Assembly (NCBI GenBank): GCA_013141055.1
Contig: JABFRS010000002.1
Span: 930,001-994,000 of the forward strand
From: Cyclobacteriaceae bacterium
Lineage (GTDB): Bacteria > Bacteroidota > Bacteroidia > Cytophagales > Cyclobacteriaceae
Length of the DNA stretch: 64,000 bases
Reading direction: 5' to 3'
The notes below the pieces were generated by a model. It was not told the DNA's origin. It ran no database searches and worked only from the letters and a program-made list of their open reading frames with translations. Each line of letters starts with the position of its first letter. Position 1 is the stretch's first letter. The position numbers and the translations under genes are program-made. Below, in pieces: positions 1 through 64,000 of the stretch.

Positions 1-1
1 A

Positions 2-238
2 GCGATCAAGCTGAAGATTGCTGAAGCTCCGATCACTGTGAGCAAGGTGGTGGTTTACTTCGACAATGAAACGATGCAAAACATTCCGGTAACGGGCACT
101 TTCAAAGTTGGAAAGGAAACACAGGAATTCTATTTACAGGATCCAACCCGCGGAATTACCAAGGTAGTATTTACGTATAAGTCGGAGCCCAACAAAGCAG
201 ACAAGAAGGCGCATGTGGAGTTGTGGGGATTGAAGTAA
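2..238 (+). CDS. C-terminal fragment of an unknown protein, cut by the window edge
   Basis: The frame is open from base 2 to a TAA stop at 236-238, so at least 78 residues of a longer protein are visible and its start lies left of the window. An internal GTG at 38 would give 66 residues, but the frame continues unbroken upstream, so I treat it as partial. The visible part has alternating hydrophobic and polar residues typical of a beta-sandwich (VVVYFDNETM, KVVFTYKSEP) and ends in HVELWGLK. It could be the C-terminal beta domain of an exported protein, but no family is recognisable. The base composition resembles its neighbours. Confidence 0.6.
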   Translation, partial: AIKLKIAEAPITVSKVVVYFDNETMQNIPVTGTFKVGKETQEFYLQDPTRGITKVVFTYKSEPNKADKKAHVELWGLK

Positions 239-700
239 GCAAAAGATAAATTCTATTCGCAGCAGGTTATCTTGCTGCGAATATTTTTTGTCTAAGAAAC
301 TAGGATCAGGTCCTCTGGACCCCTAAACTTTGTAGTCAATGCAATCGAATTTGCACGGCGTGCCGTAGGTACGCTACATTTTTTATATGGTGGCCATGGT
401 TGGTGCTAACACTAACCTAAATCAGTTTTCACTGACCTTACTATTCTCTACACCCATCAGCTTTGCTGATCATCCGTGGCCATCATTTGTATTGTCTGCA
501 GGATGGATCCGTGTTATAGCCTTAGTGCTATATGGCGAGTTTTTCTAAAGGCCATTCAAAATCTACCATCCCTCCCTTTAAAAATACCTACAGACGATCA
601 CGAGCCTCTCATCATCAACATCTATTTTCACGTTTCGCCTGGAATATTTTGGACATTCTGATTGTCTAACCGTTATTTCGGCCCTTAAAAAACTTCCCCC
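239..700. other. Gene-free stretch with host-type palindromic repeats
   Basis: No convincing gene lies here. The stretch contains a palindrome ATCAGC-TTT-GCTGAT followed by CATCCGTGG (about 458-480) and a second palindrome TATAGC-CTTAGT-GCTATA (515-532). Both belong to families that recur between 1.2 and 2.1 kb. Short frames on both strands (476-661 plus, 578-976 minus) lack coding character and are set aside. No promoter for the gene at 701 is clear. Confidence 0.5.
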
Positions 701-1198
701 ATGAATGATAAAATGCGCATCTACCATCGCTACCTCGGATACTTTCTTTCCGGCATTATGTCCGTGTATGCGATCAGTGGAATCATATTGATTTTCCGTG
801 ATACCGATTTTCTTAAACAGGAAAAGCAAATTGAAAAACAGTTGGCTCCAAACCTCAATGTTGAGCAAGTAGGCAAAGAGCTCCGCATACGGGATATAAA
901 GATTGACAGTGAGACAGAGACCACGCTGACCTTCCGCCAGGGAAACTATAACAAGCAGACCGGCCTGGCACAACAAACCGTGAAAGAGTTACCGTATGTT
1001 ATTGGAAGACTTACCCATCTTCACAAGGCATCCACCAAAGAACCCTTGTTCTTTTTGAATATCTTCTTTGGAGTGTCGCTGTTATTTTTTGTAGTGTCTG
1101 CATTCTATATGTTTTTACCAAAGACATCGGTGTTCAGGAAGGGGTTGTACTTTGCAGCGGCGGGTGTGGTGCTGACGTTGGTATTGTTGTTTATATGA
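701..1198 (+). CDS. Small PepSY-associated membrane protein
   Basis: The 165-residue product has a hydrophobic helix at about residues 12-31 (YFLSGIMSVYAISGIILIF), a soluble loop of about 80 residues, then two hydrophobic helices near 117-136 and 147-165. The opening HRYLGYFLSGIMSVYAISGI resembles the first helix of PepSY-associated TM proteins, which are often linked to iron uptake or reductase functions. It is far shorter than full PepSY-TM proteins and has only one loop. The ATG at 701 follows a C-rich stretch with no ribosome binding site, as is normal in Bacteroidota. The gene stands alone. The family assignment comes from the N-terminal pattern; the role is unknown. Confidence 0.7.
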   Translation: MNDKMRIYHRYLGYFLSGIMSVYAISGIILIFRDTDFLKQEKQIEKQLAPNLNVEQVGKELRIRDIKIDSETETTLTFRQGNYNKQTGLAQQTVKELPYVIGRLTHLHKASTKEPLFFLNIFFGVSLLFFVVSAFYMFLPKTSVFRKGLYFAAAGVVLTLVLLFI

Positions 1199-1860
1199 GG
1201 GAGACAGTAAACCCAGAACTGGGAACACCATATAGCACTAAGGCTATATGGCATAGCGGACACACACGGATAAATAATAAAACCACTTTTGCTTCGAAAA
1301 ATTGTCCCGATAGATATCGGGAGACACGGAAGCAGGTAAATTGAAGAGCACTCATCAGCAAGCCGATATTGGTAAGCACGGTTCATTTGAAGTATGCTTC
1401 ATTGATGGCTACAAGCTTAAGCCCTGAAGGGCCGAGATTTATTAGCCAGGGTTTCGGATGCAAAAGTGCATTAAGCCTGAAGGGGCGAGATTGTTAGTTG
1501 CGTATTACCACATATTGGAATCGACGCTTATGATGGTGAATGTTTCATGGTGAATTATAAACCATATCTCGCCGCTTGCGCTGAAGCAAAGGCCTTGACC
1601 ATATTCCTTTATAAAACAAACGCTGTTAGTTAGCTTCGCAGTGTCCCACTGCATCCGTGTCAATCTGCATTCCTTTCTCAAGTAAAAGCTGTATTACCTT
1701 TTATCCGTGCATCCGTGCCATGTAGCACTAGGGCTACATGGTCACGTTCCTTTTTTTCTTTGTGTTTTTCCAAATGGCTTTTTCTGATTCTGGTTTTCAT
1801 ATGCCGTCTGTTTGTTCATGCCCCAAATATGCAACGGCCGCAAAACCAAAATGTCACGAA

Positions 1861-1950
1861 CTGTTAGAAACTGTTACGAAACTACACGAACACTCACGAT
1901 CTGTTACAAACTGTTAAGAACTGTTAAGAACTGTTAGAAACTGTTAAGAA
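1861..1950. repeat. Tandem array of nine 10-bp units (CTGTTAAGAA-like)
   Basis: Nine consecutive 10-base units fit this interval exactly, with consensus CTGTTAAGAA; variants are CTGTTAGAAA, CTGTTACGAA, CTGTTACAAA and two degenerate units, ACTACACGAA and CACTCACGAT. A period of 10 is not a multiple of three and no frame stays open as a repeat protein, so the array is non-coding. The period is close to one helical turn, which would put every unit on the same face of the DNA. Confidence 0.75.
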
Positions 1951-2287
1951 ACTGACCGCCTCGTCCGGAAGCGGGCGACAAACGCCCCAAAAACAGATGG
2001 TTTTTTAGTGCCCATCAGCGTAGCTGATAATCCGTGTCCCTGTAGCACTAAGGCTACAGGGCTTCGCCGTTCATCGCTCATCAGGCCACATCCTATAGCT
2101 TTTTAGTGCTATATGGTTCCGTTAAAAGGCTTTTTTAGTCTGTTTTAAGCCTTTTGAATAACTGGCTTATACCAGACGCTTGCAGAAAACCTCCAAATCA
2201 CCCCAAAATCGCACTTTTTGATAGTCCACCTCAGATTTTGAACACCCTTTTATTCGTTTTTAGCCTGATTTGAGGGTTTTTGGGGGT

Positions 2288-2658
2288 GTTTCTCGAACGT
2301 TTCTCGGAGGTTCCTCGGACTTTTCAGCTACCATTGCATGCTTTCTCTGATGTTTCTCTGATCGCTCTCTGATGTTTCCCTTATAAAAACGCTGCTTTCT
2401 CTGATAAACCTCTGATTCACCTCGGATCGATCCCCTATAAAACACTGCTTTTCCCCATCTATTCCCTTATTCTTCTCTGATTCACCTCTGATTGCTCTCT
2501 GATGTTTCTCTGATCCATCCCCTATTCCTCTCTGATTCATCACGGTTGCCTCTCTGATCCTGGACCTACTCTTTCCCATCTCTACCCAGTCGCTACCCAG
2601 AGTCTACCCAGTCTCTATCCGATCTCTATTCGATCTCTGTTCAGATCATACCCAGTCG
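2288..2658. repeat. Degenerate array in 11-bp register
   Basis: Units recur at 11-base spacing over about 370 bp. At 2288-2320 the unit is GTTTCTCGAAC-like (three units). At 2345-2557 it is TGTTTCTCTGA-like, with CTCTGA at 2345, 2356, 2367, 2399, 2410, then 2475, 2486, 2497, 2508, 2530 and 2552. At 2582-2658 it is CTACCCAGTCT-like, starting at 2582, 2593, 2604, 2615, 2626, 2637 and 2648. The register slips by one base twice. There is no spacer/repeat structure as in CRISPR. The array ends about 60 bp before the gene at 2721. Confidence 0.75.
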
Positions 2659-2720
2659 CATCTCTCATTCAGGAGAAAATCTATAACTTCAACCATACGT
2701 GACAACAGAAAATTTAAAGA

Positions 2721-3050
2721 ATGGCGGACATCATCGACATATCGAAACTTGAATTCTTACAGGACAAGATGGGGGAATGGTATTGCACGCTTGATGGCAC
2801 ACCCTTCACCGGCACTGCCACTCAATATCTTCCTGGCGGATCGATGCTCGCCGAAAGCAACTTCTTAAACGGTTACCCCGAAGGCATTCAAAGAGAATGG
2901 TATCCCAACGGCAAACTAAAAACTGAATACTCTTTCAAAGACTATCTCTTTCACGGCCCATCACACTCATGGTATGAAAACGGTGAACTGAAATACGAAG
3001 GGGAACATGAGAAGGGGAAAGAGGTGTGGGGGAAGAGGTATGGGGAGTGA
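2721..3050 (+). CDS. YwqK/MORN_2-type repeat protein
   Basis: The 109-residue protein carries repeats of the MORN_2 kind: WYCTLDGTPFTG at about 19-30, a following GYPEGIQREWYPNGKLKTEY and HGPSHSWYENGELKYEGE. The W-Y-x-N-G-x-L-K pattern is typical of proteins annotated as YwqK-family antitoxin. Whether this is an antitoxin is doubtful; no toxin gene is adjacent, and the next gene (3104, same strand, 53 bp away) is a large helicase-like protein. There is no signal peptide, so it is probably cytosolic. The start ATG is preceded by AATTTAAAGA. Sequence supports the repeat fold; the function is unknown. Confidence 0.75.
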   Translation: MADIIDISKLEFLQDKMGEWYCTLDGTPFTGTATQYLPGGSMLAESNFLNGYPEGIQREWYPNGKLKTEYSFKDYLFHGPSHSWYENGELKYEGEHEKGKEVWGKRYGE

Positions 3051-3103
3051 GGGGGATTGTTGTTAAATGTTAGTAAGAATTGGTGTAGAATCAAATTATT
3101 AAA

Positions 3104-5065
3104 ATGCAAAGAAGTTATTATTCTAATACAATACCGGGATTCTTAGCTGAAAATGAAACCAAAATATTGGGTCAATTAGCACTTAATCATCACCATGCGC
3201 TTGAAGACTTGCAAAAAAATGCCTGGATAAAACAAGTTCAAATACTCAAAGAATCGCTTAAGATATTCAAGCAAGGAAAAATTTATTTTGAATTCTCAAT
3301 TCCTAGAATGGGAAAGCGAGTAGATAATATAATTATTATTAATGACGTCATTTTTGTCATTGAATTTAAGGTTGGGGACGCTCTGTATCAAAAGTATGCT
3401 ATCGACCAAGTAATTGATTATTGTCTCGATTTACAAAATTTTCATGAAGGTAGTCACTCAGAGAAAATTGCTCCAGTTTTAATCTCTACTAAAGCACCCT
3501 CCATTGAAAATACATTTGAAATGGTGAATAATTTATTTTTACCTATAAAATCAAATCAAAACAACATTTCGCAAATCATTAGTCAAGCTATTTCACTTAC
3601 CAGTGGAAAAACCATTGATACGGAACAATGGGAGAATGCGAAATACAAACCAACACCAACAATTATTGAAGCATCTCAAGCTTTATATAGAGGACATTCC
3701 GTTTCTGAAATTTCAAGGAGTGACTCTGGAGCCATAAACCTGTCGAGAACTACAGAGTGTATTAATAACATCATAGAACATTCAAAAAAAAGTTCTTCAA
3801 AATCCATATGCTTTCTTACGGGAGTGCCAGGGGCAGGCAAGACTTTAGCGGGTCTTAATATTGCAAACGAACGTAGAAAAGCTCATGAAGATGAGAATGC
3901 AGTATTCCTATCGGGTAATGGTCCTTTAGTGTATGTATTAAGGGAAGCTTTAGTTCGAGATGAAGTGCAGCATGCTAAAGAGAATGGAGAAAAATTAACT
4001 AAGAAAAATTCAGCAATAAAGGCAAATGCATTTATTCAGAACATTCATCATTTCAGGGACGACAATTTGATTTCTAATCAGGCGCCTGATGAAAAGGTTG
4101 TAGTATTTGACGAAGCTCAAAGAGCATGGACTCGGCAAAAAGCTATTTCGTTTATGAAATCTAAAGGCAAAGATTTTGATATGTCCGAGCCTGATTTCCT
4201 GATTGAAGTGATGAATAGACATGAAAGTTACTGTACTGTTATTTGTTTAATTGGTGGTGGGCAGGAAATTAATACAGGAGAAGCTGGACTTTCAGAATGG
4301 ATAGAGGCCCTGAAAAATAAATACCCAAATTGGAATATATATTACTCAAATTTGATAACTACGAATGAAAATTATTTAAAAAATGAACATCTATCCTCAT
4401 GGTTAGAACAGCATGGTTCCGTTAAGGAAGATCTTCATCTATCTGTCTCGGTTCGTTCTTTTCGATCTGAAAAAACTTCAAATTTTGTTTACGAAATTCT
4501 CAATGGGAATTTTCTTGGAGCAAGGAATATTTTGAAGGAAATCAATAATGTGTTTCCAATTTATCTTACACGAGATCTTCAAAAAGCAAAAGATTGGCTT
4601 CATAGAAACGCTAAAGGAACAGAGAGAATCGGATTGGTAGGAAGTTCTGGAGGAATGAGGCTTCGACCTGTAGGTATCGATGTAAAAAATGATATCTCTG
4701 CAGAAGAATGGTTTTTAAATAATTCAGGTGATGTTCGATCTTCTCACTACCTGGAGATAGTTGCTACCGAATTCGATATTCAAGGGTTAGAAATTGATTA
4801 TGTAGCACTTGCCTGGGACATTAATTTCTATTTTGAGAACAATAAATGGAACTATCAAAGTTTTGAAGGGACTAAATGGAAGCAAATCATTGGTGAGATT
4901 GAAAAATCTTATCTGAAGAATGCCTATCGCGTATTGATGACTAGAGCAAGACAAGGACTAATAATCTTCGTGCCACATGGGAATGAAATGGATCAGACTA
5001 GACCAGTTGCGAAATATGATGGAACATTTAATTTTTTGAGTTCCTGCGGAATACCATCAATTTAA
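3104..5065 (+). CDS. DUF2075-type P-loop helicase with N-terminal nuclease-like domain
   Basis: The 653-residue protein has a P-loop TGVPGAGKT at about residues 239-247 and a Walker B motif VVVFDEAQRAW near 334, followed by a DNA/RNA-helicase core typical of DUF2075 (Schlafen group 3-like) proteins; a C-terminal MTRARQGLIIFVP box is the usual superfamily I ending. Residues 60-100 contain RVDNIII...VIEFKVG, which fits a PD-(D/E)xK nuclease core (D, then ExK). In this family such proteins are often found in defence islands; that role is inference. The gene is AT-rich compared with its neighbours, suggesting acquisition. It is transcribed alone, after the YwqK-like gene. Confidence 0.8.
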   Translation: MQRSYYSNTIPGFLAENETKILGQLALNHHHALEDLQKNAWIKQVQILKESLKIFKQGKIYFEFSIPRMGKRVDNIIIINDVIFVIEFKVGDALYQKYAIDQVIDYCLDLQNFHEGSHSEKIAPVLISTKAPSIENTFEMVNNLFLPIKSNQNNISQIISQAISLTSGKTIDTEQWENAKYKPTPTIIEASQALYRGHSVSEISRSDSGAINLSRTTECINNIIEHSKKSSSKSICFLTGVPGAGKTLAGLNIANERRKAHEDENAVFLSGNGPLVYVLREALVRDEVQHAKENGEKLTKKNSAIKANAFIQNIHHFRDDNLISNQAPDEKVVVFDEAQRAWTRQKAISFMKSKGKDFDMSEPDFLIEVMNRHESYCTVICLIGGGQEINTGEAGLSEWIEALKNKYPNWNIYYSNLITTNENYLKNEHLSSWLEQHGSVKEDLHLSVSVRSFRSEKTSNFVYEILNGNFLGARNILKEINNVFPIYLTRDLQKAKDWLHRNAKGTERIGLVGSSGGMRLRPVGIDVKNDISAEEWFLNNSGDVRSSHYLEIVATEFDIQGLEIDYVALAWDINFYFENNKWNYQSFEGTKWKQIIGEIEKSYLKNAYRVLMTRARQGLIIFVPHGNEMDQTRPVAKYDGTFNFLSSCGIPSI

Positions 5066-5090
5066 TCTCAATTTATTAATTAAAATGAAG

Positions 5091-5200
5091 TGGATTGTCT
5101 TTCCTCCTTCGCGAGACGCTACGGAGGACGAGGCGACGATCCTATAGGTGGGTGCATTCCACCTTCGCGAAACGCTATGGAGGACCTTGTTTGACTTCAC
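5091..5200. repeat. Degenerate copy of the 8.3-9.1 kb repeat family
   Basis: The segment contains GGATTGTCTTTCCTCCTTCG, CGAGACGCTACGGAGGACGA and GCGACGATCC, then a second partial copy CCACCTTCGCGAAACGCTAT-GGAGGACC. The same words (GGATTGCCTTTCCTCC, GAGACGAGGCG, GGCGATCC) occur repeatedly at 8340-9170. It lies in the 178 bp gap between convergent genes and probably is an extragenic repeat. Confidence 0.55.
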
Positions 5201-5243
5201 CCGTGAAAATAAGGTTTACTACACTCAGCGAACTTAAGCTCCC

Positions 5244-7880
5244 CTACTCGTAACGCAATGTATCAACAGGATTGGCCTTGGAAGCCTTCACCGTTTGAGA
5301 TAAAATTGTGACGACCCCCAACACAAACAACAGCAAAATGCTGGCAACAATTTCTAACGCTCCAATTGCAATTGGATAGGATTGTTCGCCAAATAACAAT
5401 ACATCAAAGAAGAAATACGTAAGGGGTGTGGCAATTACCGTTGCAATAAGCATCAGCTTCAAATAATCTTTTGAAAGAAGCATAGCGATAGTAGAAGACG
5501 ATGCGCCCATTACCTTTCGCACGCCAATTTCCCTGGTTCGGGTTTCCGTGGCGTAAACAACCATACCTAAAAGACCAAGACAGGAGATTGTAATGGCCAG
5601 AAATCCAAGGAACCCACAAATTTTAATCAATGAATAGGATACAGAATAAGCTTCTTCAATTTCGTCATCAAAAAAACGCGCCTCGAATTTCTTCTCCCCT
5701 CCAATGGTTTTCCAAACAGCCTCCATCTTCGCGATCGTTGCGTGCATGTCGCTTGATGTAACTTTCAGATTCGCGTAGTTAAGCATTTTAGGATTGTAGC
5801 GAAAAAAGAAACTTTGGATCGGCATCCTCAAATCACTATAGTGAAAATCCTTTGCTACACCGATGATCGTAAGCTCCCCTACACCAGAAACAGTAACTGT
5901 TTTGTCAAGGGCGTCAACGGGGTGTGCAATTTTAAACTGCTTAAGAAATTCTTCATTCACAATAATGAAACGCTCCCGACCTTCTTGCTGGTCCGGAAAA
6001 GTTTTTCCGGCTACTAATTCCAGGTTAAGATTTGTCAGGTAAGTGTGATCAACGAAAATTTGCCTCACGTCTATAGAATCTTTCTCCTCAGTCTTCTGAA
6101 TCCATGCTGGCTCTTGCGGGAGTGCCCCCATAATGCCAGAAGACATCGAAACAGCCTGGATGTCTGATAATTTCGAAAATTCGTTCCTGAAAATATTCGG
6201 GTCTACTCCCTGAAGCTCAACATCCAGAATGTTTTCCTGGTCAAAACCAAAGTTATAATTCAATGTGGCAATGTGTTGCTTAGTTGTGATGGCAACAGCC
6301 ATTATAAATCCCAACGATAGAGCAAACTGCCCAACGATAAGGGACTGTCGCAGAAAAGATCCTTTTGAAGCTTTTGAATATGACGTACTCTTCAACGCTT
6401 GAATTGGATTGAGTTTTGCGAAATAGAGTGCGGGAACTGCCCCCGCTATCAGGCCAACAAAAACAGCAAAGCCAACAAAGCATAGTATCGTTGTAGTTGT
6501 TAGTGTAAGGTCCAAAAATTCAGAAGCTGCGATCATTGCTGTGAATTCATTCCGGCTTAAGACAAAAAACACAGAGGATACACATAATGCCAGGAGCGTA
6601 ACAATAACGGTTTCAAGAACGAACTGGAAAAAAATCTGATTCCGTTGACCCCCGACTACTTTTCGCAAACCAATTTCCTTTGATCTCTTTAGTGCCCTTG
6701 AAATTGAAATGTTGGTGTAGTTAAAGCAAGCAGGTAATAATATTAGCAGCGTGAGCACGCCAAAGAATATAAAAGTGGGAAGGTCCCATACCGGACCTAT
6801 TTCATATGCCAAATCCGGTCCGGGCACAATATCCTCTAAAGATTGCAGATAGAAAGAAGCTAAAAAATCCGAGTTTTCAGAATATACTCCTTTCGCTACC
6901 GTATTCATAAAGGTGACAATGCGTTCCGGATCATCCTCTGAAAAAGTTTCAGGCAGAAGTAAGTACGTGTAGATATCCAAACCTGACCATCTTTTTTCGG
7001 AAGCAACAAAACCCTGGGCTTGTCCAAAATTTTCTAACACCTGAAACGGTACCAATATTTCAAACTGAATGTGTGAGTTCTTAGGAAGCTGTTTTAAAAC
7101 CCCTGTTATTTCAAATTCTCCAAATTTTTCAAGTTTGATCACCTTACCCATCGGATCCTCGTTACCAAACATGCGTAGGGCTCCTGCTTCGGTAATAACC
7201 ATGCTATTCGGCTTCTCAAGTGATGTTGTTGCGTGACCTTTCAAAAGAGGAAATGAGAACACATTCAAGAAGTGGGAATCCACAAAAAAACCATCCATCG
7301 GAATTTGCTTGCCATCAAATTCTGCTTCGCCTGATAAATCGGGGCTGATCCGAATAACCTCTTCAATTCCAGGGTACTCACTCTTTAGCTTTTCTGCTAA
7401 CGGAAGTGGTACTCTTGCAAATTCCTGATTATCCAAAAGGTTAGTTTTTGTAACAACCCTGTAGATTCGGTCCTTGTTTACATGAAAGTCATCATAGGTT
7501 GATACAAACGTGATCATTGCTATCAGCAACAAGCTAATGGACATGCCAATGGCTAAACCTAATACATTGATGATGGTGAAGAACTTATGCTTTGCTAAAC
7601 TGCGGGTAGCAATAAGGAAATAGCTTTTTAATATGTCCATAGAATATTCTGCAGATGAGAATTCAGTGATTGATTTTTTTCGCTTTTTAACTGCATAGGA
7701 AGTCACGAGCGACAGTGTATGCATCCAATAGTTCAGTCTGGCTTTCCACACCGGCATCCTTTCGATATTGACATAGAACAATTCTTCGATGTCGCCACGC
7801 AGGTCTTCTACAGCGGCAGCATCGTTGCAAAACCATTCAAAAAGTTTTTGAGCGAGCTTCGGTGGTTTTATTTCTTTCAT
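5244..7880 (-). CDS. FtsX/MacB-type ABC transporter permease with N-terminal prefix domain
   Basis: The start is fixed by an ATGA overlap with the PadR gene: ATG at 7880-7878, PadR TGA at 7879-7877, giving 878 residues. Residues 1-90 form the 'permease prefix domain 2' seen in PadR-linked Bacteroidota permeases (FEWFCNDAAAVEDLRGDIEELF). A helix at about 95-125 (FTIINVLGLAIGMSISLLLI) leads into a periplasmic MacB-PCD domain, then an FtsX block near 370-500 containing ALKRSKEIGLRKVVGG. The pattern repeats once more, ending with an FtsX block (TRTREIGVRKVMGAS) near residue 790. It needs an ATPase partner, and none is present here. The substrate is unknown; relatives export lipoproteins, macrolides or peptides. 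Confidence 0.9.
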   Translation of the reverse strand: MKEIKPPKLAQKLFEWFCNDAAAVEDLRGDIEELFYVNIERMPVWKARLNYWMHTLSLVTSYAVKKRKKSITEFSSAEYSMDILKSYFLIATRSLAKHKFFTIINVLGLAIGMSISLLLIAMITFVSTYDDFHVNKDRIYRVVTKTNLLDNQEFARVPLPLAEKLKSEYPGIEEVIRISPDLSGEAEFDGKQIPMDGFFVDSHFLNVFSFPLLKGHATTSLEKPNSMVITEAGALRMFGNEDPMGKVIKLEKFGEFEITGVLKQLPKNSHIQFEILVPFQVLENFGQAQGFVASEKRWSGLDIYTYLLLPETFSEDDPERIVTFMNTVAKGVYSENSDFLASFYLQSLEDIVPGPDLAYEIGPVWDLPTFIFFGVLTLLILLPACFNYTNISISRALKRSKEIGLRKVVGGQRNQIFFQFVLETVIVTLLALCVSSVFFVLSRNEFTAMIAASEFLDLTLTTTTILCFVGFAVFVGLIAGAVPALYFAKLNPIQALKSTSYSKASKGSFLRQSLIVGQFALSLGFIMAVAITTKQHIATLNYNFGFDQENILDVELQGVDPNIFRNEFSKLSDIQAVSMSSGIMGALPQEPAWIQKTEEKDSIDVRQIFVDHTYLTNLNLELVAGKTFPDQQEGRERFIIVNEEFLKQFKIAHPVDALDKTVTVSGVGELTIIGVAKDFHYSDLRMPIQSFFFRYNPKMLNYANLKVTSSDMHATIAKMEAVWKTIGGEKKFEARFFDDEIEEAYSVSYSLIKICGFLGFLAITISCLGLLGMVVYATETRTREIGVRKVMGASSSTIAMLLSKDYLKLMLIATVIATPLTYFFFDVLLFGEQSYPIAIGALEIVASILLLFVLGVVTILSQTVKASKANPVDTLRYE

Positions 7881-8206
7881 GCAGAAAACGCCAGATTTAC
7901 TTTTGAAAGATCCCAAAGTTCATCGCGCAATGCCTTTACTTTGCGCAAGGCAGCCTTGCCCTGATTTGTTAATTGAAAGTAGCGCTTCCTTCTTCCACCT
8001 CTCGCTTGTGTCGGGTCACCAAGCCAGGATTTAATAAATCCTTTTTCATCCAAACGGGTAATCGTAGAATGCAGGGCACCAATACTGATGGAGCGATCGG
8101 TTCGTTGCTCGATATCTTCCTTGATAGCAACGCCATAAGCGGCTTCATCCAATGCTGCGATGGTAAGAAGCACTAACTCTTCAAATTCACCGATGTATCC
8201 GATCAT
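7877..8206 (-). CDS. PadR-family transcriptional regulator
   Basis: The 109-residue product is a winged-helix PadR protein: helix MIGYIGEFEELVLLTIAAL, then AAYGVAIKEDIEQRTDRSISIGALHSTITRLDEKGFI, the recognition helix plus wing, ending with an RRKRYFQLTNQGKAAL wing. PadR proteins usually repress the gene they precede. Here the stop overlaps the start of the FtsX-type permease by ATGA, so the two are translationally coupled and the permease is the likely target. It would act as a dimer on the promoter in 8207-8280, where no clear operator is visible to me. Confidence 0.93.
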   Translation of the reverse strand: MIGYIGEFEELVLLTIAALDEAAYGVAIKEDIEQRTDRSISIGALHSTITRLDEKGFIKSWLGDPTQARGGRRKRYFQLTNQGKAALRKVKALRDELWDLSKVNLAFSA

Positions 8207-8481
8207 ACTTTAGGGTTATTTTCTTCAATACGGGAAAGGTGAGCATATGTTTCTACTTTTCAGATAATACATTGACTTTTTTTGGGGAGGGCTGGTTTTT
8301 CTTTTTATAGGCTTATGAAAGACCTTATTGGGTTTGAACGAATGCGGATTGCCTTTCCTCCTTCGCGAGACGAGGCGGCGTCACTATGCGTAGAGTGATT
8401 CGAATTATTTTGTTGACGCAAAGGTTGACGCAAAGTGAATGAAATCGGATTGCCTGCGGCGATCCTGGGGGTGGGCGCTTC

Positions 8482-8632
8482 AACGAATACAAGCTGCACG
8501 CACGCTAATGCGTGCTACGGCTTTTTCGTTTTCATAACTCGCTCAAGACGTTAAAGTAATTATCGAAGATTATCCAGATACATACGAGCGCGGTGATAGT
8601 GAAAGACCTCGTCTTGGCTCGTTATAAAAACG
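8482..8632. repeat. 151 bp perfect repeat, copy 1
   Basis: The unit begins AACGAATACAAGCTGCACG, contains the hairpin GCACGC-TAAT-GCGTGC and a long unique-looking core, and ends GGCTCGTTATAAAAACG. It is identical, base for base as far as I can read, to 8892-9042 and 9180-9330. After this copy the sequence continues into GATTGCCTTCCTCCTTTG, as it does after copy 2. Confidence 0.85.
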
Positions 8633-8891
8633 GATTGCCTTCCTCCTTTGAGAGACGCTACTCAGGACGAGGCGGCGGGACAATGCGTAGAGTGATTCGA
8701 ATTGTTTTGTTGACGTAAAGTGAATGAAAATCGGATTGCCTGCGGCGATCCTGGGGGTGGGCGCTTCAACAAATCTGAAAGCCACGCCCCTTTCAGGGGC
8801 TAGTTTTTCTTTTTTATTCGCTTATTAAAGACCTTATGATTTCAGTAAAAGAATGCGGATTGCCTGCGGCGATCCTAAGGGTGGGCGCTTC

Positions 8892-9042
8892 AACGAATAC
8901 AAGCTGCACGCACGCTAATGCGTGCTACGGCTTTTTCGTTTTCATAACTCGCTCAAGACGTTAAAGTAATTATCGAAGATTATCCAGATACATACGAGCG
9001 CGGTGATAGTGAAAGACCTCGTCTTGGCTCGTTATAAAAACG
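8892..9042. repeat. 151 bp perfect repeat, copy 2
   Basis: This copy is identical to copies at 8482-8632 and 9180-9330. It is preceded by the short word CGGATTGCCTGCGGCGATCC and followed by GATTGCCTTTCCTCCTTTGC. The repeat start-to-start distance is 410 bp from copy 1 and 288 bp to copy 3. Confidence 0.85.
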
Positions 9043-9179
9043 GATTGCCTTTCCTCCTTTGCGAGACGAGGCGGAGGACGAGGCGGCGTGACAATGCGTA
9101 GAGTGATTCGAATTGTTTTGTTGACGCAAAGTGAAAGAAAATCGGATTGCCTGCGGCGATCCTGGGGGTTGGGCGCTTC

Positions 9180-9370
9180 AACGAATACAAGCTGCACGCA
9201 CGCTAATGCGTGCTACGGCTTTTTCGTTTTCATAACTCGCTCAAGACGTTAAAGTAATTATCGAAGATTATCCAGATACATACGAGCGCGGTGATAGTGA
9301 AAGACCTCGTCTTGGCTCGTTATAAAAACGAAAAAGCCGCACGGCTATCGCCGTGCAGCTTGTATTCGTT
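9180..9370. repeat. 151 bp repeat copy 3 closed by an inverted 19-mer
   Basis: Copy 3 spans 9180-9330. Unlike the other copies it is followed by AAAAAGCCGCACGGCTATCG and then CGTGCAGCTTGTATTCGTT (9352-9370), the exact reverse complement of the first 19 bases of the unit (9180-9198). The 191 bp block therefore has perfect 19 bp terminal inverted repeats, like a MITE. A hairpin GCACGGC-TATC-GCCGTGC sits inside the right arm. This is the last repeat before the integrase. Confidence 0.75.
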
Positions 9371-9477
9371 GAGGTCTCGAGCGGATTCACACCGTTACCT
9401 TCTATTTCCTGACAATGCATTATAATGCGCTAAATACAACGTTTCAGAACGGCACCGTCGAAATATTTAGTAAAAAC

Positions 9478-9510
9478 TGCCCCGAGAATGCCCCGAATAT
9501 GCCCCGAAAA
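9478..9510. repeat. Three 11-bp direct repeats TGCCCCGA(G/A)(A/T)A upstream of the integrase
   Basis: Exact successive units are TGCCCCGAGAA (9478), TGCCCCGAATA (9489) and TGCCCCGAAAA (9500). They end four bases before the TATCTTTG box of the integrase. Spacing of one helical turn suggests binding of a protein to one face, either as recombinase arm-type sites or as an operator. Confidence 0.65.
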
Positions 9511-9513
9511 TCC

Positions 9514-9521
9514 TATCTTTG
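9514..9521 (+). promoter_or_regulatory. Bacteroidetes -7 box (TATCTTTG) at the integrase
   Basis: TATCTTTG matches the Bacteroidetes -7 consensus TAnnTTTG. It ends only three bases before the ATG at 9525, so transcription from it would begin at or just after the start codon, giving a leaderless message. I see no strong -33 TTG. Chance occurrence is possible. Confidence 0.4.
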
Positions 9522-9524
9522 AGT

Positions 9525-10865
9525 ATGGCAAAAGTGAGTTGCTCCATACGAAAAGACTGGACCGATAAGCAAGGTCTGAATGGAATCTTTCTGACATATA
9601 TTCATCAAGGTGAGAGAAGAAGGTTCTATACTGAGGTTTCCCTCAACGCAGAAAAATACAGCTTGGATACCAAAACCGGCCTGATCACTCCTACCGACAA
9701 GATCAGCAAAGAAGAAAAGAGCCAGCTTGAAAAGAACCAACGCAATCTTTCCAAATGCCTTTCCAAACTTCAGGACATTACTGCGCTTCTCAGGCTTCAG
9801 AATATTGAGCCTGCAGCAAAACAAATTGAACGATTATATCTTGGGGAACCTTCCGCGAAAGAAGAAAAAGAGCGCGGTGTGTATGATTGGTATCAGGAAT
9901 TCATCGATACCAAATCTAAAACAGTTAACGCCGGTTTGAAATCTTATAAGAGTACTTTGGAACACCTCAAAGAGTGCTTTGGTGAAAATATGAAGCTGGA
10001 ATTTTCGGAACTGACCTTAGGCAAACTCGAACAGTTTCGGGATTACCTAACCAATAAAAAAACTAAAAGCATCAACAAGGAGGGCAAGGAAATCATCAAG
10101 AAACTCAAGGGTCCTACTATTCACAAACAGTTTAAAAATCTAAGGATCTTTCTCAACTGGATAAAGTGGAATGATGATGACGATAAGATCAAGATACCTT
10201 CTGCCTACCGCAAGATCAGTGTAAAAGCCAGGTATGGTGATCCGATAGGTTTGACCTACGAGCAATTCATTCAATTGTATCAAAAGGATCTAAGTGAAAG
10301 GAAAGAACTGGAGCGGACACGCGACATCTTTGTCTTCGGCGTCTCCATCGGTGGCCCCCGTCATGGTGACCTCCAAAAGATCGGCAAGGGACTTCGTGAA
10401 GATCAAAGAAAACTCTCTACAGGCAAGTTGACCTATTTCGAAAACAAAACCGGGAAAGCCCATCTTGACATAGCACCGAATAAAATTGGTGTGGAGATCT
10501 TAAAGAAATACAATTACTGTTTTCCTCATGTCCCGTCCAATTACCGTATGAATGTTAATCTTAAGACTATCGCTGCACTATTGAAATGGGATGAACCCAA
10601 GGAAATACCAAGCTATAATTCATCAGGAAGCCTGCTGGATGTTAAGAAGGTTCCGCTTAAAGAAATATTTAGCACCAAGTTCATGCGAAAAACTGCGATT
10701 TCTATTGATGCCAAGCTTGGAATTGCTCCCCAGGTAAGCATGAAAAGATCGGGCCATTCCACATGGAATTCTTACAAGCGCTACCTCGATGTCGATAAGA
10801 AAATTCTTGAGGATGCTAATACAAAGTGGGACGAAATTTATTCTGACTCACTTGTTAGAAGCTAA
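9525..10865 (+). CDS. int: Tyrosine recombinase (integrase) of the element
   Basis: With the ATG at 9525 the product has 446 residues; an in-frame TTG at 9519 is less likely. Residues 1-100 form an arm-type DNA-binding domain, about 110-220 the SAM-like core-binding domain (LGKLEQFRDYLTNKKTKSIN), and 235-440 the catalytic domain. Visible catalytic residues are Arg in GGPRHGD (about 278), Arg in KFMRKTA (about 387), His in RSGHST and the nucleophile Tyr in YKRYL (about 419). The position usually held by His in HxxR is Lys (KFMR), a substitution known in this superfamily. The family integrates and excises Bacteroidetes elements at a target site. It converges with the HTH gene at 10848, with an 18 bp overlap. 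Confidence 0.95.
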   Translation: MAKVSCSIRKDWTDKQGLNGIFLTYIHQGERRRFYTEVSLNAEKYSLDTKTGLITPTDKISKEEKSQLEKNQRNLSKCLSKLQDITALLRLQNIEPAAKQIERLYLGEPSAKEEKERGVYDWYQEFIDTKSKTVNAGLKSYKSTLEHLKECFGENMKLEFSELTLGKLEQFRDYLTNKKTKSINKEGKEIIKKLKGPTIHKQFKNLRIFLNWIKWNDDDDKIKIPSAYRKISVKARYGDPIGLTYEQFIQLYQKDLSERKELERTRDIFVFGVSIGGPRHGDLQKIGKGLREDQRKLSTGKLTYFENKTGKAHLDIAPNKIGVEILKKYNYCFPHVPSNYRMNVNLKTIAALLKWDEPKEIPSYNSSGSLLDVKKVPLKEIFSTKFMRKTAISIDAKLGIAPQVSMKRSGHSTWNSYKRYLDVDKKILEDANTKWDEIYSDSLVRS

Positions 10866-11165
10866 GATCGGGTTCTCACAATGAATTGGAATCGGATTCT
10901 GTCTGATATGATTCTCAAGCTCCACGATAGATACAAATGTTTTTCCTTCAGTTGATCGCAGCGTAATATAATGCCGTTTGTGATAGTTGTAGAAAGTCCT
11001 TTTGCTTAGATGATAGCGGGTTGCCGCCTCTTCTATCGCAATGAACTCCTGGCTTGCCAATGGATACCTAGTAATAATACTTTCAATGACATTTGGCATG
11101 ATCGCCTGCAAGGTTCTTTGCAGCGATTCTTCCAGCAATTGAGCCAAAACCTTATCCGTTCCCAT
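10848..11165 (-). CDS. Excisionase-like helix-turn-helix protein
   Basis: The 105-residue product has an N-terminal helical part (LAQLLEESLQRTLQAIMPNVI) and, from about residue 43, FIAIEEAATRYHLSKRTFYNYHKRH, a MerR/excisionase-type HTH (HTH_17), followed by a short wing. Such small proteins in Bacteroidetes elements act as recombination directionality factors or regulators. It sits tail to tail with the integrase, their 3' ends overlapping by 18 bp. Its upstream region (11170-11247) carries a palindromic motif also found upstream of the tra operon at 44.6 kb. Excisionase is the best guess from context; a transcription regulator is the alternative. Confidence 0.75.
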   Translation of the reverse strand: MGTDKVLAQLLEESLQRTLQAIMPNVIESIITRYPLASQEFIAIEEAATRYHLSKRTFYNYHKRHYITLRSTEGKTFVSIVELENHIRQNPIPIHCENPILASNK

Positions 11166-11169
11166 CCTT

Positions 11170-11247
11170 CAACTCTCTAAGTGTGAGGGCTAAATTCTGG
11201 AGATTGATCATCGAACCCGCACAAGTTCGCCCGAAGGTGGGGATGAT
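11170..11247 (-). promoter_or_regulatory. Candidate operator region, copy A (TTCGCCCGAA)
   Basis: The core AAGTTCGCCCGAAGGTGGGG (11223-11242) continues ATGATATTTA. The same pattern, AAGTTCGGGCGAAGATGGGG then ACGATTTA, occurs at 44667-44692, and both have GGGCTAA(n)AATT-like sequence toward the gene start. TTCG-nn-CGAA is palindromic with only its two central bases different. Both copies lie in the same orientation directly upstream of minus-strand genes (HTH at 11165, tra operon at 44608). A shared regulator is inferred. Confidence 0.55.
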
Positions 11248-11327
11248 ATTTATGAAATAGTACAAACTGAAAGATGAAAATGATCCAAAAGACTTCAAAA
11301 TCTCTTGAATCATTTCCATCCACCGGC

Positions 11328-11798
11328 TTAGTGTATGAGCCCCTCATCAGCAAATGAAAAGTATCCCTCCGTAGTCACGATCAGGTGATCAAGCAATGGA
11401 ACCTCCAAAAATTTACCGCCTTCTCTTAATTTTCTGGTGAGGTCAATATCGGCTTGGCTGGCGGTAAGATTTCCCGAAGGGTGATTGTGTGCTACTATGA
11501 TCCCGCAGGCATTAGCCTTGAGGGCAGCCACAAAGATCACTTTCGGATCGGCAACAGTTCCGGTGACTCCTCCAGTGGATACTTCCAGGATTCCAAGAAC
11601 CTTGTTGGCTCTGTTCAAGAGAACCACTTTGAATTGTTCAATAAACTCAATTTTTAAATCATCCCAATTCCCTTTAAGGATTTCATAAACATCCCTTGAC
11701 CCATTGATCTTCGGACGTAACGATGGCTTCACGTTGGACTTGTAGGTGAGCTGTATCTCAGCTACCTCAAACATTTTCTTTTCATTTGTGTTTTCCAT
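11328..11798 (-). CDS. radC: RadC-like JAB/MPN-domain protein
   Basis: The 156-residue protein is a stand-alone RadC-type JAMM domain. The signature AHNHPSG-NLTASQADIDLT near residues 101-120 supplies the HxH and distal Asp expected for metal binding. It lacks the N-terminal helix-hairpin-helix of chromosomal RadC. Short RadC copies are typical of Bacteroidetes conjugative elements and of defence-rich regions; their function is unclear despite the 'DNA repair' name. The start ATG lies in the context CAAACGATTATG, which recurs before three other genes of this window. It is followed by 162 bp before the HTH gene on the same strand. Confidence 0.92.
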   Translation of the reverse strand: MENTNEKKMFEVAEIQLTYKSNVKPSLRPKINGSRDVYEILKGNWDDLKIEFIEQFKVVLLNRANKVLGILEVSTGGVTGTVADPKVIFVAALKANACGIIVAHNHPSGNLTASQADIDLTRKLREGGKFLEVPLLDHLIVTTEGYFSFADEGLIH

Positions 11799-12224
11799 AA
11801 TCGTTTGAATTAATTATGGTGCACACACAGCCTTATGAAGGAATTTGCGCAAGGAGGAACGGAATAAATGGGGGTTCCTTAAAGGAGGCACGACTGAAAA
11901 GGGGGAAACCGTTTATGCCGGAAATTCCTTGCCAGCATATTCCGTGATAAGGCTAATTTTGTACCGATGATTGATGAGAAGGGGGACAAGAAGATATCTT
12001 AAGTCGGCTAGTTTGCTGCCTGTGCCCGTCAACCTTGAGTACCTGCAGGTGTTCGGATAATTGATTTCTACATGAAAGCGTTGGGAATTCTGATGGCAAA
12101 CATAGCGAGCAGCTTTTATAACCAAGTGTGGCAGAACTTGATTTCACATTTCAAGAGAATGTGTGGCAATAGGCGGATGAGAAGGGGTAATTTAGCCCTG
12201 TTTTCCGCCTTCAAGAGAACAAGT
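11799..12224. other. Gene-free spacer with a stem-loop flanked by direct repeats
   Basis: There is no convincing gene. Minus-strand frames at 11913-12147 have no recognisable features. At the right end a 10 bp direct repeat TTCAAGAGAA (12150-12159 and 12210-12219, spacing 60) brackets an inverted repeat AGGCGGA (12171-12177)/TCCGCCT (12204-12210). This structure sits just upstream of the ATG at 12225 and is likely its leader. Confidence 0.5.
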
Positions 12225-13289
12225 ATGGCTAGAGCAAATCACGACAGCTCCAATTATGAATTTTTAGACAATTCGGCGTGGAAGGCCGCGTCATACGTTA
12301 GAAACAAAATAATCGAGTGGGTTTGCGACTTCCCTCTTGACAAAGATTTCGTTGCTAGGTTCACATCTCACGAGGACAAGGAGCACGCGGGAGCCTTTTT
12401 TGAATTGGTCACTTTTCAATTCTTACGCCATCTTGGTTATAGGGTCTTTTTTCAGTTACCCTCAATTGCTGGTTCAAGTCGTCGTCCTGACTTTACTGTT
12501 TACAGAAAACGGAAAGAGATTTTGATCGCAGAATGTACGCTATCCGGTCTTCCAAATCATAGTCCTGGTATTGACCGGTTAGAAAATCAAATCAAAGACA
12601 TGATCGAGTCAGTTGCTTCTCCTGATTATTACATCAACGTGGATTTTGAGCGATCAGGCACCATTTCTATCGCCAAGAACAAGATTATCTCCTTTGTAAA
12701 AAAGGTGATCGCGGAAGGGCAAACACCGGTAGACTCTTTGCACGACGTTAATCATTGGACGATGGAAGAAAGCGGTTGGAAGATAACCGTCTCATTGATT
12801 CCAAAACCGAAGGAGAGCACCCGTACACTCGGAATTAATTCGAGTGGTGGCGCAGAAATAATAGATTCAGTCAGTTCTCTTCGAAACTCATTAAATCGAA
12901 AACGCGCAAGTAAGTATGGTAGTCTTTCCTTGCCTTATCTAATTTGTCTGAATAGTTTTGATTTCTATATGGATGAGATGGATATTATGCAAGCCTTGTT
13001 TTATGAGGATGGTTTCTGGAAATGCAATGAAAAGCCACAGAATAGAACCGTATCTGCTCTCCTACTTTTCAAAGATTTAGGCAGATGGAACCTTAACAGC
13101 GCTCGTCCGATTCTATGGCACAATCCCTGGGCCGAATATCCGCTGACAACGTCCATACTGAATGTTGATCAATATATCTTTACCGATACGGATCGGCAAT
13201 TTCCCACCAGAAAACTCATTAACGGAAGAAGTTTTCGTGAAATTCTTAATATCGATAACGACTACTTAAGCCAGGAGGTAAGTAACTAG
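12225..13289 (+). CDS. Unknown protein with a PD-(D/E)xK nuclease-like N-terminal part
   Basis: Open reading extends up to an ATG at 12072 (405 residues), but 12072-12224 includes a stem-loop and repeats, so I prefer the ATG at 12225 (354 residues). Residues about 50-105 show EHAGAFFELVTF, then SSRRPDFTVYRKRKEILIAECT: Glu, PD and ExC in the order of a restriction-endonuclease fold, with Cys-Thr where x-Lys is usual. The rest (SGWKITVSLIPKP, a long middle, and a W-rich region ending LWHNPWAEYPL) matches no family I know. It lies 86 bp before a TIR-like gene on the same strand. A defence nuclease is possible but not shown. Confidence 0.65.
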   Translation: MARANHDSSNYEFLDNSAWKAASYVRNKIIEWVCDFPLDKDFVARFTSHEDKEHAGAFFELVTFQFLRHLGYRVFFQLPSIAGSSRRPDFTVYRKRKEILIAECTLSGLPNHSPGIDRLENQIKDMIESVASPDYYINVDFERSGTISIAKNKIISFVKKVIAEGQTPVDSLHDVNHWTMEESGWKITVSLIPKPKESTRTLGINSSGGAEIIDSVSSLRNSLNRKRASKYGSLSLPYLICLNSFDFYMDEMDIMQALFYEDGFWKCNEKPQNRTVSALLLFKDLGRWNLNSARPILWHNPWAEYPLTTSILNVDQYIFTDTDRQFPTRKLINGRSFREILNIDNDYLSQEVSN

Positions 13290-13375
13290 CCTATACGGTT
13301 GTTTTTATTTCCTTCTCAAACACCAGTGCTTGAGCCCAAAAGCCCCAATAATTATAAACTAACAGCGATCAACTA

Positions 13376-14236
13376 ATGAAATTTTCAGTGTTTTATTCCT
13401 GGCAGTCGGATCTCCCAAACAATTCCAATAGAACAGCCATACAAACAGCAATTGAGAAGGCGATCAAAAACGTTCAAAAAGACGAAGTTGACTTAGAAAT
13501 CGCAATCGATAGAGACACCAGCGGTGTTAGTGGATCGCCTGACATAGCGAACACAATTTTTGATAAGATAAAGAGCAGTCAAATTTTTGTTGGTGACATC
13601 TCAATCATTAATAGTCACATTGATCAAGTGAGAAAAACCCCTAATCCAAACGTATTGATTGAGTTAGGTTACGCCGCTTCGCAAATGTCTTGGAGCAATG
13701 TCATTTCTGTTTTCAATGAAGCCTATGGTAAGGTCGATGATTTGCCATTTGATCTGAAAGCTAGGAGGCTGTTGATTTACTCCTTAAAGGACTCAATTGG
13801 TTCTAAGGATGTACTGCAAGCACGGATTACGGAGGCGATAACGGCTATTATTGGTGATTACAAAAATCAAAATCGAATTTATTACGGAAGGTGGTCTGCG
13901 ACCCTCGGGCAGATGTCGACCGAACAATGCATTGACGTGATCAAAAAATTACACTTAACAACCATTTTGAAGAAAGGCAAAAATGAAGTACGCATGAAGA
14001 TTGGGTCTTCGGAGTTTCTGTCGTTGAAAAACTATATTTTCTTTGCGACACCTACACGCTTAGGACGTGCTGTCGCAGGAGTGAGCAACATCGATGGAGG
14101 ATTTGATCTAGTTGGCGAGAAAATTAGAGTTGACTCAGATCAACATTCCGAAATGCTATTCGATCTGTACCAATCCACCAATGCCTTGCACGGCGACATG
14201 GAATTTCAAGTCAGGTTTTACGATCTCCAACATTAA
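13376..14236 (+). CDS. TIR-like/nucleotide-binding domain protein
   Basis: Residues 1-155 of 286 read like a TIR or nucleoside-hydrolase Rossmann domain: KFSVFYSWQSDLPNNSNRT, then IDRDTSGVSGSPDIANTIFD, SSQIFVGDISI, and NPNVLIELGYAAS near 90-102, whose Glu is placed like the catalytic Glu of NAD-cleaving TIR domains; LPFDLKARR closes the domain. The C-terminal 130 residues are unknown and may sense a signal or bind a partner. This YSWQSD...GSPDI...NPNVLIELGYA pattern is widespread in bacterial islands. Together with the nuclease-like neighbour it may form a two-gene defence unit; that is inference. Confidence 0.7.
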   Translation: MKFSVFYSWQSDLPNNSNRTAIQTAIEKAIKNVQKDEVDLEIAIDRDTSGVSGSPDIANTIFDKIKSSQIFVGDISIINSHIDQVRKTPNPNVLIELGYAASQMSWSNVISVFNEAYGKVDDLPFDLKARRLLIYSLKDSIGSKDVLQARITEAITAIIGDYKNQNRIYYGRWSATLGQMSTEQCIDVIKKLHLTTILKKGKNEVRMKIGSSEFLSLKNYIFFATPTRLGRAVAGVSNIDGGFDLVGEKIRVDSDQHSEMLFDLYQSTNALHGDMEFQVRFYDLQH

Positions 14237-14300
14237 ATAACTCTTGATGTGGGTGAATCCACCCCACCATTGCTTCCGACAAGCCGCCAATTGAGCTCGG

Positions 14301-14385
14301 CGCGGTACCGTTGTCAAGGGTGTCGATGCCAGAGTGGATAAAAAATAAGATCAACACTTGCCTTGCCCTTTACAACGGTACCGCG
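14301..14385. repeat. Inverted repeat, 14 bp perfect arms
   Basis: CGCGGTACCGTTGT (14301-14314) pairs perfectly with ACAACGGTACCGCG (14372-14385). Allowing one mismatch the arms extend to about 20 bp (plus AAGGG/CCCTT). The loop is about 50 bases. It lies between the convergent genes ending at 14236 and 14436. It lacks a T run, so a terminator is not obvious; a recombination site or small structured RNA is possible. Confidence 0.6.
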
Positions 14386-14435
14386 ACGGGCCTACCTTTG
14401 GCTTGCGGTGAAATGGGCTTCCCGCCTTAGGTGCA

Positions 14436-14828
14436 TCAGGCAGCAACCTGCGTATTGATCGGTCCTTTATTGTAAAAAAGGAATTCCGTGTCTGGAAAGT
14501 GACCGGTGATAATGTTCAGAATCCTATGATAATCATTCAGCCCATCACAGTAAATGTCAACCAGGAAACCCTCAGCGGGATTCTCGATGAAGTCTATCGC
14601 CCAATTGAACAGTCCTACCTCATTGTTTATAGGAATCATTAATTCGTTTCGGAAGCTTTCGTCTGTATCGACGAGGAAATCAATAAACTTTTGACTGAAC
14701 TTGCCCCGCGCTCTGTCTGTAAACTCAAGGTTAGTGTTCATCATCGCGCGAATCTTGATTGTTCTCTTTTCAGCTGTCATAATGCCTGATTTTTTGTGCT
14801 GTTTTGAATTGCTCCGTGTCTGATTCAA
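14436..14828 (-). CDS. Hypothetical protein
   Basis: The 130-residue product is not recognised. An alternative ATG at 14780 removes a basic Ser/Lys/Gln-rich leader (NQTRSNSKQHKK) and leaves 114 residues starting TAEKRTIKIRAMMN. The body is acidic and amphipathic (FSQKFIDFLVDTDESF, WAIDFIENPAEGFLVDIYCD) with no membrane segment. It follows a 65-residue gene by 7 bp on the same strand, so the two probably share a message. Both are near the TIR-like gene but on the opposite strand. Confidence 0.6.
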   Translation of the reverse strand: MNQTRSNSKQHKKSGIMTAEKRTIKIRAMMNTNLEFTDRARGKFSQKFIDFLVDTDESFRNELMIPINNEVGLFNWAIDFIENPAEGFLVDIYCDGLNDYHRILNIITGHFPDTEFLFYNKGPINTQVAA

Positions 14829-14835
14829 TGCCTGT

Positions 14836-15033
14836 CTATTTCACTGTTGTTAGTTCTGCTATTTCTTCTTTTGAAAATTGGGCAACGACATTGTCTTCTA
14901 TAAGGGCTGTTGTCATGTCACCGTCACGATTGTACGTTACAACATGTCCGGCGCCCAAATTATACGCGTGTCGCAAGCCGTGAAGCAGCGAGTCGAACTC
15001 TGGCTGCTTAAAGGATCTAAAGTTGAATTCCAA
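14836..15033 (-). CDS. Small hypothetical protein, TTG start
   Basis: The 65-residue frame begins at a TTG (15033), and an in-frame TAG lies three codons upstream, so no ATG is possible without losing more than half the protein. The residues FNFRSFKQPEFDSLLHGLRHAYNLG and DGDMTTALIEDNVVAQF look like a compact folded domain. It lies 7 bp before the 130-residue gene on the same strand. No family is recognised; the start is uncertain. Confidence 0.45.
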   Translation of the reverse strand: MEFNFRSFKQPEFDSLLHGLRHAYNLGAGHVVTYNRDGDMTTALIEDNVVAQFSKEEIAELTTVK

Positions 15034-15074
15034 TTCCCGCTATTTTTGATAAAATTACCACTTCTCACTCAGAA

Positions 15075-15117
15075 TTACTAAAATAATTAGTAAAATAAAA
15101 TCGAACTGGATTCCTTT
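15075..15117 (+). promoter_or_regulatory. Possible promoter/operator of the 15123 gene
   Basis: A TTACTAA-AATAA-TTAGTAA inverted repeat (15075-15093) is followed by TTCCTTTG (15110-15117), which resembles the TAnnTTTG -7 box with one mismatch. The box lies five bases before the ATG at 15123, similar to the arrangement at the integrase. Evidence is weak. Confidence 0.3.
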
Positions 15118-15122
15118 GCTCT

Positions 15123-15485
15123 ATGGTGAGCGAAGAAGTACGACTGGTCTTTGAAATGCCAAAAGCTGAGAAAATTTGGACCATTTTGAAAGAAATCGGG
15201 CTCAACCCTGACGTCCTGACTGCCAACTTCAACGGTTATTACCAAGGGCGTCGTAAAACCGATCCTTACTTGCAACCCCGTCATATTTTCTTGGAATGGG
15301 GTGAGGAACAGCTTCAGCCAATTGTCAACAGAAAACTAAACAGAAGTTTCGCACATCCAACATTTAATGCAATGATGAAACACTGTTTGCGGGACGAGAT
15401 AGCTTATTACAACTCGCAGCACTCGAAAGATAAGACTGCCGAGATTCCACAAATTGGAATGTTCAAAGGTTCAGCCAATACGTGA
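15123..15485 (+). CDS. Hypothetical protein
   Basis: The 120-residue product is unrecognised. It is soluble, with FEMPKAEKIWTILKEIGLNP near the start, GRRKTDPYLQPRHIFLEWG in the middle and a His/Met-rich helix (HPTFNAMMKHCLRDEIAYY). A competing minus-strand frame (15087-15284) is shorter and less protein-like. Its 3' end overlaps the 3' end of the DUF5916 gene by 23 bp. Codon use resembles neighbours. It may be a single-gene cargo. Confidence 0.55.
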   Translation: MVSEEVRLVFEMPKAEKIWTILKEIGLNPDVLTANFNGYYQGRRKTDPYLQPRHIFLEWGEEQLQPIVNRKLNRSFAHPTFNAMMKHCLRDEIAYYNSQHSKDKTAEIPQIGMFKGSANT

Positions 15486-17724
15486 ACTTCAACACTATCG
15501 CCCGTAGCTTCGGCTGGCCGAGGTAAAGCACGTTGCCTTCTTTAAAAGTATCGGCAAAATAGTTGTCGGTATAGACCAGAAAGAAATCAGAAACCGGTTT
15601 GAATCTCCATTGAAGCCTTGAATTGACATTAAAATTATGAATCTGATTATTGTATTGCAGATAGGTCGACCAAAACAGTTTCCGTGAAAACGTAAAGTCA
15701 AACTTCGGACTGATCAGTACCAAATCGGCCGTTGCATATGGCTTTGGTAGTTCAATATGATTGTAACTCACATTCATCGATATTATAGCATGAGGCTGTA
15801 ATCGATAGCTGAACGTGGCGTCCGATGCGTACCGGCGGCCATTGAAATACTGACCGAACCTCGGAGTAATATTGAAGTAGAATTTTTTGCGGGCGTTTGA
15901 CTCGAAATAGAATATCGCTGAATAATAATAGTATCCTGTGCCCTGTGGTAGCTTGACCCCGTCCGTATTGGTCGGGTCAAAATCAAAGTAAAGATAGGTG
16001 TAGTCCTTCCTCAGTCTTACAAAGCCATTTGCTGTACTTTGAAAAGTCACATTGTACCAAAGATTAGCATCCCAGTCTGTGAAACCAAACTTCTTATTGC
16101 CAAGCAGGTCGACGTCAAACCCAGGTCCATGATTATTAATGATCTTGGAATGTGGATAGAATGAGTAGTAGGCTTCCGGGGCTATTCGACTGTACCCGGT
16201 ACGCGGTGCGTAGCCAACTTCAGGATTATAGTTTGTGCCGAAGTCCTGCGCCAGAACGCTCGCCTCGAAATTGGGGACCTTATAGTTCAGTTTAAACGTG
16301 GTCGCGTAAGCGTTGTCAAGCTTACGTTCGTCAAAAGAGCGGTGATAAAAGAATTTACCATTCCACTTGTTGTCAGGAGAGGCAAGAGTATAATCCACTC
16401 CGACAAGGCGGCTGTATTTATCGGGTGTCAGAGTGAATTTTGTATCGGTAGAGTCGTGAAAGGATTGTTTGTTGATCATGATTAGTCCGATACTCGACCG
16501 GCTGAATATCCTTCTTTGAATTGCGGCAACAGTATAATTAATGGATGGCAAATTAATACTGTCCACACCGGCTGCTTGGAGGTTCATAAAACCTATCCGC
16601 GTTTTGTTATTTATTTTTCCGCTTAGTCTGAGACCGCCGATGATGGGATTCTGAATGTTTTGGCCCGTTGCATTACTGCGGGTGACGCCGATACGTCGCG
16701 AAAAAAAAGGTCGCGCATTACTATAACCAAAATTGCCAAAGAGATCAGCATTCTCAAGAAAGAACTGGCGCTTCTCTGGATAAAATATTTCAAAACGGCT
16801 GAGGTTGGTAACCTGTTGATCAACTTCTACCTGCGAATAGTCTGGATTCACCGTGATGTCCAGGTTAAGCGCGGGACCAAGAGCGACCTTTGCGTCTCCA
16901 CCTATGGCAATTTGTTTTTCGCCGGGAGAACCCTCTTCAAAATTACGATTGATCTTTGCTGCTGTGTAAGGAATAATAGAGACATTACCTCCGGGATGCT
17001 CAAGTGGCTTGTCCCAGATCAACTCCTGGACAAATGCCAAACTAAAAAGCTGATAGACTCTAGGTATGGGTGTCCAAGCTGACCGCTCCGTGTACTCACT
17101 GTCTGTTCGAAACAAATTCATGTTCCACGAATCCAACCCATGCTTAAAACGAATTGTCTTGAATGGTATGGCGATCTCACATACCCAGGAGTCGTTGAGT
17201 ATTCTCGATTCCGAATACCACTTGTTGTCCCATGTAAAGGATATGTCATCGCTCGTAGCGCCGCCATTTACAATTAATCCTTCACGCTGGACACCGAATG
17301 GATTAATGCCGAAGTAATATCCGTTCGTTTTGTCTTTGTAAGTGTCAAAGACAATTGAAAATCCATCACTGGTTTGACCGTCGTAGTCTCTCCTTAGAGA
17401 AGGGGTCACATACTTCCGGTCGCCGATATTGTGCAGTACCGCGAAAATGTAAATGAATTGTTCGTCATACGTCATCCTGACTTCTGTAGGTGCCTTGGCG
17501 TATGACGAGTCAAATGGAAATACTTGTTTGAATTTTCCAGCAATATCAGCCGTCGCCCAATCTTCCTCATTCATTAGCGCGTCTACAGTAATACGACCAG
17601 TTGCTTTTTTTATTTTCAGTCCGGTTCTTGACGAGAATTCGCTGATCTCTCTTTGCTCCGGTTGTTGAGCAAAAGAAACAAATGAAATAAGGCAGGCTAA
17701 AAGTACCGGTAGAGATTTCTTCAA
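15463..17724 (-). CDS. DUF5916 outer-membrane protein with family 9 carbohydrate-binding-like domain
   Basis: The 753-residue protein has a signal peptide (KKSLPVLLACLISFVSFAQ). An in-frame TAA lies four codons upstream, so the TTG at 17724 is the only start that keeps the signal peptide. Residues 35-240 form a CBM9-like domain (ITVDALMNEEDWATADIAG, MTYDEQFIYIFAVLHN). DUF5916 follows, beginning around EIFYPEKRQFFLENADLFG, with alternating aromatic strands to the C-terminus (WRFKPVSDFFLVYTDNYF), as expected for an outer-membrane beta-barrel. Substrate unknown. It is the last gene of the nine-gene run starting at TolC, 31 bp after the PepSY-like gene. Confidence 0.85.
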   Translation of the reverse strand: MKKSLPVLLACLISFVSFAQQPEQREISEFSSRTGLKIKKATGRITVDALMNEEDWATADIAGKFKQVFPFDSSYAKAPTEVRMTYDEQFIYIFAVLHNIGDRKYVTPSLRRDYDGQTSDGFSIVFDTYKDKTNGYYFGINPFGVQREGLIVNGGATSDDISFTWDNKWYSESRILNDSWVCEIAIPFKTIRFKHGLDSWNMNLFRTDSEYTERSAWTPIPRVYQLFSLAFVQELIWDKPLEHPGGNVSIIPYTAAKINRNFEEGSPGEKQIAIGGDAKVALGPALNLDITVNPDYSQVEVDQQVTNLSRFEIFYPEKRQFFLENADLFGNFGYSNARPFFSRRIGVTRSNATGQNIQNPIIGGLRLSGKINNKTRIGFMNLQAAGVDSINLPSINYTVAAIQRRIFSRSSIGLIMINKQSFHDSTDTKFTLTPDKYSRLVGVDYTLASPDNKWNGKFFYHRSFDERKLDNAYATTFKLNYKVPNFEASVLAQDFGTNYNPEVGYAPRTGYSRIAPEAYYSFYPHSKIINNHGPGFDVDLLGNKKFGFTDWDANLWYNVTFQSTANGFVRLRKDYTYLYFDFDPTNTDGVKLPQGTGYYYYSAIFYFESNARKKFYFNITPRFGQYFNGRRYASDATFSYRLQPHAIISMNVSYNHIELPKPYATADLVLISPKFDFTFSRKLFWSTYLQYNNQIHNFNVNSRLQWRFKPVSDFFLVYTDNYFADTFKEGNVLYLGQPKLRAIVLKFTYWLNL

Positions 17725-17755
17725 ATCGTAAGGTTAAGACATTTGCGTTGCTAAT

Positions 17756-18010
17756 CTATTCCACTTTCGAAAATGTTCCATCAGGACGGAAGTACGCCTC
17801 CATCTTTTTACCATCAGTCTTAAATTCAGCTTCGTAGTATAGTTTCCCGTCCTGCTTTTCAATCTCCCATTCAACGTCCTTCGCTTGCGGATATTTGCTG
17901 TTGAATGCAGTCATCACAGCAGTAGGCACATCAGAGGACGCGATTTCGATCTCACTGGCGCAACTCGTTGCCACAACCAGCGCCACTACAATGATTTTTG
18001 TCAATTTCAT
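17756..18010 (-). CDS. PepSY-like small lipoprotein
   Basis: The 84-residue protein starts with a hydrophobic signal ending in a lipobox-like VVATSC (Cys about residue 17), then VPTAVMTAFNSKYPQAKDVEWEIE and LYYEAEFKTDGKKMEAYFRPDGT, the pattern of the PepSY-like (DUF2874) proteins of Bacteroidota. It would be anchored to a membrane facing the periplasm. It lies 24 bp after the superoxide dismutase gene and 31 bp before DUF5916. Relatives are often linked to two-component or stress loci; the function is unknown. Confidence 0.8.
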   Translation of the reverse strand: MKLTKIIVVALVVATSCASEIEIASSDVPTAVMTAFNSKYPQAKDVEWEIEKQDGKLYYEAEFKTDGKKMEAYFRPDGTFSKVE

Positions 18011-18034
18011 GTTAGTGTTGATTTTCTGTTGACA

Positions 18035-18760
18035 TTAGTTGAACCGAGTTGCCAGTTGAAACCTTTCAGCCGCATTGTCCCAATTGATGATTGGAAAAAG
18101 ATTGTCCACAAATTCCGCCCTGCGATTCCTGTACTTGAGGTAATACGAATGCTCCCACACATCGACAACAAGAATCGGGATGACGCCCCATTGGGTAAGC
18201 TTCTCATGGTTTTCACATTGCAATACAGTCAGCTTTTGCGTGTAGGGCTGATATCCAAGAATGCCCCAGCCATTGCCGTCAACACCTTTGGCTGTCTTAC
18301 CAAGCAAGGCCTTTAACATGTCGTACGATCCGAAATCTTTTTCAATTTGTTTGAGCAGGGCTCCAGCTGGATCACTCTTCTTGTTCGTCAGATTTGTCCA
18401 AAAGATGGTGTGGAGTATGTGTGATGATAAATGAAACGATAGCTTCTTTGTCCAGTAGTCAACGGTGTCAAGCACATTAGCGTCGATAGCCTTTTTGATA
18501 TTGGTAAGGTCGGTATTGGCCGCCTTCACCGCGTCGCCATGATGAAACGTATAATGGAGGTGTAAGGTCTCCTGATCCATCGACGGCTCAAGGAAGGTTT
18601 CATTGTAGGGTAATGGTTGCAAAGCGAAGTTGCCGTCTTTGTCGGTCAAGCGATCTAATCCTGATTGCTGAAGGCTTTGTGAGAATACGCTGTTGGTTGG
18701 CAATAAGGCGGCGGCCCCTGCAACGATCGCTGATGTCTTTAAGAATTCGTTTCTGTCCAT
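18035..18760 (-). CDS. Exported Fe/Mn superoxide dismutase
   Basis: The 241-residue product has an N-terminal signal (NEFLKTSAIVAGAAALLP, without a clear twin-arginine) and then a full Fe/Mn SOD domain from about residue 45. Metal ligands read as His in ETLHLHYTFHH (about 69), His in SSHILHTIFW, and Asp and His in VDVWEHSYYLKYRNRR near the C-terminus. The enzyme would convert superoxide to oxygen and peroxide outside the cytoplasm, unlike normal cytosolic SOD. It lies 7 bp after the phosphatase-like gene. Whether it uses iron or manganese cannot be read reliably. Confidence 0.92.
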   Translation of the reverse strand: MDRNEFLKTSAIVAGAAALLPTNSVFSQSLQQSGLDRLTDKDGNFALQPLPYNETFLEPSMDQETLHLHYTFHHGDAVKAANTDLTNIKKAIDANVLDTVDYWTKKLSFHLSSHILHTIFWTNLTNKKSDPAGALLKQIEKDFGSYDMLKALLGKTAKGVDGNGWGILGYQPYTQKLTVLQCENHEKLTQWGVIPILVVDVWEHSYYLKYRNRRAEFVDNLFPIINWDNAAERFQLATRFN

Positions 18761-18767
18761 TGTCTTG

Positions 18768-19223
18768 TTATTTATGGTTTGCGAGTGAGTCTATTAAAGG
18801 AACCAATTTTAAGAGGATATCGTCTCTCAACTTCTTGTAGTCGTCGTTCATTGCCTGGACCTCCAACCAATTTCGTGTGTTATTCTTGGTTCCAATATCA
18901 GCAGGCAATGGAAAAAAGAGAACAACTTGCTGCGAAGCATCGACGTCGGTCTGATTAATTTTTTGTGGGACAAGAGAATTGTTAAGCAGATTTTCACGCA
19001 TTAGAAGAGCTCTTGTCTTGGGTGAAATTTCCGCATCAGGATCGGTGCCACGCGATATGGCAAGCCAGGGAATATTTTGCTCTTTTGCGAGTTTGTTAAA
19101 GTATGTCGCCGCAATGATGCTCTTGGCTGACCCATGCTCGCAAACAAATACGATCTGGTTTGTTTGGCAATTGGCTTGCCCGACAAAGAGAACCGCAATG
19201 TTTAAAAGCCAGGTTGTTTTCAT
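18768..19223 (-). CDS. Exported low-molecular-weight phosphatase/ArsC-like protein
   Basis: The 151-residue protein has a probable signal peptide (KTTWLLNIAVLFVGQANCQ) and an LMW phosphatase fold. The P-loop FVCEHGSAKS has Cys28, but Lys34 occupies the place of the invariant Arg in Cx5R. This CEHGxAKS variant occurs in proteins called arsenate reductase or tyrosine phosphatase-like, and catalysis by them is not established. Export is unusual for an arsenate reductase. It lies between the two-component genes (52 bp) and the SOD gene (7 bp), so it is probably part of the same stress-response operon. Confidence 0.8.
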   Translation of the reverse strand: MKTTWLLNIAVLFVGQANCQTNQIVFVCEHGSAKSIIAATYFNKLAKEQNIPWLAISRGTDPDAEISPKTRALLMRENLLNNSLVPQKINQTDVDASQQVVLFFPLPADIGTKNNTRNWLEVQAMNDDYKKLRDDILLKLVPLIDSLANHK

Positions 19224-19275
19224 GCAGTTTGGTTGCCACTAAACTAGGGCATCATATTGGAGAAATAGTGGAGTT

Positions 19276-20565
19276 TCAAACAACCGCAACCGGGCTTTTG
19301 CCGAAATGGACTTTAAAAACCTGTTTATTTCCTTGAAACTCATATTTCAACGACCAACCGTTGATGTCGCAAATCTTCTTTGCTATGGCCAGACCCAGCC
19401 CCCAGCTGTCCTTTGCTGCTGATTGCTTAAAGAAGCGTTGAAATAGCTTGTTGCGTGGAAGCTCAACTGAATTAGATGTATTTATTATTTCAAATACGTT
19501 CTCTGTCACGCGAATGTCGATTGATCCCTTTGCGATGTTATGAAGGAACGAGTTTTTAACAAGGTTCGTCAGTAGCACATCAAGAAGCATGGGGTTTGCC
19601 TCTACATACACGCTGTTGAGTTGTAAGGACACCTGGATCTCCAGATTTTCCTGCTGCCCTTCAAAGTAAGTAAGTATTTTTTCTACCAGTATTTTGACGT
19701 CATTTTTCTCCGTTTCAAAAAATTGTTGGTTTTCAATCTTCGAGAGGAGCAAAAGCGTTTTGTTTAGCTTTGAAAGACGTCGGGTTGAATCCAGCAACAT
19801 CCGAATCTTTTCCGAATGGTACTCCGTCAGATTAGCATCACCGATCCACATTTCAAGTTGATTTTGAATCACGGCCAGCGGAGTCTGCATTTCATGCGAA
19901 GCGTTCTCAATAAATTGCTTTTGGCTGACAAATGAATTCTGCGCTCTTTCTGTAAGATCAGCTATCGACTTATTCAACTCGTTGAACTCCTCGATCCTTG
20001 AATCCAATAACTCAATTCCAGCAGATTTCTCCACCTCAAATTTCTTTAGCTGTTCGAGGCTATGATAAAATGGATACCATAATTTTCCAGAATAAAAGCG
20101 TGTCGTAAAATAAAAAACCGCAAGCATCAAAATGAAGATCAAACCTAGTGAAATGACGACCGTATTGATTATCTCAACCGCCTCCAGGTGCGCCTTAACA
20201 ATTTCAAGCTTGTAGTTTTGATGATCGAATGTAAATGATGTTGTAAGCTTCCGGTACTCATCAAGCTCCTGGTCTGTTTTTTCGAAAATCAGCGTATCCG
20301 AATAAACATCGTCGAATGTATATCCGGCTGCTTCGGGGGTAATTGTAAAATCCGTGAAACTGAATTCCTCGTATGGCACCTTACCGTTTCGTGCCGTGAA
20401 CGTTTCGATGACATAGTTCTTTCGGTTGAAAAGAATTTCATCGATATTTTGTGTCACCTCAAATCGCAGAATGAAATAAAACACACCAAAAAATAGAACC
20501 AGCAGACCAAAGAATATGGCCAGATAATTTCGCGATGTCAGATAAAGGAGTTTCAAAGGCTTCAT
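19276..20565 (-). CDS. Membrane sensor histidine kinase
   Basis: The 429-residue protein has a transmembrane helix near 13-33, a periplasmic sensor of about 100 residues, and a second helix near 131-153. A HisKA helix follows with phospho-acceptor His in FIENASHEMQTPLAVIQNQL (about 222), and an HATPase domain with N-box (LVKNSFLHN) and G-box WGLGLAIAKKI. It should phosphorylate the response regulator encoded just upstream, whose TGA overlaps this ATG (ATGA). The pair sits at the end of the RND efflux genes and probably regulates them. The sensed signal is unknown. Confidence 0.93.
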   Translation of the reverse strand: MKPLKLLYLTSRNYLAIFFGLLVLFFGVFYFILRFEVTQNIDEILFNRKNYVIETFTARNGKVPYEEFSFTDFTITPEAAGYTFDDVYSDTLIFEKTDQELDEYRKLTTSFTFDHQNYKLEIVKAHLEAVEIINTVVISLGLIFILMLAVFYFTTRFYSGKLWYPFYHSLEQLKKFEVEKSAGIELLDSRIEEFNELNKSIADLTERAQNSFVSQKQFIENASHEMQTPLAVIQNQLEMWIGDANLTEYHSEKIRMLLDSTRRLSKLNKTLLLLSKIENQQFFETEKNDVKILVEKILTYFEGQQENLEIQVSLQLNSVYVEANPMLLDVLLTNLVKNSFLHNIAKGSIDIRVTENVFEIINTSNSVELPRNKLFQRFFKQSAAKDSWGLGLAIAKKICDINGWSLKYEFQGNKQVFKVHFGKSPVAVV

Positions 20566-21239
20566 AACTCCATTATTTGATAGCCCACCCCGTAGACATT
20601 GCGTATCTCAGCCTTTGCCTCGGCTACTTTCAGTTTCCTTTTCAGGTTCTTCAAGTGAGTAGAAAGGAGATCCAGTGAGAGAGAAGCATCCACATAGTCT
20701 CCCCAGATATACTCAAGAAGGGCGTTTTTCGAAATCACGATGTTCTTGTTTGCAATAAGATGCTGAAGAATATCGAATTCTTTTCGTGTCAGGCTGACCT
20801 GATCCTGACCGACCTTAACTAACAGTTGCTTCAGGTCAAGTTCTATGTTTGCAAAAGTGATCTTGCGGCTGACGTCGAATTTTTTTCTCCTGATCACCGC
20901 CTGTATCCTGGCATTAAGTTCTGAAAGGTGAAACGGCTTGGTGAGGTAGTCGTCAGCTCCGAGATTAAGTCCCTTTATCTTGTCATCAATTGAATTGCGG
21001 GCTGATATAATGATTACACCCTCGGATTTGTTTACGTCATTGAGTTCGTCCAGGAGCTTGAATCCACTTCCATCGGGTAGGTTGATGTCTAGCAAAATAC
21101 AGTCATAGTCGTATAAAGCGATCCTTTCGGACGCTTCCGAATAAGTGCTTACTGCATCGTATGCGTATTTTTCGCGTGTGAGAAAATCAATCAATATTGA
21201 CTGAAGGTCTTTTTCGTCTTCAACAATCAGGACTTTCAT
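20562..21239 (-). CDS. OmpR/PhoB-type response regulator
   Basis: The 225-residue product has a receiver domain with acidic pocket (VEDEKD), phospho-acceptor Asp51 in CILLDINLPDGSG, and Lys in YLTKPF near 100. A C-terminal winged helix of the Trans_reg_C type follows (SLTRKEFDILQHLIANKNIVISKN ... LSTHLKNLKRKL). It overlaps the histidine kinase by 4 bp (ATGA) and follows the adaptor gene by 15 bp. It is likely the activator of the efflux/stress operon it belongs to; no operator can be identified. Confidence 0.95.
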   Translation of the reverse strand: MKVLIVEDEKDLQSILIDFLTREKYAYDAVSTYSEASERIALYDYDCILLDINLPDGSGFKLLDELNDVNKSEGVIIISARNSIDDKIKGLNLGADDYLTKPFHLSELNARIQAVIRRKKFDVSRKITFANIELDLKQLLVKVGQDQVSLTRKEFDILQHLIANKNIVISKNALLEYIWGDYVDASLSLDLLSTHLKNLKRKLKVAEAKAEIRNVYGVGYQIMEL

Positions 21240-21254
21240 ATTATTAGTCTGGAC

Positions 21255-22343
21255 CTACTTACCGGCAAATTTGACAGCAACTTTTTGCTTTGCCCTAATT
21301 TCCTCATTTCCTTTGATTACAAGGGTATCACCTTCTTTCAAATTGCCGAAAATCTCTGTTTTATCCGACAGGTTCAATCCCTGCGATACGTCGATCCAGT
21401 GCGTTGAATCATTGGAGACCTTGATTACAAACTTTCTTTCAAGAGTTGTGACAACAGATGAGAATGGGACCAGGTACGAATTCTCACTCCTGAAGATATT
21501 CATGACAACGTTAGTGAACGATCCCGGCTTTAATGCGCCTTTCTCATTTTGTATTTCAAACTCCCAAATCTCTGTTCTTGTGTCTGCATCTATGGTGCCA
21601 GCCTTCCTCATCAAAACGGCATCGAATAATTGATTCGGATTGCTTTTGGTCGAGAACTTTACCTTGTTGTCTTTTAGAGAAACGCCAGTCAGCGCTTCAG
21701 GGACGGCAATGCGCAATCTGAGCTTAGAATTATCTTCGATTACCAGTATAGGTTTTCCGCCATTTGGTGCGACATAGGAACCTTCGTTGACGTTCCGCTG
21801 CGTGATAGTTCCGTTGAATGGTGCCGCGACCGCTAGATAATTGCCTACTTGCTGAAACGACGCGGCCGAATATCTGGCTGCATTATAATCGGCGCTATCC
21901 GTTAGCATTTGATTCTTTGCACGTTCCAATTCACTGGGAGCAATTACACCTTCTGTCTTGGCCGCATCCTTAATCCGATTGTAATTATCAAGGCTTGCCT
22001 GGAATTTCGCCTTTGATGCCTGGAATTTTCCATTTGCTTCACCGAGCCTTGACTGTATTTCAGGAGCGTCTATCACTGCAAGTATCTGCCCCCGCTTTAC
22101 CACGGTGCCAATGTCAACCTTCAACTGCTTTATATATCCCGTCACTTTGGGGTGAATCTCCACATGTTCAAATGCAAAAAGTTCACCGGGAAGGGAAGTC
22201 TGCTTTTCTACTTTTCCTTTCTTCAGCGATAACACTTTCAGCGTATCTGGCTTTGGTTCGTTTTTGGTCGTGTTGTTATCGTGTCTCTGACTGCAAGCGG
22301 CTAACAGGGAGCCAAAAAATAAGATAACTGCAAAAGATCTCAT
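21255..22343 (-). CDS. RND efflux periplasmic adaptor lipoprotein
   Basis: I choose the ATG at 22343 (362 residues) because it gives a proper lipoprotein signal, RSFAVILFFGSLLAACSQ with Cys about residue 16; the longer frame starts at a TTG. A lipoyl/barrel-sandwich half (VEIHPKVTGYIKQLKVDIGT), a helical hairpin (about 90-150), the second half (APFNGTITQRNVNEGSYV) and a beta-barrel follow, as in MexA/AcrA-type adaptors. It would bridge the inner-membrane pump and TolC partner encoded beside it. It begins 19 bp after the RND gene. Confidence 0.93.
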   Translation of the reverse strand: MRSFAVILFFGSLLAACSQRHDNNTTKNEPKPDTLKVLSLKKGKVEKQTSLPGELFAFEHVEIHPKVTGYIKQLKVDIGTVVKRGQILAVIDAPEIQSRLGEANGKFQASKAKFQASLDNYNRIKDAAKTEGVIAPSELERAKNQMLTDSADYNAARYSAASFQQVGNYLAVAAPFNGTITQRNVNEGSYVAPNGGKPILVIEDNSKLRLRIAVPEALTGVSLKDNKVKFSTKSNPNQLFDAVLMRKAGTIDADTRTEIWEFEIQNEKGALKPGSFTNVVMNIFRSENSYLVPFSSVVTTLERKFVIKVSNDSTHWIDVSQGLNLSDKTEIFGNLKEGDTLVIKGNEEIRAKQKVAVKFAGK

Positions 22344-22362
22344 GGGTTGAAATTGAATGTTT

Positions 22363-25300
22363 CTATTGTCCAAAATTCACGCTCGTTTCGTCGTCTGGAT
22401 CAAGAGACGCGCTGATATATTTCTTCTTTCCTGCTATCCGGTTATAGACAACAGGCAAGATGAACAGAACTGTAACCGTTGAAAAGAATAGCCCACCAAT
22501 AACAGCAATGGCAAGCGGGGCCGTCTGTTCTGCGCCCTCTCCGAACCCTATTGCCATTGGGATCATTCCGGCGATCATTGCTATGGTTGTCATGAGAATT
22601 GGACGCAAGCGATTCTTTGCCGCCTCCAGCCCTGCGTTCGTATGGGTGCCCTGCTGTCGCAATCCTTCTGCGGTCGTGATCAACAGAATGGCATTCGACA
22701 CCGAAACACCAATGGCCATAATTGTCCCCATGAACGACTGAATATTCAAGGTTTTGCCCGTAAGCAATAACAGGAGAAATGATCCGGCTATTACCGCTGG
22801 AATAGCTGAAAGTATGATCAGCGAAATGTTAAAAGACTGAAAATTTATCGCGAGCAATAAAAAAATGATTACGATAGCTAGCAGAAGCCCCGTTCCCAGT
22901 TCGCGCAACGTTTCATTTAATGTTTCCGCCTGTCCACGTAAATTTATCTTCATACCCGTAGGTATCTGTCCGATTTGTTTTATGGCCATATTCGCGTCTT
23001 CGATCGCTGAGCCAAGATCTTTTTTATTGATATTAGCAGTTATAGTAATGTAGCGTTGCTGATTCAGCCTGTCGTATTCGCCTGCGGTATTAGTTTTCCG
23101 CCAGTCGGCAACATCTCGCAGGTAGACATTTTGATCACCACGTCCATCAATTGGTATCTGTTCAATTTGGTCTGGGCTGTTCATCCTGAATTGTGGATAT
23201 TCTACCTGAACTTGATAGGCGTTGCCTGCCGCTTTGTCGAGCCAATACAAGGGCTGCGTCAGACGACTGGAAGATGTAGCGGCTAATACCGATTTAGATG
23301 CCTGCTCAACGGAGACACCCATCTGCCCGGCACGGACACGGTCGTAGGTAATTTCAAGACTTGGATAGTCGAGGGGAAGTCCGTATTGAACATCCCTTAA
23401 ATAGGGAATCTTTTCTAACTCTATTTTTATTTTTTCACCGTACTCACGGCCTTGAGCAAGATTTCTACCCTGAATGGCTATTTCAATGGGCGTATTTGTC
23501 CCCAGGCTCATCACCTGATCAACCAGATCAGCCGGTTCAAAAGAAATTAATGCGGATGGCATTTCTTTCTTTACGCTGTCGCGAAGTTGTTCCTTGAATC
23601 TGTCAAGCCTTATTCCCGAGTTGTCCTTGAATTTCACTTTCATTAACGATTCGTGGGGACCGCTGGTCCATAAAAAGATGGGGTTGATCGCATAGGTCGG
23701 AGGTTGCAGTCCGGCAAAAGACGAAGTAATCGCAATGTTATCCTTGCCCGCCATGCGCTCAATCATCCCGAGAATATTCTTTGTAGCTTGTTCAGTTCGC
23801 TCAATCCGTGTTCCGGTGGGCATACGCAATCGAACTTGAAATTGACCCGCATCCACCTGCGGAAATATTTCAGTGCCAATAAAATAATAGCCCAGCCCTG
23901 CAATAAGTAGAGCGATAACTAAAAACAGCGGGGCCAGAACATTTGATCGTTGGTTTTGCTTGTCCGAAAATTTGATGTACCAATCTTTAAACCGGTCGAA
24001 TCTCGGGCTCCGGGTATCGGCTTTGTTCTTTAAAAGCCAATTAGCGACAACAGGAACGAAAGTCTGGGACAGCAGAAATGAAGAAATCATTGCAAAACCG
24101 ACGGCAAGTGACAGCGGAAGGAACATTGACTTTGGTACCCCTGACATAAAGAGAGAGGGCACAAATACTGCCAGAACGCTGAGCAAAATGAGTAACTTCG
24201 CAAGCGCAATTTCCTTACACGCATCAACGATAGCGCGTGCTTTGGATTTTCCGTTCTCCTGGTGGTGATGAATATTTTCAATCGTTACCGTCGCTTCGTC
24301 TACTAATATACCCACAGCCAATGCCAGACCACCGAGCGTCATAATATTCAACGACTGCCCAAAGAGGTATAAAAACACAACTGCTGAAAGTAACGCGAGC
24401 GGAATGGTGAGAACGACTATAAGTGCACTTCTCCGGTCACCCAAAAACAATAAAACCATTAGCCCTGTGAGGATTGCACCGAGCGCACCTTCAAACAAAA
24501 GGCTTCTTAGAGAATTTGCAACGTAGCCGGATTGATCCAGTTCATAAGACACTTTTATGTCTTCTGGAACGGCAGCCTGCATATCAGGGAGTGCCTTCTT
24601 TATATTTTGGACAACATCCCAGGTGGAAGCGTCGGCTCTTTTAGTAACCGGAATGTAAACCGAACGCTTCCCATTGATTAGTGCGTAGCCCGAGGTCACA
24701 TCTGCACCATTGTCAACACTGGCCACGTCCCGCACATATATGGATGCACCGGTCCCAGTCTTAAGAGGTATTGATTCAAGTTCCTTGAAATTGTCAACCA
24801 CACTATTAGAAGGCGTTATCAGTGTGAAATCTCCCACCCGAAGGTTTCCAGCTGGTGAAATGGTGTTATTCTTCGCGATGGCAGTAACAAGATCATCGGG
24901 TGTCAGTCCGTAACTTCTCATTCGTTCGGGGTCGGCCTTGACCAATACCGTTCTTTGATTCCCGCCAAATGGTGGTGGTGCCGAAACTCCAGGCAAAGAA
25001 GCAAACATAGGTCGCACCTTAAACAATGCCAGATCCTGAATCTCACCCAATGACCTTGTTTCACTACTGAAGACCAATTGACCGATAGGAACAGAGCCTG
25101 CATCATAGCGCATGATAAAGGGTGGCAATGTGCCGGAGGGCATAAATGACCTTGACCTGGCTGCATAGGACACTGTTTCGGCCATCGCCGCAGCCATGTC
25201 AGTCCCTTCATGAAATTGCAATTTGATCAATGTTACACCCTGGACAGATTTGCTTTCCACAAATTTGATCCCGGTGATGTAGAGGAAATGATACTCATAG

Positions 25301-25497
25301 TATGACGTGATAAAACCTTCCATTTGTTGAGGAGAAAGGCCACCGTAGGTTTGAGCAACATAAATAGTAGGTAAGCCAACCGTTGGGAAAATATCAATCT
25401 TGGAGTTACGGATGGCGACAGCCGAAAAAATCAAAATAGCCATGATCGTTACGACCACTGTAACAGGTCTGCGTAGTGCGACTTGTATTAAATTCAT
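22363..25497 (-). CDS. RND (HAE1/AcrB-type) multidrug efflux pump
   Basis: With the ATG at 25497 the protein has 1044 residues, the usual length for AcrB relatives; an in-frame TTG at 25506 overlaps the TolC stop. An N-terminal helix (RRPVTVVVTIMAILIFSAVA) precedes a porter region, then helices with the relay motif LGGLALAVGILVDEATVTIEN (charged residues in TM4), a second porter half, and the C-terminal helix bundle (ILLITTAEGLRQQG, GMIPMAIGFGEGAEQTAPL). It would export hydrophobic drugs or metabolites using the proton gradient. The other two parts of the pump flank it. Confidence 0.96.
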   Translation of the reverse strand: MNLIQVALRRPVTVVVTIMAILIFSAVAIRNSKIDIFPTVGLPTIYVAQTYGGLSPQQMEGFITSYYEYHFLYITGIKFVESKSVQGVTLIKLQFHEGTDMAAAMAETVSYAARSRSFMPSGTLPPFIMRYDAGSVPIGQLVFSSETRSLGEIQDLALFKVRPMFASLPGVSAPPPFGGNQRTVLVKADPERMRSYGLTPDDLVTAIAKNNTISPAGNLRVGDFTLITPSNSVVDNFKELESIPLKTGTGASIYVRDVASVDNGADVTSGYALINGKRSVYIPVTKRADASTWDVVQNIKKALPDMQAAVPEDIKVSYELDQSGYVANSLRSLLFEGALGAILTGLMVLLFLGDRRSALIVVLTIPLALLSAVVFLYLFGQSLNIMTLGGLALAVGILVDEATVTIENIHHHQENGKSKARAIVDACKEIALAKLLILLSVLAVFVPSLFMSGVPKSMFLPLSLAVGFAMISSFLLSQTFVPVVANWLLKNKADTRSPRFDRFKDWYIKFSDKQNQRSNVLAPLFLVIALLIAGLGYYFIGTEIFPQVDAGQFQVRLRMPTGTRIERTEQATKNILGMIERMAGKDNIAITSSFAGLQPPTYAINPIFLWTSGPHESLMKVKFKDNSGIRLDRFKEQLRDSVKKEMPSALISFEPADLVDQVMSLGTNTPIEIAIQGRNLAQGREYGEKIKIELEKIPYLRDVQYGLPLDYPSLEITYDRVRAGQMGVSVEQASKSVLAATSSSRLTQPLYWLDKAAGNAYQVQVEYPQFRMNSPDQIEQIPIDGRGDQNVYLRDVADWRKTNTAGEYDRLNQQRYITITANINKKDLGSAIEDANMAIKQIGQIPTGMKINLRGQAETLNETLRELGTGLLLAIVIIFLLLAINFQSFNISLIILSAIPAVIAGSFLLLLLTGKTLNIQSFMGTIMAIGVSVSNAILLITTAEGLRQQGTHTNAGLEAAKNRLRPILMTTIAMIAGMIPMAIGFGEGAEQTAPLAIAVIGGLFFSTVTVLFILPVVYNRIAGKKKYISASLDPDDETSVNFGQ

Positions 25498-25502
25498 ACC
25501 GC

Positions 25503-26843
25503 TCAATTCACTTGATTCAAAAATATTTCAATGTCGCCTTGAACGGCTGCCTTATAGAGAAGCGCCTTCCACGCCTCCAGATAGGACTTCTTTAATTCCG
25601 TCTCCGCTTTTACCAGTGAGTACTGAGCCTGGATCAAATCGGCATAATTGGCGAGACCCGAGTTGTACCTCGTGACCAGCGCGCGGAATGAAAACTCTGC
25701 CGACCTATAGAGGACCGGACTCTCTTGAGCAATCTCAACTGCATTTTGGAATGTCAATTCTGCAACCCGATTCTGTTTATTCAGTTCGAGATTCACCTGT
25801 TTGAGTCTTTCTTCCTGGGCGCCGATCAATGCGCCTTGTTGCTGAATCTGTTTGTGAACGTCGATAAAGCGAAGTAATGACACACTGAGTTGAACACCTA
25901 CTCCGTAGTTGTAGCGACTGAACGACAGGCCATCACTTGAATTAACGCTTCCGTCGTAACGGATTCCCGAACCCCTTGCATACCCAGTAGCCCACACGGA
26001 TAAGTTCGGGTTGAGCGTGCGCCGTACGGAAGTCTGCTGCTGTTGATAAATAAGAAGCTTGCTCTTCGAAAGTGCCAATAACGGGTGACTGTTTGATATG
26101 GTGTCGGGAGTGTTTGAAGGAAGAAGGCTGAAATAACTACTATCCTGAGTGTAGGCAGATTCATCACTACCCAGTAATTCCGCCAAGGCGGCTTGTTGCG
26201 TTTCCACGTATTTCCTGTAATTGAGCAATTCGATTTTAGCACGGGATAATTCTGCGTGAAACAATGCTGTATCTACGCCGGGATGAAGGCCGCTTGTTGT
26301 AAGCGTGCTCACGACTCTCAAATTCTCATTCGAACGCTCCAGGTTTTTGGAATACACCTTTAGAAGTTCATGCGCCATGAGCAAGTCGAGGTAAGTATTG
26401 ATAAATGTTACCTGATGCTTGAATACCTCGTTGCGTGCATCCGCTTCATTGTATTGAACGCTGGTTTTGGCTAGGTCAATTCGGGACCTCCGTAGGCCAA
26501 ATGTGAATGGCTCCCATTTGAGTAAAAGGCTCCCGATACTGCCAAAGACCCCACTGGAACTATTATCCGATGAAGGCGGACCAGTCATGGGCACCAGATA
26601 TTGAGACAGGGCCATACCAGTGATATTATTGTAAGTGGCATAGTTGACCTGATAGGCCGCATCAAGGGATGGTAGGGCTGAATTTCTTACACTGGCAACA
26701 TTGTATTGGGCAGCTTGGGTTTCCAGCACTTTCGCCTTCAATGATGGGTAATTGGACTCAGCACGTTTCAGTAATTCGTGAAGAGACTGGCTATTCGCCG
26801 TTGAAACTGTTAGCAAGCCGATGATGAACCAAAGTATTTTCAT
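25503..26843 (-). CDS. TolC-family outer-membrane efflux protein
   Basis: The ATG at 26843 gives 446 residues with a signal peptide (KILWFIIGLLTVSTANSQ); the longer frame starts at a TTG. Two OEP repeats of long amphipathic helices are visible (LHELLKRAESNYPSLKAKVLETQAAQYNV and a matching second half ending YADLIQAQYSLVKAETELKKSYLEAWKALL). It forms the trimeric outer-membrane channel of the tripartite pump. It is the first gene of the minus-strand run that continues through the RND pump, adaptor, two-component pair, phosphatase, SOD, PepSY and DUF5916 genes. Confidence 0.94.
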   Translation of the reverse strand: MKILWFIIGLLTVSTANSQSLHELLKRAESNYPSLKAKVLETQAAQYNVASVRNSALPSLDAAYQVNYATYNNITGMALSQYLVPMTGPPSSDNSSSGVFGSIGSLLLKWEPFTFGLRRSRIDLAKTSVQYNEADARNEVFKHQVTFINTYLDLLMAHELLKVYSKNLERSNENLRVVSTLTTSGLHPGVDTALFHAELSRAKIELLNYRKYVETQQAALAELLGSDESAYTQDSSYFSLLPSNTPDTISNSHPLLALSKSKLLIYQQQQTSVRRTLNPNLSVWATGYARGSGIRYDGSVNSSDGLSFSRYNYGVGVQLSVSLLRFIDVHKQIQQQGALIGAQEERLKQVNLELNKQNRVAELTFQNAVEIAQESPVLYRSAEFSFRALVTRYNSGLANYADLIQAQYSLVKAETELKKSYLEAWKALLYKAAVQGDIEIFLNQVN

Positions 26844-26936
26844 CGATTTTTTCCTCAAAGTACATGTCAATAATGGAGGAAAAGTGGAGTTGCAGGAAGA
26901 TAAAGGCCCGTCGATCGGAATCTTTCTTTAAAAGAA

Positions 26937-26965
26937 ACGGAGGTGACTTTATTTTCCACCTCCGT
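26937..26965 (-). terminator. Terminator after the HEPN fusion gene
   Basis: A 9 bp perfect stem ACGGAGGTG/CACCTCCGT with an 11-base loop lies between the HEPN fusion gene (stop at 27084) and tolC. Read on the minus strand it is followed by TTTCTTTT. It should end the GIN/HEPN transcript before the efflux operon begins. Confidence 0.65.
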
Positions 26966-27083
26966 ATATGCAAAACCATCGGTTTCCAATAGACTTCCAG
27001 CACGATCCCGAAGGCAGAGTCCGCCACATTGGGTTTCCGAAAAACTTGCCTTATAAATTTACCAATAGTGCGGGAATATTCCG

Positions 27084-28271
27084 TCACTTAACATTTGGTA
27101 AGTATCCATTCACAAGAAAGTCTTTTAACAAGTCTTCGGTGGCATTCAGGATTTTGTCAATTCGCCCATGCGCCGCTTGAACAAGCCGGGGATCAGCATA
27201 ATAGTTATCCTTATACCTAACGTCAGAGTACGCTTTGTGCAGTAGGTCTAACAGATTTATCTCTTCTTCGGTCGATTCAGGAAAAGCCTCAACAAATATC
27301 GAAGTGACATTCCGAAGGAGATGAAACAACTTCTTTAGACTATGCGATGAAGCCCGGTATCCGAGTTCGTTCAAGAGTATTGCTGAACATGCAAGTTCAA
27401 CGGCTTGGTGAAGTGTAAAAATACTCACATCGTATTTCTCCTTAGTAAGGCAGTTGGTAGCGACTTCATAGAATTCCCTGGCTAGAGAAAATTTAGCACG
27501 TGCATTGACTCTGCGAACAATACTGTCGGCATGAGCCTCTGGTTCGTAAGGTGAATTGATTGGCTGATGCTCTCCATAAACCAGTATGCCCGTCTGAAAT
27601 GCAGTCTGAAAAAAGTGGTTGCCTGATGAGATAGCATCCCTGACAGCCTTGCTGCTGTGCGAGATCGGATTGAATTTGACTGTACTTGTGGAATGTTGCT
27701 TTATCTGTTCAGAAGTAAACTCCCTCAGGTTCTTATCGCCTTGTGTCAGTATTATCAGGAGATCGTAGGTCGTGACCAGTGACTGCTCGCTTTCTCTAAA
27801 TGGGCTCCAAAGACTGAATGCAGAACTTCTGATACCAAAGCAAATTATTGTTTCTGGTCGAATCTTTGGGATCACCACATCTAGAGTGTCCGAGAAATCT
27901 CTCTTTTGTGAATCGGTAACCGGCAACTCGTTTTGCATCGAATTTCTTGGGTCAGTCGATGTCACGAAGTTCCTGAAGGATTGCCGATAACTTTCGATGT
28001 CGGGCGAGTTCCTTATGTATCTGCACAATTCAGTCCTCATTGTCGAAAGTAGATGGTCATGGAGGTTCTTTGTTCCAATCTCTTTGCGGGAATTCCATAA
28101 GGAAACAAATCCGTTGATAAGGACCGTGTCAGCGTCTTCGTGTGTGAACACCTTTTGCGAGATATACTTATAAAGACTTTCGGCATAACGGCGGTAAATG
28201 ATCTCAAAAGCATTCGGGTCATCGTTCCTCAAAGCGCCAAGCAAAACTTCGTCATTAGCTCTGGAGTCCAT
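27084..28271 (-). CDS. Sigma70-region-2 / nucleotidyltransferase-like / HEPN fusion
   Basis: Three parts are visible in the 395-residue product. Residues 12-85 resemble sigma70 region 2 (DPNAFEIIYRRYAESLYKYI ... ADTVLINGFVSLWNSRKEI) with no region 4 anywhere. Residues about 125-235 look like a degenerate nucleotidyltransferase (PETIICFGIRSSAFSLW, TTYDLLIIL), where the GS and DxD motifs are damaged. Residues about 250-390 are HEPN (FSLAREFYEVATNCLTKEKY, TLHQAVELACSAILL, AYSDVRYKDNYY). HEPN/MNT proteins are often toxin-antitoxin or RNA-targeting modules. The HEPN Rx4-6H motif is not obvious, so RNase activity is uncertain. It is the third gene of a three-gene operon. Confidence 0.8.
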   Translation of the reverse strand: MDSRANDEVLLGALRNDDPNAFEIIYRRYAESLYKYISQKVFTHEDADTVLINGFVSLWNSRKEIGTKNLHDHLLSTMRTELCRYIRNSPDIESYRQSFRNFVTSTDPRNSMQNELPVTDSQKRDFSDTLDVVIPKIRPETIICFGIRSSAFSLWSPFRESEQSLVTTYDLLIILTQGDKNLREFTSEQIKQHSTSTVKFNPISHSSKAVRDAISSGNHFFQTAFQTGILVYGEHQPINSPYEPEAHADSIVRRVNARAKFSLAREFYEVATNCLTKEKYDVSIFTLHQAVELACSAILLNELGYRASSHSLKKLFHLLRNVTSIFVEAFPESTEEEINLLDLLHKAYSDVRYKDNYYADPRLVQAAHGRIDKILNATEDLLKDFLVNGYLPNVK

Positions 28272-28283
28272 GAGGAATCAGGA

Positions 28284-28577
28284 TTAGCGTTCATACATAT
28301 TCTTGCTACAGTGTTTGCCTTCATCTTCGGCGACGTCGAGGACATGAAAGAACATTTCCAATCCGTCGATTAATTCAGCGTAATAGTTTGGCACACCCAC
28401 GTCGCAATCTTTAGAGATTTCCAGAGTGGCATCCCGTAAGCTTCGGCTGAAATGTTTGGGAGATACAAAACTCAGGAAATGAGCAAACTTCTCCTGCAAT
28501 TCAATACTTAGGATAGGTTCTGCTTTCCGTGGCTTAGTCTTCCTGCACTTCGCCTTCTTCTTCGGTTTCTTTGCCAT
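28284..28577 (-). CDS. Small hypothetical protein with basic leader
   Basis: The 97-residue product opens with a Lys/Arg-rich leader (KKPKKKAKCRKTKPRKAEP) and continues as an amphipathic helical domain (LQEKFAHFLSFVSPKHFSRSL, YYAELIDGLEMFFHVLDVAEDE). No family is recognised. Its start overlaps the end of the GIN-domain gene by 44 bp and its stop is 12 bp from the HEPN fusion, so it is clearly in the same operon. The basic leader could bind nucleic acid; that is a guess. Confidence 0.65.
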   Translation of the reverse strand: MAKKPKKKAKCRKTKPRKAEPILSIELQEKFAHFLSFVSPKHFSRSLRDATLEISKDCDVGVPNYYAELIDGLEMFFHVLDVAEDEGKHCSKNMYER

Positions 28578-29586
28578 CTTCTGTACTGGTTTCGATTTGC
28601 TTCAATGTTCCTTCTCCCTCACCAGATAAAGCCTTCAATCTTGGAGAGCCACTGTACAAAAGGCAGCCCTTTCCATCCAGCCGCGCCGTTAGTTCATCTT
28701 CGATTGCGAGCATGACCTCACCTGAATCTTTGATAGTCACTTTAGCCGATGTCGTTTCAAGATTGGCGCCGTCAATAGTTGCTGTTCCTGTATTAAGAAC
28801 AATTGTTTCGTCCGAGGAACCGGTGACGGTCAGTGAGCCAGACTTGGTTAAGGTTAAATCCACCACCAGAGTTTCTACATCAAGTTCAATTGATCCCCTG
28901 CCGTTTTGGACTACGCCAAGTCTGTCGGTTTCAATGGTTCCATCACACTTGACTTTGCCTGAATGATGAACGACCAATCCACTTAGAGTCCTGTAGGTGA
29001 TATAGATTGTCGCCTGGATCAACTCTGGCTCCACCTTCCCCGTGACAATGAAGAGACGTCGGTTTTCTACGAACGCAAGTATATAATTGTCCGGGTTCGC
29101 CTCTGATATTATCTCCAACTCTTCCTTGTCACCCGGGATGAGTACTATATCGGCGAATGTGTCAAGCGCAATGCTGTCGAATGGAGCAAGGTTTCGAAAG
29201 TCAGCTTTCCCTGTCCTTGCTACTGGACCGGGCTCAACATAGTCGGTTCCCTTTAGCTTTGCCTTATTTCGTCTTTGAGCCCGCCGCTCGATGACAAGAT
29301 CTACGTAGGCTCGGAATACCTGCCTCATGACCGAATCGTTGTCGTCTGCGTCGATCTTTTCGCTGTGCCTTTCCAGGATGTTATCGATCTGGGTGAACAC
29401 ATTGTCAGCATGGTCATCCAGACCTAGGCATACAGCAATTGGGGCATTGAAATGGCGTTCGTACGGGGAGTCGGACACTCCGATATTCTGGAGTTCATTA
29501 AAGAATTTGCGGCCTTTCAACTCTTCGCCGATCAGGAAAAGAGCCATTTCGACCTTTTTCGGAAGTTTTACAAATGGGTAGCGCAT
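28534..29586 (-). CDS. Cytosolic GIN-domain (DUF2807-like) protein
   Basis: The ATG at 29586 (350 residues) is preferred because it carries the CAAACGGTTATG context shared with other genes here. Residues 1-120 are an unknown helical domain (KLPKKVEMALFLIGEELKGRKFFNEL). Residues about 150-325 are a right-handed beta-solenoid of the GIN kind (FDSIALDTFADIVLIPGDKEELEI, then repeating V-x-x-G/S-G-x-L turns). The C-terminus is acidic (TEEEGEVQED). GIN proteins are normally secreted adhesin-like, but no signal peptide exists here, so it should be cytosolic. It heads the operon with the small protein and the HEPN fusion. Confidence 0.75.
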   Translation of the reverse strand: MRYPFVKLPKKVEMALFLIGEELKGRKFFNELQNIGVSDSPYERHFNAPIAVCLGLDDHADNVFTQIDNILERHSEKIDADDNDSVMRQVFRAYVDLVIERRAQRRNKAKLKGTDYVEPGPVARTGKADFRNLAPFDSIALDTFADIVLIPGDKEELEIISEANPDNYILAFVENRRLFIVTGKVEPELIQATIYITYRTLSGLVVHHSGKVKCDGTIETDRLGVVQNGRGSIELDVETLVVDLTLTKSGSLTVTGSSDETIVLNTGTATIDGANLETTSAKVTIKDSGEVMLAIEDELTARLDGKGCLLYSGSPRLKALSGEGEGTLKQIETSTEDGKETEEEGEVQED

Positions 29587-29639
29587 AACCGTTTGTTTTG
29601 TTTTTAATTGATTTTCAGGCAATTGCGCGAATGGCAATA

Positions 29640-29653
29640 CCGTATAAATACGG
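29640..29653. promoter_or_regulatory. Palindrome between the divergent GIN operon and LuxR-type gene
   Basis: CCGTAT-AA-ATACGG (29640-29653) lies in the 108 bp between the GIN gene start (29586) and the LuxR-type GTG start (29695). A looser inverted repeat ATTGC-gcgaatg-GCAAT lies next to it (about 29622-29638). Either could be an operator for the divergent regulator. Confidence 0.4.
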
Positions 29654-29694
29654 GGGTAAATATACCTAAATATTTATATCCTGTAAACTTGGGG

Positions 29695-29895
29695 GTGGAA
29701 AAAGATATCACCGACAAGCAGCTTCAAGTTTTACGCCTTATTGCCGAGGGTTACAACAGTGAGGAAATAGCCAAAAAACTGGGGAACAGTAAGAAAACTA
29801 TTGATTCTCTGAGGATGGAAATGCTAAATCGGTTTCAGGTGAGGAATGCTGCGCAACTGGTGGCTTACGGGTTCCGGAAGAAGTGGTTGAAATAA
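29695..29895 (+). CDS. Small orphan LuxR/GerE helix-turn-helix regulator
   Basis: The HTH part reads ITDKQLQVLRLIAEGYNSEE, IAKKLGNSKKTIDSLRMEML and NRFQVRNAAQLVAYGF, a complete GerE domain with no receiver. The frame opens at a TTG (29608, 95 residues) that would overlay the palindromic intergenic region, so the GTG at 29695 (66 residues) seems likelier. It is divergent from the GIN/HEPN operon and may control it. A free-standing GerE domain could also be the output end of a lost regulator. Confidence 0.75.
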   Translation: MEKDITDKQLQVLRLIAEGYNSEEIAKKLGNSKKTIDSLRMEMLNRFQVRNAAQLVAYGFRKKWLK

Positions 29896-30033
29896 CCTAG
29901 CAGGTTTCTTGGTCCTTGACCTTAAGCAGTTCCCCGAGCAATAGGCTTGAGAGACGACCTAATCCGCCTACATATATTTCAAATACTTAGCTTGAGAGTT
30001 TCGTAATTAACAGGAGCGGTACCGATAGAGATC

Positions 30034-32427
30034 TCATTTTCTTTTGTTGGCATTAGCAATCTTGTCAAGATACTTTTGTTTTCTCCTTCCAAAAATCACC
30101 GTAGTTTCTCTTAACTCCTTTATTGCCTTATCCTTCTCCTTAATGTCTGTCTGCATTTCCTTAAACTTGCCAATTATTTGCTCGATGCTAGGGGTAAATT
30201 TGTAACCTTTGGCTTTGACATGCCTAGCGAACTGAATGAAATCACTAAACTCAACTTCCTCTTCCTGTTTTTCCTCAGACTGACTTTCGTTGTTCTCGTA
30301 TTTGTTTCGTTCAATTAAATAAGAATGAATTGTGTCCTTCAACTCGTACCTAAGATTTACCGGGTTCTTATCTCGTAAATCCACTCCCGCATCAATCAAA
30401 GTCTTTATGTCAGTCCAACATTCATTAGCCACCTCTACTAAATAAGGGTTTTCGAAAACGTTCACGAATTCCTTTGAACTAATTTCAAAGGAGCCCAATT
30501 GATCCAAAAGGCTGATTAATGTTTCAGGTTTTACAGAAATAGACGTCGTCAGATTAATCCTTAGTCCACATCTCGCGGCTCTTGTAGAGGAAGTGAGTAA
30601 ATAGTATTTACCCGGAAGAATCGCTTTAGGATCGTGGGATGTCTGTTCATTTAAGAAATAGGTGATTAAGTACATTTTTGCGTCATTTAACGACACTTCG
30701 CGGTTCTCGTCCTCACTCCTCCACTGGGCCTTAAATGTATTCTTGGTTTGATCATTTATTAGGTTTGTCAATTTCTCCAAAAGTTCTTGATCAAGGGGCT
30801 TCTGGGAAGTTGTCGACAATTCTTCGAATATAAACGTGTTAGGAAAGTATTGCTCAATCAGATCCACAATAAACTGATAGGGGGCATCTTTATGGATATA
30901 GTTGGACAAGTATGTTTTAAACGTTGTTGTCTGAGATATGCTCCCATGTAAAAGGCCCAAGTAGTAGCCTTTAACAAAGACATTGTGAATCTTTTCATTT
31001 ACAATGTTTTCATCTACGGTCTTGAATGTCGCTCGAAAATACGTGTAGTTATTCTCGGCCTCTCCATGCTTAATTACTTCGGCAATTACCCCAGGCGAAA
31101 TGATCATTTTACAGTTAAGAACCTTCAACTGCTTAACAAGTCTGCGGTATATTTTGCTTAGTTCACATTCTTCAACTAAGCAATTGAGTAAAAAGTCGGT
31201 GTCAATTATGAACGTCTTTTTTGAAAAATTCGTGGCTTGAAATTCTTTCAAAGCAGGATCTAAATTCAATATTTGGAGCCCAATAAATGCTTTGGCCCAA
31301 TGCGATAAAGTTTCTGCTTGCTCGTCTGTAGGATTTTGAATTGTATCTCCAATCGAATACGTTAGGGCAGTACCGATCCTTTCTGACAGGCCTTCTTTCG
31401 TAAGATCAATCAAGGCCTTATTCTTTTCAAATCCAAAGTCGGCATTCACTGACTTCTCAGCTATGTGCGAATTAGTGTAGTCAACACCATGTAATCTAAA
31501 AAATGCACTAAGAGATTTTTTTACATTAGATTTTACCTTTGCTATAGTTGCTCGATCTAATTGAGAATTCTCCGCAACTATTACTTTATCGACAATGTCA
31601 TTTATCAACGCATCCGTCGATTGTTCAATTTTTGTTACACTGCCCTCAATATATTCAATAGCTCTTTTGCTAGCGGAGAACGATTGGTTGTTGTTGTTTA
31701 CAAATTCTTGCTTAACTAAACGCAGAGCTGAGGTTTTAATCTGATCCTCGCTGAATGATCGACTATATTTATTGTTAAGAGTATTTAAAATATCTTTGGT
31801 GGTTACTCCATTCGCAGAAGCAATGACCGACAGTATAAGTCTATCAAATAGATCTTTTCGCGTCGACTGCGCATTCCTATTAAAGGTAAAAAGCAGCGAA
31901 CATTTTAATAGAGAGGTTTGTAAAACGTCCGCAGTTTCATCAGAAAAATACACTTTTTTATTAAAGACGGTGCTTTCAATTTGCGAGCGAATATTGGGAA
32001 AGTAGATGTTGAATAAACTGTAATTATTAGCAGCCAAACGAGAAAGAATTGTTTTTCTTTCTACGATGTCGATTTGAAATGCATTTTTATAATGCTTTCT
32101 GATATCAGATCTTAGTTTCTCAGTATTATTGATTTGGTTAATTGTGACAAATACAATGCTTTCAAATTGTATTGCATTTTCCTTTAGTTTTTCGATGGTA
32201 TCAATTAGTTTTTGCCTATTGCGTTTATCCAATGAATACTGAAAGATGGTCTTTTTAGTCCCGTCATGATAGTAGCGTGTCTCTTCGCCGTCAATTCCCT
32301 TGTCAGCGACACCGCCAATTGCACGGATTGAGTCATAACCCTCATCATTCAATATTCGCGTTGCGAGTTCTTCAAATTTATTGAAGTCAGTATACTTATT
32401 TAATGCAATTTCAATGATGTAATCCAT
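30034..32427 (-). CDS. Mrr-like endonuclease domain fused to a PIN-like domain
   Basis: The 797-residue protein starts with FNKFEELATRILNDEGYDSI and GVADKGIDGEETRYY then IFQYSLDKRNRQKL, matching an Mrr-type nuclease fold (G-x-D-G-x-E/D and Q-x-x near a Lys). Near residues 410-540 there is a PIN-like core (KKTFIIDTDFLLNCLVEEC, IISPGVIAEVIKH) and a further acidic site (SLNDAKMYLITYF). The C-terminus is a charged coiled coil. It is AT-rich relative to neighbours and transcribed alone. Such combined nuclease proteins are candidates for DNA- or RNA-targeting defence; no characterised homologue is recognised. Confidence 0.7.
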   Translation of the reverse strand: MDYIIEIALNKYTDFNKFEELATRILNDEGYDSIRAIGGVADKGIDGEETRYYHDGTKKTIFQYSLDKRNRQKLIDTIEKLKENAIQFESIVFVTINQINNTEKLRSDIRKHYKNAFQIDIVERKTILSRLAANNYSLFNIYFPNIRSQIESTVFNKKVYFSDETADVLQTSLLKCSLLFTFNRNAQSTRKDLFDRLILSVIASANGVTTKDILNTLNNKYSRSFSEDQIKTSALRLVKQEFVNNNNQSFSASKRAIEYIEGSVTKIEQSTDALINDIVDKVIVAENSQLDRATIAKVKSNVKKSLSAFFRLHGVDYTNSHIAEKSVNADFGFEKNKALIDLTKEGLSERIGTALTYSIGDTIQNPTDEQAETLSHWAKAFIGLQILNLDPALKEFQATNFSKKTFIIDTDFLLNCLVEECELSKIYRRLVKQLKVLNCKMIISPGVIAEVIKHGEAENNYTYFRATFKTVDENIVNEKIHNVFVKGYYLGLLHGSISQTTTFKTYLSNYIHKDAPYQFIVDLIEQYFPNTFIFEELSTTSQKPLDQELLEKLTNLINDQTKNTFKAQWRSEDENREVSLNDAKMYLITYFLNEQTSHDPKAILPGKYYLLTSSTRAARCGLRINLTTSISVKPETLISLLDQLGSFEISSKEFVNVFENPYLVEVANECWTDIKTLIDAGVDLRDKNPVNLRYELKDTIHSYLIERNKYENNESQSEEKQEEEVEFSDFIQFARHVKAKGYKFTPSIEQIIGKFKEMQTDIKEKDKAIKELRETTVIFGRRKQKYLDKIANANKRK

Positions 32428-32593
32428 AGGTTTACTTGGTCTAAATTATTCGCTCAATCACGGCCAGAAGAATTCTGGTTCTCTGAAATTGCCTGCATTT
32501 TAAGTAATTGATCTTCTACAGGAGTGCCGATTCGTTTGTAAAAGTGGCAGTTTTATTTGGATATTTCTTTCATCTTTTGCGATGAGATTTAAA
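32428..32593. other. Short gene-free spacer
   Basis: No gene or clear promoter is visible between the start of the 30034-32427 gene and the tra-operon terminator. The sequence is AT-rich and is expected to hold the promoter of the Mrr/PIN gene, but no TAnnTTTG box is found on the minus strand. Confidence 0.4.
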
Positions 32594-32620
32594 AAAGCCC
32601 GCCGTACTTCGGCGGGCTTT
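32594..32620 (-). terminator. Strong terminator of the tra operon
   Basis: An 11 bp stem AAAGCCCGCCG/CGGCGGGCTTT with loop TACTT lies 22 bp after the last gene (stop at 32643). On the minus strand it ends in TTTTTT. It is a textbook intrinsic terminator; because the arms also start with AAA on the other strand it may work in both directions. Confidence 0.9.
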
Positions 32621-32642
32621 CATTCTGTAATCGGATGGTAGC

Positions 32643-33464
32643 CTAAACTCTCGCACGCCGAGATCTGGGCTGCTTTTTTTCGTGATTTCTGTCACCTTCG
32701 TCCATATCTTCCTGCTTTCGCGTCTCCTTCTTGTCCTTCGACTTCTCCTGTTCCTTTCCCTTTTCAGGCTCCTCCTTCACTTCCTTTCTTTCAATCCCCT
32801 GGAATACCTTCTGCATCTTGGCATCATAGAGATTCAGGGTCTTGAACTGTGGATTCGCCTCGATGTGCATTTTATCTTCTTTGCCTTCCCCGACGAAAGT
32901 CACCTGATGGACGTTGCCCTTTTCAAGGGATTTCATAATCTTAAGTTTGTCGTCGTTACTTGAGAGTTCCTTGATCGGGTAGCGATTGAGGACTGCCTCC
33001 AGGTCATAACCGTAGCCCGAATGGAACTGCTTCACCTTGAAGTTGTCGTTCTTGTCCTTTTCCTTGAAGTCAAGCTGGAGCCAGGCGTTGAACGGCTGAC
33101 CTTCCTTGTTTGTCAGGTCTTTATTGACTGATCGGCCACTCAGAAGGTTATAAGCTTCCTTGGCTGTCATTCCTGAGTTCTTGGTAATGTAGAAGGTCTG
33201 TGACTTATCCTGGGATGAATCTTCGCCCCGAAGCGTCGCCTGGTACCGGTTGAAGAAGTACATATCCGTTTGATCGGACTTCTTAAAATCGAGCTTGTAA
33301 TCCACCTTATCGGTGACTGCGTCTCGTTTGAACTCACCCTGGAGCGAAAGCTGGAATTCAGCCGGTTGTTCTTTGATCCTCGCCTCAAGGTCGGTATTGA
33401 GTTTCTCACCGAAACCCATGTACTTGAGACCGTCTCTTAAAAATTCAAAATTCTTGGTGTTCAT
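32643..33464 (-). CDS. DUF3945-like conjugative-element protein
   Basis: The ATG at 33464 (273 residues) fits relatives that begin MNT(K/Q)NFE and carries the CAAAACGTTTATG context. Residues 1-220 are a conserved domain typical of Bacteroidetes elements (LRDGLKYMGFGEKLNTDLEA, VDYKLDFKKSDQTDMYFFNR, KEAYNLLSGRSVNKDLTNKE, VTFVGEGKEDKMHIEANPQF). The last 50 residues are Lys/Glu-rich and disordered. No enzymatic motif is seen. It is the last gene before the terminator, 50 bp after traN. The function is unknown; relatives accompany transfer or topoisomerase genes. Confidence 0.8.
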   Translation of the reverse strand: MNTKNFEFLRDGLKYMGFGEKLNTDLEARIKEQPAEFQLSLQGEFKRDAVTDKVDYKLDFKKSDQTDMYFFNRYQATLRGEDSSQDKSQTFYITKNSGMTAKEAYNLLSGRSVNKDLTNKEGQPFNAWLQLDFKEKDKNDNFKVKQFHSGYGYDLEAVLNRYPIKELSSNDDKLKIMKSLEKGNVHQVTFVGEGKEDKMHIEANPQFKTLNLYDAKMQKVFQGIERKEVKEEPEKGKEQEKSKDKKETRKQEDMDEGDRNHEKKQPRSRRARV

Positions 33465-33514
33465 AAACGTTTTGTTTAATAGTTTGTAATAATGATTTAA
33501 ATCTGAAAGCATCG

Positions 33515-34354
33515 TTATTCAAGTAGCCTGGCGTTGACGATCGTTCTGTTTTTGATGTTCATGTTAAAGTGCCGTCCTCCGTTTTGTTCGAACAATTCGA
33601 CTTGTAGGTATTTAGCCTCTGGGATGGTGAATTTTTGCAAGGCGTAAACAATGTCAGTCGAAGAATTTCCCTTTACTTCCTTGTCATTGCCATAGATATG
33701 GAGTGGCCTGATCTCAATTTCCTGAGAGGCTGTTCTTTTTATCCGGGCTTTATCCCGGATATAGAATTTCAGAAAATCTATGTCATAGTCAATGTTTGAG
33801 CGGTTGACTATCCGGAAGTGATAAAACATGACATCGCTTTTAATGTAGATACCCAGAAGCGTTATGACCATCTTGTTACCGCTTTCGCTGACTCCGAGTA
33901 TTCTTCGTTTGTCTTTGGCTATTCCTGCTGAATAGTTCTCTATGTCCGTTTCGGTTAACGCCGATTGAAAGATCAGTGGGTCAACTGGAGGGTCGGCCAA
34001 TTGATCAGTAACCATTGTCAGGCTGGTTGGTTGCTCTGAATAGTTCACGGTAAAATGATGAAGCACCCCATCGGCGGTGATCACTGTAAGATTGGTTTGC
34101 GGAAAATCCCGCCTCGCGGCTTTTACCTGAAGAACGTTTTCAACTCCTTTTGCCTTTTGCGCCAGTACATCCCGACTTCCCCGGTCCACACTTTTGATGA
34201 CAGCGGCGAAGACGATCGTGGACGTCTTGTTAAAAGTCACTTCCACGTTTTGCGTTTCCATATTGGATTGGCATTTTGCGTTTAATGCTAGGGCGACCAC
34301 CAGGCACCAGCCCAGTAGAAACCTTGTAATGAGATTATTCAAATAGTATTGCAT
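33515..34354 (-). CDS. traN: TraN, VirB9-like outer-membrane component of the conjugation channel
   Basis: The 279-residue product has a signal sequence (FLLGWCLVVALALNAKCQ) and the TraN pattern: VEVTFNKTSTIVFAAVIKSV near residue 38, FPQTNLTVITADGVLHHFTV, and the C-terminal domain VNRSNIDYDIDFLKFYIRDK and LFEQNGGRHFNMNIKNRTIV. TraN is the VirB9-like protein forming the outer-membrane core complex with TraM. It follows the 36-residue peptide gene and is followed by the DUF3945 gene after 50 bp. Confidence 0.92.
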   Translation of the reverse strand: MQYYLNNLITRFLLGWCLVVALALNAKCQSNMETQNVEVTFNKTSTIVFAAVIKSVDRGSRDVLAQKAKGVENVLQVKAARRDFPQTNLTVITADGVLHHFTVNYSEQPTSLTMVTDQLADPPVDPLIFQSALTETDIENYSAGIAKDKRRILGVSESGNKMVITLLGIYIKSDVMFYHFRIVNRSNIDYDIDFLKFYIRDKARIKRTASQEIEIRPLHIYGNDKEVKGNSSTDIVYALQKFTIPEAKYLQVELFEQNGGRHFNMNIKNRTIVNARLLE

Positions 34355-34402
34355 GTCGAATATTTTTAACGTTTATAAAAAATGGAACTGAGTGAAAAGG
34401 AA

Positions 34403-34421
34403 GGGACGGCAACGCCGTCCC
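34403..34421 (-). other. Hairpin GGGACGGC-AAC-GCCGTCCC between the 36-residue gene and traN
   Basis: An 8 bp perfect GC stem with a three-base loop lies 6 bp after the stop of the small gene. On the minus strand it is followed by TTCCTTTTCACTC, a weak T-rich tail. It could be a partial terminator, lowering traN expression, or an mRNA stabiliser. Confidence 0.5.
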
Positions 34422-34427
34422 CGGCCC

Positions 34428-34538
34428 TTACAATAAAATAATCAGTAGGATGATTGGCGCCGCTGCGCCAAGTGCGCCCACGGCTGCACCGAACAATCCC
34501 GCTATCGCGCCAAATAAGGCTCCAATGAATAATAGCAT
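34428..34538 (-). CDS. 36-residue hydrophobic Gly/Ala peptide
   Basis: ATG at 34538 to TAA at 34428 encodes MLLFIGALFGAIAG followed by LFGAAVGALGAAAP and IILLIILL, an uncharged Gly/Ala/Leu peptide able to form one or two membrane segments with GxxxG-like spacing. It sits in the 342 bp between traM and traN, a gap otherwise empty in a tight operon. A hairpin follows its stop. Larger frames crossing it on both strands (34366-34635, 34450-34737) are less plausible. It may be a small assembly factor for the transfer complex. Confidence 0.6.
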   Translation of the reverse strand: MLLFIGALFGAIAGLFGAAVGALGAAAPIILLIILL

Positions 34539-34696
34539 AGTTGTAATGTTTAAAATTGTTGGAATGAGACACCGAAATCAGTTCATCCGGGATTGGACTA
34601 TTCGCATTTCTCAGCATAAGAGGCACAATCCCCATAGTATCCTTTCGCTAATCCATATAACTTTGATTGTATTTCGTTTTTTGCGTGTACCAATTC

Positions 34697-36022
34697 TCAG
34701 TTGGCATCCATCAGGAAGATCTTATAGCCAGCCTTGATTGTCACTTTGATCTGCTTGACCTTCTTACTAAAGAGTCCTTTGGCGGCCTGAAGACCAGCAC
34801 TCGCGGCTTGTGCGCTTAGCGACTGGTCCATTGTCATGAATTGAAGGCTTTGCATTGTCTGATCGGAAGATTGCTTGGCGGCATCACGGGTAATCGCGCC
34901 AGGAATGTAAATTCCCTGAAGGCCATCCAGGTCATAGGCGGAAAGAGAAACAGGGAATAGTGAATTATTATCACGGATGGAGTTAATAGCGATAGTCAGT
35001 CTTTCTCCGTTGATTGCTGCGGTCCCGTAAACGAATTGATCTTTGGGGATGAGCCTGCCGTTAACATAGACGTCGGTAAGGAGTCGCATTTTTACCGTTG
35101 ATCCAGCTACGATCTCCTGTGTGTCGTGTATAATGGCTTCAATGGCGTTACCCGCTTTTTGTTCCTGTGAGTTCTCATCGTCGAGGCTATAAAATTGGTT
35201 TTGTCTTGCCCCAACCGAAAAAGCCCTGCTTAGTAACACTGCGGAATCCTCAACAATCGCTTGTGATCCATTGGAGCCTTTGATCATGGAAATGTTTTCC
35301 TCAACGTGCGATGTTTCAACCGGAAAGACCTTTCCCTTCTTAAGCTCACTTTGTTCCTTGATCTTATTACGGACTCTGTCGGGATGCTGTATATCAAGAA
35401 TCTTGTCCAACATGCCGCCTAGCTTTTGCATTTCAGGATCTTCAGCATCACCGGACTTCATCATTTCCATCATCTGCTCCAACTTTTGTACATCCGACGA
35501 GAACTGGGGATCAGGCACATTTTCTGAATTTGTTACTTCGGATTTATTACTGACTTGCGGCTCCTTTGCCTTATTCAATTCCCTGTATAATTCATCAAGC
35601 TTTTGATTGACCTTCGCTTCATTAGGATCAACGACTTCCTTTTGCTTGGCTTTCGGGTTTTTGTTTGATCGCGATTTCGCAGTGGGGGTCTGTGTTGAAG
35701 GCTCTTGCTGCCCTTCACCTGTTGGCTCATCTTCCAGGGCTTCAAGCTTGAAATAGGGATCGTTCTGTCGTTCCTCGTTAAATTTGAGAGAATCTCTTTC
35801 AGCCTTGTCATAAAGCGCCAACTTGTTCCATTGCTCATTTTCAAAATGCGCATCCGGAAGTTGAAGATTCAACCCCGCGTTCTCTGAAGTCGTGGCTGTC
35901 GGATCGGAATTCTGGCCACCACCGAGCAACCAGAAGATCACGGTAATGAAAGGCAATACCAGCATAGGCATCACCATCACAAACCTCCTTCTCTGCAAAA
36001 ATTTCTGTGTATGCGGTTTCAT
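34697..36022 (-). CDS. traM: TraM, VirB10-like channel component
   Basis: The 441-residue protein has a single N-terminal transmembrane helix (FVMVMPMLVLPFITVIFWLL, residues 15-34), a long charged and Pro/Gln-rich periplasmic spacer (about 40-270) and a conserved C-terminal domain (IIHDTQEIVAGSTVKMRLL, VYVNGRLIPKDQFVYG, SLSAYDLDGLQGIYIPGAI), the TraM family pattern. It spans the periplasm and links the inner membrane to TraN. It starts 38 bp after the TraL-position gene. Confidence 0.93.
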   Translation of the reverse strand: MKPHTQKFLQRRRFVMVMPMLVLPFITVIFWLLGGGQNSDPTATTSENAGLNLQLPDAHFENEQWNKLALYDKAERDSLKFNEERQNDPYFKLEALEDEPTGEGQQEPSTQTPTAKSRSNKNPKAKQKEVVDPNEAKVNQKLDELYRELNKAKEPQVSNKSEVTNSENVPDPQFSSDVQKLEQMMEMMKSGDAEDPEMQKLGGMLDKILDIQHPDRVRNKIKEQSELKKGKVFPVETSHVEENISMIKGSNGSQAIVEDSAVLLSRAFSVGARQNQFYSLDDENSQEQKAGNAIEAIIHDTQEIVAGSTVKMRLLTDVYVNGRLIPKDQFVYGTAAINGERLTIAINSIRDNNSLFPVSLSAYDLDGLQGIYIPGAITRDAAKQSSDQTMQSLQFMTMDQSLSAQAASAGLQAAKGLFSKKVKQIKVTIKAGYKIFLMDAN

Positions 36023-36060
36023 ATAAATTATGTTTTGTTGTTGAATAGAATTTTCTTGCG

Positions 36061-36552
36061 TTACCTCTTCATTCCTTTTTTCCTTGGAGGTATCAGGTCA
36101 AGGTGTTTTTCAAAGACTTCAAGTTGCTGCCTGGTTATTTGCTCCCAACCGTTTGATTTGTCATACGCATTCTCTGAATACTCAATGTTCCTGTTGATAA
36201 AGAGTTTACCCTCCTTGTTGGTAGCCAGGTAGAAGGACTCAAACTCTCCGTAAACTTCACCTTTCATTTTCCCGACCGGCGTTAATCGTTCTGCTTTTAT
36301 TGTGTCCATATAAATGTCTTTTGGTAGTGATATACTTTCTGTTCTCAGATATTCGGGCTTACCAGACTGTAACCCGTTTATTATTATGGCTGTGCACATA
36401 CACGCCATCGAAATGCCTAAGAGCGCGAGACTCCATTTTTTTGTCCCTGACTCCAATGCGTTGAACCTGTTGCTAAACATGCCCACTTTGGTTTTCACTG
36501 CGGACCCTATCCTTCCTGATAGATCTTCCGCCTTCTGTTTCAATTCTGTCAT
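36061..36552 (-). CDS. TraL-position membrane protein
   Basis: The ATG at 36552 overlaps the traK stop as ATGA, so the true product has 163 residues rather than 177. It has an amphipathic N-terminus (LKQKAEDLSGRIGSAVKTKV), one transmembrane helix (WSLALLGISMACMCTAIIIN, about 41-60) and a soluble C-terminal part ending in a Lys/Arg tail. Its place between traK and traM is that of traL in CTnDOT-like elements, but the sequence alone does not prove identity. Confidence 0.75.
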   Translation of the reverse strand: MTELKQKAEDLSGRIGSAVKTKVGMFSNRFNALESGTKKWSLALLGISMACMCTAIIINGLQSGKPEYLRTESISLPKDIYMDTIKAERLTPVGKMKGEVYGEFESFYLATNKEGKLFINRNIEYSENAYDKSNGWEQITRQQLEVFEKHLDLIPPRKKGMKR

Positions 36553-37181
36553 CGATTCTCGGTTTTGATATCTTTGTTTTCCAGTGTTCTCCACTTTTCG
36601 ATTAGGAAGCCGTGAGGGTTATTGTCTGAACGGGACACATTTCTTAGATACCCTTCCGTGATCAGGCTTCGTGTTACAATGGAAGTTGTGCGTATCAGCT
36701 TTTGCTTTGAGTAGCTTCTGAAATAAAATGGATACTGATTGACGTCAACCCGGATGCTATCGGTTACAATCTCCTGGCTGATATTGCCCGAGATGATGTT
36801 TGAATAGTACCGGCTTTCCTTGAGGTTGTCATATTGACGTTTCGCGGAAGCGTCTGCCAGATAAAGCGCTTTTGTCACGTTCGCCTCGATCACCCTGTCA
36901 TCCGGGTCAAGCGTAAAGAAGTAATAATGGAACATCTTCACATGATCGCGGGCCTCTACAGGAATGTTGTCCTTCCTTTCGGCGGACCAGGCTTCGAGTG
37001 CCTTTCCATTGGACAGGATGTAAATGCGTTCCTCAATGTGCATAACCATTTGGAAGCTCTTATATATAGTGTAGCCGCAGATCACTATGCATGCCATGAT
37101 CAGCGCAAATGAGAATAGCCTTATATGCCTGAATGCTGAATCAATGTTCATTAGCTGTCGGAAAATCGTCCTGTCGCTCAT
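36549..37181 (-). CDS. traK: TraK, VirB8-like inner-membrane component
   Basis: The 210-residue protein has a short cytosolic start, one transmembrane helix (FSFALIMACIVICGYTIYKS) and a periplasmic domain containing RDHVKMFHYYFFTLDPDD and SIRVDVNQYPFYFRSYSKQK, the TraK pattern. VirB8-like proteins nucleate the transfer channel. It overlaps traJ by ATGA upstream and the TraL-position gene by ATGA downstream. Confidence 0.92.
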   Translation of the reverse strand: MSDRTIFRQLMNIDSAFRHIRLFSFALIMACIVICGYTIYKSFQMVMHIEERIYILSNGKALEAWSAERKDNIPVEARDHVKMFHYYFFTLDPDDRVIEANVTKALYLADASAKRQYDNLKESRYYSNIISGNISQEIVTDSIRVDVNQYPFYFRSYSKQKLIRTTSIVTRSLITEGYLRNVSRSDNNPHGFLIEKWRTLENKDIKTENR

Positions 37182-38371
37182 TTGCCAGAGAGTTTATCGT
37201 GCATATAATCTCCTGTAGCAGGACGACTACCTTCAGTTCCGTTTCCCTGGGTCGATTGACCTGATCCCGTTGGCTGGGATTGGTTGGATGACGAATTGAA
37301 CATCGCTGATGATCCGGCTGTGACTGTGCTTACAGCGGCCATGGACCCGCCTGTGAACACATTGGATGCCTTGTAAAGAAGGGCATTGCCGCCTCCGGCG
37401 TGTACGATATAATTTGCAACGCTGGGAACAGTAAAGTATCCAACTATTCCCATCACCAGGAATATCAGGTAAGCGGTATCGTTCTCACTGAAAAATGTAT
37501 CACCGTACTTCGTCACCTGCTGAATGTCGATCCTCAGCATGTTCTCCTGTACCTTCGAAATGATCGCTCCAAAGATGTTAGCTACGGGTAGCCATAAAAA
37601 AACATTGATGTACCGGGCGATCCAGACCGTCAATGTATGTTGAAGTCCGTCAAAAACGGATATTCCAAAGATCAAAGGCCCAAGGATTGCCAGCACGATC
37701 AAGTAGAATGTTCGGATTGTATTAATGCAGAGAGCTGCAGCCTCATAGAGAATATGCAGTATCTCCGACATCCACTGTTTCACCGTGTTGCGAAAATTAT
37801 AGGATGCTTTGGCCATCGCGAACTTGATATCGTTGCCAAGCCCGTCAAGCGTTCCTTCCTCGGTGCCGTCGGGGTGAGTGTACCGATACCATTTGTCGCG
37901 GTCGCCGCTTCCGTCCGTCCCTACATACATTTGCCATGCGGGGGTCTTTTTGATCGCTTCCTCCTTTAGTTTGAGTAAATAAGCAATCGCATTGTTGGAG
38001 CCAGTCACCATTGCCGCAGTGCCCGTTACCGTAGGCTGGAGAATTCCGTTGATCATCGCGAGAACGTAGGGAAACATCATCACACAAAGACCGAGAGCAA
38101 ACGGCCTCAATAATGGATAGAAGTCGATGGGTTCGGCATTGGAAAGATGCCGCCATACCCTTGAAGAAATATACCACAGCGCTGCAAAGCCGGCGAGCCC
38201 ACGCCCAACGGCGACGAGTTGACTGCACAGAGGCAGCATTTCATAATACAGCTGGTCCAGGACACTTTGCAGGCTGTGGATCTCTCCCGTGAAGCTCTGA
38301 GCATTTAAAACGCCAGGCAAAAAGCTCACGCCGAGAAATATTATTGATGGTTTAAAATATTTTATTTTCAT
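37178..38371 (-). CDS. traJ: TraJ, VirB6-like multispanning channel protein
   Basis: The 397-residue product has a signal-like N-terminus (IIFLGVSFLPGVLNAQ) and several membrane helices (FAALWYISSRVW, FALGLCVMMFPYVLAMINGI, TFYLIVLAILGPLIFGISVF, AYLIFLVMGIVGYFTVPSV) separated by a soluble loop, as in TraJ. A Ser/Gly/Gln-rich tail follows. It is thought to form part of the inner-membrane pore. It starts 11 bp after the first TraI-like gene and overlaps traK by 4 bp. Confidence 0.93.
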   Translation of the reverse strand: MKIKYFKPSIIFLGVSFLPGVLNAQSFTGEIHSLQSVLDQLYYEMLPLCSQLVAVGRGLAGFAALWYISSRVWRHLSNAEPIDFYPLLRPFALGLCVMMFPYVLAMINGILQPTVTGTAAMVTGSNNAIAYLLKLKEEAIKKTPAWQMYVGTDGSGDRDKWYRYTHPDGTEEGTLDGLGNDIKFAMAKASYNFRNTVKQWMSEILHILYEAAALCINTIRTFYLIVLAILGPLIFGISVFDGLQHTLTVWIARYINVFLWLPVANIFGAIISKVQENMLRIDIQQVTKYGDTFFSENDTAYLIFLVMGIVGYFTVPSVANYIVHAGGGNALLYKASNVFTGGSMAAVSTVTAGSSAMFNSSSNQSQPTGSGQSTQGNGTEGSRPATGDYMHDKLSGK

Positions 38372-38382
38372 GGTCTTCGTGA

Positions 38383-39015
38383 TTAGTTGATCCCATACAA
38401 ATGATTTAGTGTTCTTACATCATTGGCCGCGCGTGCGCGTTGAATTGCCAATAGTTGAGTGCTATTATTAAAGCTTCTGAGAAAGCCTACCTTACTTTCC
38501 ATGTCATAGAAAATCCGGTCAATGGCCCTCATCCGTTCATCATCATTCATTCTTAATTTCGTGGCCGTGGTTATCATGACCAGGTCATCGATGTTCCTCA
38601 GACTGGCTGTGAATAAGTAGTTGTAGACATTTGCCATATACTCGATCTCTTGCGGAGTGAAGTGCGGATCATCACGGAACCGGTTGTAGGCATTCTTGTA
38701 TTCCTTGACAAGCAATTTTTGGTAATCGATGATGTAGGGTATTCTCTTGTAATTCCTGACAGCCGGATTTACAGCAAAAAGTCCATCAAGGAATAATTGA
38801 TGAATTGTGTAATTGCCCTCTGAAATATTTTTGATCGTGGTGTAACCCTTGTCGAGTATTTTATAGCCGACGTACATATTGTCGAGTATCTTCTCAAGCT
38901 CCTGGAGTTTCTCCCAGTTCAATAGCAGCTGTTGTGCCTCGTCGGATTGTCCAAAGGATCTGATTGTCCCAATGAGGCTCATTAAAACTGTCAGTATTAT
39001 TGTCATCCGGTTCAT
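38383..39015 (-). CDS. TraI-like exported transfer protein, paralogue 3
   Basis: The 210-residue protein has a signal peptide (TIILTVLMSLIGTIRSFGQ) and a helical body with VNPAVRNYKRIPYIIDYQKL, DDPHFTPQEIEYMANVYNYL, RMNDDERMRAIDRIFYDME and a final QRARAANDVRTLNHLYG. Two neighbouring genes share this order (FTP/FTR-x-E-I, M-x-D-x-R, x-A-x-x-x-x-E/V-x-x-L). Position directly before traJ and length match TraI of CTnDOT-like elements. It is periplasmic by signal. The role in transfer is not known. Confidence 0.8.
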   Translation of the reverse strand: MNRMTIILTVLMSLIGTIRSFGQSDEAQQLLLNWEKLQELEKILDNMYVGYKILDKGYTTIKNISEGNYTIHQLFLDGLFAVNPAVRNYKRIPYIIDYQKLLVKEYKNAYNRFRDDPHFTPQEIEYMANVYNYLFTASLRNIDDLVMITTATKLRMNDDERMRAIDRIFYDMESKVGFLRSFNNSTQLLAIQRARAANDVRTLNHLYGIN

Positions 39016-39024
39016 AGGGTATTC

Positions 39025-39666
39025 TTAAAGTGTCTCGTAGTTCTTCCTGAGCAATTCAGTTTCCTTTTCTTCCTTGGCCCTTTCCATTAAAATCACCTGA
39101 ACGTCACCTCCGAAGGCGCGAACGAACCCGCACCTGTCATTCATCTCATCGTAGATCTTATCAATGCGATGAATCCTCTCGTCGTCTGTCATTTCGGTCT
39201 TATAAGGTTGAATGATTGTTAGCAGCTCAGAAATGGAGGCGTCGCAATAAAACACCATGTTGGTGTGAACCTGCGCGATATACCTGATCTCCTCAGGCGT
39301 GAAATGCTTGTTGCCGGAACAGAAATTGTAAACCCTTCCTAACTCGCGGCTGATAAAGATCTGGAAGGCAATGATGTCAGCCACCTTTGCCGTGTTCCTG
39401 ATTGCCGGGTTCACATTCTTGAGCGAGCTAAAGAAATCACGATCAAGGTTGAAACTCCCATTCTTGATGTTTTCGATGGTGTTGAGACCATTGTGCACTA
39501 TCGTATATCCCTTTTTGAGATAGTCGAGATATACGTGAAGGGCGGCGATCTGCTGAACGAGATATTTCTTTTGCGTTTTCTTCTGCCTGAACCATTCGTC
39601 CAAGGTCTGGGCTTTCACATTGTGGAACAGCAGTACTGCGATACATATCAATAGTATGTGTTTCAT
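39025..39666 (-). CDS. TraI-like exported transfer protein, paralogue 2
   Basis: The ATG at 39666 (213 residues) gives the signal peptide KHILLICIAVLLFHNVKAQ and starts 4 bp after the preceding gene; the longer frame would overlap it. Shared motifs are VNPAIRNTAKVADIIAFQIF, NKHFTPEEIRYIAQVHTNM, MTDDERIHRIDKIYDEMND and ERAKEEKETELLRKNYE. It is a tandem duplicate of its neighbours, with moderate divergence. Confidence 0.8.
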   Translation of the reverse strand: MKHILLICIAVLLFHNVKAQTLDEWFRQKKTQKKYLVQQIAALHVYLDYLKKGYTIVHNGLNTIENIKNGSFNLDRDFFSSLKNVNPAIRNTAKVADIIAFQIFISRELGRVYNFCSGNKHFTPEEIRYIAQVHTNMVFYCDASISELLTIIQPYKTEMTDDERIHRIDKIYDEMNDRCGFVRAFGGDVQVILMERAKEEKETELLRKNYETL

Positions 39667-39670
39667 AGCT

Positions 39671-40363
39671 TTATTCGGTTGGTAATCCATAAAGTTTCCT
39701 GACAGCGTCCACCTCTTGCTGGTTCTTGGCTCTATTAAGGCTCAGTTGGATATTCTGGTTATTGAATTGCTGGAGATCGTCGTAGTTCTTTTCAATACCC
39801 TCGCTGGCCTTGTTGATGATCTCCAGTCGTTTGGCATCAGACATTTGTGTCTTGTAGGAATTAATTACCAGCAGTATCTGATCGAGGTTATAAAGGCTAT
39901 CGTTCAGGATGCCGGTGTAGACTACATAGATGTAATCAATCTCGGACCGCGTAAAATGCTTGTCCTGACTTACCATCTGCCAGGTGAACTTATACTGCGC
40001 AACAAGTTGCTTCTGACGCTGAATAGCAAGGGCTATCCGGTGATAATTGGCCAGGTTGTTCCTTATCTGCCAGAGTTCATCATAATACTTCTTGTAGAGT
40101 TGCCTTTGCTTTTCAGTCCATTGAGCGATTTCGTCAAGCTTGAATTGAGATAGCTTGTTCTCCAATACCTTTTGAGCATTTTGAAGCCAGATCGTCTTGT
40201 TCTGGATTCGCTGGATCATGAGGTCAACGGCCTTGATAACTTTGATCACGGCTTGCCTGATTATTTCGAGGATTGCAATTGCCTTTGCTTCACGCACAGG
40301 TGTTGCCACAAGTGTTATCGTTCCCAAAAGCGTGATAAAAAGTGATTTCCTGAATCGATTCAT
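39671..40363 (-). CDS. TraI-like exported transfer protein, paralogue 1
   Basis: The open frame reaches 40588 but overlaps traG; the ATG at 40363 starts 10 bp after the traG stop and gives a signal peptide (RKSLFITLLGTITLVATPVREAKA), so the product is 230 residues. Shared motifs are DKHFTRSEIDYIYVVYTGIL, QMSDAKRLEIINKASEGIE and NRAKNQQEVDAVRKLYG. The N-terminal part is a long helical region (IQRIQNKTIWLQNAQKVLEN). Related proteins are sometimes annotated TerB-like. Confidence 0.8.
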   Translation of the reverse strand: MNRFRKSLFITLLGTITLVATPVREAKAIAILEIIRQAVIKVIKAVDLMIQRIQNKTIWLQNAQKVLENKLSQFKLDEIAQWTEKQRQLYKKYYDELWQIRNNLANYHRIALAIQRQKQLVAQYKFTWQMVSQDKHFTRSEIDYIYVVYTGILNDSLYNLDQILLVINSYKTQMSDAKRLEIINKASEGIEKNYDDLQQFNNQNIQLSLNRAKNQQEVDAVRKLYGLPTE

Positions 40364-40373
40364 AAGTGTGCTT

Positions 40374-42851
40374 TTAAGATTTACCTGACCGTATATCGTT
40401 CGCCAACTCAGCAATGCCTTTGCGGATATCTCCTCCCCATTTTTTAGAATAGGCCTGAACTTTAATCTTTTCGGATTCCTCTGTTGTATAAGCCAGATAC
40501 TCCTCCAAGGAAACTTCAGTGGCATAAACTTTCGATAGCATCCCGCCAAGGCTGATAAACACCTCTTTGTACTTGCGAGAGGGATCATTGCTTTTATTGA
40601 TGGAGAGTACGAGAGCCTTCTCCTTCTCAGTTAATCCCAAGAGTTCCTGTATCTGGTCGAACTTGTTCTGGTACTTGCTTTGATCCAGAAGGATCTTGCA
40701 GTCTGAGTTGTTGATGATTGCCTGCTTGACAACCGGTGAGCTTATAATGTCTTCAACCTCCTGGGTGACAACAATTGCCTCTCCGTAGAATTTTCGAACT
40801 GTCTTGAATAGGTACTTGATATATTCCGCCATGCCTTCGCGAGCAATTGCCTTCCATGCCTCTTCGATAAGGATCATCTTGCGAACTCCTTTCAGCTTCC
40901 GCATCTTGGAAATGAAGACTTCCATAATAATGATTGTGACAACCGGGAACAGGATCGGGTGATCCTTAATGTTGTCCAGCTCAAAGACGATGAACCTTTC
41001 CTTTAATAAATCAAGATTCTCCCTGGCATTCAGCAGGTAATCAAACTCGCCACCTTTATAGTAAGGCCGTAGAACGTATAGGAAATTTTCTACGTCGAAG
41101 TCCTTTTCCTTGACTTTATCTTCCTTGAGGGTCGCGACAAAGACATCCCTTAGAAATTCGTAGAATGTGTCAAAGCATGGGAACAGTTTCCTGTTTTCGT
41201 TCAGTTGCTTGTAATACATCTGAAGGGAAATGGACAATGCTACGTATTCTGAGCGGTTAAATGTCTCATCATCCTTTTTCCAAAGGGCAAGCAGAAGTGT
41301 TTTGATGCTCTCCTTCTTTTCGGTGTCAAGCGTGTCTCCCTGTCCGATATAGAAGGGATTGAATCGAATAGGATTGGCTTCGTCGTAAGTGAAGTAATAT
41401 CCATTCACCAGGTCACACAACCCCTTGTAAGAATGACCAACGTCCACAAGTACGATGTGGGTACCCTGCTCATAATATGAGCGGACCATGTGGTTGGTGA
41501 AGAATGATTTTCCGCTTCCGGAAGGGCCAAGTATGAACTTATTCCGGTTGGTACATATTCCCTTCTTTACCGGTTCGTCAGAAATATCAACGTGAATAGG
41601 TTTGCCAGTTAACCTGTCGCCAAGGCGGATGCCCACAGGACTAATGGACGATTGATAATTCGTTTCGAGATTGAGAAAGCAAGTCGCCTGTTCGGCGAAC
41701 GTGTCGAAGGTGTCATTCATAGGAAAGTCTGCCTCGTTTCCCGGAAGACCTGCCCAGAAAATCTGCGGGGCTCCATCGGTTTCCTGGCGGGCTACTGAAT
41801 CCATTTGTGCTAAAGCCGACGAGACTTGCGTTTTAAGTTCTTTTAGCTCTTGCTTGTTCTCAGTCCAAAGCATAATGTTAAAATGTGCCTTGACGGGAAG
41901 CTTTTGAGATGAAATAGCCTCGTTCAGGAAATCATTGGTCGCGTCGCGGCTGATGGAGTTTTCCCTGGAATAGGTGGAAAGAGATTGCAGTCTCAGCCGT
42001 TTGCTTTCGAGTTGCTTGACCGTTTTGTGTGAATCTTCAATGAATATGTATTGATTGAAGATGTGATTACACGAAAGCAATTGACCCAGCGGAGACGCAA
42101 ATCCGACGCTGAACTTTGTCTTGTCGGTGGAGTATTTGTCGTAGTTAATACGTGATCCACATAATGAAGGCAGGTCTTCAACGTCAGCAAGGGAATACAG
42201 TTGGCAATGCTGATCTCCAATCCGCAGTTCATCCCGGAAATGAATGTCGCTCACCACTGGTTTGTCTGACTCTGCCAGAAGAAAGCAATACCTCTCCAGG
42301 AGTCCGGGGCTTTCTTCCGTCCCTGCAAGTTGATCATCCCTGATACGTTGAAGCTTTATGAACCCACTGTCCTGGAGTATCCTTTCAAACTGACCTGCGT
42401 TGTCAAGAAACTCCTGCATCCGTTGTGGATTGAGCGTTTCCTCCGGCACGATGGTCCGGCGAATGAGATTTGAGAACACTGAGCTGGATGGCTTTCTATT
42501 GGCCGGTTTCCTTGTAAGGAAGATCTGGCATCGGTGATCCAGGTATGGGCGCTCATTGAAAAATCTCTCGCTTGCCCGCGAGAGAAATGACGTGTCTTTG
42601 GATTCAAAATCAGCCTTGTATCCCTTTGAGAAAAACCAATCCTGTTTATGGAAAATAGAATAGGCCGGTAGAACTTTGATGGCCTTGACCAACACTTGGT
42701 GGAAGGCTTCGTATTCCTGATCCGACAACGTGAATATCTCCGGGAGAGTCACCTCGTAGGCAAGGGTAATGTCACCCTGCTTTGACAGGATACAGTCGTG
42801 CTCGACTTTGTAGATGGGAAATACTTTCGAGAGGGAAATTGGCTGACTCAT
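40374..42851 (-). CDS. traG: TraG, VirB4-like conjugation ATPase
   Basis: The 825-residue protein has an N-terminal domain (KVFPIYKVEHDCILSKQGDI) and a RecA-like ATPase with Walker A ILGPSGSGKSFFTNH near residue 445 and Walker B RKMILIEEAWKAI near 650; VVTQEVEDI further on is also typical of TraG/VirB4. It powers assembly of the channel and pilus at the inner membrane. It overlaps traF by ATGA and is followed by the TraI-like genes. Confidence 0.96.
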   Translation of the reverse strand: MSQPISLSKVFPIYKVEHDCILSKQGDITLAYEVTLPEIFTLSDQEYEAFHQVLVKAIKVLPAYSIFHKQDWFFSKGYKADFESKDTSFLSRASERFFNERPYLDHRCQIFLTRKPANRKPSSSVFSNLIRRTIVPEETLNPQRMQEFLDNAGQFERILQDSGFIKLQRIRDDQLAGTEESPGLLERYCFLLAESDKPVVSDIHFRDELRIGDQHCQLYSLADVEDLPSLCGSRINYDKYSTDKTKFSVGFASPLGQLLSCNHIFNQYIFIEDSHKTVKQLESKRLRLQSLSTYSRENSISRDATNDFLNEAISSQKLPVKAHFNIMLWTENKQELKELKTQVSSALAQMDSVARQETDGAPQIFWAGLPGNEADFPMNDTFDTFAEQATCFLNLETNYQSSISPVGIRLGDRLTGKPIHVDISDEPVKKGICTNRNKFILGPSGSGKSFFTNHMVRSYYEQGTHIVLVDVGHSYKGLCDLVNGYYFTYDEANPIRFNPFYIGQGDTLDTEKKESIKTLLLALWKKDDETFNRSEYVALSISLQMYYKQLNENRKLFPCFDTFYEFLRDVFVATLKEDKVKEKDFDVENFLYVLRPYYKGGEFDYLLNARENLDLLKERFIVFELDNIKDHPILFPVVTIIIMEVFISKMRKLKGVRKMILIEEAWKAIAREGMAEYIKYLFKTVRKFYGEAIVVTQEVEDIISSPVVKQAIINNSDCKILLDQSKYQNKFDQIQELLGLTEKEKALVLSINKSNDPSRKYKEVFISLGGMLSKVYATEVSLEEYLAYTTEESEKIKVQAYSKKWGGDIRKGIAELANDIRSGKS

Positions 42852-43177
42852 GGATGATTTGCCTTTGTGAGTTGAGTGAAAATCTTGCGTGTCCTTCCAG
42901 TGACGGCGTCCGGGATACTCCGGATGGCCAACTTCTTTAGCAGACCGTATTGCCCGTATTTATCACTCATCCGGTAGACGGTCATGAACAAAATAGTTCC
43001 GAGTATCCCGACGAGGGCCAAGCAGAAGAACATATTGACACCGGCGATGTAGAGTATTGCGAACAGGATCAACAATCCTATCAAGCCCACCGCCAAGTAT
43101 GCGATGTATTGTGCCTTGAGTCCTTTAAACTCGATTGGCTTGTTGATTCCCTTGTTGATCTTATAAATGCTGCTCAT
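42848..43177 (-). CDS. traF: TraF, VirB3-like membrane protein (DUF4133)
   Basis: The ATG at 43177 gives 109 residues and lies 10 bp after the previous stop; the longer frame overlaps that gene. It begins SSIYKINKGINKPIEFKGLK, a TraF signature, followed by two membrane helices (YIAYLAVGLIGLLILFAILY and FFCLALVGILGTILFMTVY) and a basic tail. It is an inner-membrane partner of TraG. An ATGA overlap couples it to traG. Confidence 0.92.
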   Translation of the reverse strand: MSSIYKINKGINKPIEFKGLKAQYIAYLAVGLIGLLILFAILYIAGVNMFFCLALVGILGTILFMTVYRMSDKYGQYGLLKKLAIRSIPDAVTGRTRKIFTQLTKANHP

Positions 43178-43187
43178 GTACGTGAGA

Positions 43188-43646
43188 TTATATTCCTCGT
43201 CCGGCCTTTCGTTTCTGTTCGTTTGGGCTCTTCGCATCATTTCTTGAGAATGCCTCGGGTGTGGGATTTTGACTAACCTGATCTGTCTTTTGATTCACAT
43301 CCCCACGCACTTTGTCTTCATCGTCGGTTTGCCTGATGCCGAAATACTTCTCTCGAAGATTCTTCACTAACTGGTCGGCGATGTATTGCGTGTCGAGTTC
43401 TATTGCAGGCGGCATTTTGACGAGCACCAGGTCTTCTCGTTGCGACATTTCTCCCCAACTTCCCTTGAATGCGTTCTTGGTCTTAGGGTCATACATGACC
43501 TCGGTATGGTCGCCGCTGTCGTGCACGTCATAAAAGGAGATTGTATTTTTGTCGTTATCGACTTGACGGAACTCAAGTTTCTCCAGATCGACGTGGAAGT
43601 CGGTATCATGGATTCTAAGTATCGGGAGTATTCTAGACTCTTCCAT
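43188..43646 (-). CDS. Unknown soluble protein between traE and traF
   Basis: The frame opens at 43817, overlapping traE. The ATG at 43646, ten bases after the traE stop, gives 152 residues (EESRILPILRIHDTDFHVDL). Residues 1-100 form a beta-rich domain (ILRIHDTDFHVDLEKLEFRQ, TISFYDVHDS, MYDPKTKNAFKG) and the last 50 are disordered, Gln/Asn/Lys-rich. No motif is recognised. Its fixed place in a tight transfer operon suggests a transfer-related job. Confidence 0.7.
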   Translation of the reverse strand: MEESRILPILRIHDTDFHVDLEKLEFRQVDNDKNTISFYDVHDSGDHTEVMYDPKTKNAFKGSWGEMSQREDLVLVKMPPAIELDTQYIADQLVKNLREKYFGIRQTDDEDKVRGDVNQKTDQVSQNPTPEAFSRNDAKSPNEQKRKAGRGI

Positions 43647-43656
43647 AATCGAAAAG

Positions 43657-43989
43657 TTAGATTCCGAAGAATGAGCGAAGCACGGTAGCAACAATGACAA
43701 GAAATACACAGCTTCCGAACCAAGCAGCAGCCACCTTCCCTGTATCCGGATCACCACTATTCCATTTTTGATAAACCTTGACGGCCCCGACAAGACCGAG
43801 AATTGCACCGATGGCATACATAAGGCTTGTGCCGGTGGTGAAATAACTTCTCACTCTCATTGTTGCCTCATTGATTCCGGCATTGCCGTCCTGGGCATGA
43901 GCTGGCAAGAGAAGAGTCAAGGCGTAGATAACCACCGCCAGTCCAAAAGCCCTGCCTTTTCTGATTGTTAAATGAATCCTCTGTTTCAT
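43657..43989 (-). CDS. traE: TraE, VirB2-like pilin candidate (DUF4134)
   Basis: The ATG at 43989 gives 110 residues with a signal peptide (RAFGLAVVIYALTLLLPAHAQ); earlier Met codons would overlap the preceding gene. The mature part has two membrane helices (SLMYAIGAILGLVGAVKVYQ and AAWFGSCVFLVIVATVLRSF) separated by KWNSGDPDTGK, the DUF4134/TraE pattern. It is the likely pilin or pilin-like subunit. It is the second gene of the tra operon. Confidence 0.92.
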   Translation of the reverse strand: MKQRIHLTIRKGRAFGLAVVIYALTLLLPAHAQDGNAGINEATMRVRSYFTTGTSLMYAIGAILGLVGAVKVYQKWNSGDPDTGKVAAAWFGSCVFLVIVATVLRSFFGI

Positions 43990-44014
43990 AGCATTTGTAT
44001 TTATTTGATTGATT

Positions 44015-44608
44015 TTAGTTTGTTGTAAAATCTTTGTTGTCATCAAGCCACCATGATTTGATCTCATCCTCTTCGAATTGAGTGTTGGGGTTACCGAATA
44101 ATCCATTTTGAATGTAGACGTTGATTTCATCCTGAAAACTCGATTCAATGAGTTGTGGGAACTTTGAGAATAGCGGTTTGAAAGCAAGCATTGCTTCCTC
44201 CTTGTCGTAGGGAGGGAAGTTTTCGATTATTGAATTTGCCTGTTTGAGAAGTTCGGCGACAGCTTTCGCGAGTGTATCCTCTGGAGCGTCGGCGGTAGAA
44301 ACCGTAATCGGTTCCTCAGGTTCGTTTTTCTTCACCATCTCTTTAACTTCCACATCCTCTGCATCGACACTTTTTTCATGTGGAACATTTACTGTGGTCA
44401 TGCATTTGACTTTCCCCATGAGATCGTTGGATTCATTTGAATCACTTTGATCGGTAGCGAGAATCTCGCTGATAGCGTTTGACTTCTTTTGTTTGAAAAT
44501 AAATTTGATCTCTTCGCTGTAGAGTAACAGCACGGTGATTGCATAATAACTTCCAACGATCAGGCTGATCGTCGTAAAGAACTCCTGCCAGGAAATTGAT
44601 TGTAACAT
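44015..44608 (-). CDS. Unknown single-span membrane protein, first gene of the tra operon
   Basis: The 197-residue protein has one N-terminal transmembrane segment (FFTTISLIVGSYYAITVLLL), a disordered acidic middle (about 45-105) and a helical C-terminal domain (LAKAVAELLKQANSIIENFP, EIKSWWLDD). Such genes precede traE in Bacteroidetes elements without known function. It starts 25 bases upstream of the traE ATG and heads the transcript reading to 32643. The candidate operator at 44641-44692 lies just upstream. Confidence 0.75.
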   Translation of the reverse strand: MLQSISWQEFFTTISLIVGSYYAITVLLLYSEEIKFIFKQKKSNAISEILATDQSDSNESNDLMGKVKCMTTVNVPHEKSVDAEDVEVKEMVKKNEPEEPITVSTADAPEDTLAKAVAELLKQANSIIENFPPYDKEEAMLAFKPLFSKFPQLIESSFQDEINVYIQNGLFGNPNTQFEEDEIKSWWLDDNKDFTTN

Positions 44609-44640
44609 AGCCTTCGTGTTTGATTACGAAGGCGAAAGTG

Positions 44641-44692
44641 CGGGCTAACTAAATTGAAAATTCAGAAGTTCGGGCGAAGATGGGGACGATTT
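44641..44692 (-). promoter_or_regulatory. Candidate operator region, copy B (TTCGGGCGAA)
   Basis: AAGTTCGGGCGAAGATGGGG (44667-44686) with GGGCTAA at 44642-44648 matches copy A at 11170-11247. It lies 33-84 bp upstream of the first tra gene. TTCG-nn-CGAA is a short palindrome. A regulator acting on both the HTH gene and tra operon is inferred. No -7 box is clearly placed. Confidence 0.55.
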
Positions 44693-44869
44693 ATTTAAGT
44701 TGGTTTTGGCACAGCTACAATGCATGCTGCTATCAGTTCATCCAACGTGTTTGCATATTTGCAGTTCTCGTATAACTCTATCAATTGCTTTTTGTTAAGA
44801 CTTACATCGTTATGGGTAAGATCTTGTAAGTTATCAGTCTACGGCTACGATGAGCGGCCTCACGCTTCT

Positions 44870-45808
44870 CTAGCCTATGCGATACCAGACATTTCCTTCG
44901 AAATATTCGGGTTCCAAGTCAATTTCGTACTCCCTCTCGTTTTCAAGAACGCTGAACAAATCAACCCTTGACGCATATTTCAAATAGATGACAAGAGGAA
45001 ACTGGCTTGAATCAATTAAGGGCCTTCGTGCGTACCGAGTTGAATTGACCTTTAGATGAATGTCAAATACCTCATCATCCAAATTTAGAAATGAAATGAA
45101 TACTTCCCCACGAAGATCCCTTAGTAGTACATAAGAATCCCGCCTTAACTCTAGAGTAGCAACGACGAAGTCGGACAGGGCTACGACGTCATTGTATCGT
45201 TTAATCACTGACGACTTATAAAACAATTCTTTGGCTGCAGTCACGCGCGGCACGGCCTTACGAGTTGATGTAAAGAGCTCATTAACTCGTTCCCGAATGT
45301 CTTCTTGTATTAGGCGATTAAAGATTGGTTTAGTTAATATTTCCTGATCCCATCCTATATTAAGGGTGTATCCGATAACCTGATACTTTTCATGATTAAA
45401 ACGAAAAAGATGTATCGGTTTTCTTTCGATGAGTGCTTGTAAATGTTGTGATGTCAGTTTTCCCTGAAAAATCCCATTGACATATTTCAGAAATTGTTCT
45501 TTTTTCGTTATCAAATTCGTGCAAAGAACAAATTCATACGAGCCACTGTCTCGGCAACGAATAAAATAAAGTATCCGCTTCGCTATTCGTTTCCTTTCGA
45601 GGTCCTCTAGTTTTGACGGAGATTTACAACAATACTCGAACTCTTCAGATGATGAAGTGAAGACCGCGAACAGAGATTCCTCTTTCGCCGAAATAGCAAA
45701 AGCTCTTGCTTTTTCAAGTTGCTCATGCTCCGAAATGGCAAAGCCATTTTCAAAAAAGAAGAGCTCTGAATCTTGAAATATTTTGTTTTCTCTTACTAGA
45801 ATTTCCAT
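44870..45808 (-). CDS. Unknown protein at the end of the seven-gene RM/helicase operon
   Basis: The 312-residue product begins immediately after the res stop (TGA then ATG at 45808). It has no transmembrane segment. Residues 5-30 read ENKIFQDSELFFFENGFAIS; a middle region contains IGYTLNIGWDQEILTKPIFN and a later part VVALSDFVVATLELRRDSYV and ISFLNLDDEVFDIHLK. No nuclease or ATP motif is seen. Possible roles include a specificity, sensor or immunity protein for the operon; none is supported by motif. Confidence 0.7.
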   Translation of the reverse strand: MEILVRENKIFQDSELFFFENGFAISEHEQLEKARAFAISAKEESLFAVFTSSSEEFEYCCKSPSKLEDLERKRIAKRILYFIRCRDSGSYEFVLCTNLITKKEQFLKYVNGIFQGKLTSQHLQALIERKPIHLFRFNHEKYQVIGYTLNIGWDQEILTKPIFNRLIQEDIRERVNELFTSTRKAVPRVTAAKELFYKSSVIKRYNDVVALSDFVVATLELRRDSYVLLRDLRGEVFISFLNLDDEVFDIHLKVNSTRYARRPLIDSSQFPLVIYLKYASRVDLFSVLENEREYEIDLEPEYFEGNVWYRIG

Positions 45809-48730
45809 TCATAAATTCACCGAGGAAGTCACAACATCAAAATCCACACCAAGTGCATCGAAGTGCTTTCTGCCACACTTAACTTTATCAGCCTCCGAGT
45901 TTCTGAGCTTTTCAAAATCTTTAGTAGCTTTTGTTTCCCTCACCAAATAGATCTTCACGTCTTCTTCCTTAACAATAGCCCAATCAGGATTGTAAAATCC
46001 TACTGGCGTTTCTACCTGAAACCATCTAGGCAGCTTAACAAATAGCTTAATGTCATCACGTTTGTCCAAGTCGTCCGCAAATTTCCTTTCCACCTCGCTA
46101 TCATAAACTACAGCATCATAAATAGAGTTCTTTACTTCCAACCGATTATGTAGATAACTTAAGATTTCAACGTCCTCGAATTGTGTCATGCGCCATTCAT
46201 CGCCTGCAATCTTATTGTATTGAACGCCATCGATCATTACCTTATGTAGTTCAATCTTGATTATGCCCGAAACTGCGTCCATGAATTTTTGTGGGTTGAT
46301 GGCAAATTCTTCCAAGCGTCCACTGCCTTTCAGGATTTCGACTATGGTCTTTCTTGTCAACTCCGTCTCACGTTGAATATAGGCGATAATGTCTGGTAAA
46401 CCACCGAGGTGTGAAAGCTTAAGATAATGTACCCTGGTTTCTTCGGAGGTGATTCCTTTTATGTCAATATCCAATTGTGCTTCTCGATATGAGACACTCA
46501 TTGCCTCAACCTTTTCCATCCTTCTGATTGACTTGATGCTGTTAGAAACAAGTTCCTCTGTTGAGTATTTGACCTCGTAGGTTGTTTTGTGCTTAATCTT
46601 ATTCCAAAGGTTTTCAAACTCCGAGTCAAGGAATACTTGTTTGTTAATCTTAAGCCGTTTTGGTTCTTCGTCCCTCTTGATGTGTCTGTTTAGTTGATAG
46701 CTTTGTAGCAGGTCAATGATTTGAGGCTCCAATTCCTTCAAATCATCACTTAGACCTAGAGAAAACCCGTCTTGTTGGGGAGTGAAAGTCTTAGTGATCT
46801 TCCCACTAGCATCGATAAATCCTTTTGCTGCCAATTCAGTCCATACTTTTTCTGAACCGATCCGCCCCAGACCTATTTCAACGCCAGCTTCAACTTTCTG
46901 AATCAGATTTGAGAATCCAATTTTAGGGATTTTACCAAATGTCACGCCGCAATCATCTTCATACTCCGTTTGCAACGCTCGGGCAAAATCCTCGTAACTC
47001 TCATTAGCAATTATCAAAAGCTTGTTGATATTGTCATCGAACACTCGTTCTCCATTTTGGTTTACAGGAAGACGCAGACCACGACCTATTTCCTGACGTT
47101 TTTTCATTGCAGACCGTGATTCGTTCAATGTACAGATTTGAAAAACATTTGGGTTGTCCCACCCCTCGCGCAATGCCGAATGTGAGAAAATGAATTTTAA
47201 AGGCTCTTCATTTGAAAGAAGCTGTTCCTTGTTCTGCATGATCTTGGCGTATGTATCATCGTCATCCTTAGTTGAGCCGCTGGTATCCTTAAAAGCCCCT
47301 TTCTTATCTTGACTGAAATAACCATCGTGAATTCTGTCAACGCTGAATTCGTCCAGTTCCTTGTATTGAGGTTGCTTAATTAATTCCTGGTAATGCTTTT
47401 CGAATTGTTGCGCAAATTTGCCCTTAACCGGTCGTCCTTCCGCATCGTACTCACGATAGTTGGAAACTCGATCGATAAAAAAAAGAGATAGCACCTTGAT
47501 GCCCTTGCCCTTTAATTGCAACTCTTTGTCCAAGTGCCTTTTGATAGTGTTTCGAATCTGAACCTCCATGAGGTCATTTCTAACTCCGCCACGTTCCTGG
47601 CCAAGCATTAGCCTGCCAAGCGTAAAGTCTATGTATTCGTTGCCGGGTTCCGCACTTATATCTGTTATTTGAAATCCATTTCGATAGTTTTCGCGCTCGT
47701 TTGACAATACGTACAGATCTGCATTCTGCTTAACCCAGATCTTCTTTTCTCTTGGGCCTTTCGGGGTATTCTCATGAATTGCGATCCGAGCCTGGATTCC
47801 CTTCTTATTGTCGACGGCTAGTAATTTTATATAGGCATCATTCTGTGCATTCACACCCTCAACAGAAGCGACTACAATTTGTTTTACCAAACGAAGTTCG
47901 TACGCTTTAATAGGGTCAAGTTTGTGAACAAGGTTGTAAACATTCTTATGAGTAGCTGAGTAACGAAAAATGCAAAGTGGGTTCAGCGACTTAATAGCCT
48001 CCTGCGCCTTTGGCGTGCCGTCAACACTTTGAGGCTCATCGATTATTACAAAAGGCCTGGCGGCTTGAACAAATTCAATCGGTTTTCTGCCTGAGAGTTT
48101 ATCACTTTCTTTGAAAATAACATTACTTTTTTTGCTATCATCATCATCTGAAAAATCCTTACGGAATGCATCAATATTAATTATCATGATTTGCAACTGA
48201 TTGCTGGTTGCAAACTGCCGCAGCCTATTGGCCTTACGTGAATCATAAACAAAGTACTCAAACTCAATATTATTATAGAGAGCCTTGAAATGGTCTTTGG
48301 TAATCTCAATGTTTTTTAACGCACCTTCCCGAATGGCCACACTTGGCACCACTACAATAAATTTCTTGAAACCGTACTTGTGACTTAACTCGAAAATGGT
48401 CCGCAGGTAAACATACGTCTTGCCGGTACCGGTCTCCATTTCAACGGAAAAATTCAACGCATTTTCTTTAAACTCGTCTTCATTAGTATGATCAAGGTCG
48501 TTCTTTTCTTGAGTCCTTTGAAGGTTCTTTAGTATAGATTCATCGGACAAGAGCAGATTGTTCCCGGTTCCCAATTCCGTTTGAAGTAAACTCTTTTGCC
48601 CGAAATTGTCATAGGCTGTTAGCTCGATAGAGAAATCGCCCTGACTTAGGGGTTGTCCATCAAATAAGTCAACAATGCTGCTGATGGCAGTAAGTTGGTA
48701 GGGTTGGGAGCTATCAAACTTTAATTTCAT
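45809..48730 (-). CDS. res: Type III restriction endonuclease subunit (Res)
   Basis: The 973-residue protein has a superfamily II helicase core: Walker A VEMETGTGKTYVYLRTIF at about residue 95, box II VIIDEPQ near 228, motif III FRYSATHKN near 255, and ending in QEIGRGLRLPVNQNG near 560. A C-terminal nuclease reads NPDWAIVKEED then LVRETKATKDFEKLRN (PD, ETK) near 912-935. This is the arrangement of type III Res. It overlaps mod by ATGA and precedes the 312-residue gene without spacing. Confidence 0.95.
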   Translation of the reverse strand: MKLKFDSSQPYQLTAISSIVDLFDGQPLSQGDFSIELTAYDNFGQKSLLQTELGTGNNLLLSDESILKNLQRTQEKNDLDHTNEDEFKENALNFSVEMETGTGKTYVYLRTIFELSHKYGFKKFIVVVPSVAIREGALKNIEITKDHFKALYNNIEFEYFVYDSRKANRLRQFATSNQLQIMIINIDAFRKDFSDDDDSKKSNVIFKESDKLSGRKPIEFVQAARPFVIIDEPQSVDGTPKAQEAIKSLNPLCIFRYSATHKNVYNLVHKLDPIKAYELRLVKQIVVASVEGVNAQNDAYIKLLAVDNKKGIQARIAIHENTPKGPREKKIWVKQNADLYVLSNERENYRNGFQITDISAEPGNEYIDFTLGRLMLGQERGGVRNDLMEVQIRNTIKRHLDKELQLKGKGIKVLSLFFIDRVSNYREYDAEGRPVKGKFAQQFEKHYQELIKQPQYKELDEFSVDRIHDGYFSQDKKGAFKDTSGSTKDDDDTYAKIMQNKEQLLSNEEPLKFIFSHSALREGWDNPNVFQICTLNESRSAMKKRQEIGRGLRLPVNQNGERVFDDNINKLLIIANESYEDFARALQTEYEDDCGVTFGKIPKIGFSNLIQKVEAGVEIGLGRIGSEKVWTELAAKGFIDASGKITKTFTPQQDGFSLGLSDDLKELEPQIIDLLQSYQLNRHIKRDEEPKRLKINKQVFLDSEFENLWNKIKHKTTYEVKYSTEELVSNSIKSIRRMEKVEAMSVSYREAQLDIDIKGITSEETRVHYLKLSHLGGLPDIIAYIQRETELTRKTIVEILKGSGRLEEFAINPQKFMDAVSGIIKIELHKVMIDGVQYNKIAGDEWRMTQFEDVEILSYLHNRLEVKNSIYDAVVYDSEVERKFADDLDKRDDIKLFVKLPRWFQVETPVGFYNPDWAIVKEEDVKIYLVRETKATKDFEKLRNSEADKVKCGRKHFDALGVDFDVVTSSVNL

Positions 48731-50619
48731 ACAGTTTGAAACTTGATTACTCCTTTGCTCTTCATTATTTGAACTGCATTTGTTTTCAATTGGTCATTAT
48801 TTTGAAAACCTTGATCGAGACAGATTACTCGTGACGGCCTCTTTTCCGCAATTCCTTTAATTAGTTCCAGAGTTAATTCCTTTTCTAAGCAAACAAACAG
48901 TTCTCCTTCAGCGACACTAAATACAGATTTTCCTGCTATGGCTTCCTTGCTTACTAAAGTCGTCAATTCGAATCCGCTTTTTAGCAGTAGCTCAAATAGG
49001 ATAGCCTCTTGGCTAGCGTCCCGTGAAATGTGGCTGATATTTAGCTCTAGCTGCTTTATTATAGATTCAGCAGATTTTTCAGTATCTGTTTTCCACAAAT
49101 TAAAATTTGATTGATTGAGCTTAAACACCTTAAAACCTAAATCTATATCCTTCAAGTCCGTACCAAATAGTGTCTTCTTCGCCTCAGTTTGTTTTTCGTT
49201 TTGTTCCTTACGAACATGTGCAATAACACGCCTGATTCTCTCTTTGCTGACATCAGATATTGTCTTGAAGTCCTTATTACTCGATTGACCTGTTTCAATT
49301 GGCTCGGGTAATTGAACACAAATAAATCTCCTACGCTGTTGATTTTCGAGATTGAGTTTGATTACCGCGTGTGCGATTGTACTTGATCCAGCGAAAAAAT
49401 CCAATACGATATCATCTTCCGCACTGCCTTGTTCCACAAGTACCTTTAGCAAAGAGACAGGTTTCGGAAATGAAAATATGTTTTCCCCCAAAATATCTCT
49501 CACTTCCCTTGTACCATTGAGAGTATGACCAACTAAATCTTCATCCAATAGGGATGAAAAGTTTGTTTGGGTACTAGATAGTTCGTTCAAAAATATTTTT
49601 TCCCTTGGTCTACCGTCAATTTTTTTAGGAAAAATGATCCTCTTATCCTTGATCTTTTGATCCATGGCTTCCTTTGAATACCTCCAGCCCGAAGACTCAG
49701 GGCAAGAGTACATAATTCCCGTTTCAGGGTCAGTTAGGTCATAATGTAAGTTAGGGCGTTGAGCTCGCGTTGCCAGTCCCAACATATTGTTGCTCATCCA
49801 GGGTCCTCGTGTGTCATTGTCTGGATTTGAGTACTTGTTTTTGTCAATTTCCTTTCCTTTTAGCCTTGAGATGCTTTTACAGTATATCACAATGTACTCA
49901 TGATCAATTGAAACCCCTGATTGAGCTCTGCTATCTACATTTTGTCTGCTTTTCCAGATTAGAGCAGTAACAAAACACTCTTCCCCAAAAATTTCGTTAC
50001 AAATCATTCGTAAATTATTGACCTCACCATCATTAATGGAAATGAAAACCAGGCCATCTTCTTTCATTAGGTTCTTTGATAGAAATAAACGGGGATACAT
50101 CATATTCATCCATTTGCTATGAAAACGCCCGTCTGTTTCAGCATTAGTGTTAAACTTTCTTCCTTCGCCGTCCACCTGTCCGGTGTATTCGAGGTAAGTC
50201 TGAAGGTTTTCAGAATAGTTGTCTGGATAAATAAAATCATTTCCAGTATTGTATGGTGGATCAATGTAAATCATCTTGATCTTGCCGAGATAGCTTTTTT
50301 GCAAAAGCTTCAATACTTCAAGATTGTCGCCTTCAATGAAAAGGTTTTGAGTAGTATCAAAGTCAATACTCTCTTCACGTGCCGGAGCTAAAGTCGCAAT
50401 ACTAGGCTGTTGGATAGTTTTAAAACAATCCGCTTTACCTGGCCAGTTCATACCAAAGCGTTCCTTTCCTACGTCAACTTGTTCACCAAGAGTAAGGCGT
50501 AACCTGTCCCAATCGACCTTGCCTCCTTCTGTGAATACTTCGGGGAATAACTCCTTTAACCTTTGTTGTTGCGCTTCGGGAATGCTCATTGGTGCTAATG
50601 TCAATTTCTCTATTTCCAT
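48727..50619 (-). CDS. mod: Type III DNA methyltransferase subunit (Mod)
   Basis: The 630-residue protein has motif IV MIYIDPPYNTGNDFIYPDNY near residue 117 and motif I IVLDFFAGSSTIAHAV near 403, the order of beta-class N6-adenine methyltransferases used by type III systems. The N-terminus (TEGGKVDWDRLRLTLGEQVD) and C-terminus look like the normal Mod flanks. It is translationally coupled to res (ATGA). It should both modify DNA and give Res its recognition site; the site cannot be read from the sequence. Confidence 0.96.
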   Translation of the reverse strand: MEIEKLTLAPMSIPEAQQQRLKELFPEVFTEGGKVDWDRLRLTLGEQVDVGKERFGMNWPGKADCFKTIQQPSIATLAPAREESIDFDTTQNLFIEGDNLEVLKLLQKSYLGKIKMIYIDPPYNTGNDFIYPDNYSENLQTYLEYTGQVDGEGRKFNTNAETDGRFHSKWMNMMYPRLFLSKNLMKEDGLVFISINDGEVNNLRMICNEIFGEECFVTALIWKSRQNVDSRAQSGVSIDHEYIVIYCKSISRLKGKEIDKNKYSNPDNDTRGPWMSNNMLGLATRAQRPNLHYDLTDPETGIMYSCPESSGWRYSKEAMDQKIKDKRIIFPKKIDGRPREKIFLNELSSTQTNFSSLLDEDLVGHTLNGTREVRDILGENIFSFPKPVSLLKVLVEQGSAEDDIVLDFFAGSSTIAHAVIKLNLENQQRRRFICVQLPEPIETGQSSNKDFKTISDVSKERIRRVIAHVRKEQNEKQTEAKKTLFGTDLKDIDLGFKVFKLNQSNFNLWKTDTEKSAESIIKQLELNISHISRDASQEAILFELLLKSGFELTTLVSKEAIAGKSVFSVAEGELFVCLEKELTLELIKGIAEKRPSRVICLDQGFQNNDQLKTNAVQIMKSKGVIKFQTV

Positions 50620-50631
50620 GTGGTCGATAAA

Positions 50632-52965
50632 TTATGGCTCAATTAACGGAAAGAGTCGGACTGAACCACTCTTGGTCTCCCAAAACGAACCGGTTTTGTT
50701 TCTGTCAGGCAGGTTGCCGTCAACTGGGCAAATCAGCAATTCTGCCAGCTGAATCGTGGCTTTTGCAAATTCTTCTATATCGCTGTCGCTTACTAGCGCA
50801 CCATCGTAGGTGAAGTGAGCTCCTACTTGATTGCGAACCGCCTTCAACGTCTTTATATTTTCTATGACTGGTTTCAAGGCTATTTCAGCCGTGTGATTTG
50901 TTGTGCTGTACTTCCCATCAGCCAGAGGTTCCATCTGATGCACTTTCAGGATCTTAAGGAGATTGTTCGAAAGTGCGTCCAATAAGTCATTTAATGTGTA
51001 GTCCGCACCTGGCTTTCGTTTTAGTCTGCACTGAAAGTTGAACGTCAAAAAATCCAGAATGGCCTCAAGAAATCTACCGGTCGTTCCAGCGAGGTTTTCC
51101 CTGTGGAAATTCTCAGGAGTCACTAAATAATGTCGAAGCTCTTCAAGGACTAACTGAGGTTTGGCCTGAGTAATACCTCGCTCTTTTGTCCATCCTCTTA
51201 GTTCAACAAATTGAACGTCCGCACTTGGGGCTCTATGATTTCGATATCGTTCTCTCCATGGACGGTAATGAGTAGAAATTATTACATGAGCAAAGTGTTT
51301 CGCCTCATCATGAATTAGGTCAATGATTCTATCGAGGTGTTTTTCATCTACGGACATCACAACGTCATCTAAAACAAGAACCAGATCCTTATTACTCTCC
51401 TTCTTAGCAAGTGCAATGAAGATGCAAATGCCTAATGTATCTAGATGTGATTCACTGTAGACCGATTGGGGGGTCACATCTGAGACTGAATGAAAGTCAG
51501 CTGTCAGACTGAGCGAACTTTGATATGTTCGATTGAGGAAGAGCTTCACATTGCCTAAACCTTCGTTTGGATGTATCTTTCTATACATCGATTCTACCTC
51601 ACCAGAAATAGACCTTAGCTCACTGTCAATGAATTCCTTTCTCGTCGTTTCCACTATCACCAAAGCAGGCTTCGCTTGATTTACTAGGGTTTCAAGTTGA
51701 TTACACTTTTTTGTAAGTTGTAGTACGCTATTGTGGTTGGATTTAATTGAATTGCTAAAGTTGAGCGATTTACTAGTGGCATCATTGTCTGTGATCAATT
51801 TCTGAATCTCAGCCTTGGCTTGGTCAAATACACCAACGAACGCCTGGTAGTTGTCTCGCGTTGAATTTGCCGACGCGATTGACTTTAACAGATCATTGAA
51901 ATTGTAAGTTGTCAATTTGGACGCCTCGTCCTTAAATTTTATGACGCCTCTATTGAAAGGTTCAATTTGACCCTCAAGTCTCTGATGTAGTTTGTCCTTT
52001 TCTGTCTTTGCAGTCTTGAGAGCCTGAGTCAGCTTGTTTAGATCCTCCATCTTGGTTATGTGATCTGAAACATGCTGAAGAAGACTTTGTCGGTCGTTTT
52101 CTTTTCCACACACTGGGCATTTTTCGACAGAAGTCTTTCCCTGAAGGAATTTTCTTGTTTCAGTCAACACCGTCAGTAGATCTGCCTCATACTGAGTGTT
52201 TTCTTGCTGATACTTCTTCAGATTCTCGTCAGCGGCCTCAAAGGCCTCTTTAGCAGATTTGTACTTCGTATTTTCCTGCTGGATACTCTCGACGATAGTC
52301 TGAAATGACTGCCATATATGCAGAACATTCTTGTTCTGTTCGTAGTCCTTCTGAAGTTGTGCATTATCCTTTGCGATTTCCGCAGCGATCCACGTGTCAA
52401 TGTCACCTAAGGGTTTTCCGCCTTTGTTCCAAATATCCTGCAAGGTCTGATTTGCATCCGACAGGCTCTTGACATTTCGTTCCAAGTCCTCCTCAAGGGT
52501 ATTTATTAACTTCTTAAGTTCAGACTCAGATTTCTGAATGTTCGAGACATCAATGAAGTAGGACAAGACTTTATACCTCTCCGACGGTGTGTCTTCAATA
52601 AACGACGTCACTTGCGCCCTTCTCAGAGCTTTAAGTTTGGGTTGACCCTTATTGGGGTCCTTGGTAAGCTTGTTAGACGAGGAAGATAAGGTCGTTTGAA
52701 AGACTTGTGTGTCGGTGGTGAGCTTGATCAGCAAATCTGAGTTCTTTGAACCCAAAGATTTCAAGTACGAAAAATCGATGTTCGACTTATCGTCCAAAGA
52801 ACCAAATCCATCAGTACACAAGCATACGAGGGCATCGGCAATTGTGGACTTTCCGTTCCCATTCTCTGCGTATAGCAAGGTAATGTTCTTGCCCTGGCTA
52901 AATCGAAGGGTGAAGGGCTTAGTAGCACCTCGGAAGTACTCAATATGTAGTTCACTCAGTTTCAA
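50632..52965 (-). CDS. SMC/RecF-like ATPase with zinc hook
   Basis: The gene starts at TTG (52965) because an in-frame stop lies 14 codons upstream and the motif IEYFRGATKPF begins at once; it overlaps the tiny gene by 14 bp. Of 777 residues, Walker A is LYAENGNGKSTIADAL (32-47), a coiled coil follows, CPVCGKENDRQ lies near 285 (zinc hook), and Walker B with D-loop LVLVLDDVVMSVDEKH near 528. The last 200 residues are an extra domain (KPGADYTLNDLLDALSNNLL). Such ATPases bind DNA ends or tether subunits. Here it lies between SNF2-like and Mod genes. Confidence 0.85.
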   Translation of the reverse strand: MKLSELHIEYFRGATKPFTLRFSQGKNITLLYAENGNGKSTIADALVCLCTDGFGSLDDKSNIDFSYLKSLGSKNSDLLIKLTTDTQVFQTTLSSSSNKLTKDPNKGQPKLKALRRAQVTSFIEDTPSERYKVLSYFIDVSNIQKSESELKKLINTLEEDLERNVKSLSDANQTLQDIWNKGGKPLGDIDTWIAAEIAKDNAQLQKDYEQNKNVLHIWQSFQTIVESIQQENTKYKSAKEAFEAADENLKKYQQENTQYEADLLTVLTETRKFLQGKTSVEKCPVCGKENDRQSLLQHVSDHITKMEDLNKLTQALKTAKTEKDKLHQRLEGQIEPFNRGVIKFKDEASKLTTYNFNDLLKSIASANSTRDNYQAFVGVFDQAKAEIQKLITDNDATSKSLNFSNSIKSNHNSVLQLTKKCNQLETLVNQAKPALVIVETTRKEFIDSELRSISGEVESMYRKIHPNEGLGNVKLFLNRTYQSSLSLTADFHSVSDVTPQSVYSESHLDTLGICIFIALAKKESNKDLVLVLDDVVMSVDEKHLDRIIDLIHDEAKHFAHVIISTHYRPWRERYRNHRAPSADVQFVELRGWTKERGITQAKPQLVLEELRHYLVTPENFHRENLAGTTGRFLEAILDFLTFNFQCRLKRKPGADYTLNDLLDALSNNLLKILKVHQMEPLADGKYSTTNHTAEIALKPVIENIKTLKAVRNQVGAHFTYDGALVSDSDIEEFAKATIQLAELLICPVDGNLPDRNKTGSFWETKSGSVRLFPLIEP

Positions 52966-53152
52966 TGGTATCGTTGGCCGCTTTCTGTTTTTCCAATTCT
53001 CTTATTTTATGTTCTAAAAAAACCTTCCAGTCATTTTCTCGGACTGATCCATTTGATATCTTACTTTCAACAACCGAATCAGATTCACAGACAAGCTTTC
53101 GTTCCTTAAGCTTCGTCACTATTTCTGTTGCAACCTTTGCGTTATTGTCCAT
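52952..53152 (-). CDS. Tiny charged helical protein in the RM/helicase operon
   Basis: The 66-residue product (NNAKVATEIVTKLKERKLVC ... WKVFLEHKIRELEKQKAAND) is helical and charged. It starts 6 bp after the SNF2-like gene and overlaps the ATPase gene by 14 bp, so position supports it being real. No family is recognised. It could be a linker subunit between helicase and ATPase. Confidence 0.65.
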   Translation of the reverse strand: MDNNAKVATEIVTKLKERKLVCESDSVVESKISNGSVRENDWKVFLEHKIRELEKQKAANDTIETE

Positions 53153-53158
53153 AAGTCA

Positions 53159-56035
53159 TTAGGTGATGATCCACTTAAAAGTGAAAAGGTGATCCTCCGC
53201 CAGTCTTTGATCTAAGCGCTTTTCGATAGCGCTAATTAGCTCATCTTTATTTTTTTCAATCGCCTTGGCCGCACTATCATAGTCGTGCCATGCCTCATCT
53301 CTTGTGCTTTCAAGCTTTTTTCTTTCCTTCTCAAGTTTAAGTTTATCGGGCAGATTTGGGGCCAGGCGACCTTGCTTTTTTATCTCCTTGATTTGATCGT
53401 CCAATTCTTTCAATGTCACCTTTAATGAATTCCTGCGATCTTCACCCCACTTATCAAGTTTTTCCAATTCCAGATCGAAATAGTTGATGTTTCGTGTTCC
53501 AACATCCTCTAAAGCACTTTGTTGCTGCCGCTTTAGTTCAGACTCTAGCTTTGCAAGCACATCTTCGGGAAGAGTTGTTTCTTTGGAATGGCTTTCGACA
53601 TTAATCGAGAACAACCGAGAACATTGATCTTTATCAAGGAGTAGGCCATCCTGTGTGACACCTGCTAGCAATATAAAGTCTTCTGTTTCAAATGTTGAAA
53701 CAGACAAAGATTTAGCTATAAGCCACCCAAACTTGCCAATTAAGTCGTCTAGTATGCTAATTTTTTTTCCTGAGTTAGAGTAGCTAAGTTCCAAAACTGC
53801 AGGCTCTGGCCTGAAGGTCTTGCATCGTTCTATGATGATTTGAGCTAACGGGTGGTTGATGCGATAGATGTTAGCATCTTCGATGTTCTTTCCGATACGA
53901 TATGGTCCAGAGTGAATTTGGGTGTCAGGAAAAGGATTTGTCTTGAGAGTGAAAGAGTGCTCATCCTTTGAATAGACGGCATTCTCACCTAGACTATATT
54001 TTGTTATACTCCAAAGCCAGCTTTCATACTTCGATAGGTACGCTTTACTTTCTTCCAGGTTAATTCTGAGTTTCTCGTGAACCTCTTCATCGAAATTCTC
54101 CAATAATTGCTGCCTCGTACGACTGAACTCATCGGAAATACTTGCCTCCAGATCAGCTTGCAGTTGATTAAAGGCTATTTCGATTTGCCCAGTGGTTCGA
54201 CATTCTTGATAGATACTTGCAATCCTTTTCTCAAAGTCTACTCCGTTTTCAATACTACCGAGTACTTCATCGCTAGCGCCAAAAACTCCATCAAAGATCT
54301 TGAACTTATTTTTCAGGAGTTCATACACCCGTTGATCTGCTGCGTTCGCCTTATTTAAAAAGTTTACAACCACAACGTCGAATTTCTGACCATATCGATG
54401 GCACCTGCCGATCCGTTGTTCAATTCTCTGCGGATTCCAAGGTAAATCGTAGTTAATGATCAGTGAGCAGAATTGAAGATTAATACCTTCGGCTGCGGCC
54501 TCAGTTGCAATCATGATTGTTGCATCATCACGAAAATAGTCTACCAGGGCTGCACGCATGTCTGCGGACCTAGATCCAGTAATCCTATCTGTATTTTTGT
54601 GTTTCTCAGTCCATTGCTGATATATGTCTTTGGATTTAAGGTCGGTATTGGTACCATTGAACAGAACAACTTTTCCTTCGTACCCACGTCCTTCAAGGAT
54701 TTCTCTCAAGTATTCCTGAGTTCGCTTGCTTTCAGTGAAAATAATTGCCTTCCTCAGGGCACCTAGGCGGTGTAATTCTTTAAATCCATTCTCAAGCGCT
54801 GTAAACAGTTTTTCTCCCTTTGAGTTTTTTCGTATTGACTTGGCCAGGCCCTCAAATTCCTTTAGTGACTTGATTTCGGTTTTAATATTTTCGAAATCGA
54901 GTCTCGTTAATTCTCCATTGGCGCTTATTTCCTCAGGCTCTTCTTCCCATTCATCTTTTAATTCATCGTATGTTTCAAAATTGTCTTCTAGTTCTGATTC
55001 AAGTTTTGAGTTCGAGTTTTCTGCTATAATGCCTTGAAGTTTTGCGGCTAAACCTTCTAGTGTTCCTGATATTGCGTAGGTTGAAGATGCTAATAGTCTT
55101 CGGAGTATCAGGGTCATTAATTTCCTTTGACTCGCTGGTAAAGCATACAGATTGTCAGCTTGAAGATATTCCGAGACGAGGTCGTAAAGCCTTTGCTCCT
55201 CCTGAGTTGGATAAAACTCTTCAACAAGGGCAATTCGATTTGTGTAGCTAATGTATTCTAAGACTTGCCTTCTCAATGTTCGTTTGCAGACGGGCTTAAG
55301 TCGTTCTTTTAATTCGGAAAATAGCTGGTCGTCAGTTCCATTTGCTATTCGACTGTATTGAGACCTAAAACTCTTTTGATCCCCGAAAGTAAAATCGTCG
55401 ATTATGCTCACGAGGCCGTAAAGCTCCATTAAGCTATTTTGAAGAGGAGTTGCTGTAAGCAATATTTTAGGTATGTCTTCCAGGGATGCTTTGATTGATT
55501 TAGCAATCTTATTACTTGGCTTATATACATTTCTTAGCCGATGTGCTTCGTCAATTACGGCCAAGTCCCACTTGACACTCTTTACGTATGACTCTTTTGA
55601 CCTTGCGAACTGGTATGAACAAAGAACTATTTCGCCTTGAATGAATGGATTCATGTTTCCATTCTTAACCGCATTATTGAAGGATTTTGCCTCCAGAATA
55701 TGGCATGGAAGGAAGAACTTATCGAACAGTTCTTGAGACCACTGTTTCCTGAGGTTAGCTGGAGTAATGATTAAGATTCTACGTTTTCGTTCAGCCCATT
55801 TCTGAGCAATAACTAGTCCGGCCTCGATAGTCTTTCCTAGTCCAACTTCGTCGGCGAGGATAGCTCCTTTAGAGAGGGGAGAATGGAATGCGAACAGTGC
55901 GGCATCGACTTGATGTGGATTGAGGTCAACCTGCGCATCAACTAGGGTTGACGCCAGCTTTTCTACGCTGTCGGAAGAGCTACGTTTCGTCAGTTCATAA
56001 GCGTAATATTTCGCATGATATGGGGTAATCACCAT
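53159..56035 (-). CDS. SNF2/HepA-type DNA translocase
   Basis: I use the ATG at 56035 (958 residues); a TTG at 56059 would add eight residues. Motif I ILADEVGLGKTIEAG near residue 62, motif Ia LIITPANLRKQW, box II AVIDEAHRLRNVY near 157, motif III ILLTATPLQN, then the C-terminal helicase part with ATEAAAEGINLQFCSLIINY and ERIGRC-like QRIEQRIGRCHRYGQ near 515-548. The last 200 residues are charged coiled coil. It is a HepA/RapA-like translocase similar in type to DrmD. It is the largest gene of the operon after the XRE regulator. Confidence 0.9.
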   Translation of the reverse strand: MVITPYHAKYYAYELTKRSSSDSVEKLASTLVDAQVDLNPHQVDAALFAFHSPLSKGAILADEVGLGKTIEAGLVIAQKWAERKRRILIITPANLRKQWSQELFDKFFLPCHILEAKSFNNAVKNGNMNPFIQGEIVLCSYQFARSKESYVKSVKWDLAVIDEAHRLRNVYKPSNKIAKSIKASLEDIPKILLTATPLQNSLMELYGLVSIIDDFTFGDQKSFRSQYSRIANGTDDQLFSELKERLKPVCKRTLRRQVLEYISYTNRIALVEEFYPTQEEQRLYDLVSEYLQADNLYALPASQRKLMTLILRRLLASSTYAISGTLEGLAAKLQGIIAENSNSKLESELEDNFETYDELKDEWEEEPEEISANGELTRLDFENIKTEIKSLKEFEGLAKSIRKNSKGEKLFTALENGFKELHRLGALRKAIIFTESKRTQEYLREILEGRGYEGKVVLFNGTNTDLKSKDIYQQWTEKHKNTDRITGSRSADMRAALVDYFRDDATIMIATEAAAEGINLQFCSLIINYDLPWNPQRIEQRIGRCHRYGQKFDVVVVNFLNKANAADQRVYELLKNKFKIFDGVFGASDEVLGSIENGVDFEKRIASIYQECRTTGQIEIAFNQLQADLEASISDEFSRTRQQLLENFDEEVHEKLRINLEESKAYLSKYESWLWSITKYSLGENAVYSKDEHSFTLKTNPFPDTQIHSGPYRIGKNIEDANIYRINHPLAQIIIERCKTFRPEPAVLELSYSNSGKKISILDDLIGKFGWLIAKSLSVSTFETEDFILLAGVTQDGLLLDKDQCSRLFSINVESHSKETTLPEDVLAKLESELKRQQQSALEDVGTRNINYFDLELEKLDKWGEDRRNSLKVTLKELDDQIKEIKKQGRLAPNLPDKLKLEKERKKLESTRDEAWHDYDSAAKAIEKNKDELISAIEKRLDQRLAEDHLFTFKWIIT

Positions 56036-56082
56036 TAAATCCAACTTTGAATAAGACAATAAGCACTTGTACCGTGATTCTT

Positions 56083-56343
56083 CTACTTTCTAGATTCTTT
56101 ATTTAGCGACGCAAAGAACTCCTCGACGGTCATCTTATGGATAGCCAAGAGTTTAACCATGCTTTTAAGGGTCAGGTTGGTTTTCCCTTTCTCAACGCGC
56201 CAATATTGCCCTCTAGGGATGTCATGGTCATAAGCAAAATCTTCGTGGCTGGTGTAGCCCTTATCCTTACGGAGTTGTGTGAGCTTTTGACCAATCCTTT
56301 CCTGTAACTGTTGTACGGCTTCCTCTTCTTTCACGGAAGCCAA
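56083..56343 (-). CDS. XRE-family regulator heading the RM/helicase operon
   Basis: The 86-residue protein is a Cro/C1-type HTH (GQKLTQLRKDKGYTSHEDFA, IPRGQYWRVEKGKTNLTLKS, VKLLAIHKMTVEEFFASLNK). The first codon is TTG (56343); GTG at 56334 is an alternative. It precedes the SNF2-like gene by 47 bp on the same strand and probably represses the operon, delaying restriction after transfer into a new host. An inverted repeat at 56368-56400 is a candidate operator. Confidence 0.88.
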   Translation of the reverse strand: MASVKEEEAVQQLQERIGQKLTQLRKDKGYTSHEDFAYDHDIPRGQYWRVEKGKTNLTLKSMVKLLAIHKMTVEEFFASLNKESRK

Positions 56344-56367
56344 ATTCCGCAGTAATTTACATTAATG

Positions 56368-56400
56368 TTACCACTTATGATAGCACACCTTATATGGTAA
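56368..56400 (-). promoter_or_regulatory. Candidate operator for the XRE regulator
   Basis: TTACCA (56368-56373) and TGGTAA (56395-56400) form an inverted repeat with 21 bases between, 25 bp upstream of the XRE start. A perfect palindrome ACATTAATGT lies adjacent at 56359-56368. The region between 56344 and 56602 holds no gene. No -7 box is clear on the minus strand. Confidence 0.45.
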
Positions 56401-56602
56401 TAATGTGTTGATTATCTTTGAATTGCCGACCTCCCAGGTGGGTTAGCCACTTTATTAAATGGTCCACTTCCTTAAACTGTTCGCCAGGAATTGCCTACTA
56501 TTTCAAGGTAGAGAAGTCTCCTATTGGATACTGGGGGTGATTGGGTGGGTGAGCGTCATTGCTTGCGGCTATACCTTGTTCCTGATCATTTCAATGCAAA
56601 TT

Positions 56603-57598
56603 TCAGAATAGGCTGGACGATTCAAAGAACTTGATTTCACGGGCGCGATACTTGAAAAGATTCTCATGGATTCCCCGGATATGTCGTTGAATTTGGGTTT
56701 CAGTGAGACCTTTAAGGTAGATCCCTATGGCGAGCTTCCTTTTGGTGCCGTTCAGGTGCGTTATCAGGTGGTCGTCACATTTTGAGAATGAGAATCCGTA
56801 AATGACGAGGCCATTGGACGATGCCTTGAACGCATCACGACAAAATGATAGGTACTGATTCTTCGAAATCGTTTCTGCTTTCAGGGCGGCTCTCCCTTCA
56901 GAAACAAAAATTGGCAAATAGCCGATATGGACTTGAAGTCTAATCAGTTCAAGGAGCTCCTCATTCCTGGCCCCGCGTCTAATCTTGATTATCCGGTCGT
57001 CCTCTTTACGGAGGAAAAGTGCGCCGTGGAGATAGTATATGTTCTTAAAGCCGGTCAATAGCTTATCAGCAAATTCCAGGCGACCGTTTTCTGCCCTGAA
57101 GAAGTCCTGATACTTCTTAACGACACTATTGCGCTTTGCCCGGTCAAGGGTAGCAAGCATGATATGATAAAGGAAAGTGTCGTAGTTGGTGGTGTAGATG
57201 TCCTCGAACCAGTCGAGCTTTTGCGACAATTGAAAAATTGTATTCGGATCAATCTGGGAGTAGGCTGGGTGTAGATCTTTAATTGCGCCCAACAGTCCAA
57301 GTCTCAGTTTCTTCAGGGCCGATTCAAATTTGAGGGTGTCGAGATCAAATGCTTTATTGACTTCCGAACCGTCGACAAGTTTCCCCTGTATCCCTTCGAA
57401 ATTGGTCATGTTGAATTTCTTAAATATGAGCTGATCGGCAGCGTCGAGGTATGTCAGAAACCTGTCAAACAGGGATCGATAATTCAGAGCTGTGTTAATA
57501 TTAATAGAAAAGCCGTTGCCGAGGAAAATATCTGCCCCCAGGAAGGAATCCTGAATCTCGCTCCAATGATAAATCTTGATGTCCCCAATAGTTCTCAT
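56603..57598 (-). CDS. SIR2-like protein (DUF4917 type) in the mobilization operon
   Basis: The 331-residue product has the SIR2-like order: FLGNGFSININTA near residue 25 (GNG and Asn for NAD binding), DIYTTNYDTFLYH near 133, YYLHGALFL near 190 and LVIYGFSFSKCDDHLITHL near 270. DUF4917 proteins carry this fold. SIR2-like proteins in phage defence often destroy NAD; activity here is inference. It starts 5 bp after the rteC stop, as last gene of the mobA-mobB-mobC-rteC run. The XRE operon follows after 259 bp. Confidence 0.8.
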   Translation of the reverse strand: MRTIGDIKIYHWSEIQDSFLGADIFLGNGFSININTALNYRSLFDRFLTYLDAADQLIFKKFNMTNFEGIQGKLVDGSEVNKAFDLDTLKFESALKKLRLGLLGAIKDLHPAYSQIDPNTIFQLSQKLDWFEDIYTTNYDTFLYHIMLATLDRAKRNSVVKKYQDFFRAENGRLEFADKLLTGFKNIYYLHGALFLRKEDDRIIKIRRGARNEELLELIRLQVHIGYLPIFVSEGRAALKAETISKNQYLSFCRDAFKASSNGLVIYGFSFSKCDDHLITHLNGTKRKLAIGIYLKGLTETQIQRHIRGIHENLFKYRAREIKFFESSSLF

Positions 57599-57603
57599 GA
57601 TCT

Positions 57604-58413
57604 CTATAGTTTCTCATCTAACCGTTGCTCCAATTTTTCCTTCAACAGATCGATGAACGTTGTCCGGCCACCCTTTCGAAGGCCGATCTCCTGAAAGTGT
57701 CTGTAAAAATTGCCGAGACTCACGTTAAAGAGGTTTTCAAACAGATTAGCGATTTGCTTGATCTCCACCTTTCCATCATTGAATGCCTCCACTTTATGTA
57801 AGGCATAGATCAACTCCACTAGATCAGCTTTCTTTGCAGTCCATTTCAGGGGTGAAATACCGGGCTCGTTAACCAACCCTTTGATAAGTTTTTCCACACG
57901 ACCTCTAATCAGATGGCTCGCGAGTATTCGCGCTAAGGTATTATCGTAGCCGGTCGAGAATCTGGTGTCTATGTCAGGTGCCTTAAATATTGCTTTACCC
58001 CGAGTGAAGTACTGCTCGTCGAAATGCGTCGATCCTGAGACACAATAGATGTAAAATTCCTGATGAGCCTTTACAAATTCTTGCTGTTTACTAAGCTGAT
58101 CGAAGTAATGGAACTTGAGTCGCTCATGATCTACAGGCTCGCTAAGCTTTAGGTCAATTAGACCATCGTAGTAATAGTACTGACTCAGAAATCCAGGCTT
58201 CGTCTCTTTGAAGAATGCAACTTCCTCGATCGCGCTCTGAAACTCGTATTTGTAAACAAATTCCTTCATGTCCGAAAGTACTTCCTGAATAGCGACGAGG
58301 CTTTTGCTTGACCGTTGAATAAAGTCTGCGTTTTCCCCGGCAATATTTTCAATCTTTGAATTCAACTTGTCTTGGAGTTGAGACGAATATGCATTTATGT
58401 CTATGGTTTTCAT
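57604..58413 (-). CDS. rteC: RteC-like regulator of element excision
   Basis: The 269-residue protein has the RteC C-terminal signature LKWTAKKADLVELIYALHKV near 193, KVEIKQIANLFENLFNVSLG, and FYRHFQEIGLRKGGRTTFID. In CTnDOT, RteC activates excision genes. It lies 7 bp after the coupling protein gene and 5 bp before the SIR2-like gene. The N-terminal 150 residues are helical and acidic. Its probable target is the excision/HTH region or tra operon; the shared TTCGnnCGAA sites are candidates, not shown. Confidence 0.9.
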   Translation of the reverse strand: MKTIDINAYSSQLQDKLNSKIENIAGENADFIQRSSKSLVAIQEVLSDMKEFVYKYEFQSAIEEVAFFKETKPGFLSQYYYYDGLIDLKLSEPVDHERLKFHYFDQLSKQQEFVKAHQEFYIYCVSGSTHFDEQYFTRGKAIFKAPDIDTRFSTGYDNTLARILASHLIRGRVEKLIKGLVNEPGISPLKWTAKKADLVELIYALHKVEAFNDGKVEIKQIANLFENLFNVSLGNFYRHFQEIGLRKGGRTTFIDLLKEKLEQRLDEKL

Positions 58414-58420
58414 GGCCTTG

Positions 58421-60352
58421 TTATTTCAGTTTTGCACTTAGTATCTCCTGGATGTCTTTCTTGATCTTGAAATAATTCTGTTGAATCTCATATTCCGTGA
58501 TTTGTCGAATTATTGGGATTGGCTTATAGCTAATTTCTTCTGCCCGGATAGCTTCGTGATCATTAATTATCTCGGCATGAAAGACTTTGAGGTCGATCTT
58601 TTGGTCGGGGTCGTCTGAGACGGTTCCTACAAACTCCCCGGAGGAAAGGGACGCAATCTTTGAAGGTGGGATAGCGGAATCTAGTTGGGTAGACCGGCTA
58701 ACGGATGTATCGGAGGCATTCACGGAAACACTCTCACGCTCCTGAACAATCTTTCCAAAACGTTCCGAAAGGAGTTTAGAGGTCTCGCCAACGACCTGCC
58801 CGCTGATCACGTTGCCCACAATATTCATAATAACTTCGGCCTGATCACGTCCGTAATCCTTTTTCAACTGACTATAATCCTGTACCGCCAAAGTCGTCGC
58901 TACCTTGTTCGCCCTAGCTGTCGCCATCAGGGTATCAATGCCATTGAAGTAGATCGTAGGAAATTCATCGAAAACCAGACTACTTTTTTGCTGATGCTTC
59001 TTATTGACCAGCTTTATAACCCTCGATATGTAGAGGGATAGTACAGCACCGTATATCTGCTGCTTTTGGGGATTGTTTCCCATGCAAATGATCTTAGGTT
59101 CATCAGGATTGTTAATGTCTAGCGTAAAATCATTACCGGAGAGTACATAGTACAATTGAGGCGAAGACAAACGGGCCATACCTATTTTGGCACTGGCCAC
59201 CTGGCCTTCGAGCTGCTCCATAGCAGAATTCTTAAAGGCTGATTCAAATGGGTTTATCAGGACTTCTATTTCCGGTTCCGTCCTGAGCAATTTGAAGAGA
59301 TTGGGATAGTCGAGTTGCATTAGCTCAATGACATGGGGAAGGGTGCAGTATCTTCCATCATTGTACTTTCTAAGAAACCAAATCATTGCGGTCAGGAAGT
59401 TGATCGGCGACTCCACGAAGAAATCGCCCTGCTTCTTTATCCAGTCCCGGTTCAATCCCAGGAGGATGGTTCTTGAGGATTCCGTTGCGTCGGTAATATC
59501 TGTCATCGTTGCCGGGTCGAGTGGATTACAGCGGTGGTAGATCACATCGAAATTGATCACATAGAATGCAGGTTTGACTTTATACTTTCCCTGATATTTC
59601 AAAAGAGCGTTGTAAGCGATCCGCGTCAGGTCGTCGTACTTGAAATCGTACAGGAACATGGTGAAGCCCTTTCGGATGTGCTGGGTAATGATGTGCCTGA
59701 TTACGAAATAGGATTTTCCGGCTCCAGGCGTTCCGATCACGAGCAGGGATCTGAATGGATTGATCACATTGATCCAGCTTTTTCTTTTCTGACCCTTAAG
59801 CGTATAGACGGCTGGGAGGTTAATTGAATACTCATTTTCAAGGAGCCGCTCTTCCTGCGGAAATGACTCGTTGGCCTTGTTGAAAATGTCCTTGCCAAGA
59901 TTCAGTTTGATCAAACGTGATAGAAGGGTGCCACCGGACAGCATAAGTCCGTATCCGATTGTCGTAATGGCTATGTAAATACAACAGGCCAGACTAGCTC
60001 CGATATGAATGAGGAGGATGTAATGCCCGAAAAGAAATATCAGGAGTCCGCCAATGGCTAAGTAAACTGCGAGACGCAAACTGATGGTATCATCCTTTCT
60101 GCCCCTGGCACCTACAAGCGAAATGATGAGCAGGGCGAGGGCAAAGCCTTTCGAAGTATAGACGGTATTGAAGAGTCCGGTTCGGGAGATATTTTTGAAA
60201 AGATCGTCAGATAAAGAATGTGTCAGTCCCCATGTCTGGAATGCGGCGTAACAATAGAAATAGAAATGAATCAGCATTACGACGATACTCAGCAGTCGTA
60301 TGAAATCAATGATCTTCTGCAAAGCTTGTTCGTTCTCTCCTGTGTGTGCCAT
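58421..60352 (-). CDS. mobC: Type IV coupling protein (VirD4/TraG-like; MobC of Bacteroidetes)
   Basis: The 643-residue protein has several membrane helices in its first 145 residues, Walker A LLVIGTPGAGKSYFVIRH (about 203-220) and Walker B KSSLVFDEFPTIYFNG near 450, with AVQDYSQLKKDYGR afterwards. It brings the relaxase-DNA complex to the channel. It begins 9 bp after the relaxase stop. In Bacteroidetes nomenclature this protein is often called MobC. Confidence 0.94.
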   Translation of the reverse strand: MAHTGENEQALQKIIDFIRLLSIVVMLIHFYFYCYAAFQTWGLTHSLSDDLFKNISRTGLFNTVYTSKGFALALLIISLVGARGRKDDTISLRLAVYLAIGGLLIFLFGHYILLIHIGASLACCIYIAITTIGYGLMLSGGTLLSRLIKLNLGKDIFNKANESFPQEERLLENEYSINLPAVYTLKGQKRKSWINVINPFRSLLVIGTPGAGKSYFVIRHIITQHIRKGFTMFLYDFKYDDLTRIAYNALLKYQGKYKVKPAFYVINFDVIYHRCNPLDPATMTDITDATESSRTILLGLNRDWIKKQGDFFVESPINFLTAMIWFLRKYNDGRYCTLPHVIELMQLDYPNLFKLLRTEPEIEVLINPFESAFKNSAMEQLEGQVASAKIGMARLSSPQLYYVLSGNDFTLDINNPDEPKIICMGNNPQKQQIYGAVLSLYISRVIKLVNKKHQQKSSLVFDEFPTIYFNGIDTLMATARANKVATTLAVQDYSQLKKDYGRDQAEVIMNIVGNVISGQVVGETSKLLSERFGKIVQERESVSVNASDTSVSRSTQLDSAIPPSKIASLSSGEFVGTVSDDPDQKIDLKVFHAEIINDHEAIRAEEISYKPIPIIRQITEYEIQQNYFKIKKDIQEILSAKLK

Positions 60353-60361
60353 GTGACTAGA

Positions 60362-61591
60362 TTAAATTGACTTTCCCTTTCTCTTTTTCCTCTTTCGTTT
60401 CATTGCAGCATCAGGTGACGTATGGTCGAAAGCTTTGGCTTCGGCGAGATCTTCCATTGTCTCCGCAAAACCGAATTCTCTTTCCTTGTCACCTTGACCA
60501 TTGGAAACGACGACATGCTCAAAGTCCTGCTTGGTGGTCGGGCCTGACAAACCAGTTAGTCTCTCGGTCAATGCTTTGGCTGCGTAGGGTTTCCCCAAAT
60601 CACTTCCATTGAACACCGCCTTTGTTTCATTATCGACGAAGGTTACTCCGTAGATTCTGCCCTCGTCGTTCTCCCTGAATAGTGTGTAGATATTTTGCTT
60701 TTGCAGCGCACCGATGAACGCGCTTCTTGTCAGGGTCTTGCTCCGGCCAAAGGAATCTTCGAAACACTTTATAACGCGCGACCTGTGTGGACCTCGCAAG
60801 CGCTCGTTGCCTTTGTACAATTTTTCGAGGCGTGTCAGCGTCGGGCGTCCCACAATTGAATATGCCTTTATCGGAACGCCGGTCTTGTTTCCTTTGCCGT
60901 CAAGAATCCTGTATTGCAATCCGCCGTGCTTAAAAACTCTTGAATCCTCTGCTCCTCGGTCCGCTATGATATTGAACTGTCTCAGGACCGCGTTGAATTC
61001 AGGAAGTGAGGTGAAGAAATAGGACTGCACCACTTTAGTCACTACGTTCGAGATACTTCTTCGCGTTTCAGATTTGCCGTAGACAATCTTTTTCGCATGA
61101 TCAGGATTGAGTTCATAGGTGCGTCCTTTCGCTTTCATAAGTCCGTACTTTTTCTCAAGCTCCAACCTTGCCTTCTTCGATTGATTCCAGCCAATGTTGT
61201 ACATAATGATCCTGCTGCCGTCGCGCTGGATATTCGTGGTGACCACATGGATGTGAGGATGTCCGGCGTCAAAATGCTGATAGACGAGGTAAGGCTGTTT
61301 GCCGAAACCGATCATATCCATATAGTCATTTGCTATATCCCTTAATTTCTGTTCGGTTAGTTTTTCTTCGGGATGAAAATTGATGGATATGTGAACAGCC
61401 TTTGAAGTGGCCCGCCGGTTCATCTGGCTGAATGCCTCAAGCCCGTTGACTTTGTTATTAAAGGTTAGTTTTTCAACCGGGCGACCGAATGAATTCTCCA
61501 GGATGCACTTGGCAACACCTTCCTTAACCTTATTCTCATTGTAGTTGAGAATGGTCAGCATTCGTTTTGCGCTATTGATTACTGTAACCAT
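60362..61591 (-). CDS. mobB: Relaxase (MobB-type)
   Basis: The 409-residue protein contains the metal-binding triad in QHFDAGHPHIHVVTTN (His106, 111, 113, 115), and conserved N-terminal words ILNYNENKVKEGVAKCILEN and NRRATSKAVHISINFHPEEK. Tyr17 in TILNYNENK is placed for nicking. The C-terminus is Lys/Arg-rich. It would nick at oriT and carry the strand into the recipient. It overlaps mobA by 13 bp and precedes the coupling protein. Confidence 0.93.
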   Translation of the reverse strand: MVTVINSAKRMLTILNYNENKVKEGVAKCILENSFGRPVEKLTFNNKVNGLEAFSQMNRRATSKAVHISINFHPEEKLTEQKLRDIANDYMDMIGFGKQPYLVYQHFDAGHPHIHVVTTNIQRDGSRIIMYNIGWNQSKKARLELEKKYGLMKAKGRTYELNPDHAKKIVYGKSETRRSISNVVTKVVQSYFFTSLPEFNAVLRQFNIIADRGAEDSRVFKHGGLQYRILDGKGNKTGVPIKAYSIVGRPTLTRLEKLYKGNERLRGPHRSRVIKCFEDSFGRSKTLTRSAFIGALQKQNIYTLFRENDEGRIYGVTFVDNETKAVFNGSDLGKPYAAKALTERLTGLSGPTTKQDFEHVVVSNGQGDKEREFGFAETMEDLAEAKAFDHTSPDAAMKRKRKKRKGKSI

Positions 61592-61980
61592 TTCTTTGAA
61601 AGTTCACCGGCAATTGTCAACAGCCTTTCAACTTTGGCACTGACCTGTTTGTATTCTTTATCGATCCGCTGCACATCATAGAATTTCTCCCGTGCGCTGT
61701 CGGTGGTGTGGAAGTGGTGCGTGATCTGATTGATATTTTTGCCGATCGCGTTTAGCTCTTTCCTGATCCCTGCCAGTTCGATGGCGGTCGATTCAAGGGA
61801 GGCATCGGTATGCTTCCATACTATCTCTTCCCTGTAGAGGATGCTCCTGGTCAGTTCTGTGATAGACCGGCAGTTGCTGTTTGCGAGCCATTCTTTTAGT
61901 CGCTTATAAAACGACTCCGATACCCGCAGGCCAATCAGCCTGCTTAGTCTTGCGTCCCTGTCAGCTTTTTTGCGTGTCAT
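61579..61980 (-). CDS. mobA: MobA-like relaxosome accessory protein
   Basis: The ATG at 61980 gives 133 residues (TRKKADRDARLSRLIGLRVS); the longer frame begins at an internal TTG. A ribbon-helix-helix-like start is followed by SITELTRSILYREEIVW and the relaxosome signature ELAGIRKELNAIGKNINQIT near 90. It binds oriT beside the relaxase. The region upstream (62000-62140) holds the hairpins of the candidate oriT. It overlaps mobB by 13 bp. Confidence 0.9.
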   Translation of the reverse strand: MTRKKADRDARLSRLIGLRVSESFYKRLKEWLANSNCRSITELTRSILYREEIVWKHTDASLESTAIELAGIRKELNAIGKNINQITHHFHTTDSAREKFYDVQRIDKEYKQVSAKVERLLTIAGELSKKWLQ

Positions 61981-62004
61981 AAATTCTGGGATTTTGAGGG
62001 GTTT

Positions 62005-62133
62005 GGAAAGCCGAGTTCCGAGGCTTTCCACTGTAGGCCTTGCAGGGTCTTCAGTACGAATGCGCTAGCATTCGTACATCTTGCCGAAACCAGAATGTGG
62101 GTTTCTGACCTTTGGCAAGTCTGAGATTCAGAC
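62005..62133. other. Candidate origin of transfer (oriT)
   Basis: Three inverted repeats lie in 130 bp upstream of mobA: GGAAAGCC/GGCTTTCC (62005-62012, 62022-62029), GTACGAATGC-GCTA-GCATTCGTAC (62054-62077) and GTCTGA-GAT-TCAGAC (62119-62133). No frame crosses this interval as a gene. oriT in Bacteroidetes elements is normally next to the mob genes. The nick site itself is not identifiable. Confidence 0.65.
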
Positions 62134-62161
62134 CTCTTGGAAACTGCCTTGACCATGTTTT

Positions 62162-62461
62162 TCAGGGGTTGATCTTTTTTCCTGCGAAATGTGGATTATG
62201 CTTATGCGCCTCAATCATTTTTTGGAGGTCGTCATAGTCGTAAAAGATGACTCCGCCGATTTTGGTAAAGGGCAGGGTCCCGTTGACGCGGAGGTTCGCG
62301 AGAGTGCCTGGAGAAAGACCCAGTAGCCTTCTTATATCACGAGATTTGAGCCACTTTCGTGCAGGCGTGGTTTGTCGTTGTGCGAGGAGATTTTGTATCT
62401 CCGCCAGCAGTTCCTGCTTGAAATTTTGCAGGTTTTCGAGAGTGATGATTGTTGTTGCCAT
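62162..62461 (-). CDS. HTH_17 DNA-binding protein
   Basis: The 99-residue product has a helical N-terminus (LENLQNFKQELLAEIQNLLA) and an excisionase-type HTH: WLKSRDIRRLLGLSPGTLAN, LRVNGTLPFTKIGGVIFYDY, DDLQKMI. It is a typical small regulator or excisionase upstream of mob genes. The start context is CAAAACGGTTATG. On the minus strand the hairpins of the oriT candidate lie between it and mobA, so read-through into mob is possible. Confidence 0.85.
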   Translation of the reverse strand: MATTIITLENLQNFKQELLAEIQNLLAQRQTTPARKWLKSRDIRRLLGLSPGTLANLRVNGTLPFTKIGGVIFYDYDDLQKMIEAHKHNPHFAGKKINP

Positions 62462-62603
62462 AACCGTTTTGATTATGGCTCAAAGGAAAGGCGGGAGTGT
62501 TTTCTAAAACAGTAACAGGGGTAACAGGTACCCCGGTAAGTTGTTGAGGATCAATCACAAAAAATTGTTTTCGTGCCGTTTTTTAAGATGCAATTGGCAG
62601 CAT
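62462..62603. promoter_or_regulatory. Upstream region of the HTH_17 gene with repeated GTAACAGG
   Basis: GTAACAGGGGTAACAGGTAC (62511-62530) contains a direct repeat GTAACAGG and, with the bases that follow, a small hairpin GGGGTA-ACAGG-TACCCC. It lies about 50 bp upstream of the HTH_17 start and could be its operator. No gene is visible. Confidence 0.4.
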
Positions 62604-64000
62604 CTAAACCTGTCGAAAGAAAGGTTCTTTAAATTTCTTTTCGTAGACCTCCATTTGAGTCATTGGGTAGTTTACAACCTTGTTGTCATATCCCACGGAC
62701 TTCAAAATAAGTACCGCAAGTAACGTATAAAGCCTAAGAGCTATGTAATAGATCTCTGTACTTGCATTTTTGTTATCATTTGTAATACCTAAAGTCAATC
62801 GTCCATGTAAAAAGTCGTTTCTATGTTCAATAGCCCGAAGATCTTCTTGTGAAAGCTTAAATTTTAAAAGCTCAAATGGCTTAGTCAGTTTTGCTTTATT
62901 GGTTAATTGGTTAATATTCTCAATCCTTGTTTTCAGAATCTTGATACCCTCTGGTTGAAGGCTTTTGCTATTGTCGTCAATGACCTTATTTAATTCAGCC
63001 CTTACCTTCTTCGAAATCTTCTTGTCCTGAATTGGTGAAATGGTTTCTTTATTTGTCTCGATAATCAAGTTCGTCAAACCCTCCAAAGCAACCGACATCC
63101 CCGCAGGCATAATGACAAGGGAGGCTGCAGTCGCCTCAATGATAAGAAGCAACACGGAAGAGAATTCTAATGAATCATGCGCCCATTGACAGAGCTTAGA
63201 GAATTCCTCTCTTCGAAGAGGGCGAAGAGTTTTATTAACCTTGTCGGTGGCTTTGAACTCGCTTCGATCTCGCATTAAGCCAAAGGCGTTGGCATAAATA
63301 GGCGAGTACATTGATTTAATCGATGGCCGAAGGTCCGAATAATATACATCTTTGGGTTTTTGCCGGCCAGCATCGTCGTATGTAATAAAATATCCTTCAT
63401 CTTGTGGCATTGAGCCGGTGACGTATCCGAATGACACTATTGTTGAAAAGCAATAATCAATGAATTTCTCAAAGGAAAGCTTTTGAGAAACATCGAAAAT
63501 AACATAAGTCGAATTTGTTGCTTTGTCCGAGTACAAGTAGAGGTCCAAGTCCAAATTGGAATAATTTATCCTTATGCAATCTGAACTTCGATGCTTTTTT
63601 GTTTGGTATCCGAACAGCGCAATGTAGAAGTGGAAATCAGTCCGTTGCCTTAGCGGGACAAACAATCTATAAAAATTGTTTTCGGTCTTCTTGAACTGAC
63701 CAATGCTGAAATTTGAAACCGAACCAGATACATTTGAATCAGAGATATTATTAATGAAGACCTTTTCAACATTGAATTCAAAACTATTGGAAGTTAGCTT
63801 TACTTCTGCAACGTCTCCTAAATCATATCGATGCGCGTGTTCATCCTCGATGTTGAGCTTGAATCCTCTGTCCACTTTTTTTAAGTAAGCCAGTACTTTG
63901 TCGAGGCGACTATTTGACTTATTAATCGTTACGTAGTGATCTTCCTGTAGCTCATTTATCAAGTCCAACGACTCAAAAATATTTTTGTGATTGGGAGTGG
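62604..64000 (-). CDS. Large HEPN-like protein, 5' end beyond the window
   Basis: The frame is open from base 62604 past the window edge: before the TTG at 63968 the codons continue (TPNHKNIFESLDL), so the N-terminus is missing. At least 465 residues are visible. Residues about 1-210 of the visible part are beta-rich (VAEVKLTSNSFEFNVEKVF, YIALFGYQTKKHRSSD). The C-terminal part is helical with EHRNDFLHGRL, an R-x4-H motif typical of HEPN RNases such as ApeA-like proteins. A hydrophobic stretch, IIEATAASLVIMPAGMSVAL, precedes it. It is AT-rich. A defence role is inferred. Confidence 0.65.
   Translation of the reverse strand, partial: TPNHKNIFESLDLINELQEDHYVTINKSNSRLDKVLAYLKKVDRGFKLNIEDEHAHRYDLGDVAEVKLTSNSFEFNVEKVFINNISDSNVSGSVSNFSIGQFKKTENNFYRLFVPLRQRTDFHFYIALFGYQTKKHRSSDCIRINYSNLDLDLYLYSDKATNSTYVIFDVSQKLSFEKFIDYCFSTIVSFGYVTGSMPQDEGYFITYDDAGRQKPKDVYYSDLRPSIKSMYSPIYANAFGLMRDRSEFKATDKVNKTLRPLRREEFSKLCQWAHDSLEFSSVLLLIIEATAASLVIMPAGMSVALEGLTNLIIETNKETISPIQDKKISKKVRAELNKVIDDNSKSLQPEGIKILKTRIENINQLTNKAKLTKPFELLKFKLSQEDLRAIEHRNDFLHGRLTLGITNDNKNASTEIYYIALRLYTLLAVLILKSVGYDNKVVNYPMTQMEVYEKKFKEPFFRQV

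What the first reader, a model, noticed from the sequence alone, without database searches (positions are those of the whole stretch)
44870..56343. Seven-gene operon joining type III RM to an SNF2 translocase and a zinc-hook SMC-like ATPase
XRE regulator, SNF2/HepA-type helicase, 66-residue protein, SMC-like ATPase, Mod, Res and a 312-residue unknown are all on one strand with overlaps or gaps of at most 47 bp. Type III systems normally need only Mod and Res. The extra translocase and ATPase suggest a new defence architecture or a large remodelling complex on DNA. The set lacks the DISARM genes drmA/B/C and the BREX genes pglZ/brxC. I cannot rule out that it is a known but unremembered subtype.
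Basis: partly seen in the sequence, partly recalled or inferred. Interest (0 to 1): 0.8.

Follow-up and report, generated by a model that had tools for sequence, protein, structure and literature searches.

The report
Restriction operon with swappable accessory module
This is a type III DNA restriction system with an extra helicase, a combination already reported in 2021, which here also carries an exchangeable two-gene module that looks like a DNA-break sensor joined to a possible RNA-cutting domain, so it may act as a second, self-sacrificing line of defence against viruses.

Summary
In detail: seven minus-strand genes at 44870-56343. Five of them (SNF2, small protein, zinc-hook ABC ATPase, Mod, Res) keep their order in relatives. 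The 312-residue gene is an orphan and not part of the set.

Two corrections. First, SNF2-Mod-Res is not new. A 2021 paper reports a helicase-like gene 5' of mod in Eco86II (E. coli NCTC86) and more than 500 genomes; I located the NCTC86 locus, and its helicase matches the window's full-length (46%). Second, the ATPase is not a fixed part. With its small partner it fills a slot between SNF2 and Mod, where other loci carry other genes (DUF3800, HigB/ImmA-like, Bro-N, Abi, AIPR/VapC, SIR2/HerA and more) or nothing.

The ATPase ends in a separate domain with RN[QE]VG[AC]H in 15 of 15 aligned homologues. That suits a HEPN ribonuclease, but profile support is weak and no fold could be made. In two loci 97% identical in DNA, this domain is the part that differs.

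Best reading: an Eco86II-like type III system on a conjugative element, carrying a RloC/Lamassu-like backup effector. New variant of a known kind.

The parts
56083..56343 (-). P0001, 86-aa XRE-type HTH protein, possible controller of the operon
   Evidence: Pfam HTH_3 0.0095 (below cut-off); PADLOC 'Control_protein' 2.1e-07. Position 5' of SNF2 matches short HTH genes annotated there on many plasmids; not the MADS1 model
53159..56059 (-). P0002, SNF2/RapA-like helicase of the DrmD-like family; likely true start at 56035
   Evidence: DISARM DrmD_b 704.6 bits, under its cut-off of 950
52952..53152 (-). P0003, 66-aa partner protein, always just 5' of the ABC gene in the 13 non-plasmid loci examined
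   Evidence: no family match
50632..52965 (-). P0004, zinc-hook ABC ATPase with separate C-terminal domain; TTG start, 14-bp overlap with P0003
52843..52869 (-). Walker A of P0004 (residues 33-41)
52108..52119 (-). zinc-hook CPVC of P0004 (residues 283-286)
   Evidence: CP[VIL]C in 15 of 15 aligned homologues
50635..51180 (-). C-terminal domain of P0004 (residues 596-777), putative HEPN-type effector
   Evidence: alignment A3; hhalign; exchanged between L016 and L018
50815..50835 (-). RNQVGAH motif (residues 711-717), HEPN-like Rx4-6H
   Evidence: RN[QE]VG[AC]H in 15 of 15; pattern written after seeing the alignment
48727..50619 (-). P0005, type III Mod methyltransferase (beta class, DPPY)
45809..48730 (-). 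P0006, type III Res helicase-endonuclease, EcoP15I-like
44870..45808 (-). P0007, 312-aa orphan; neighbour, not part of the conserved set
   Evidence: no family, PDB or plasmid match; in 296 phylum genomes only itself and two fragments with stops at E 4e-4 and 8e-4
56603..61591 (-). upstream flank: DUF4917 protein, RteC, YWFCY/T4SS coupling protein, MobA/VirD2-type relaxase (conjugative element)
40374..44608 (-). downstream flank: TraG P-loop, DUF4133, DUF4134 and two unassigned ORFs (conjugation genes)

Best explanation
The operon is a type III restriction-modification system of the three-gene, helicase-bearing layout (SNF2-Mod-Res, as in Eco86II), carried by a conjugative element of a Cyclobacteriaceae bacterium. 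Mod marks self DNA and Res cuts unmarked DNA. In the slot between SNF2 and Mod it carries a two-gene backup module: a small partner (P0003) and a Rad50-like zinc-hook ABC ATPase (P0004) that holds a C-terminal effector, probably a HEPN-type ribonuclease, silent. When a phage blocks or outruns restriction, or when DNA ends pile up, the ATPase changes state and releases the effector, which stops growth of the infected cell by cutting RNA. Shown: gene content, order, intact motifs, linkage in relatives, exchange of the module for other genes, and exchange of the C-terminal domain alone. Inferred: the trigger, the silencing, the RNase activity and its target, and any role of SNF2 in controlling the cargo.
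For: Core order kept in relatives with different flanks. SNF2 next to Mod in 45 of 48 SNF2 loci, the other 3 cut by contig ends; Res in 40 of 48, the other 8 cut (two Mod and one Res placements by annotation). The slot holds toxin- or abortive-infection-like genes in other loci: DUF3800 + PDC-M04B, Bro-N, HigB-like + HTH/ImmA scored as PD-Lambda-2, Abi, AIPR/VapC, SIR2 + HerA. P0004: ABC motifs, CPVC hook and RN[QE]VG[AC]H in 15 of 15. L016 and L018 are 97.0% identical in DNA over 7,854 bp through SNF2, the small gene and the ABC part; P0004 is 98% identical to residue 540 and 38% at 596-700, where L016 is instead 74% like L017. A domain exchanged alone behaves like an effector or its recognition surface. 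Fit to the PrrC/RloC logic: passages of PMC2610378 and PMC3710099.
Against: No Pfam HEPN model matches the C-terminal domain in 8 fragments at E up to 10 and no PDB chain at E up to 10. hhalign to Abi_C is weak (score 23.8, probability 6.6%; 0 of 100 column shuffles reach it, but 2 of 100 do when the motif is kept, and it falls to 11.6 when the motif is masked). It fails against DUF4145, a HEPN family (14.3; 17 of 100 shuffles reach it), and against RloC-like C-termini (10.6; 44 of 50). Abi_C is not named in the HEPN paper; that it is HEPN is recalled, though it scores 41.4 against DUF4145 here. P0004 also occurs without the restriction genes (2 of 2 Hymenobacter plasmid loci read), so silencing by Res or Mod is not required everywhere.
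Confidence: 0.45

Rival explanations
1. P0003-P0004 is a free-standing Lamassu/ABC-type defence unit that merely sits inside the operon and does not talk to the restriction system.
For: Best PADLOC hit of P0004 is LmuB (5.1e-18, partial). The pair occurs beside other genes on Hymenobacter plasmids and, in L010, downstream of an integrase and an HNH gene with no SNF2 in the 8.9 kb upstream.
Against: In 12 of 13 non-plasmid loci it follows SNF2 directly and in 11 of 11 that run on far enough Mod lies downstream; the same slot is used by other toxin-like genes.
Confidence: 0.25
2. One reading: SNF2 and the zinc-hook ATPase are working parts of one large restriction or DNA-remodelling complex.
For: Conserved order and tight spacing; DISARM DrmD-like helicase family.
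Against: Other loci with the same SNF2 family lack the ATPase or have other genes in its place; PMC8259958 reports that the extra helicase was not needed for methylation and was not seen in a partly purified, cutting Eco86II preparation.
Confidence: 0.15
3. The C-terminal domain of P0004 is not a nuclease but a docking or target-recognition domain that senses phage or partner proteins, and its swapping reflects an arms race over recognition.
For: It is the exchanged part between L016 and L018; four distant homologues carry an extra C..C/C.C pair at the end, as in a zinc ribbon; HEPN support is weak.
Against: The most constant stretch of the domain is the polar RN..G.H motif rather than a variable surface.
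Confidence: 0.3

Closest known systems
Eco86II / BspHIV three-gene type III systems (PMC8259958)
   Same: SNF2-type SF2 helicase 5' of mod and res; NCTC86 helicase 45.9% identical to P0002 over 979 columns
   Different: No gene between SNF2 and Mod at NCTC86; Eco86II Mod is about 1,040 aa and makes m4C, the window's is 630 aa with unknown base
RloC / PrrC anticodon nucleases
   Same: ABC ATPase with C-terminal nuclease domain; RloC also has a CXXC hook; both can be linked to restriction loci, RloC in a few cases to type III (passages of PMC2610378)
   Different: The Arg-X3-Glu-X36-52-His triad is not conserved, the C-termini do not align, and there is a small partner gene
Lamassu / ABC-3C
   Same: Rad50-like hook ATPase with a small protein encoded just before it; effector variable (passages of PMC10586767)
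   Different: No LmuA; the putative effector is fused to the ATPase; P0003 matches no LmuC model
DISARM class 1 (DrmD)
   Same: SNF2 family (704.6 bits to DrmD_b)
   Different: Below the model's cut-off of 950; no drmA, drmB or drmC seen
MADS
   Same: Some SNF2 loci elsewhere begin with a short HTH that passes the MAD1 model (81.0 and 82.0 bits, cut-off 80) or carry AAA + DUF4276 genes
   Different: P0001 does not match MAD1; the eight-gene MADS set is recalled from the abstract of Maestri 2024, which is not held

Membership tests
Type III restriction-modification | beta-class Mod with DPPY and SAM motif | tested here: met
   Pfam 9.2e-33, PADLOC MTase_III 2.5e-201, motifs
Type III restriction-modification | Res with SF2 motor and PD-(D/E)XK nuclease | tested here: met
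Type III restriction-modification | one-strand methylation of an asymmetric site and two-site cleavage | not testable with these tools
   needs methylome and cleavage assays
Eco86II-like three-gene type III | SNF2/SF2 helicase-like gene 5' of mod, same family as NCTC86 | tested here: met
   L132, 45.9% identity over 979 columns; assigned by strain and layout, not by the REBASE sequence
RloC | Rad50-like ABC with CXXC hook | tested here: met
RloC | C-terminal Arg-X3-Glu-X36-52-His triad | tested here: not met
   a match after residue 560 in 9 of 15 rows and, in 8 of those, before the C-terminal domain; no shared position
RloC | AAA_13 (PF13166) membership | tested here: not met
   no hit in P0004; the G009 orthologue 29.9 bits, cut-off 36
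HEPN superfamily | conserved Rx4-6H with polar residue after R | tested here: met
   RN[QE]VG[AC]H 15 of 15; rule from PMC3710099
HEPN superfamily | four-helix HEPN fold or profile match | tested here: inconclusive
   structure tool off
Lamassu | LmuB-like ATPase | tested here: inconclusive
   62.7 bits, residues 2-263 of P0004 only
Lamassu | LmuA effector gene | tested here: not met
   no LmuA hit among the seven proteins
DISARM | drmA, drmB and drmC present | tested here: not met
   not among the seven (P0002 hits one DrmA model weakly as a helicase) nor, by Pfam, among ten flanking ORFs
BREX | pglZ and brxC present | tested here: not met
   not among the seven nor, by Pfam, the ten flanking ORFs

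The most novel reading that the evidence does not exclude
The SNF2-Mod-Res set is a loading dock: the unexplained third-gene helicase is not part of cutting but the keeper that monitors the restriction complex and holds whatever toxin sits in the neighbouring slots, and in P0004 the toxin domain itself is exchanged between alleles. That would give a function to the helicase left unexplained in 2021 and a general rule for how type III systems carry abortive modules. Against it, 16 of the 43 loci on the tree keep SNF2 with nothing in the first slot.
Probability: 0.15. Interest if true: 0.75.

Novelty: new variant of a known kind. Interest (0 to 1): 0.5.

Why it matters
It turns a loose observation, that restriction loci collect toxin-like genes, into a defined arrangement with two fixed slots in an identified three-gene type III family that also occurs in laboratory-tractable E. 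coli (185 of 5,426 complete genomes match the cargo-free NCTC86-type block). The role of the extra helicase, stated as unknown in 2021, becomes testable by swapping cargo under a constant helicase, Mod and Res. The exchange of one domain at the end of an otherwise identical ATPase marks where the conflict with phages may act.

Tried and rejected
DISARM, BREX, MADS, RloC and Lamassu membership were each tested and not accepted (see membership rows). The 312-aa gene as a member: rejected. A Bacteroidetes-type promoter pattern: 2 matches in the window against 2.74 expected, neither at the operon start. DUF4145 and RloC C-termini as relatives of the C-terminal domain: rejected. A search for the C-terminal domain in other proteins found only the three known full-length genes in 296 genomes, so no bridging family was found. 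Phages: one partial, unannotated record holds the SNF2 at E 1e-60.

Rows dropped or limited: L005 and L019, weak hits, were left out of the 15-row P0004 alignment and show no such motif by a simple pattern; L013 and L015 are the same contigs as L009 and L008 (contig lengths); L012 is a near-copy of L009. The C-terminal alignment A3 holds 13 rows (L012 and L014 left out). I fetched 20 of 31 SNF2 places, read 12 of 50 plasmid records, 5 of 251 E. coli genomes and one, so cargo frequencies are not estimates. Mod and Res queries include proteins from the loci themselves. The tree leaves out L012, L014, L017, L036 and L126; L058's cargo label rests on ORF lengths only; several long branches are flagged.
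Full report
What is there. The window is G000:C2:930001-994000 of a two-contig, 4.65-Mb genome. They lie in one direction between conjugation genes: TraG, DUF4133 and DUF4134 on one side, DUF4917, RteC, a coupling protein and a relaxase on the other. The operon is therefore cargo of a conjugative element; the likeness to CTnDOT is recalled. Its G+C is 0.410 against 0.430 for the window.

The proteins. P0002 is an SNF2 helicase closest to the DISARM DrmD models (PADLOC 701.8 bits; NCBIfam DrmD_b 704.6, cut-off 950) and, in the PDB, to RapA. P0005 and P0006 are a type III Mod and Res with their motifs. P0004 has an ABC head split by a coiled region with a CPVC hook; its Walker B reads DD where many ABC ATPases have DE (the comparison is recalled). 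P0003 has no family match, but a profile of it finds its counterpart before the ABC gene in each of the 13 non-plasmid loci; L054, not in the profile, scores 7e-10, and two Hymenobacter plasmid loci score 3.8e-5 and 0.07. P0007 has no relative of weight.

Linkage. P0004 relatives were found in 9 of 10 reported GTDB loci (the tenth, L019, is a short weak match), one viral-collection contig, two further Bacteroidota genomes and 10 plasmid records, 5 of them with at least 80% cover. In the 13 distinct non-plasmid loci, SNF2 is directly upstream in 12 (not in L010), and Mod is downstream in all 11 whose contig runs on far enough. The two plasmid loci that I read have no SNF2, Mod or Res annotated nearby.

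The helicase, Mod and Res set is wider than the ATPase. At E 1e-100 the SNF2 is in 29 of 395 Bacteroidota genomes; the ATPase at E 1e-20 in 3 of 395. Of 48 SNF2 loci examined, 45 have Mod beside it and 40 have Res; every missing case is cut by a contig end (with L087 and L126 placed by annotation; L126 has the order Mod-Res-SNF2). They span Bacteroidota, Pseudomonadota, Deinococcota and Planctomycetota.

It is already in print. PMC8259958 (abstract, passages and part of the Results read) reports that two m4C type III systems, BspHIV and Eco86II, have an extra SF2 helicase-like gene 5' of mod, seen in more than 500 genomes, not needed for methylation and not detected in a partly purified Eco86II. 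I found the NCTC86 locus in three records and read one: SNF2, Mod, Res with nothing between SNF2 and Mod. Its SNF2 is 45.9% identical to P0002 over 979 columns. The paper states that NCTC86 has one putative type III system; I did not compare with the REBASE entry.

The slots. Between SNF2 and Mod, different loci carry: the P0003-P0004 pair; DUF3800 + PDC-M04B (L053, L066); Bro-N (L059; L060 by DNA match); HigB-like + HTH/ImmA, scored as PD-Lambda-2_B (L057, L061; L056 by DNA match); Abi (L082, L121); AIPR and VapC (L084); SIR2 + HerA (L089); AAA + S8 peptidase (L123, L128, L129); AAA + DUF4276 (L124); or nothing (16 of the 43 on the tree). Between Mod and Res: HEC-01-like AAA + DUF4276 (L053; AAA + DUF4276 also in L088), YhcG (L055), Fic (L063), GmrSD (L089), DUF262 (L086), Schlafen-type AlbA_2 and a ParA-like ATPase (L011), PDC-M59A (L064, L065). 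On an SNF2 tree of 43 rows, L053 with DUF3800 cargo falls with the window and L008 (support 100/97); the ABC label needs 4 changes, at least 2 forced by well-supported branches; all 12 labels need 14 changes (11 is the least possible) against 25.2 in shuffles. L059 and L061 are 89-90% identical in DNA on both sides of a wholly different slot gene. Eight loci, seven with the ABC pair and one with DUF3800, share the same 16-bp overlap between SNF2 and the slot gene, as far as ORF starts can be trusted.

The C-terminal domain. L016 (a MAG) and L018 (Sphingobacterium allocomposti DSM 18850) are 97.0% identical over 7,854 bp from upstream of SNF2 into P0004. Within P0004 they are 98% identical up to residue 540, 73% at 541-595 and 38% at 596-700. 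L016 is 56% like L017 over residues 1-300 but 84% and 74% over those last two blocks. So the end of the protein is exchanged as a unit; Mod shows the same in its middle, as expected for a recognition domain. The domain carries RN[QE]VG[AC]H in 15 of 15 rows, which fits the Rx4-6H rule of PMC3710099 (passages). Profile tests are mixed: Abi_C 23.8 (0 of 100 shuffles, 2 of 100 with the motif kept, 11.6 with it masked), DUF4145 14.3 (17 of 100), RloC-like 10.6 (44 of 50); Pfam and PDB found nothing. I hold HEPN as about even odds, no more.

How it most likely works. Restriction by Mod and Res is established for the family (PMC8259958). The rest is by analogy: PrrC is silenced by its type I enzyme and freed by a phage anti-restriction peptide, RloC by DNA breaks with the zinc hook as a switch (passages of PMC2610378, PMC3710099, PMC12707154). 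P0004 has the same parts in a different make: ABC head, hook, separate end domain. PMC3506569 (passages) already says that type I and III loci hold toxin-like genes, AIPR among them.

What is new. Nine paper searches brought up no description of fixed cargo slots in the SNF2-Mod-Res family or of the P0003-P0004 pair; bioRxiv and most subscription journals are not held, so this is no proof of absence. Verdict: a new variant of a known kind.

Noticed in passing
window 56603-57598: A DUF4917 protein (Pfam 3.8e-43) lies just upstream of the operon in the same direction; no PDB match. A link of DUF4917 to SIR2-like folds is recalled, not tested.
   Followed up: partly
L016:11075-11592 and L018:11785-12315: The only unalignable DNA between two otherwise 97% identical stretches is the 3' end of P0004.
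   Followed up: yes
L086:22196-24918: Next to the Res of a Rhizobium plasmid system, on the other strand, lies another small ORF (74 aa) + hook-type AAA (832 aa) pair; AAA_13 1.6e-07, below cut-off.
   Followed up: partly
L088:12801-13004 and L121:14808-15008: Short HTH genes 5' of SNF2 pass the NCBIfam MAD1 model by 1-2 bits and also match the excisionase model, so the MAD1 name there may rest on the HTH alone.
   Followed up: partly
L011:13505-16423 and L129:18367-21236: Res is broken in these two relatives (two pieces in L011; annotated frameshift in L129) while SNF2 and the slot genes stay open.
   Followed up: no
L006:11778-19490: On a Hymenobacter plasmid the small + ABC pair sits with an unknown 642-aa protein, a metallo-beta-lactamase-fold protein and a ThiF/JAB protein, a different gene set.
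   Followed up: partly
L082:1-22307: The SNF2-Abi-Mod-Res set also lies on a conjugative Salmonella plasmid near a predicted floR gene; 32 of 50 plasmid records with the SNF2 are typed conjugative.
   Followed up: no
window 18035-28577: A run of large minus-strand ORFs, one of 1,047 aa, was not identified.
   Followed up: no
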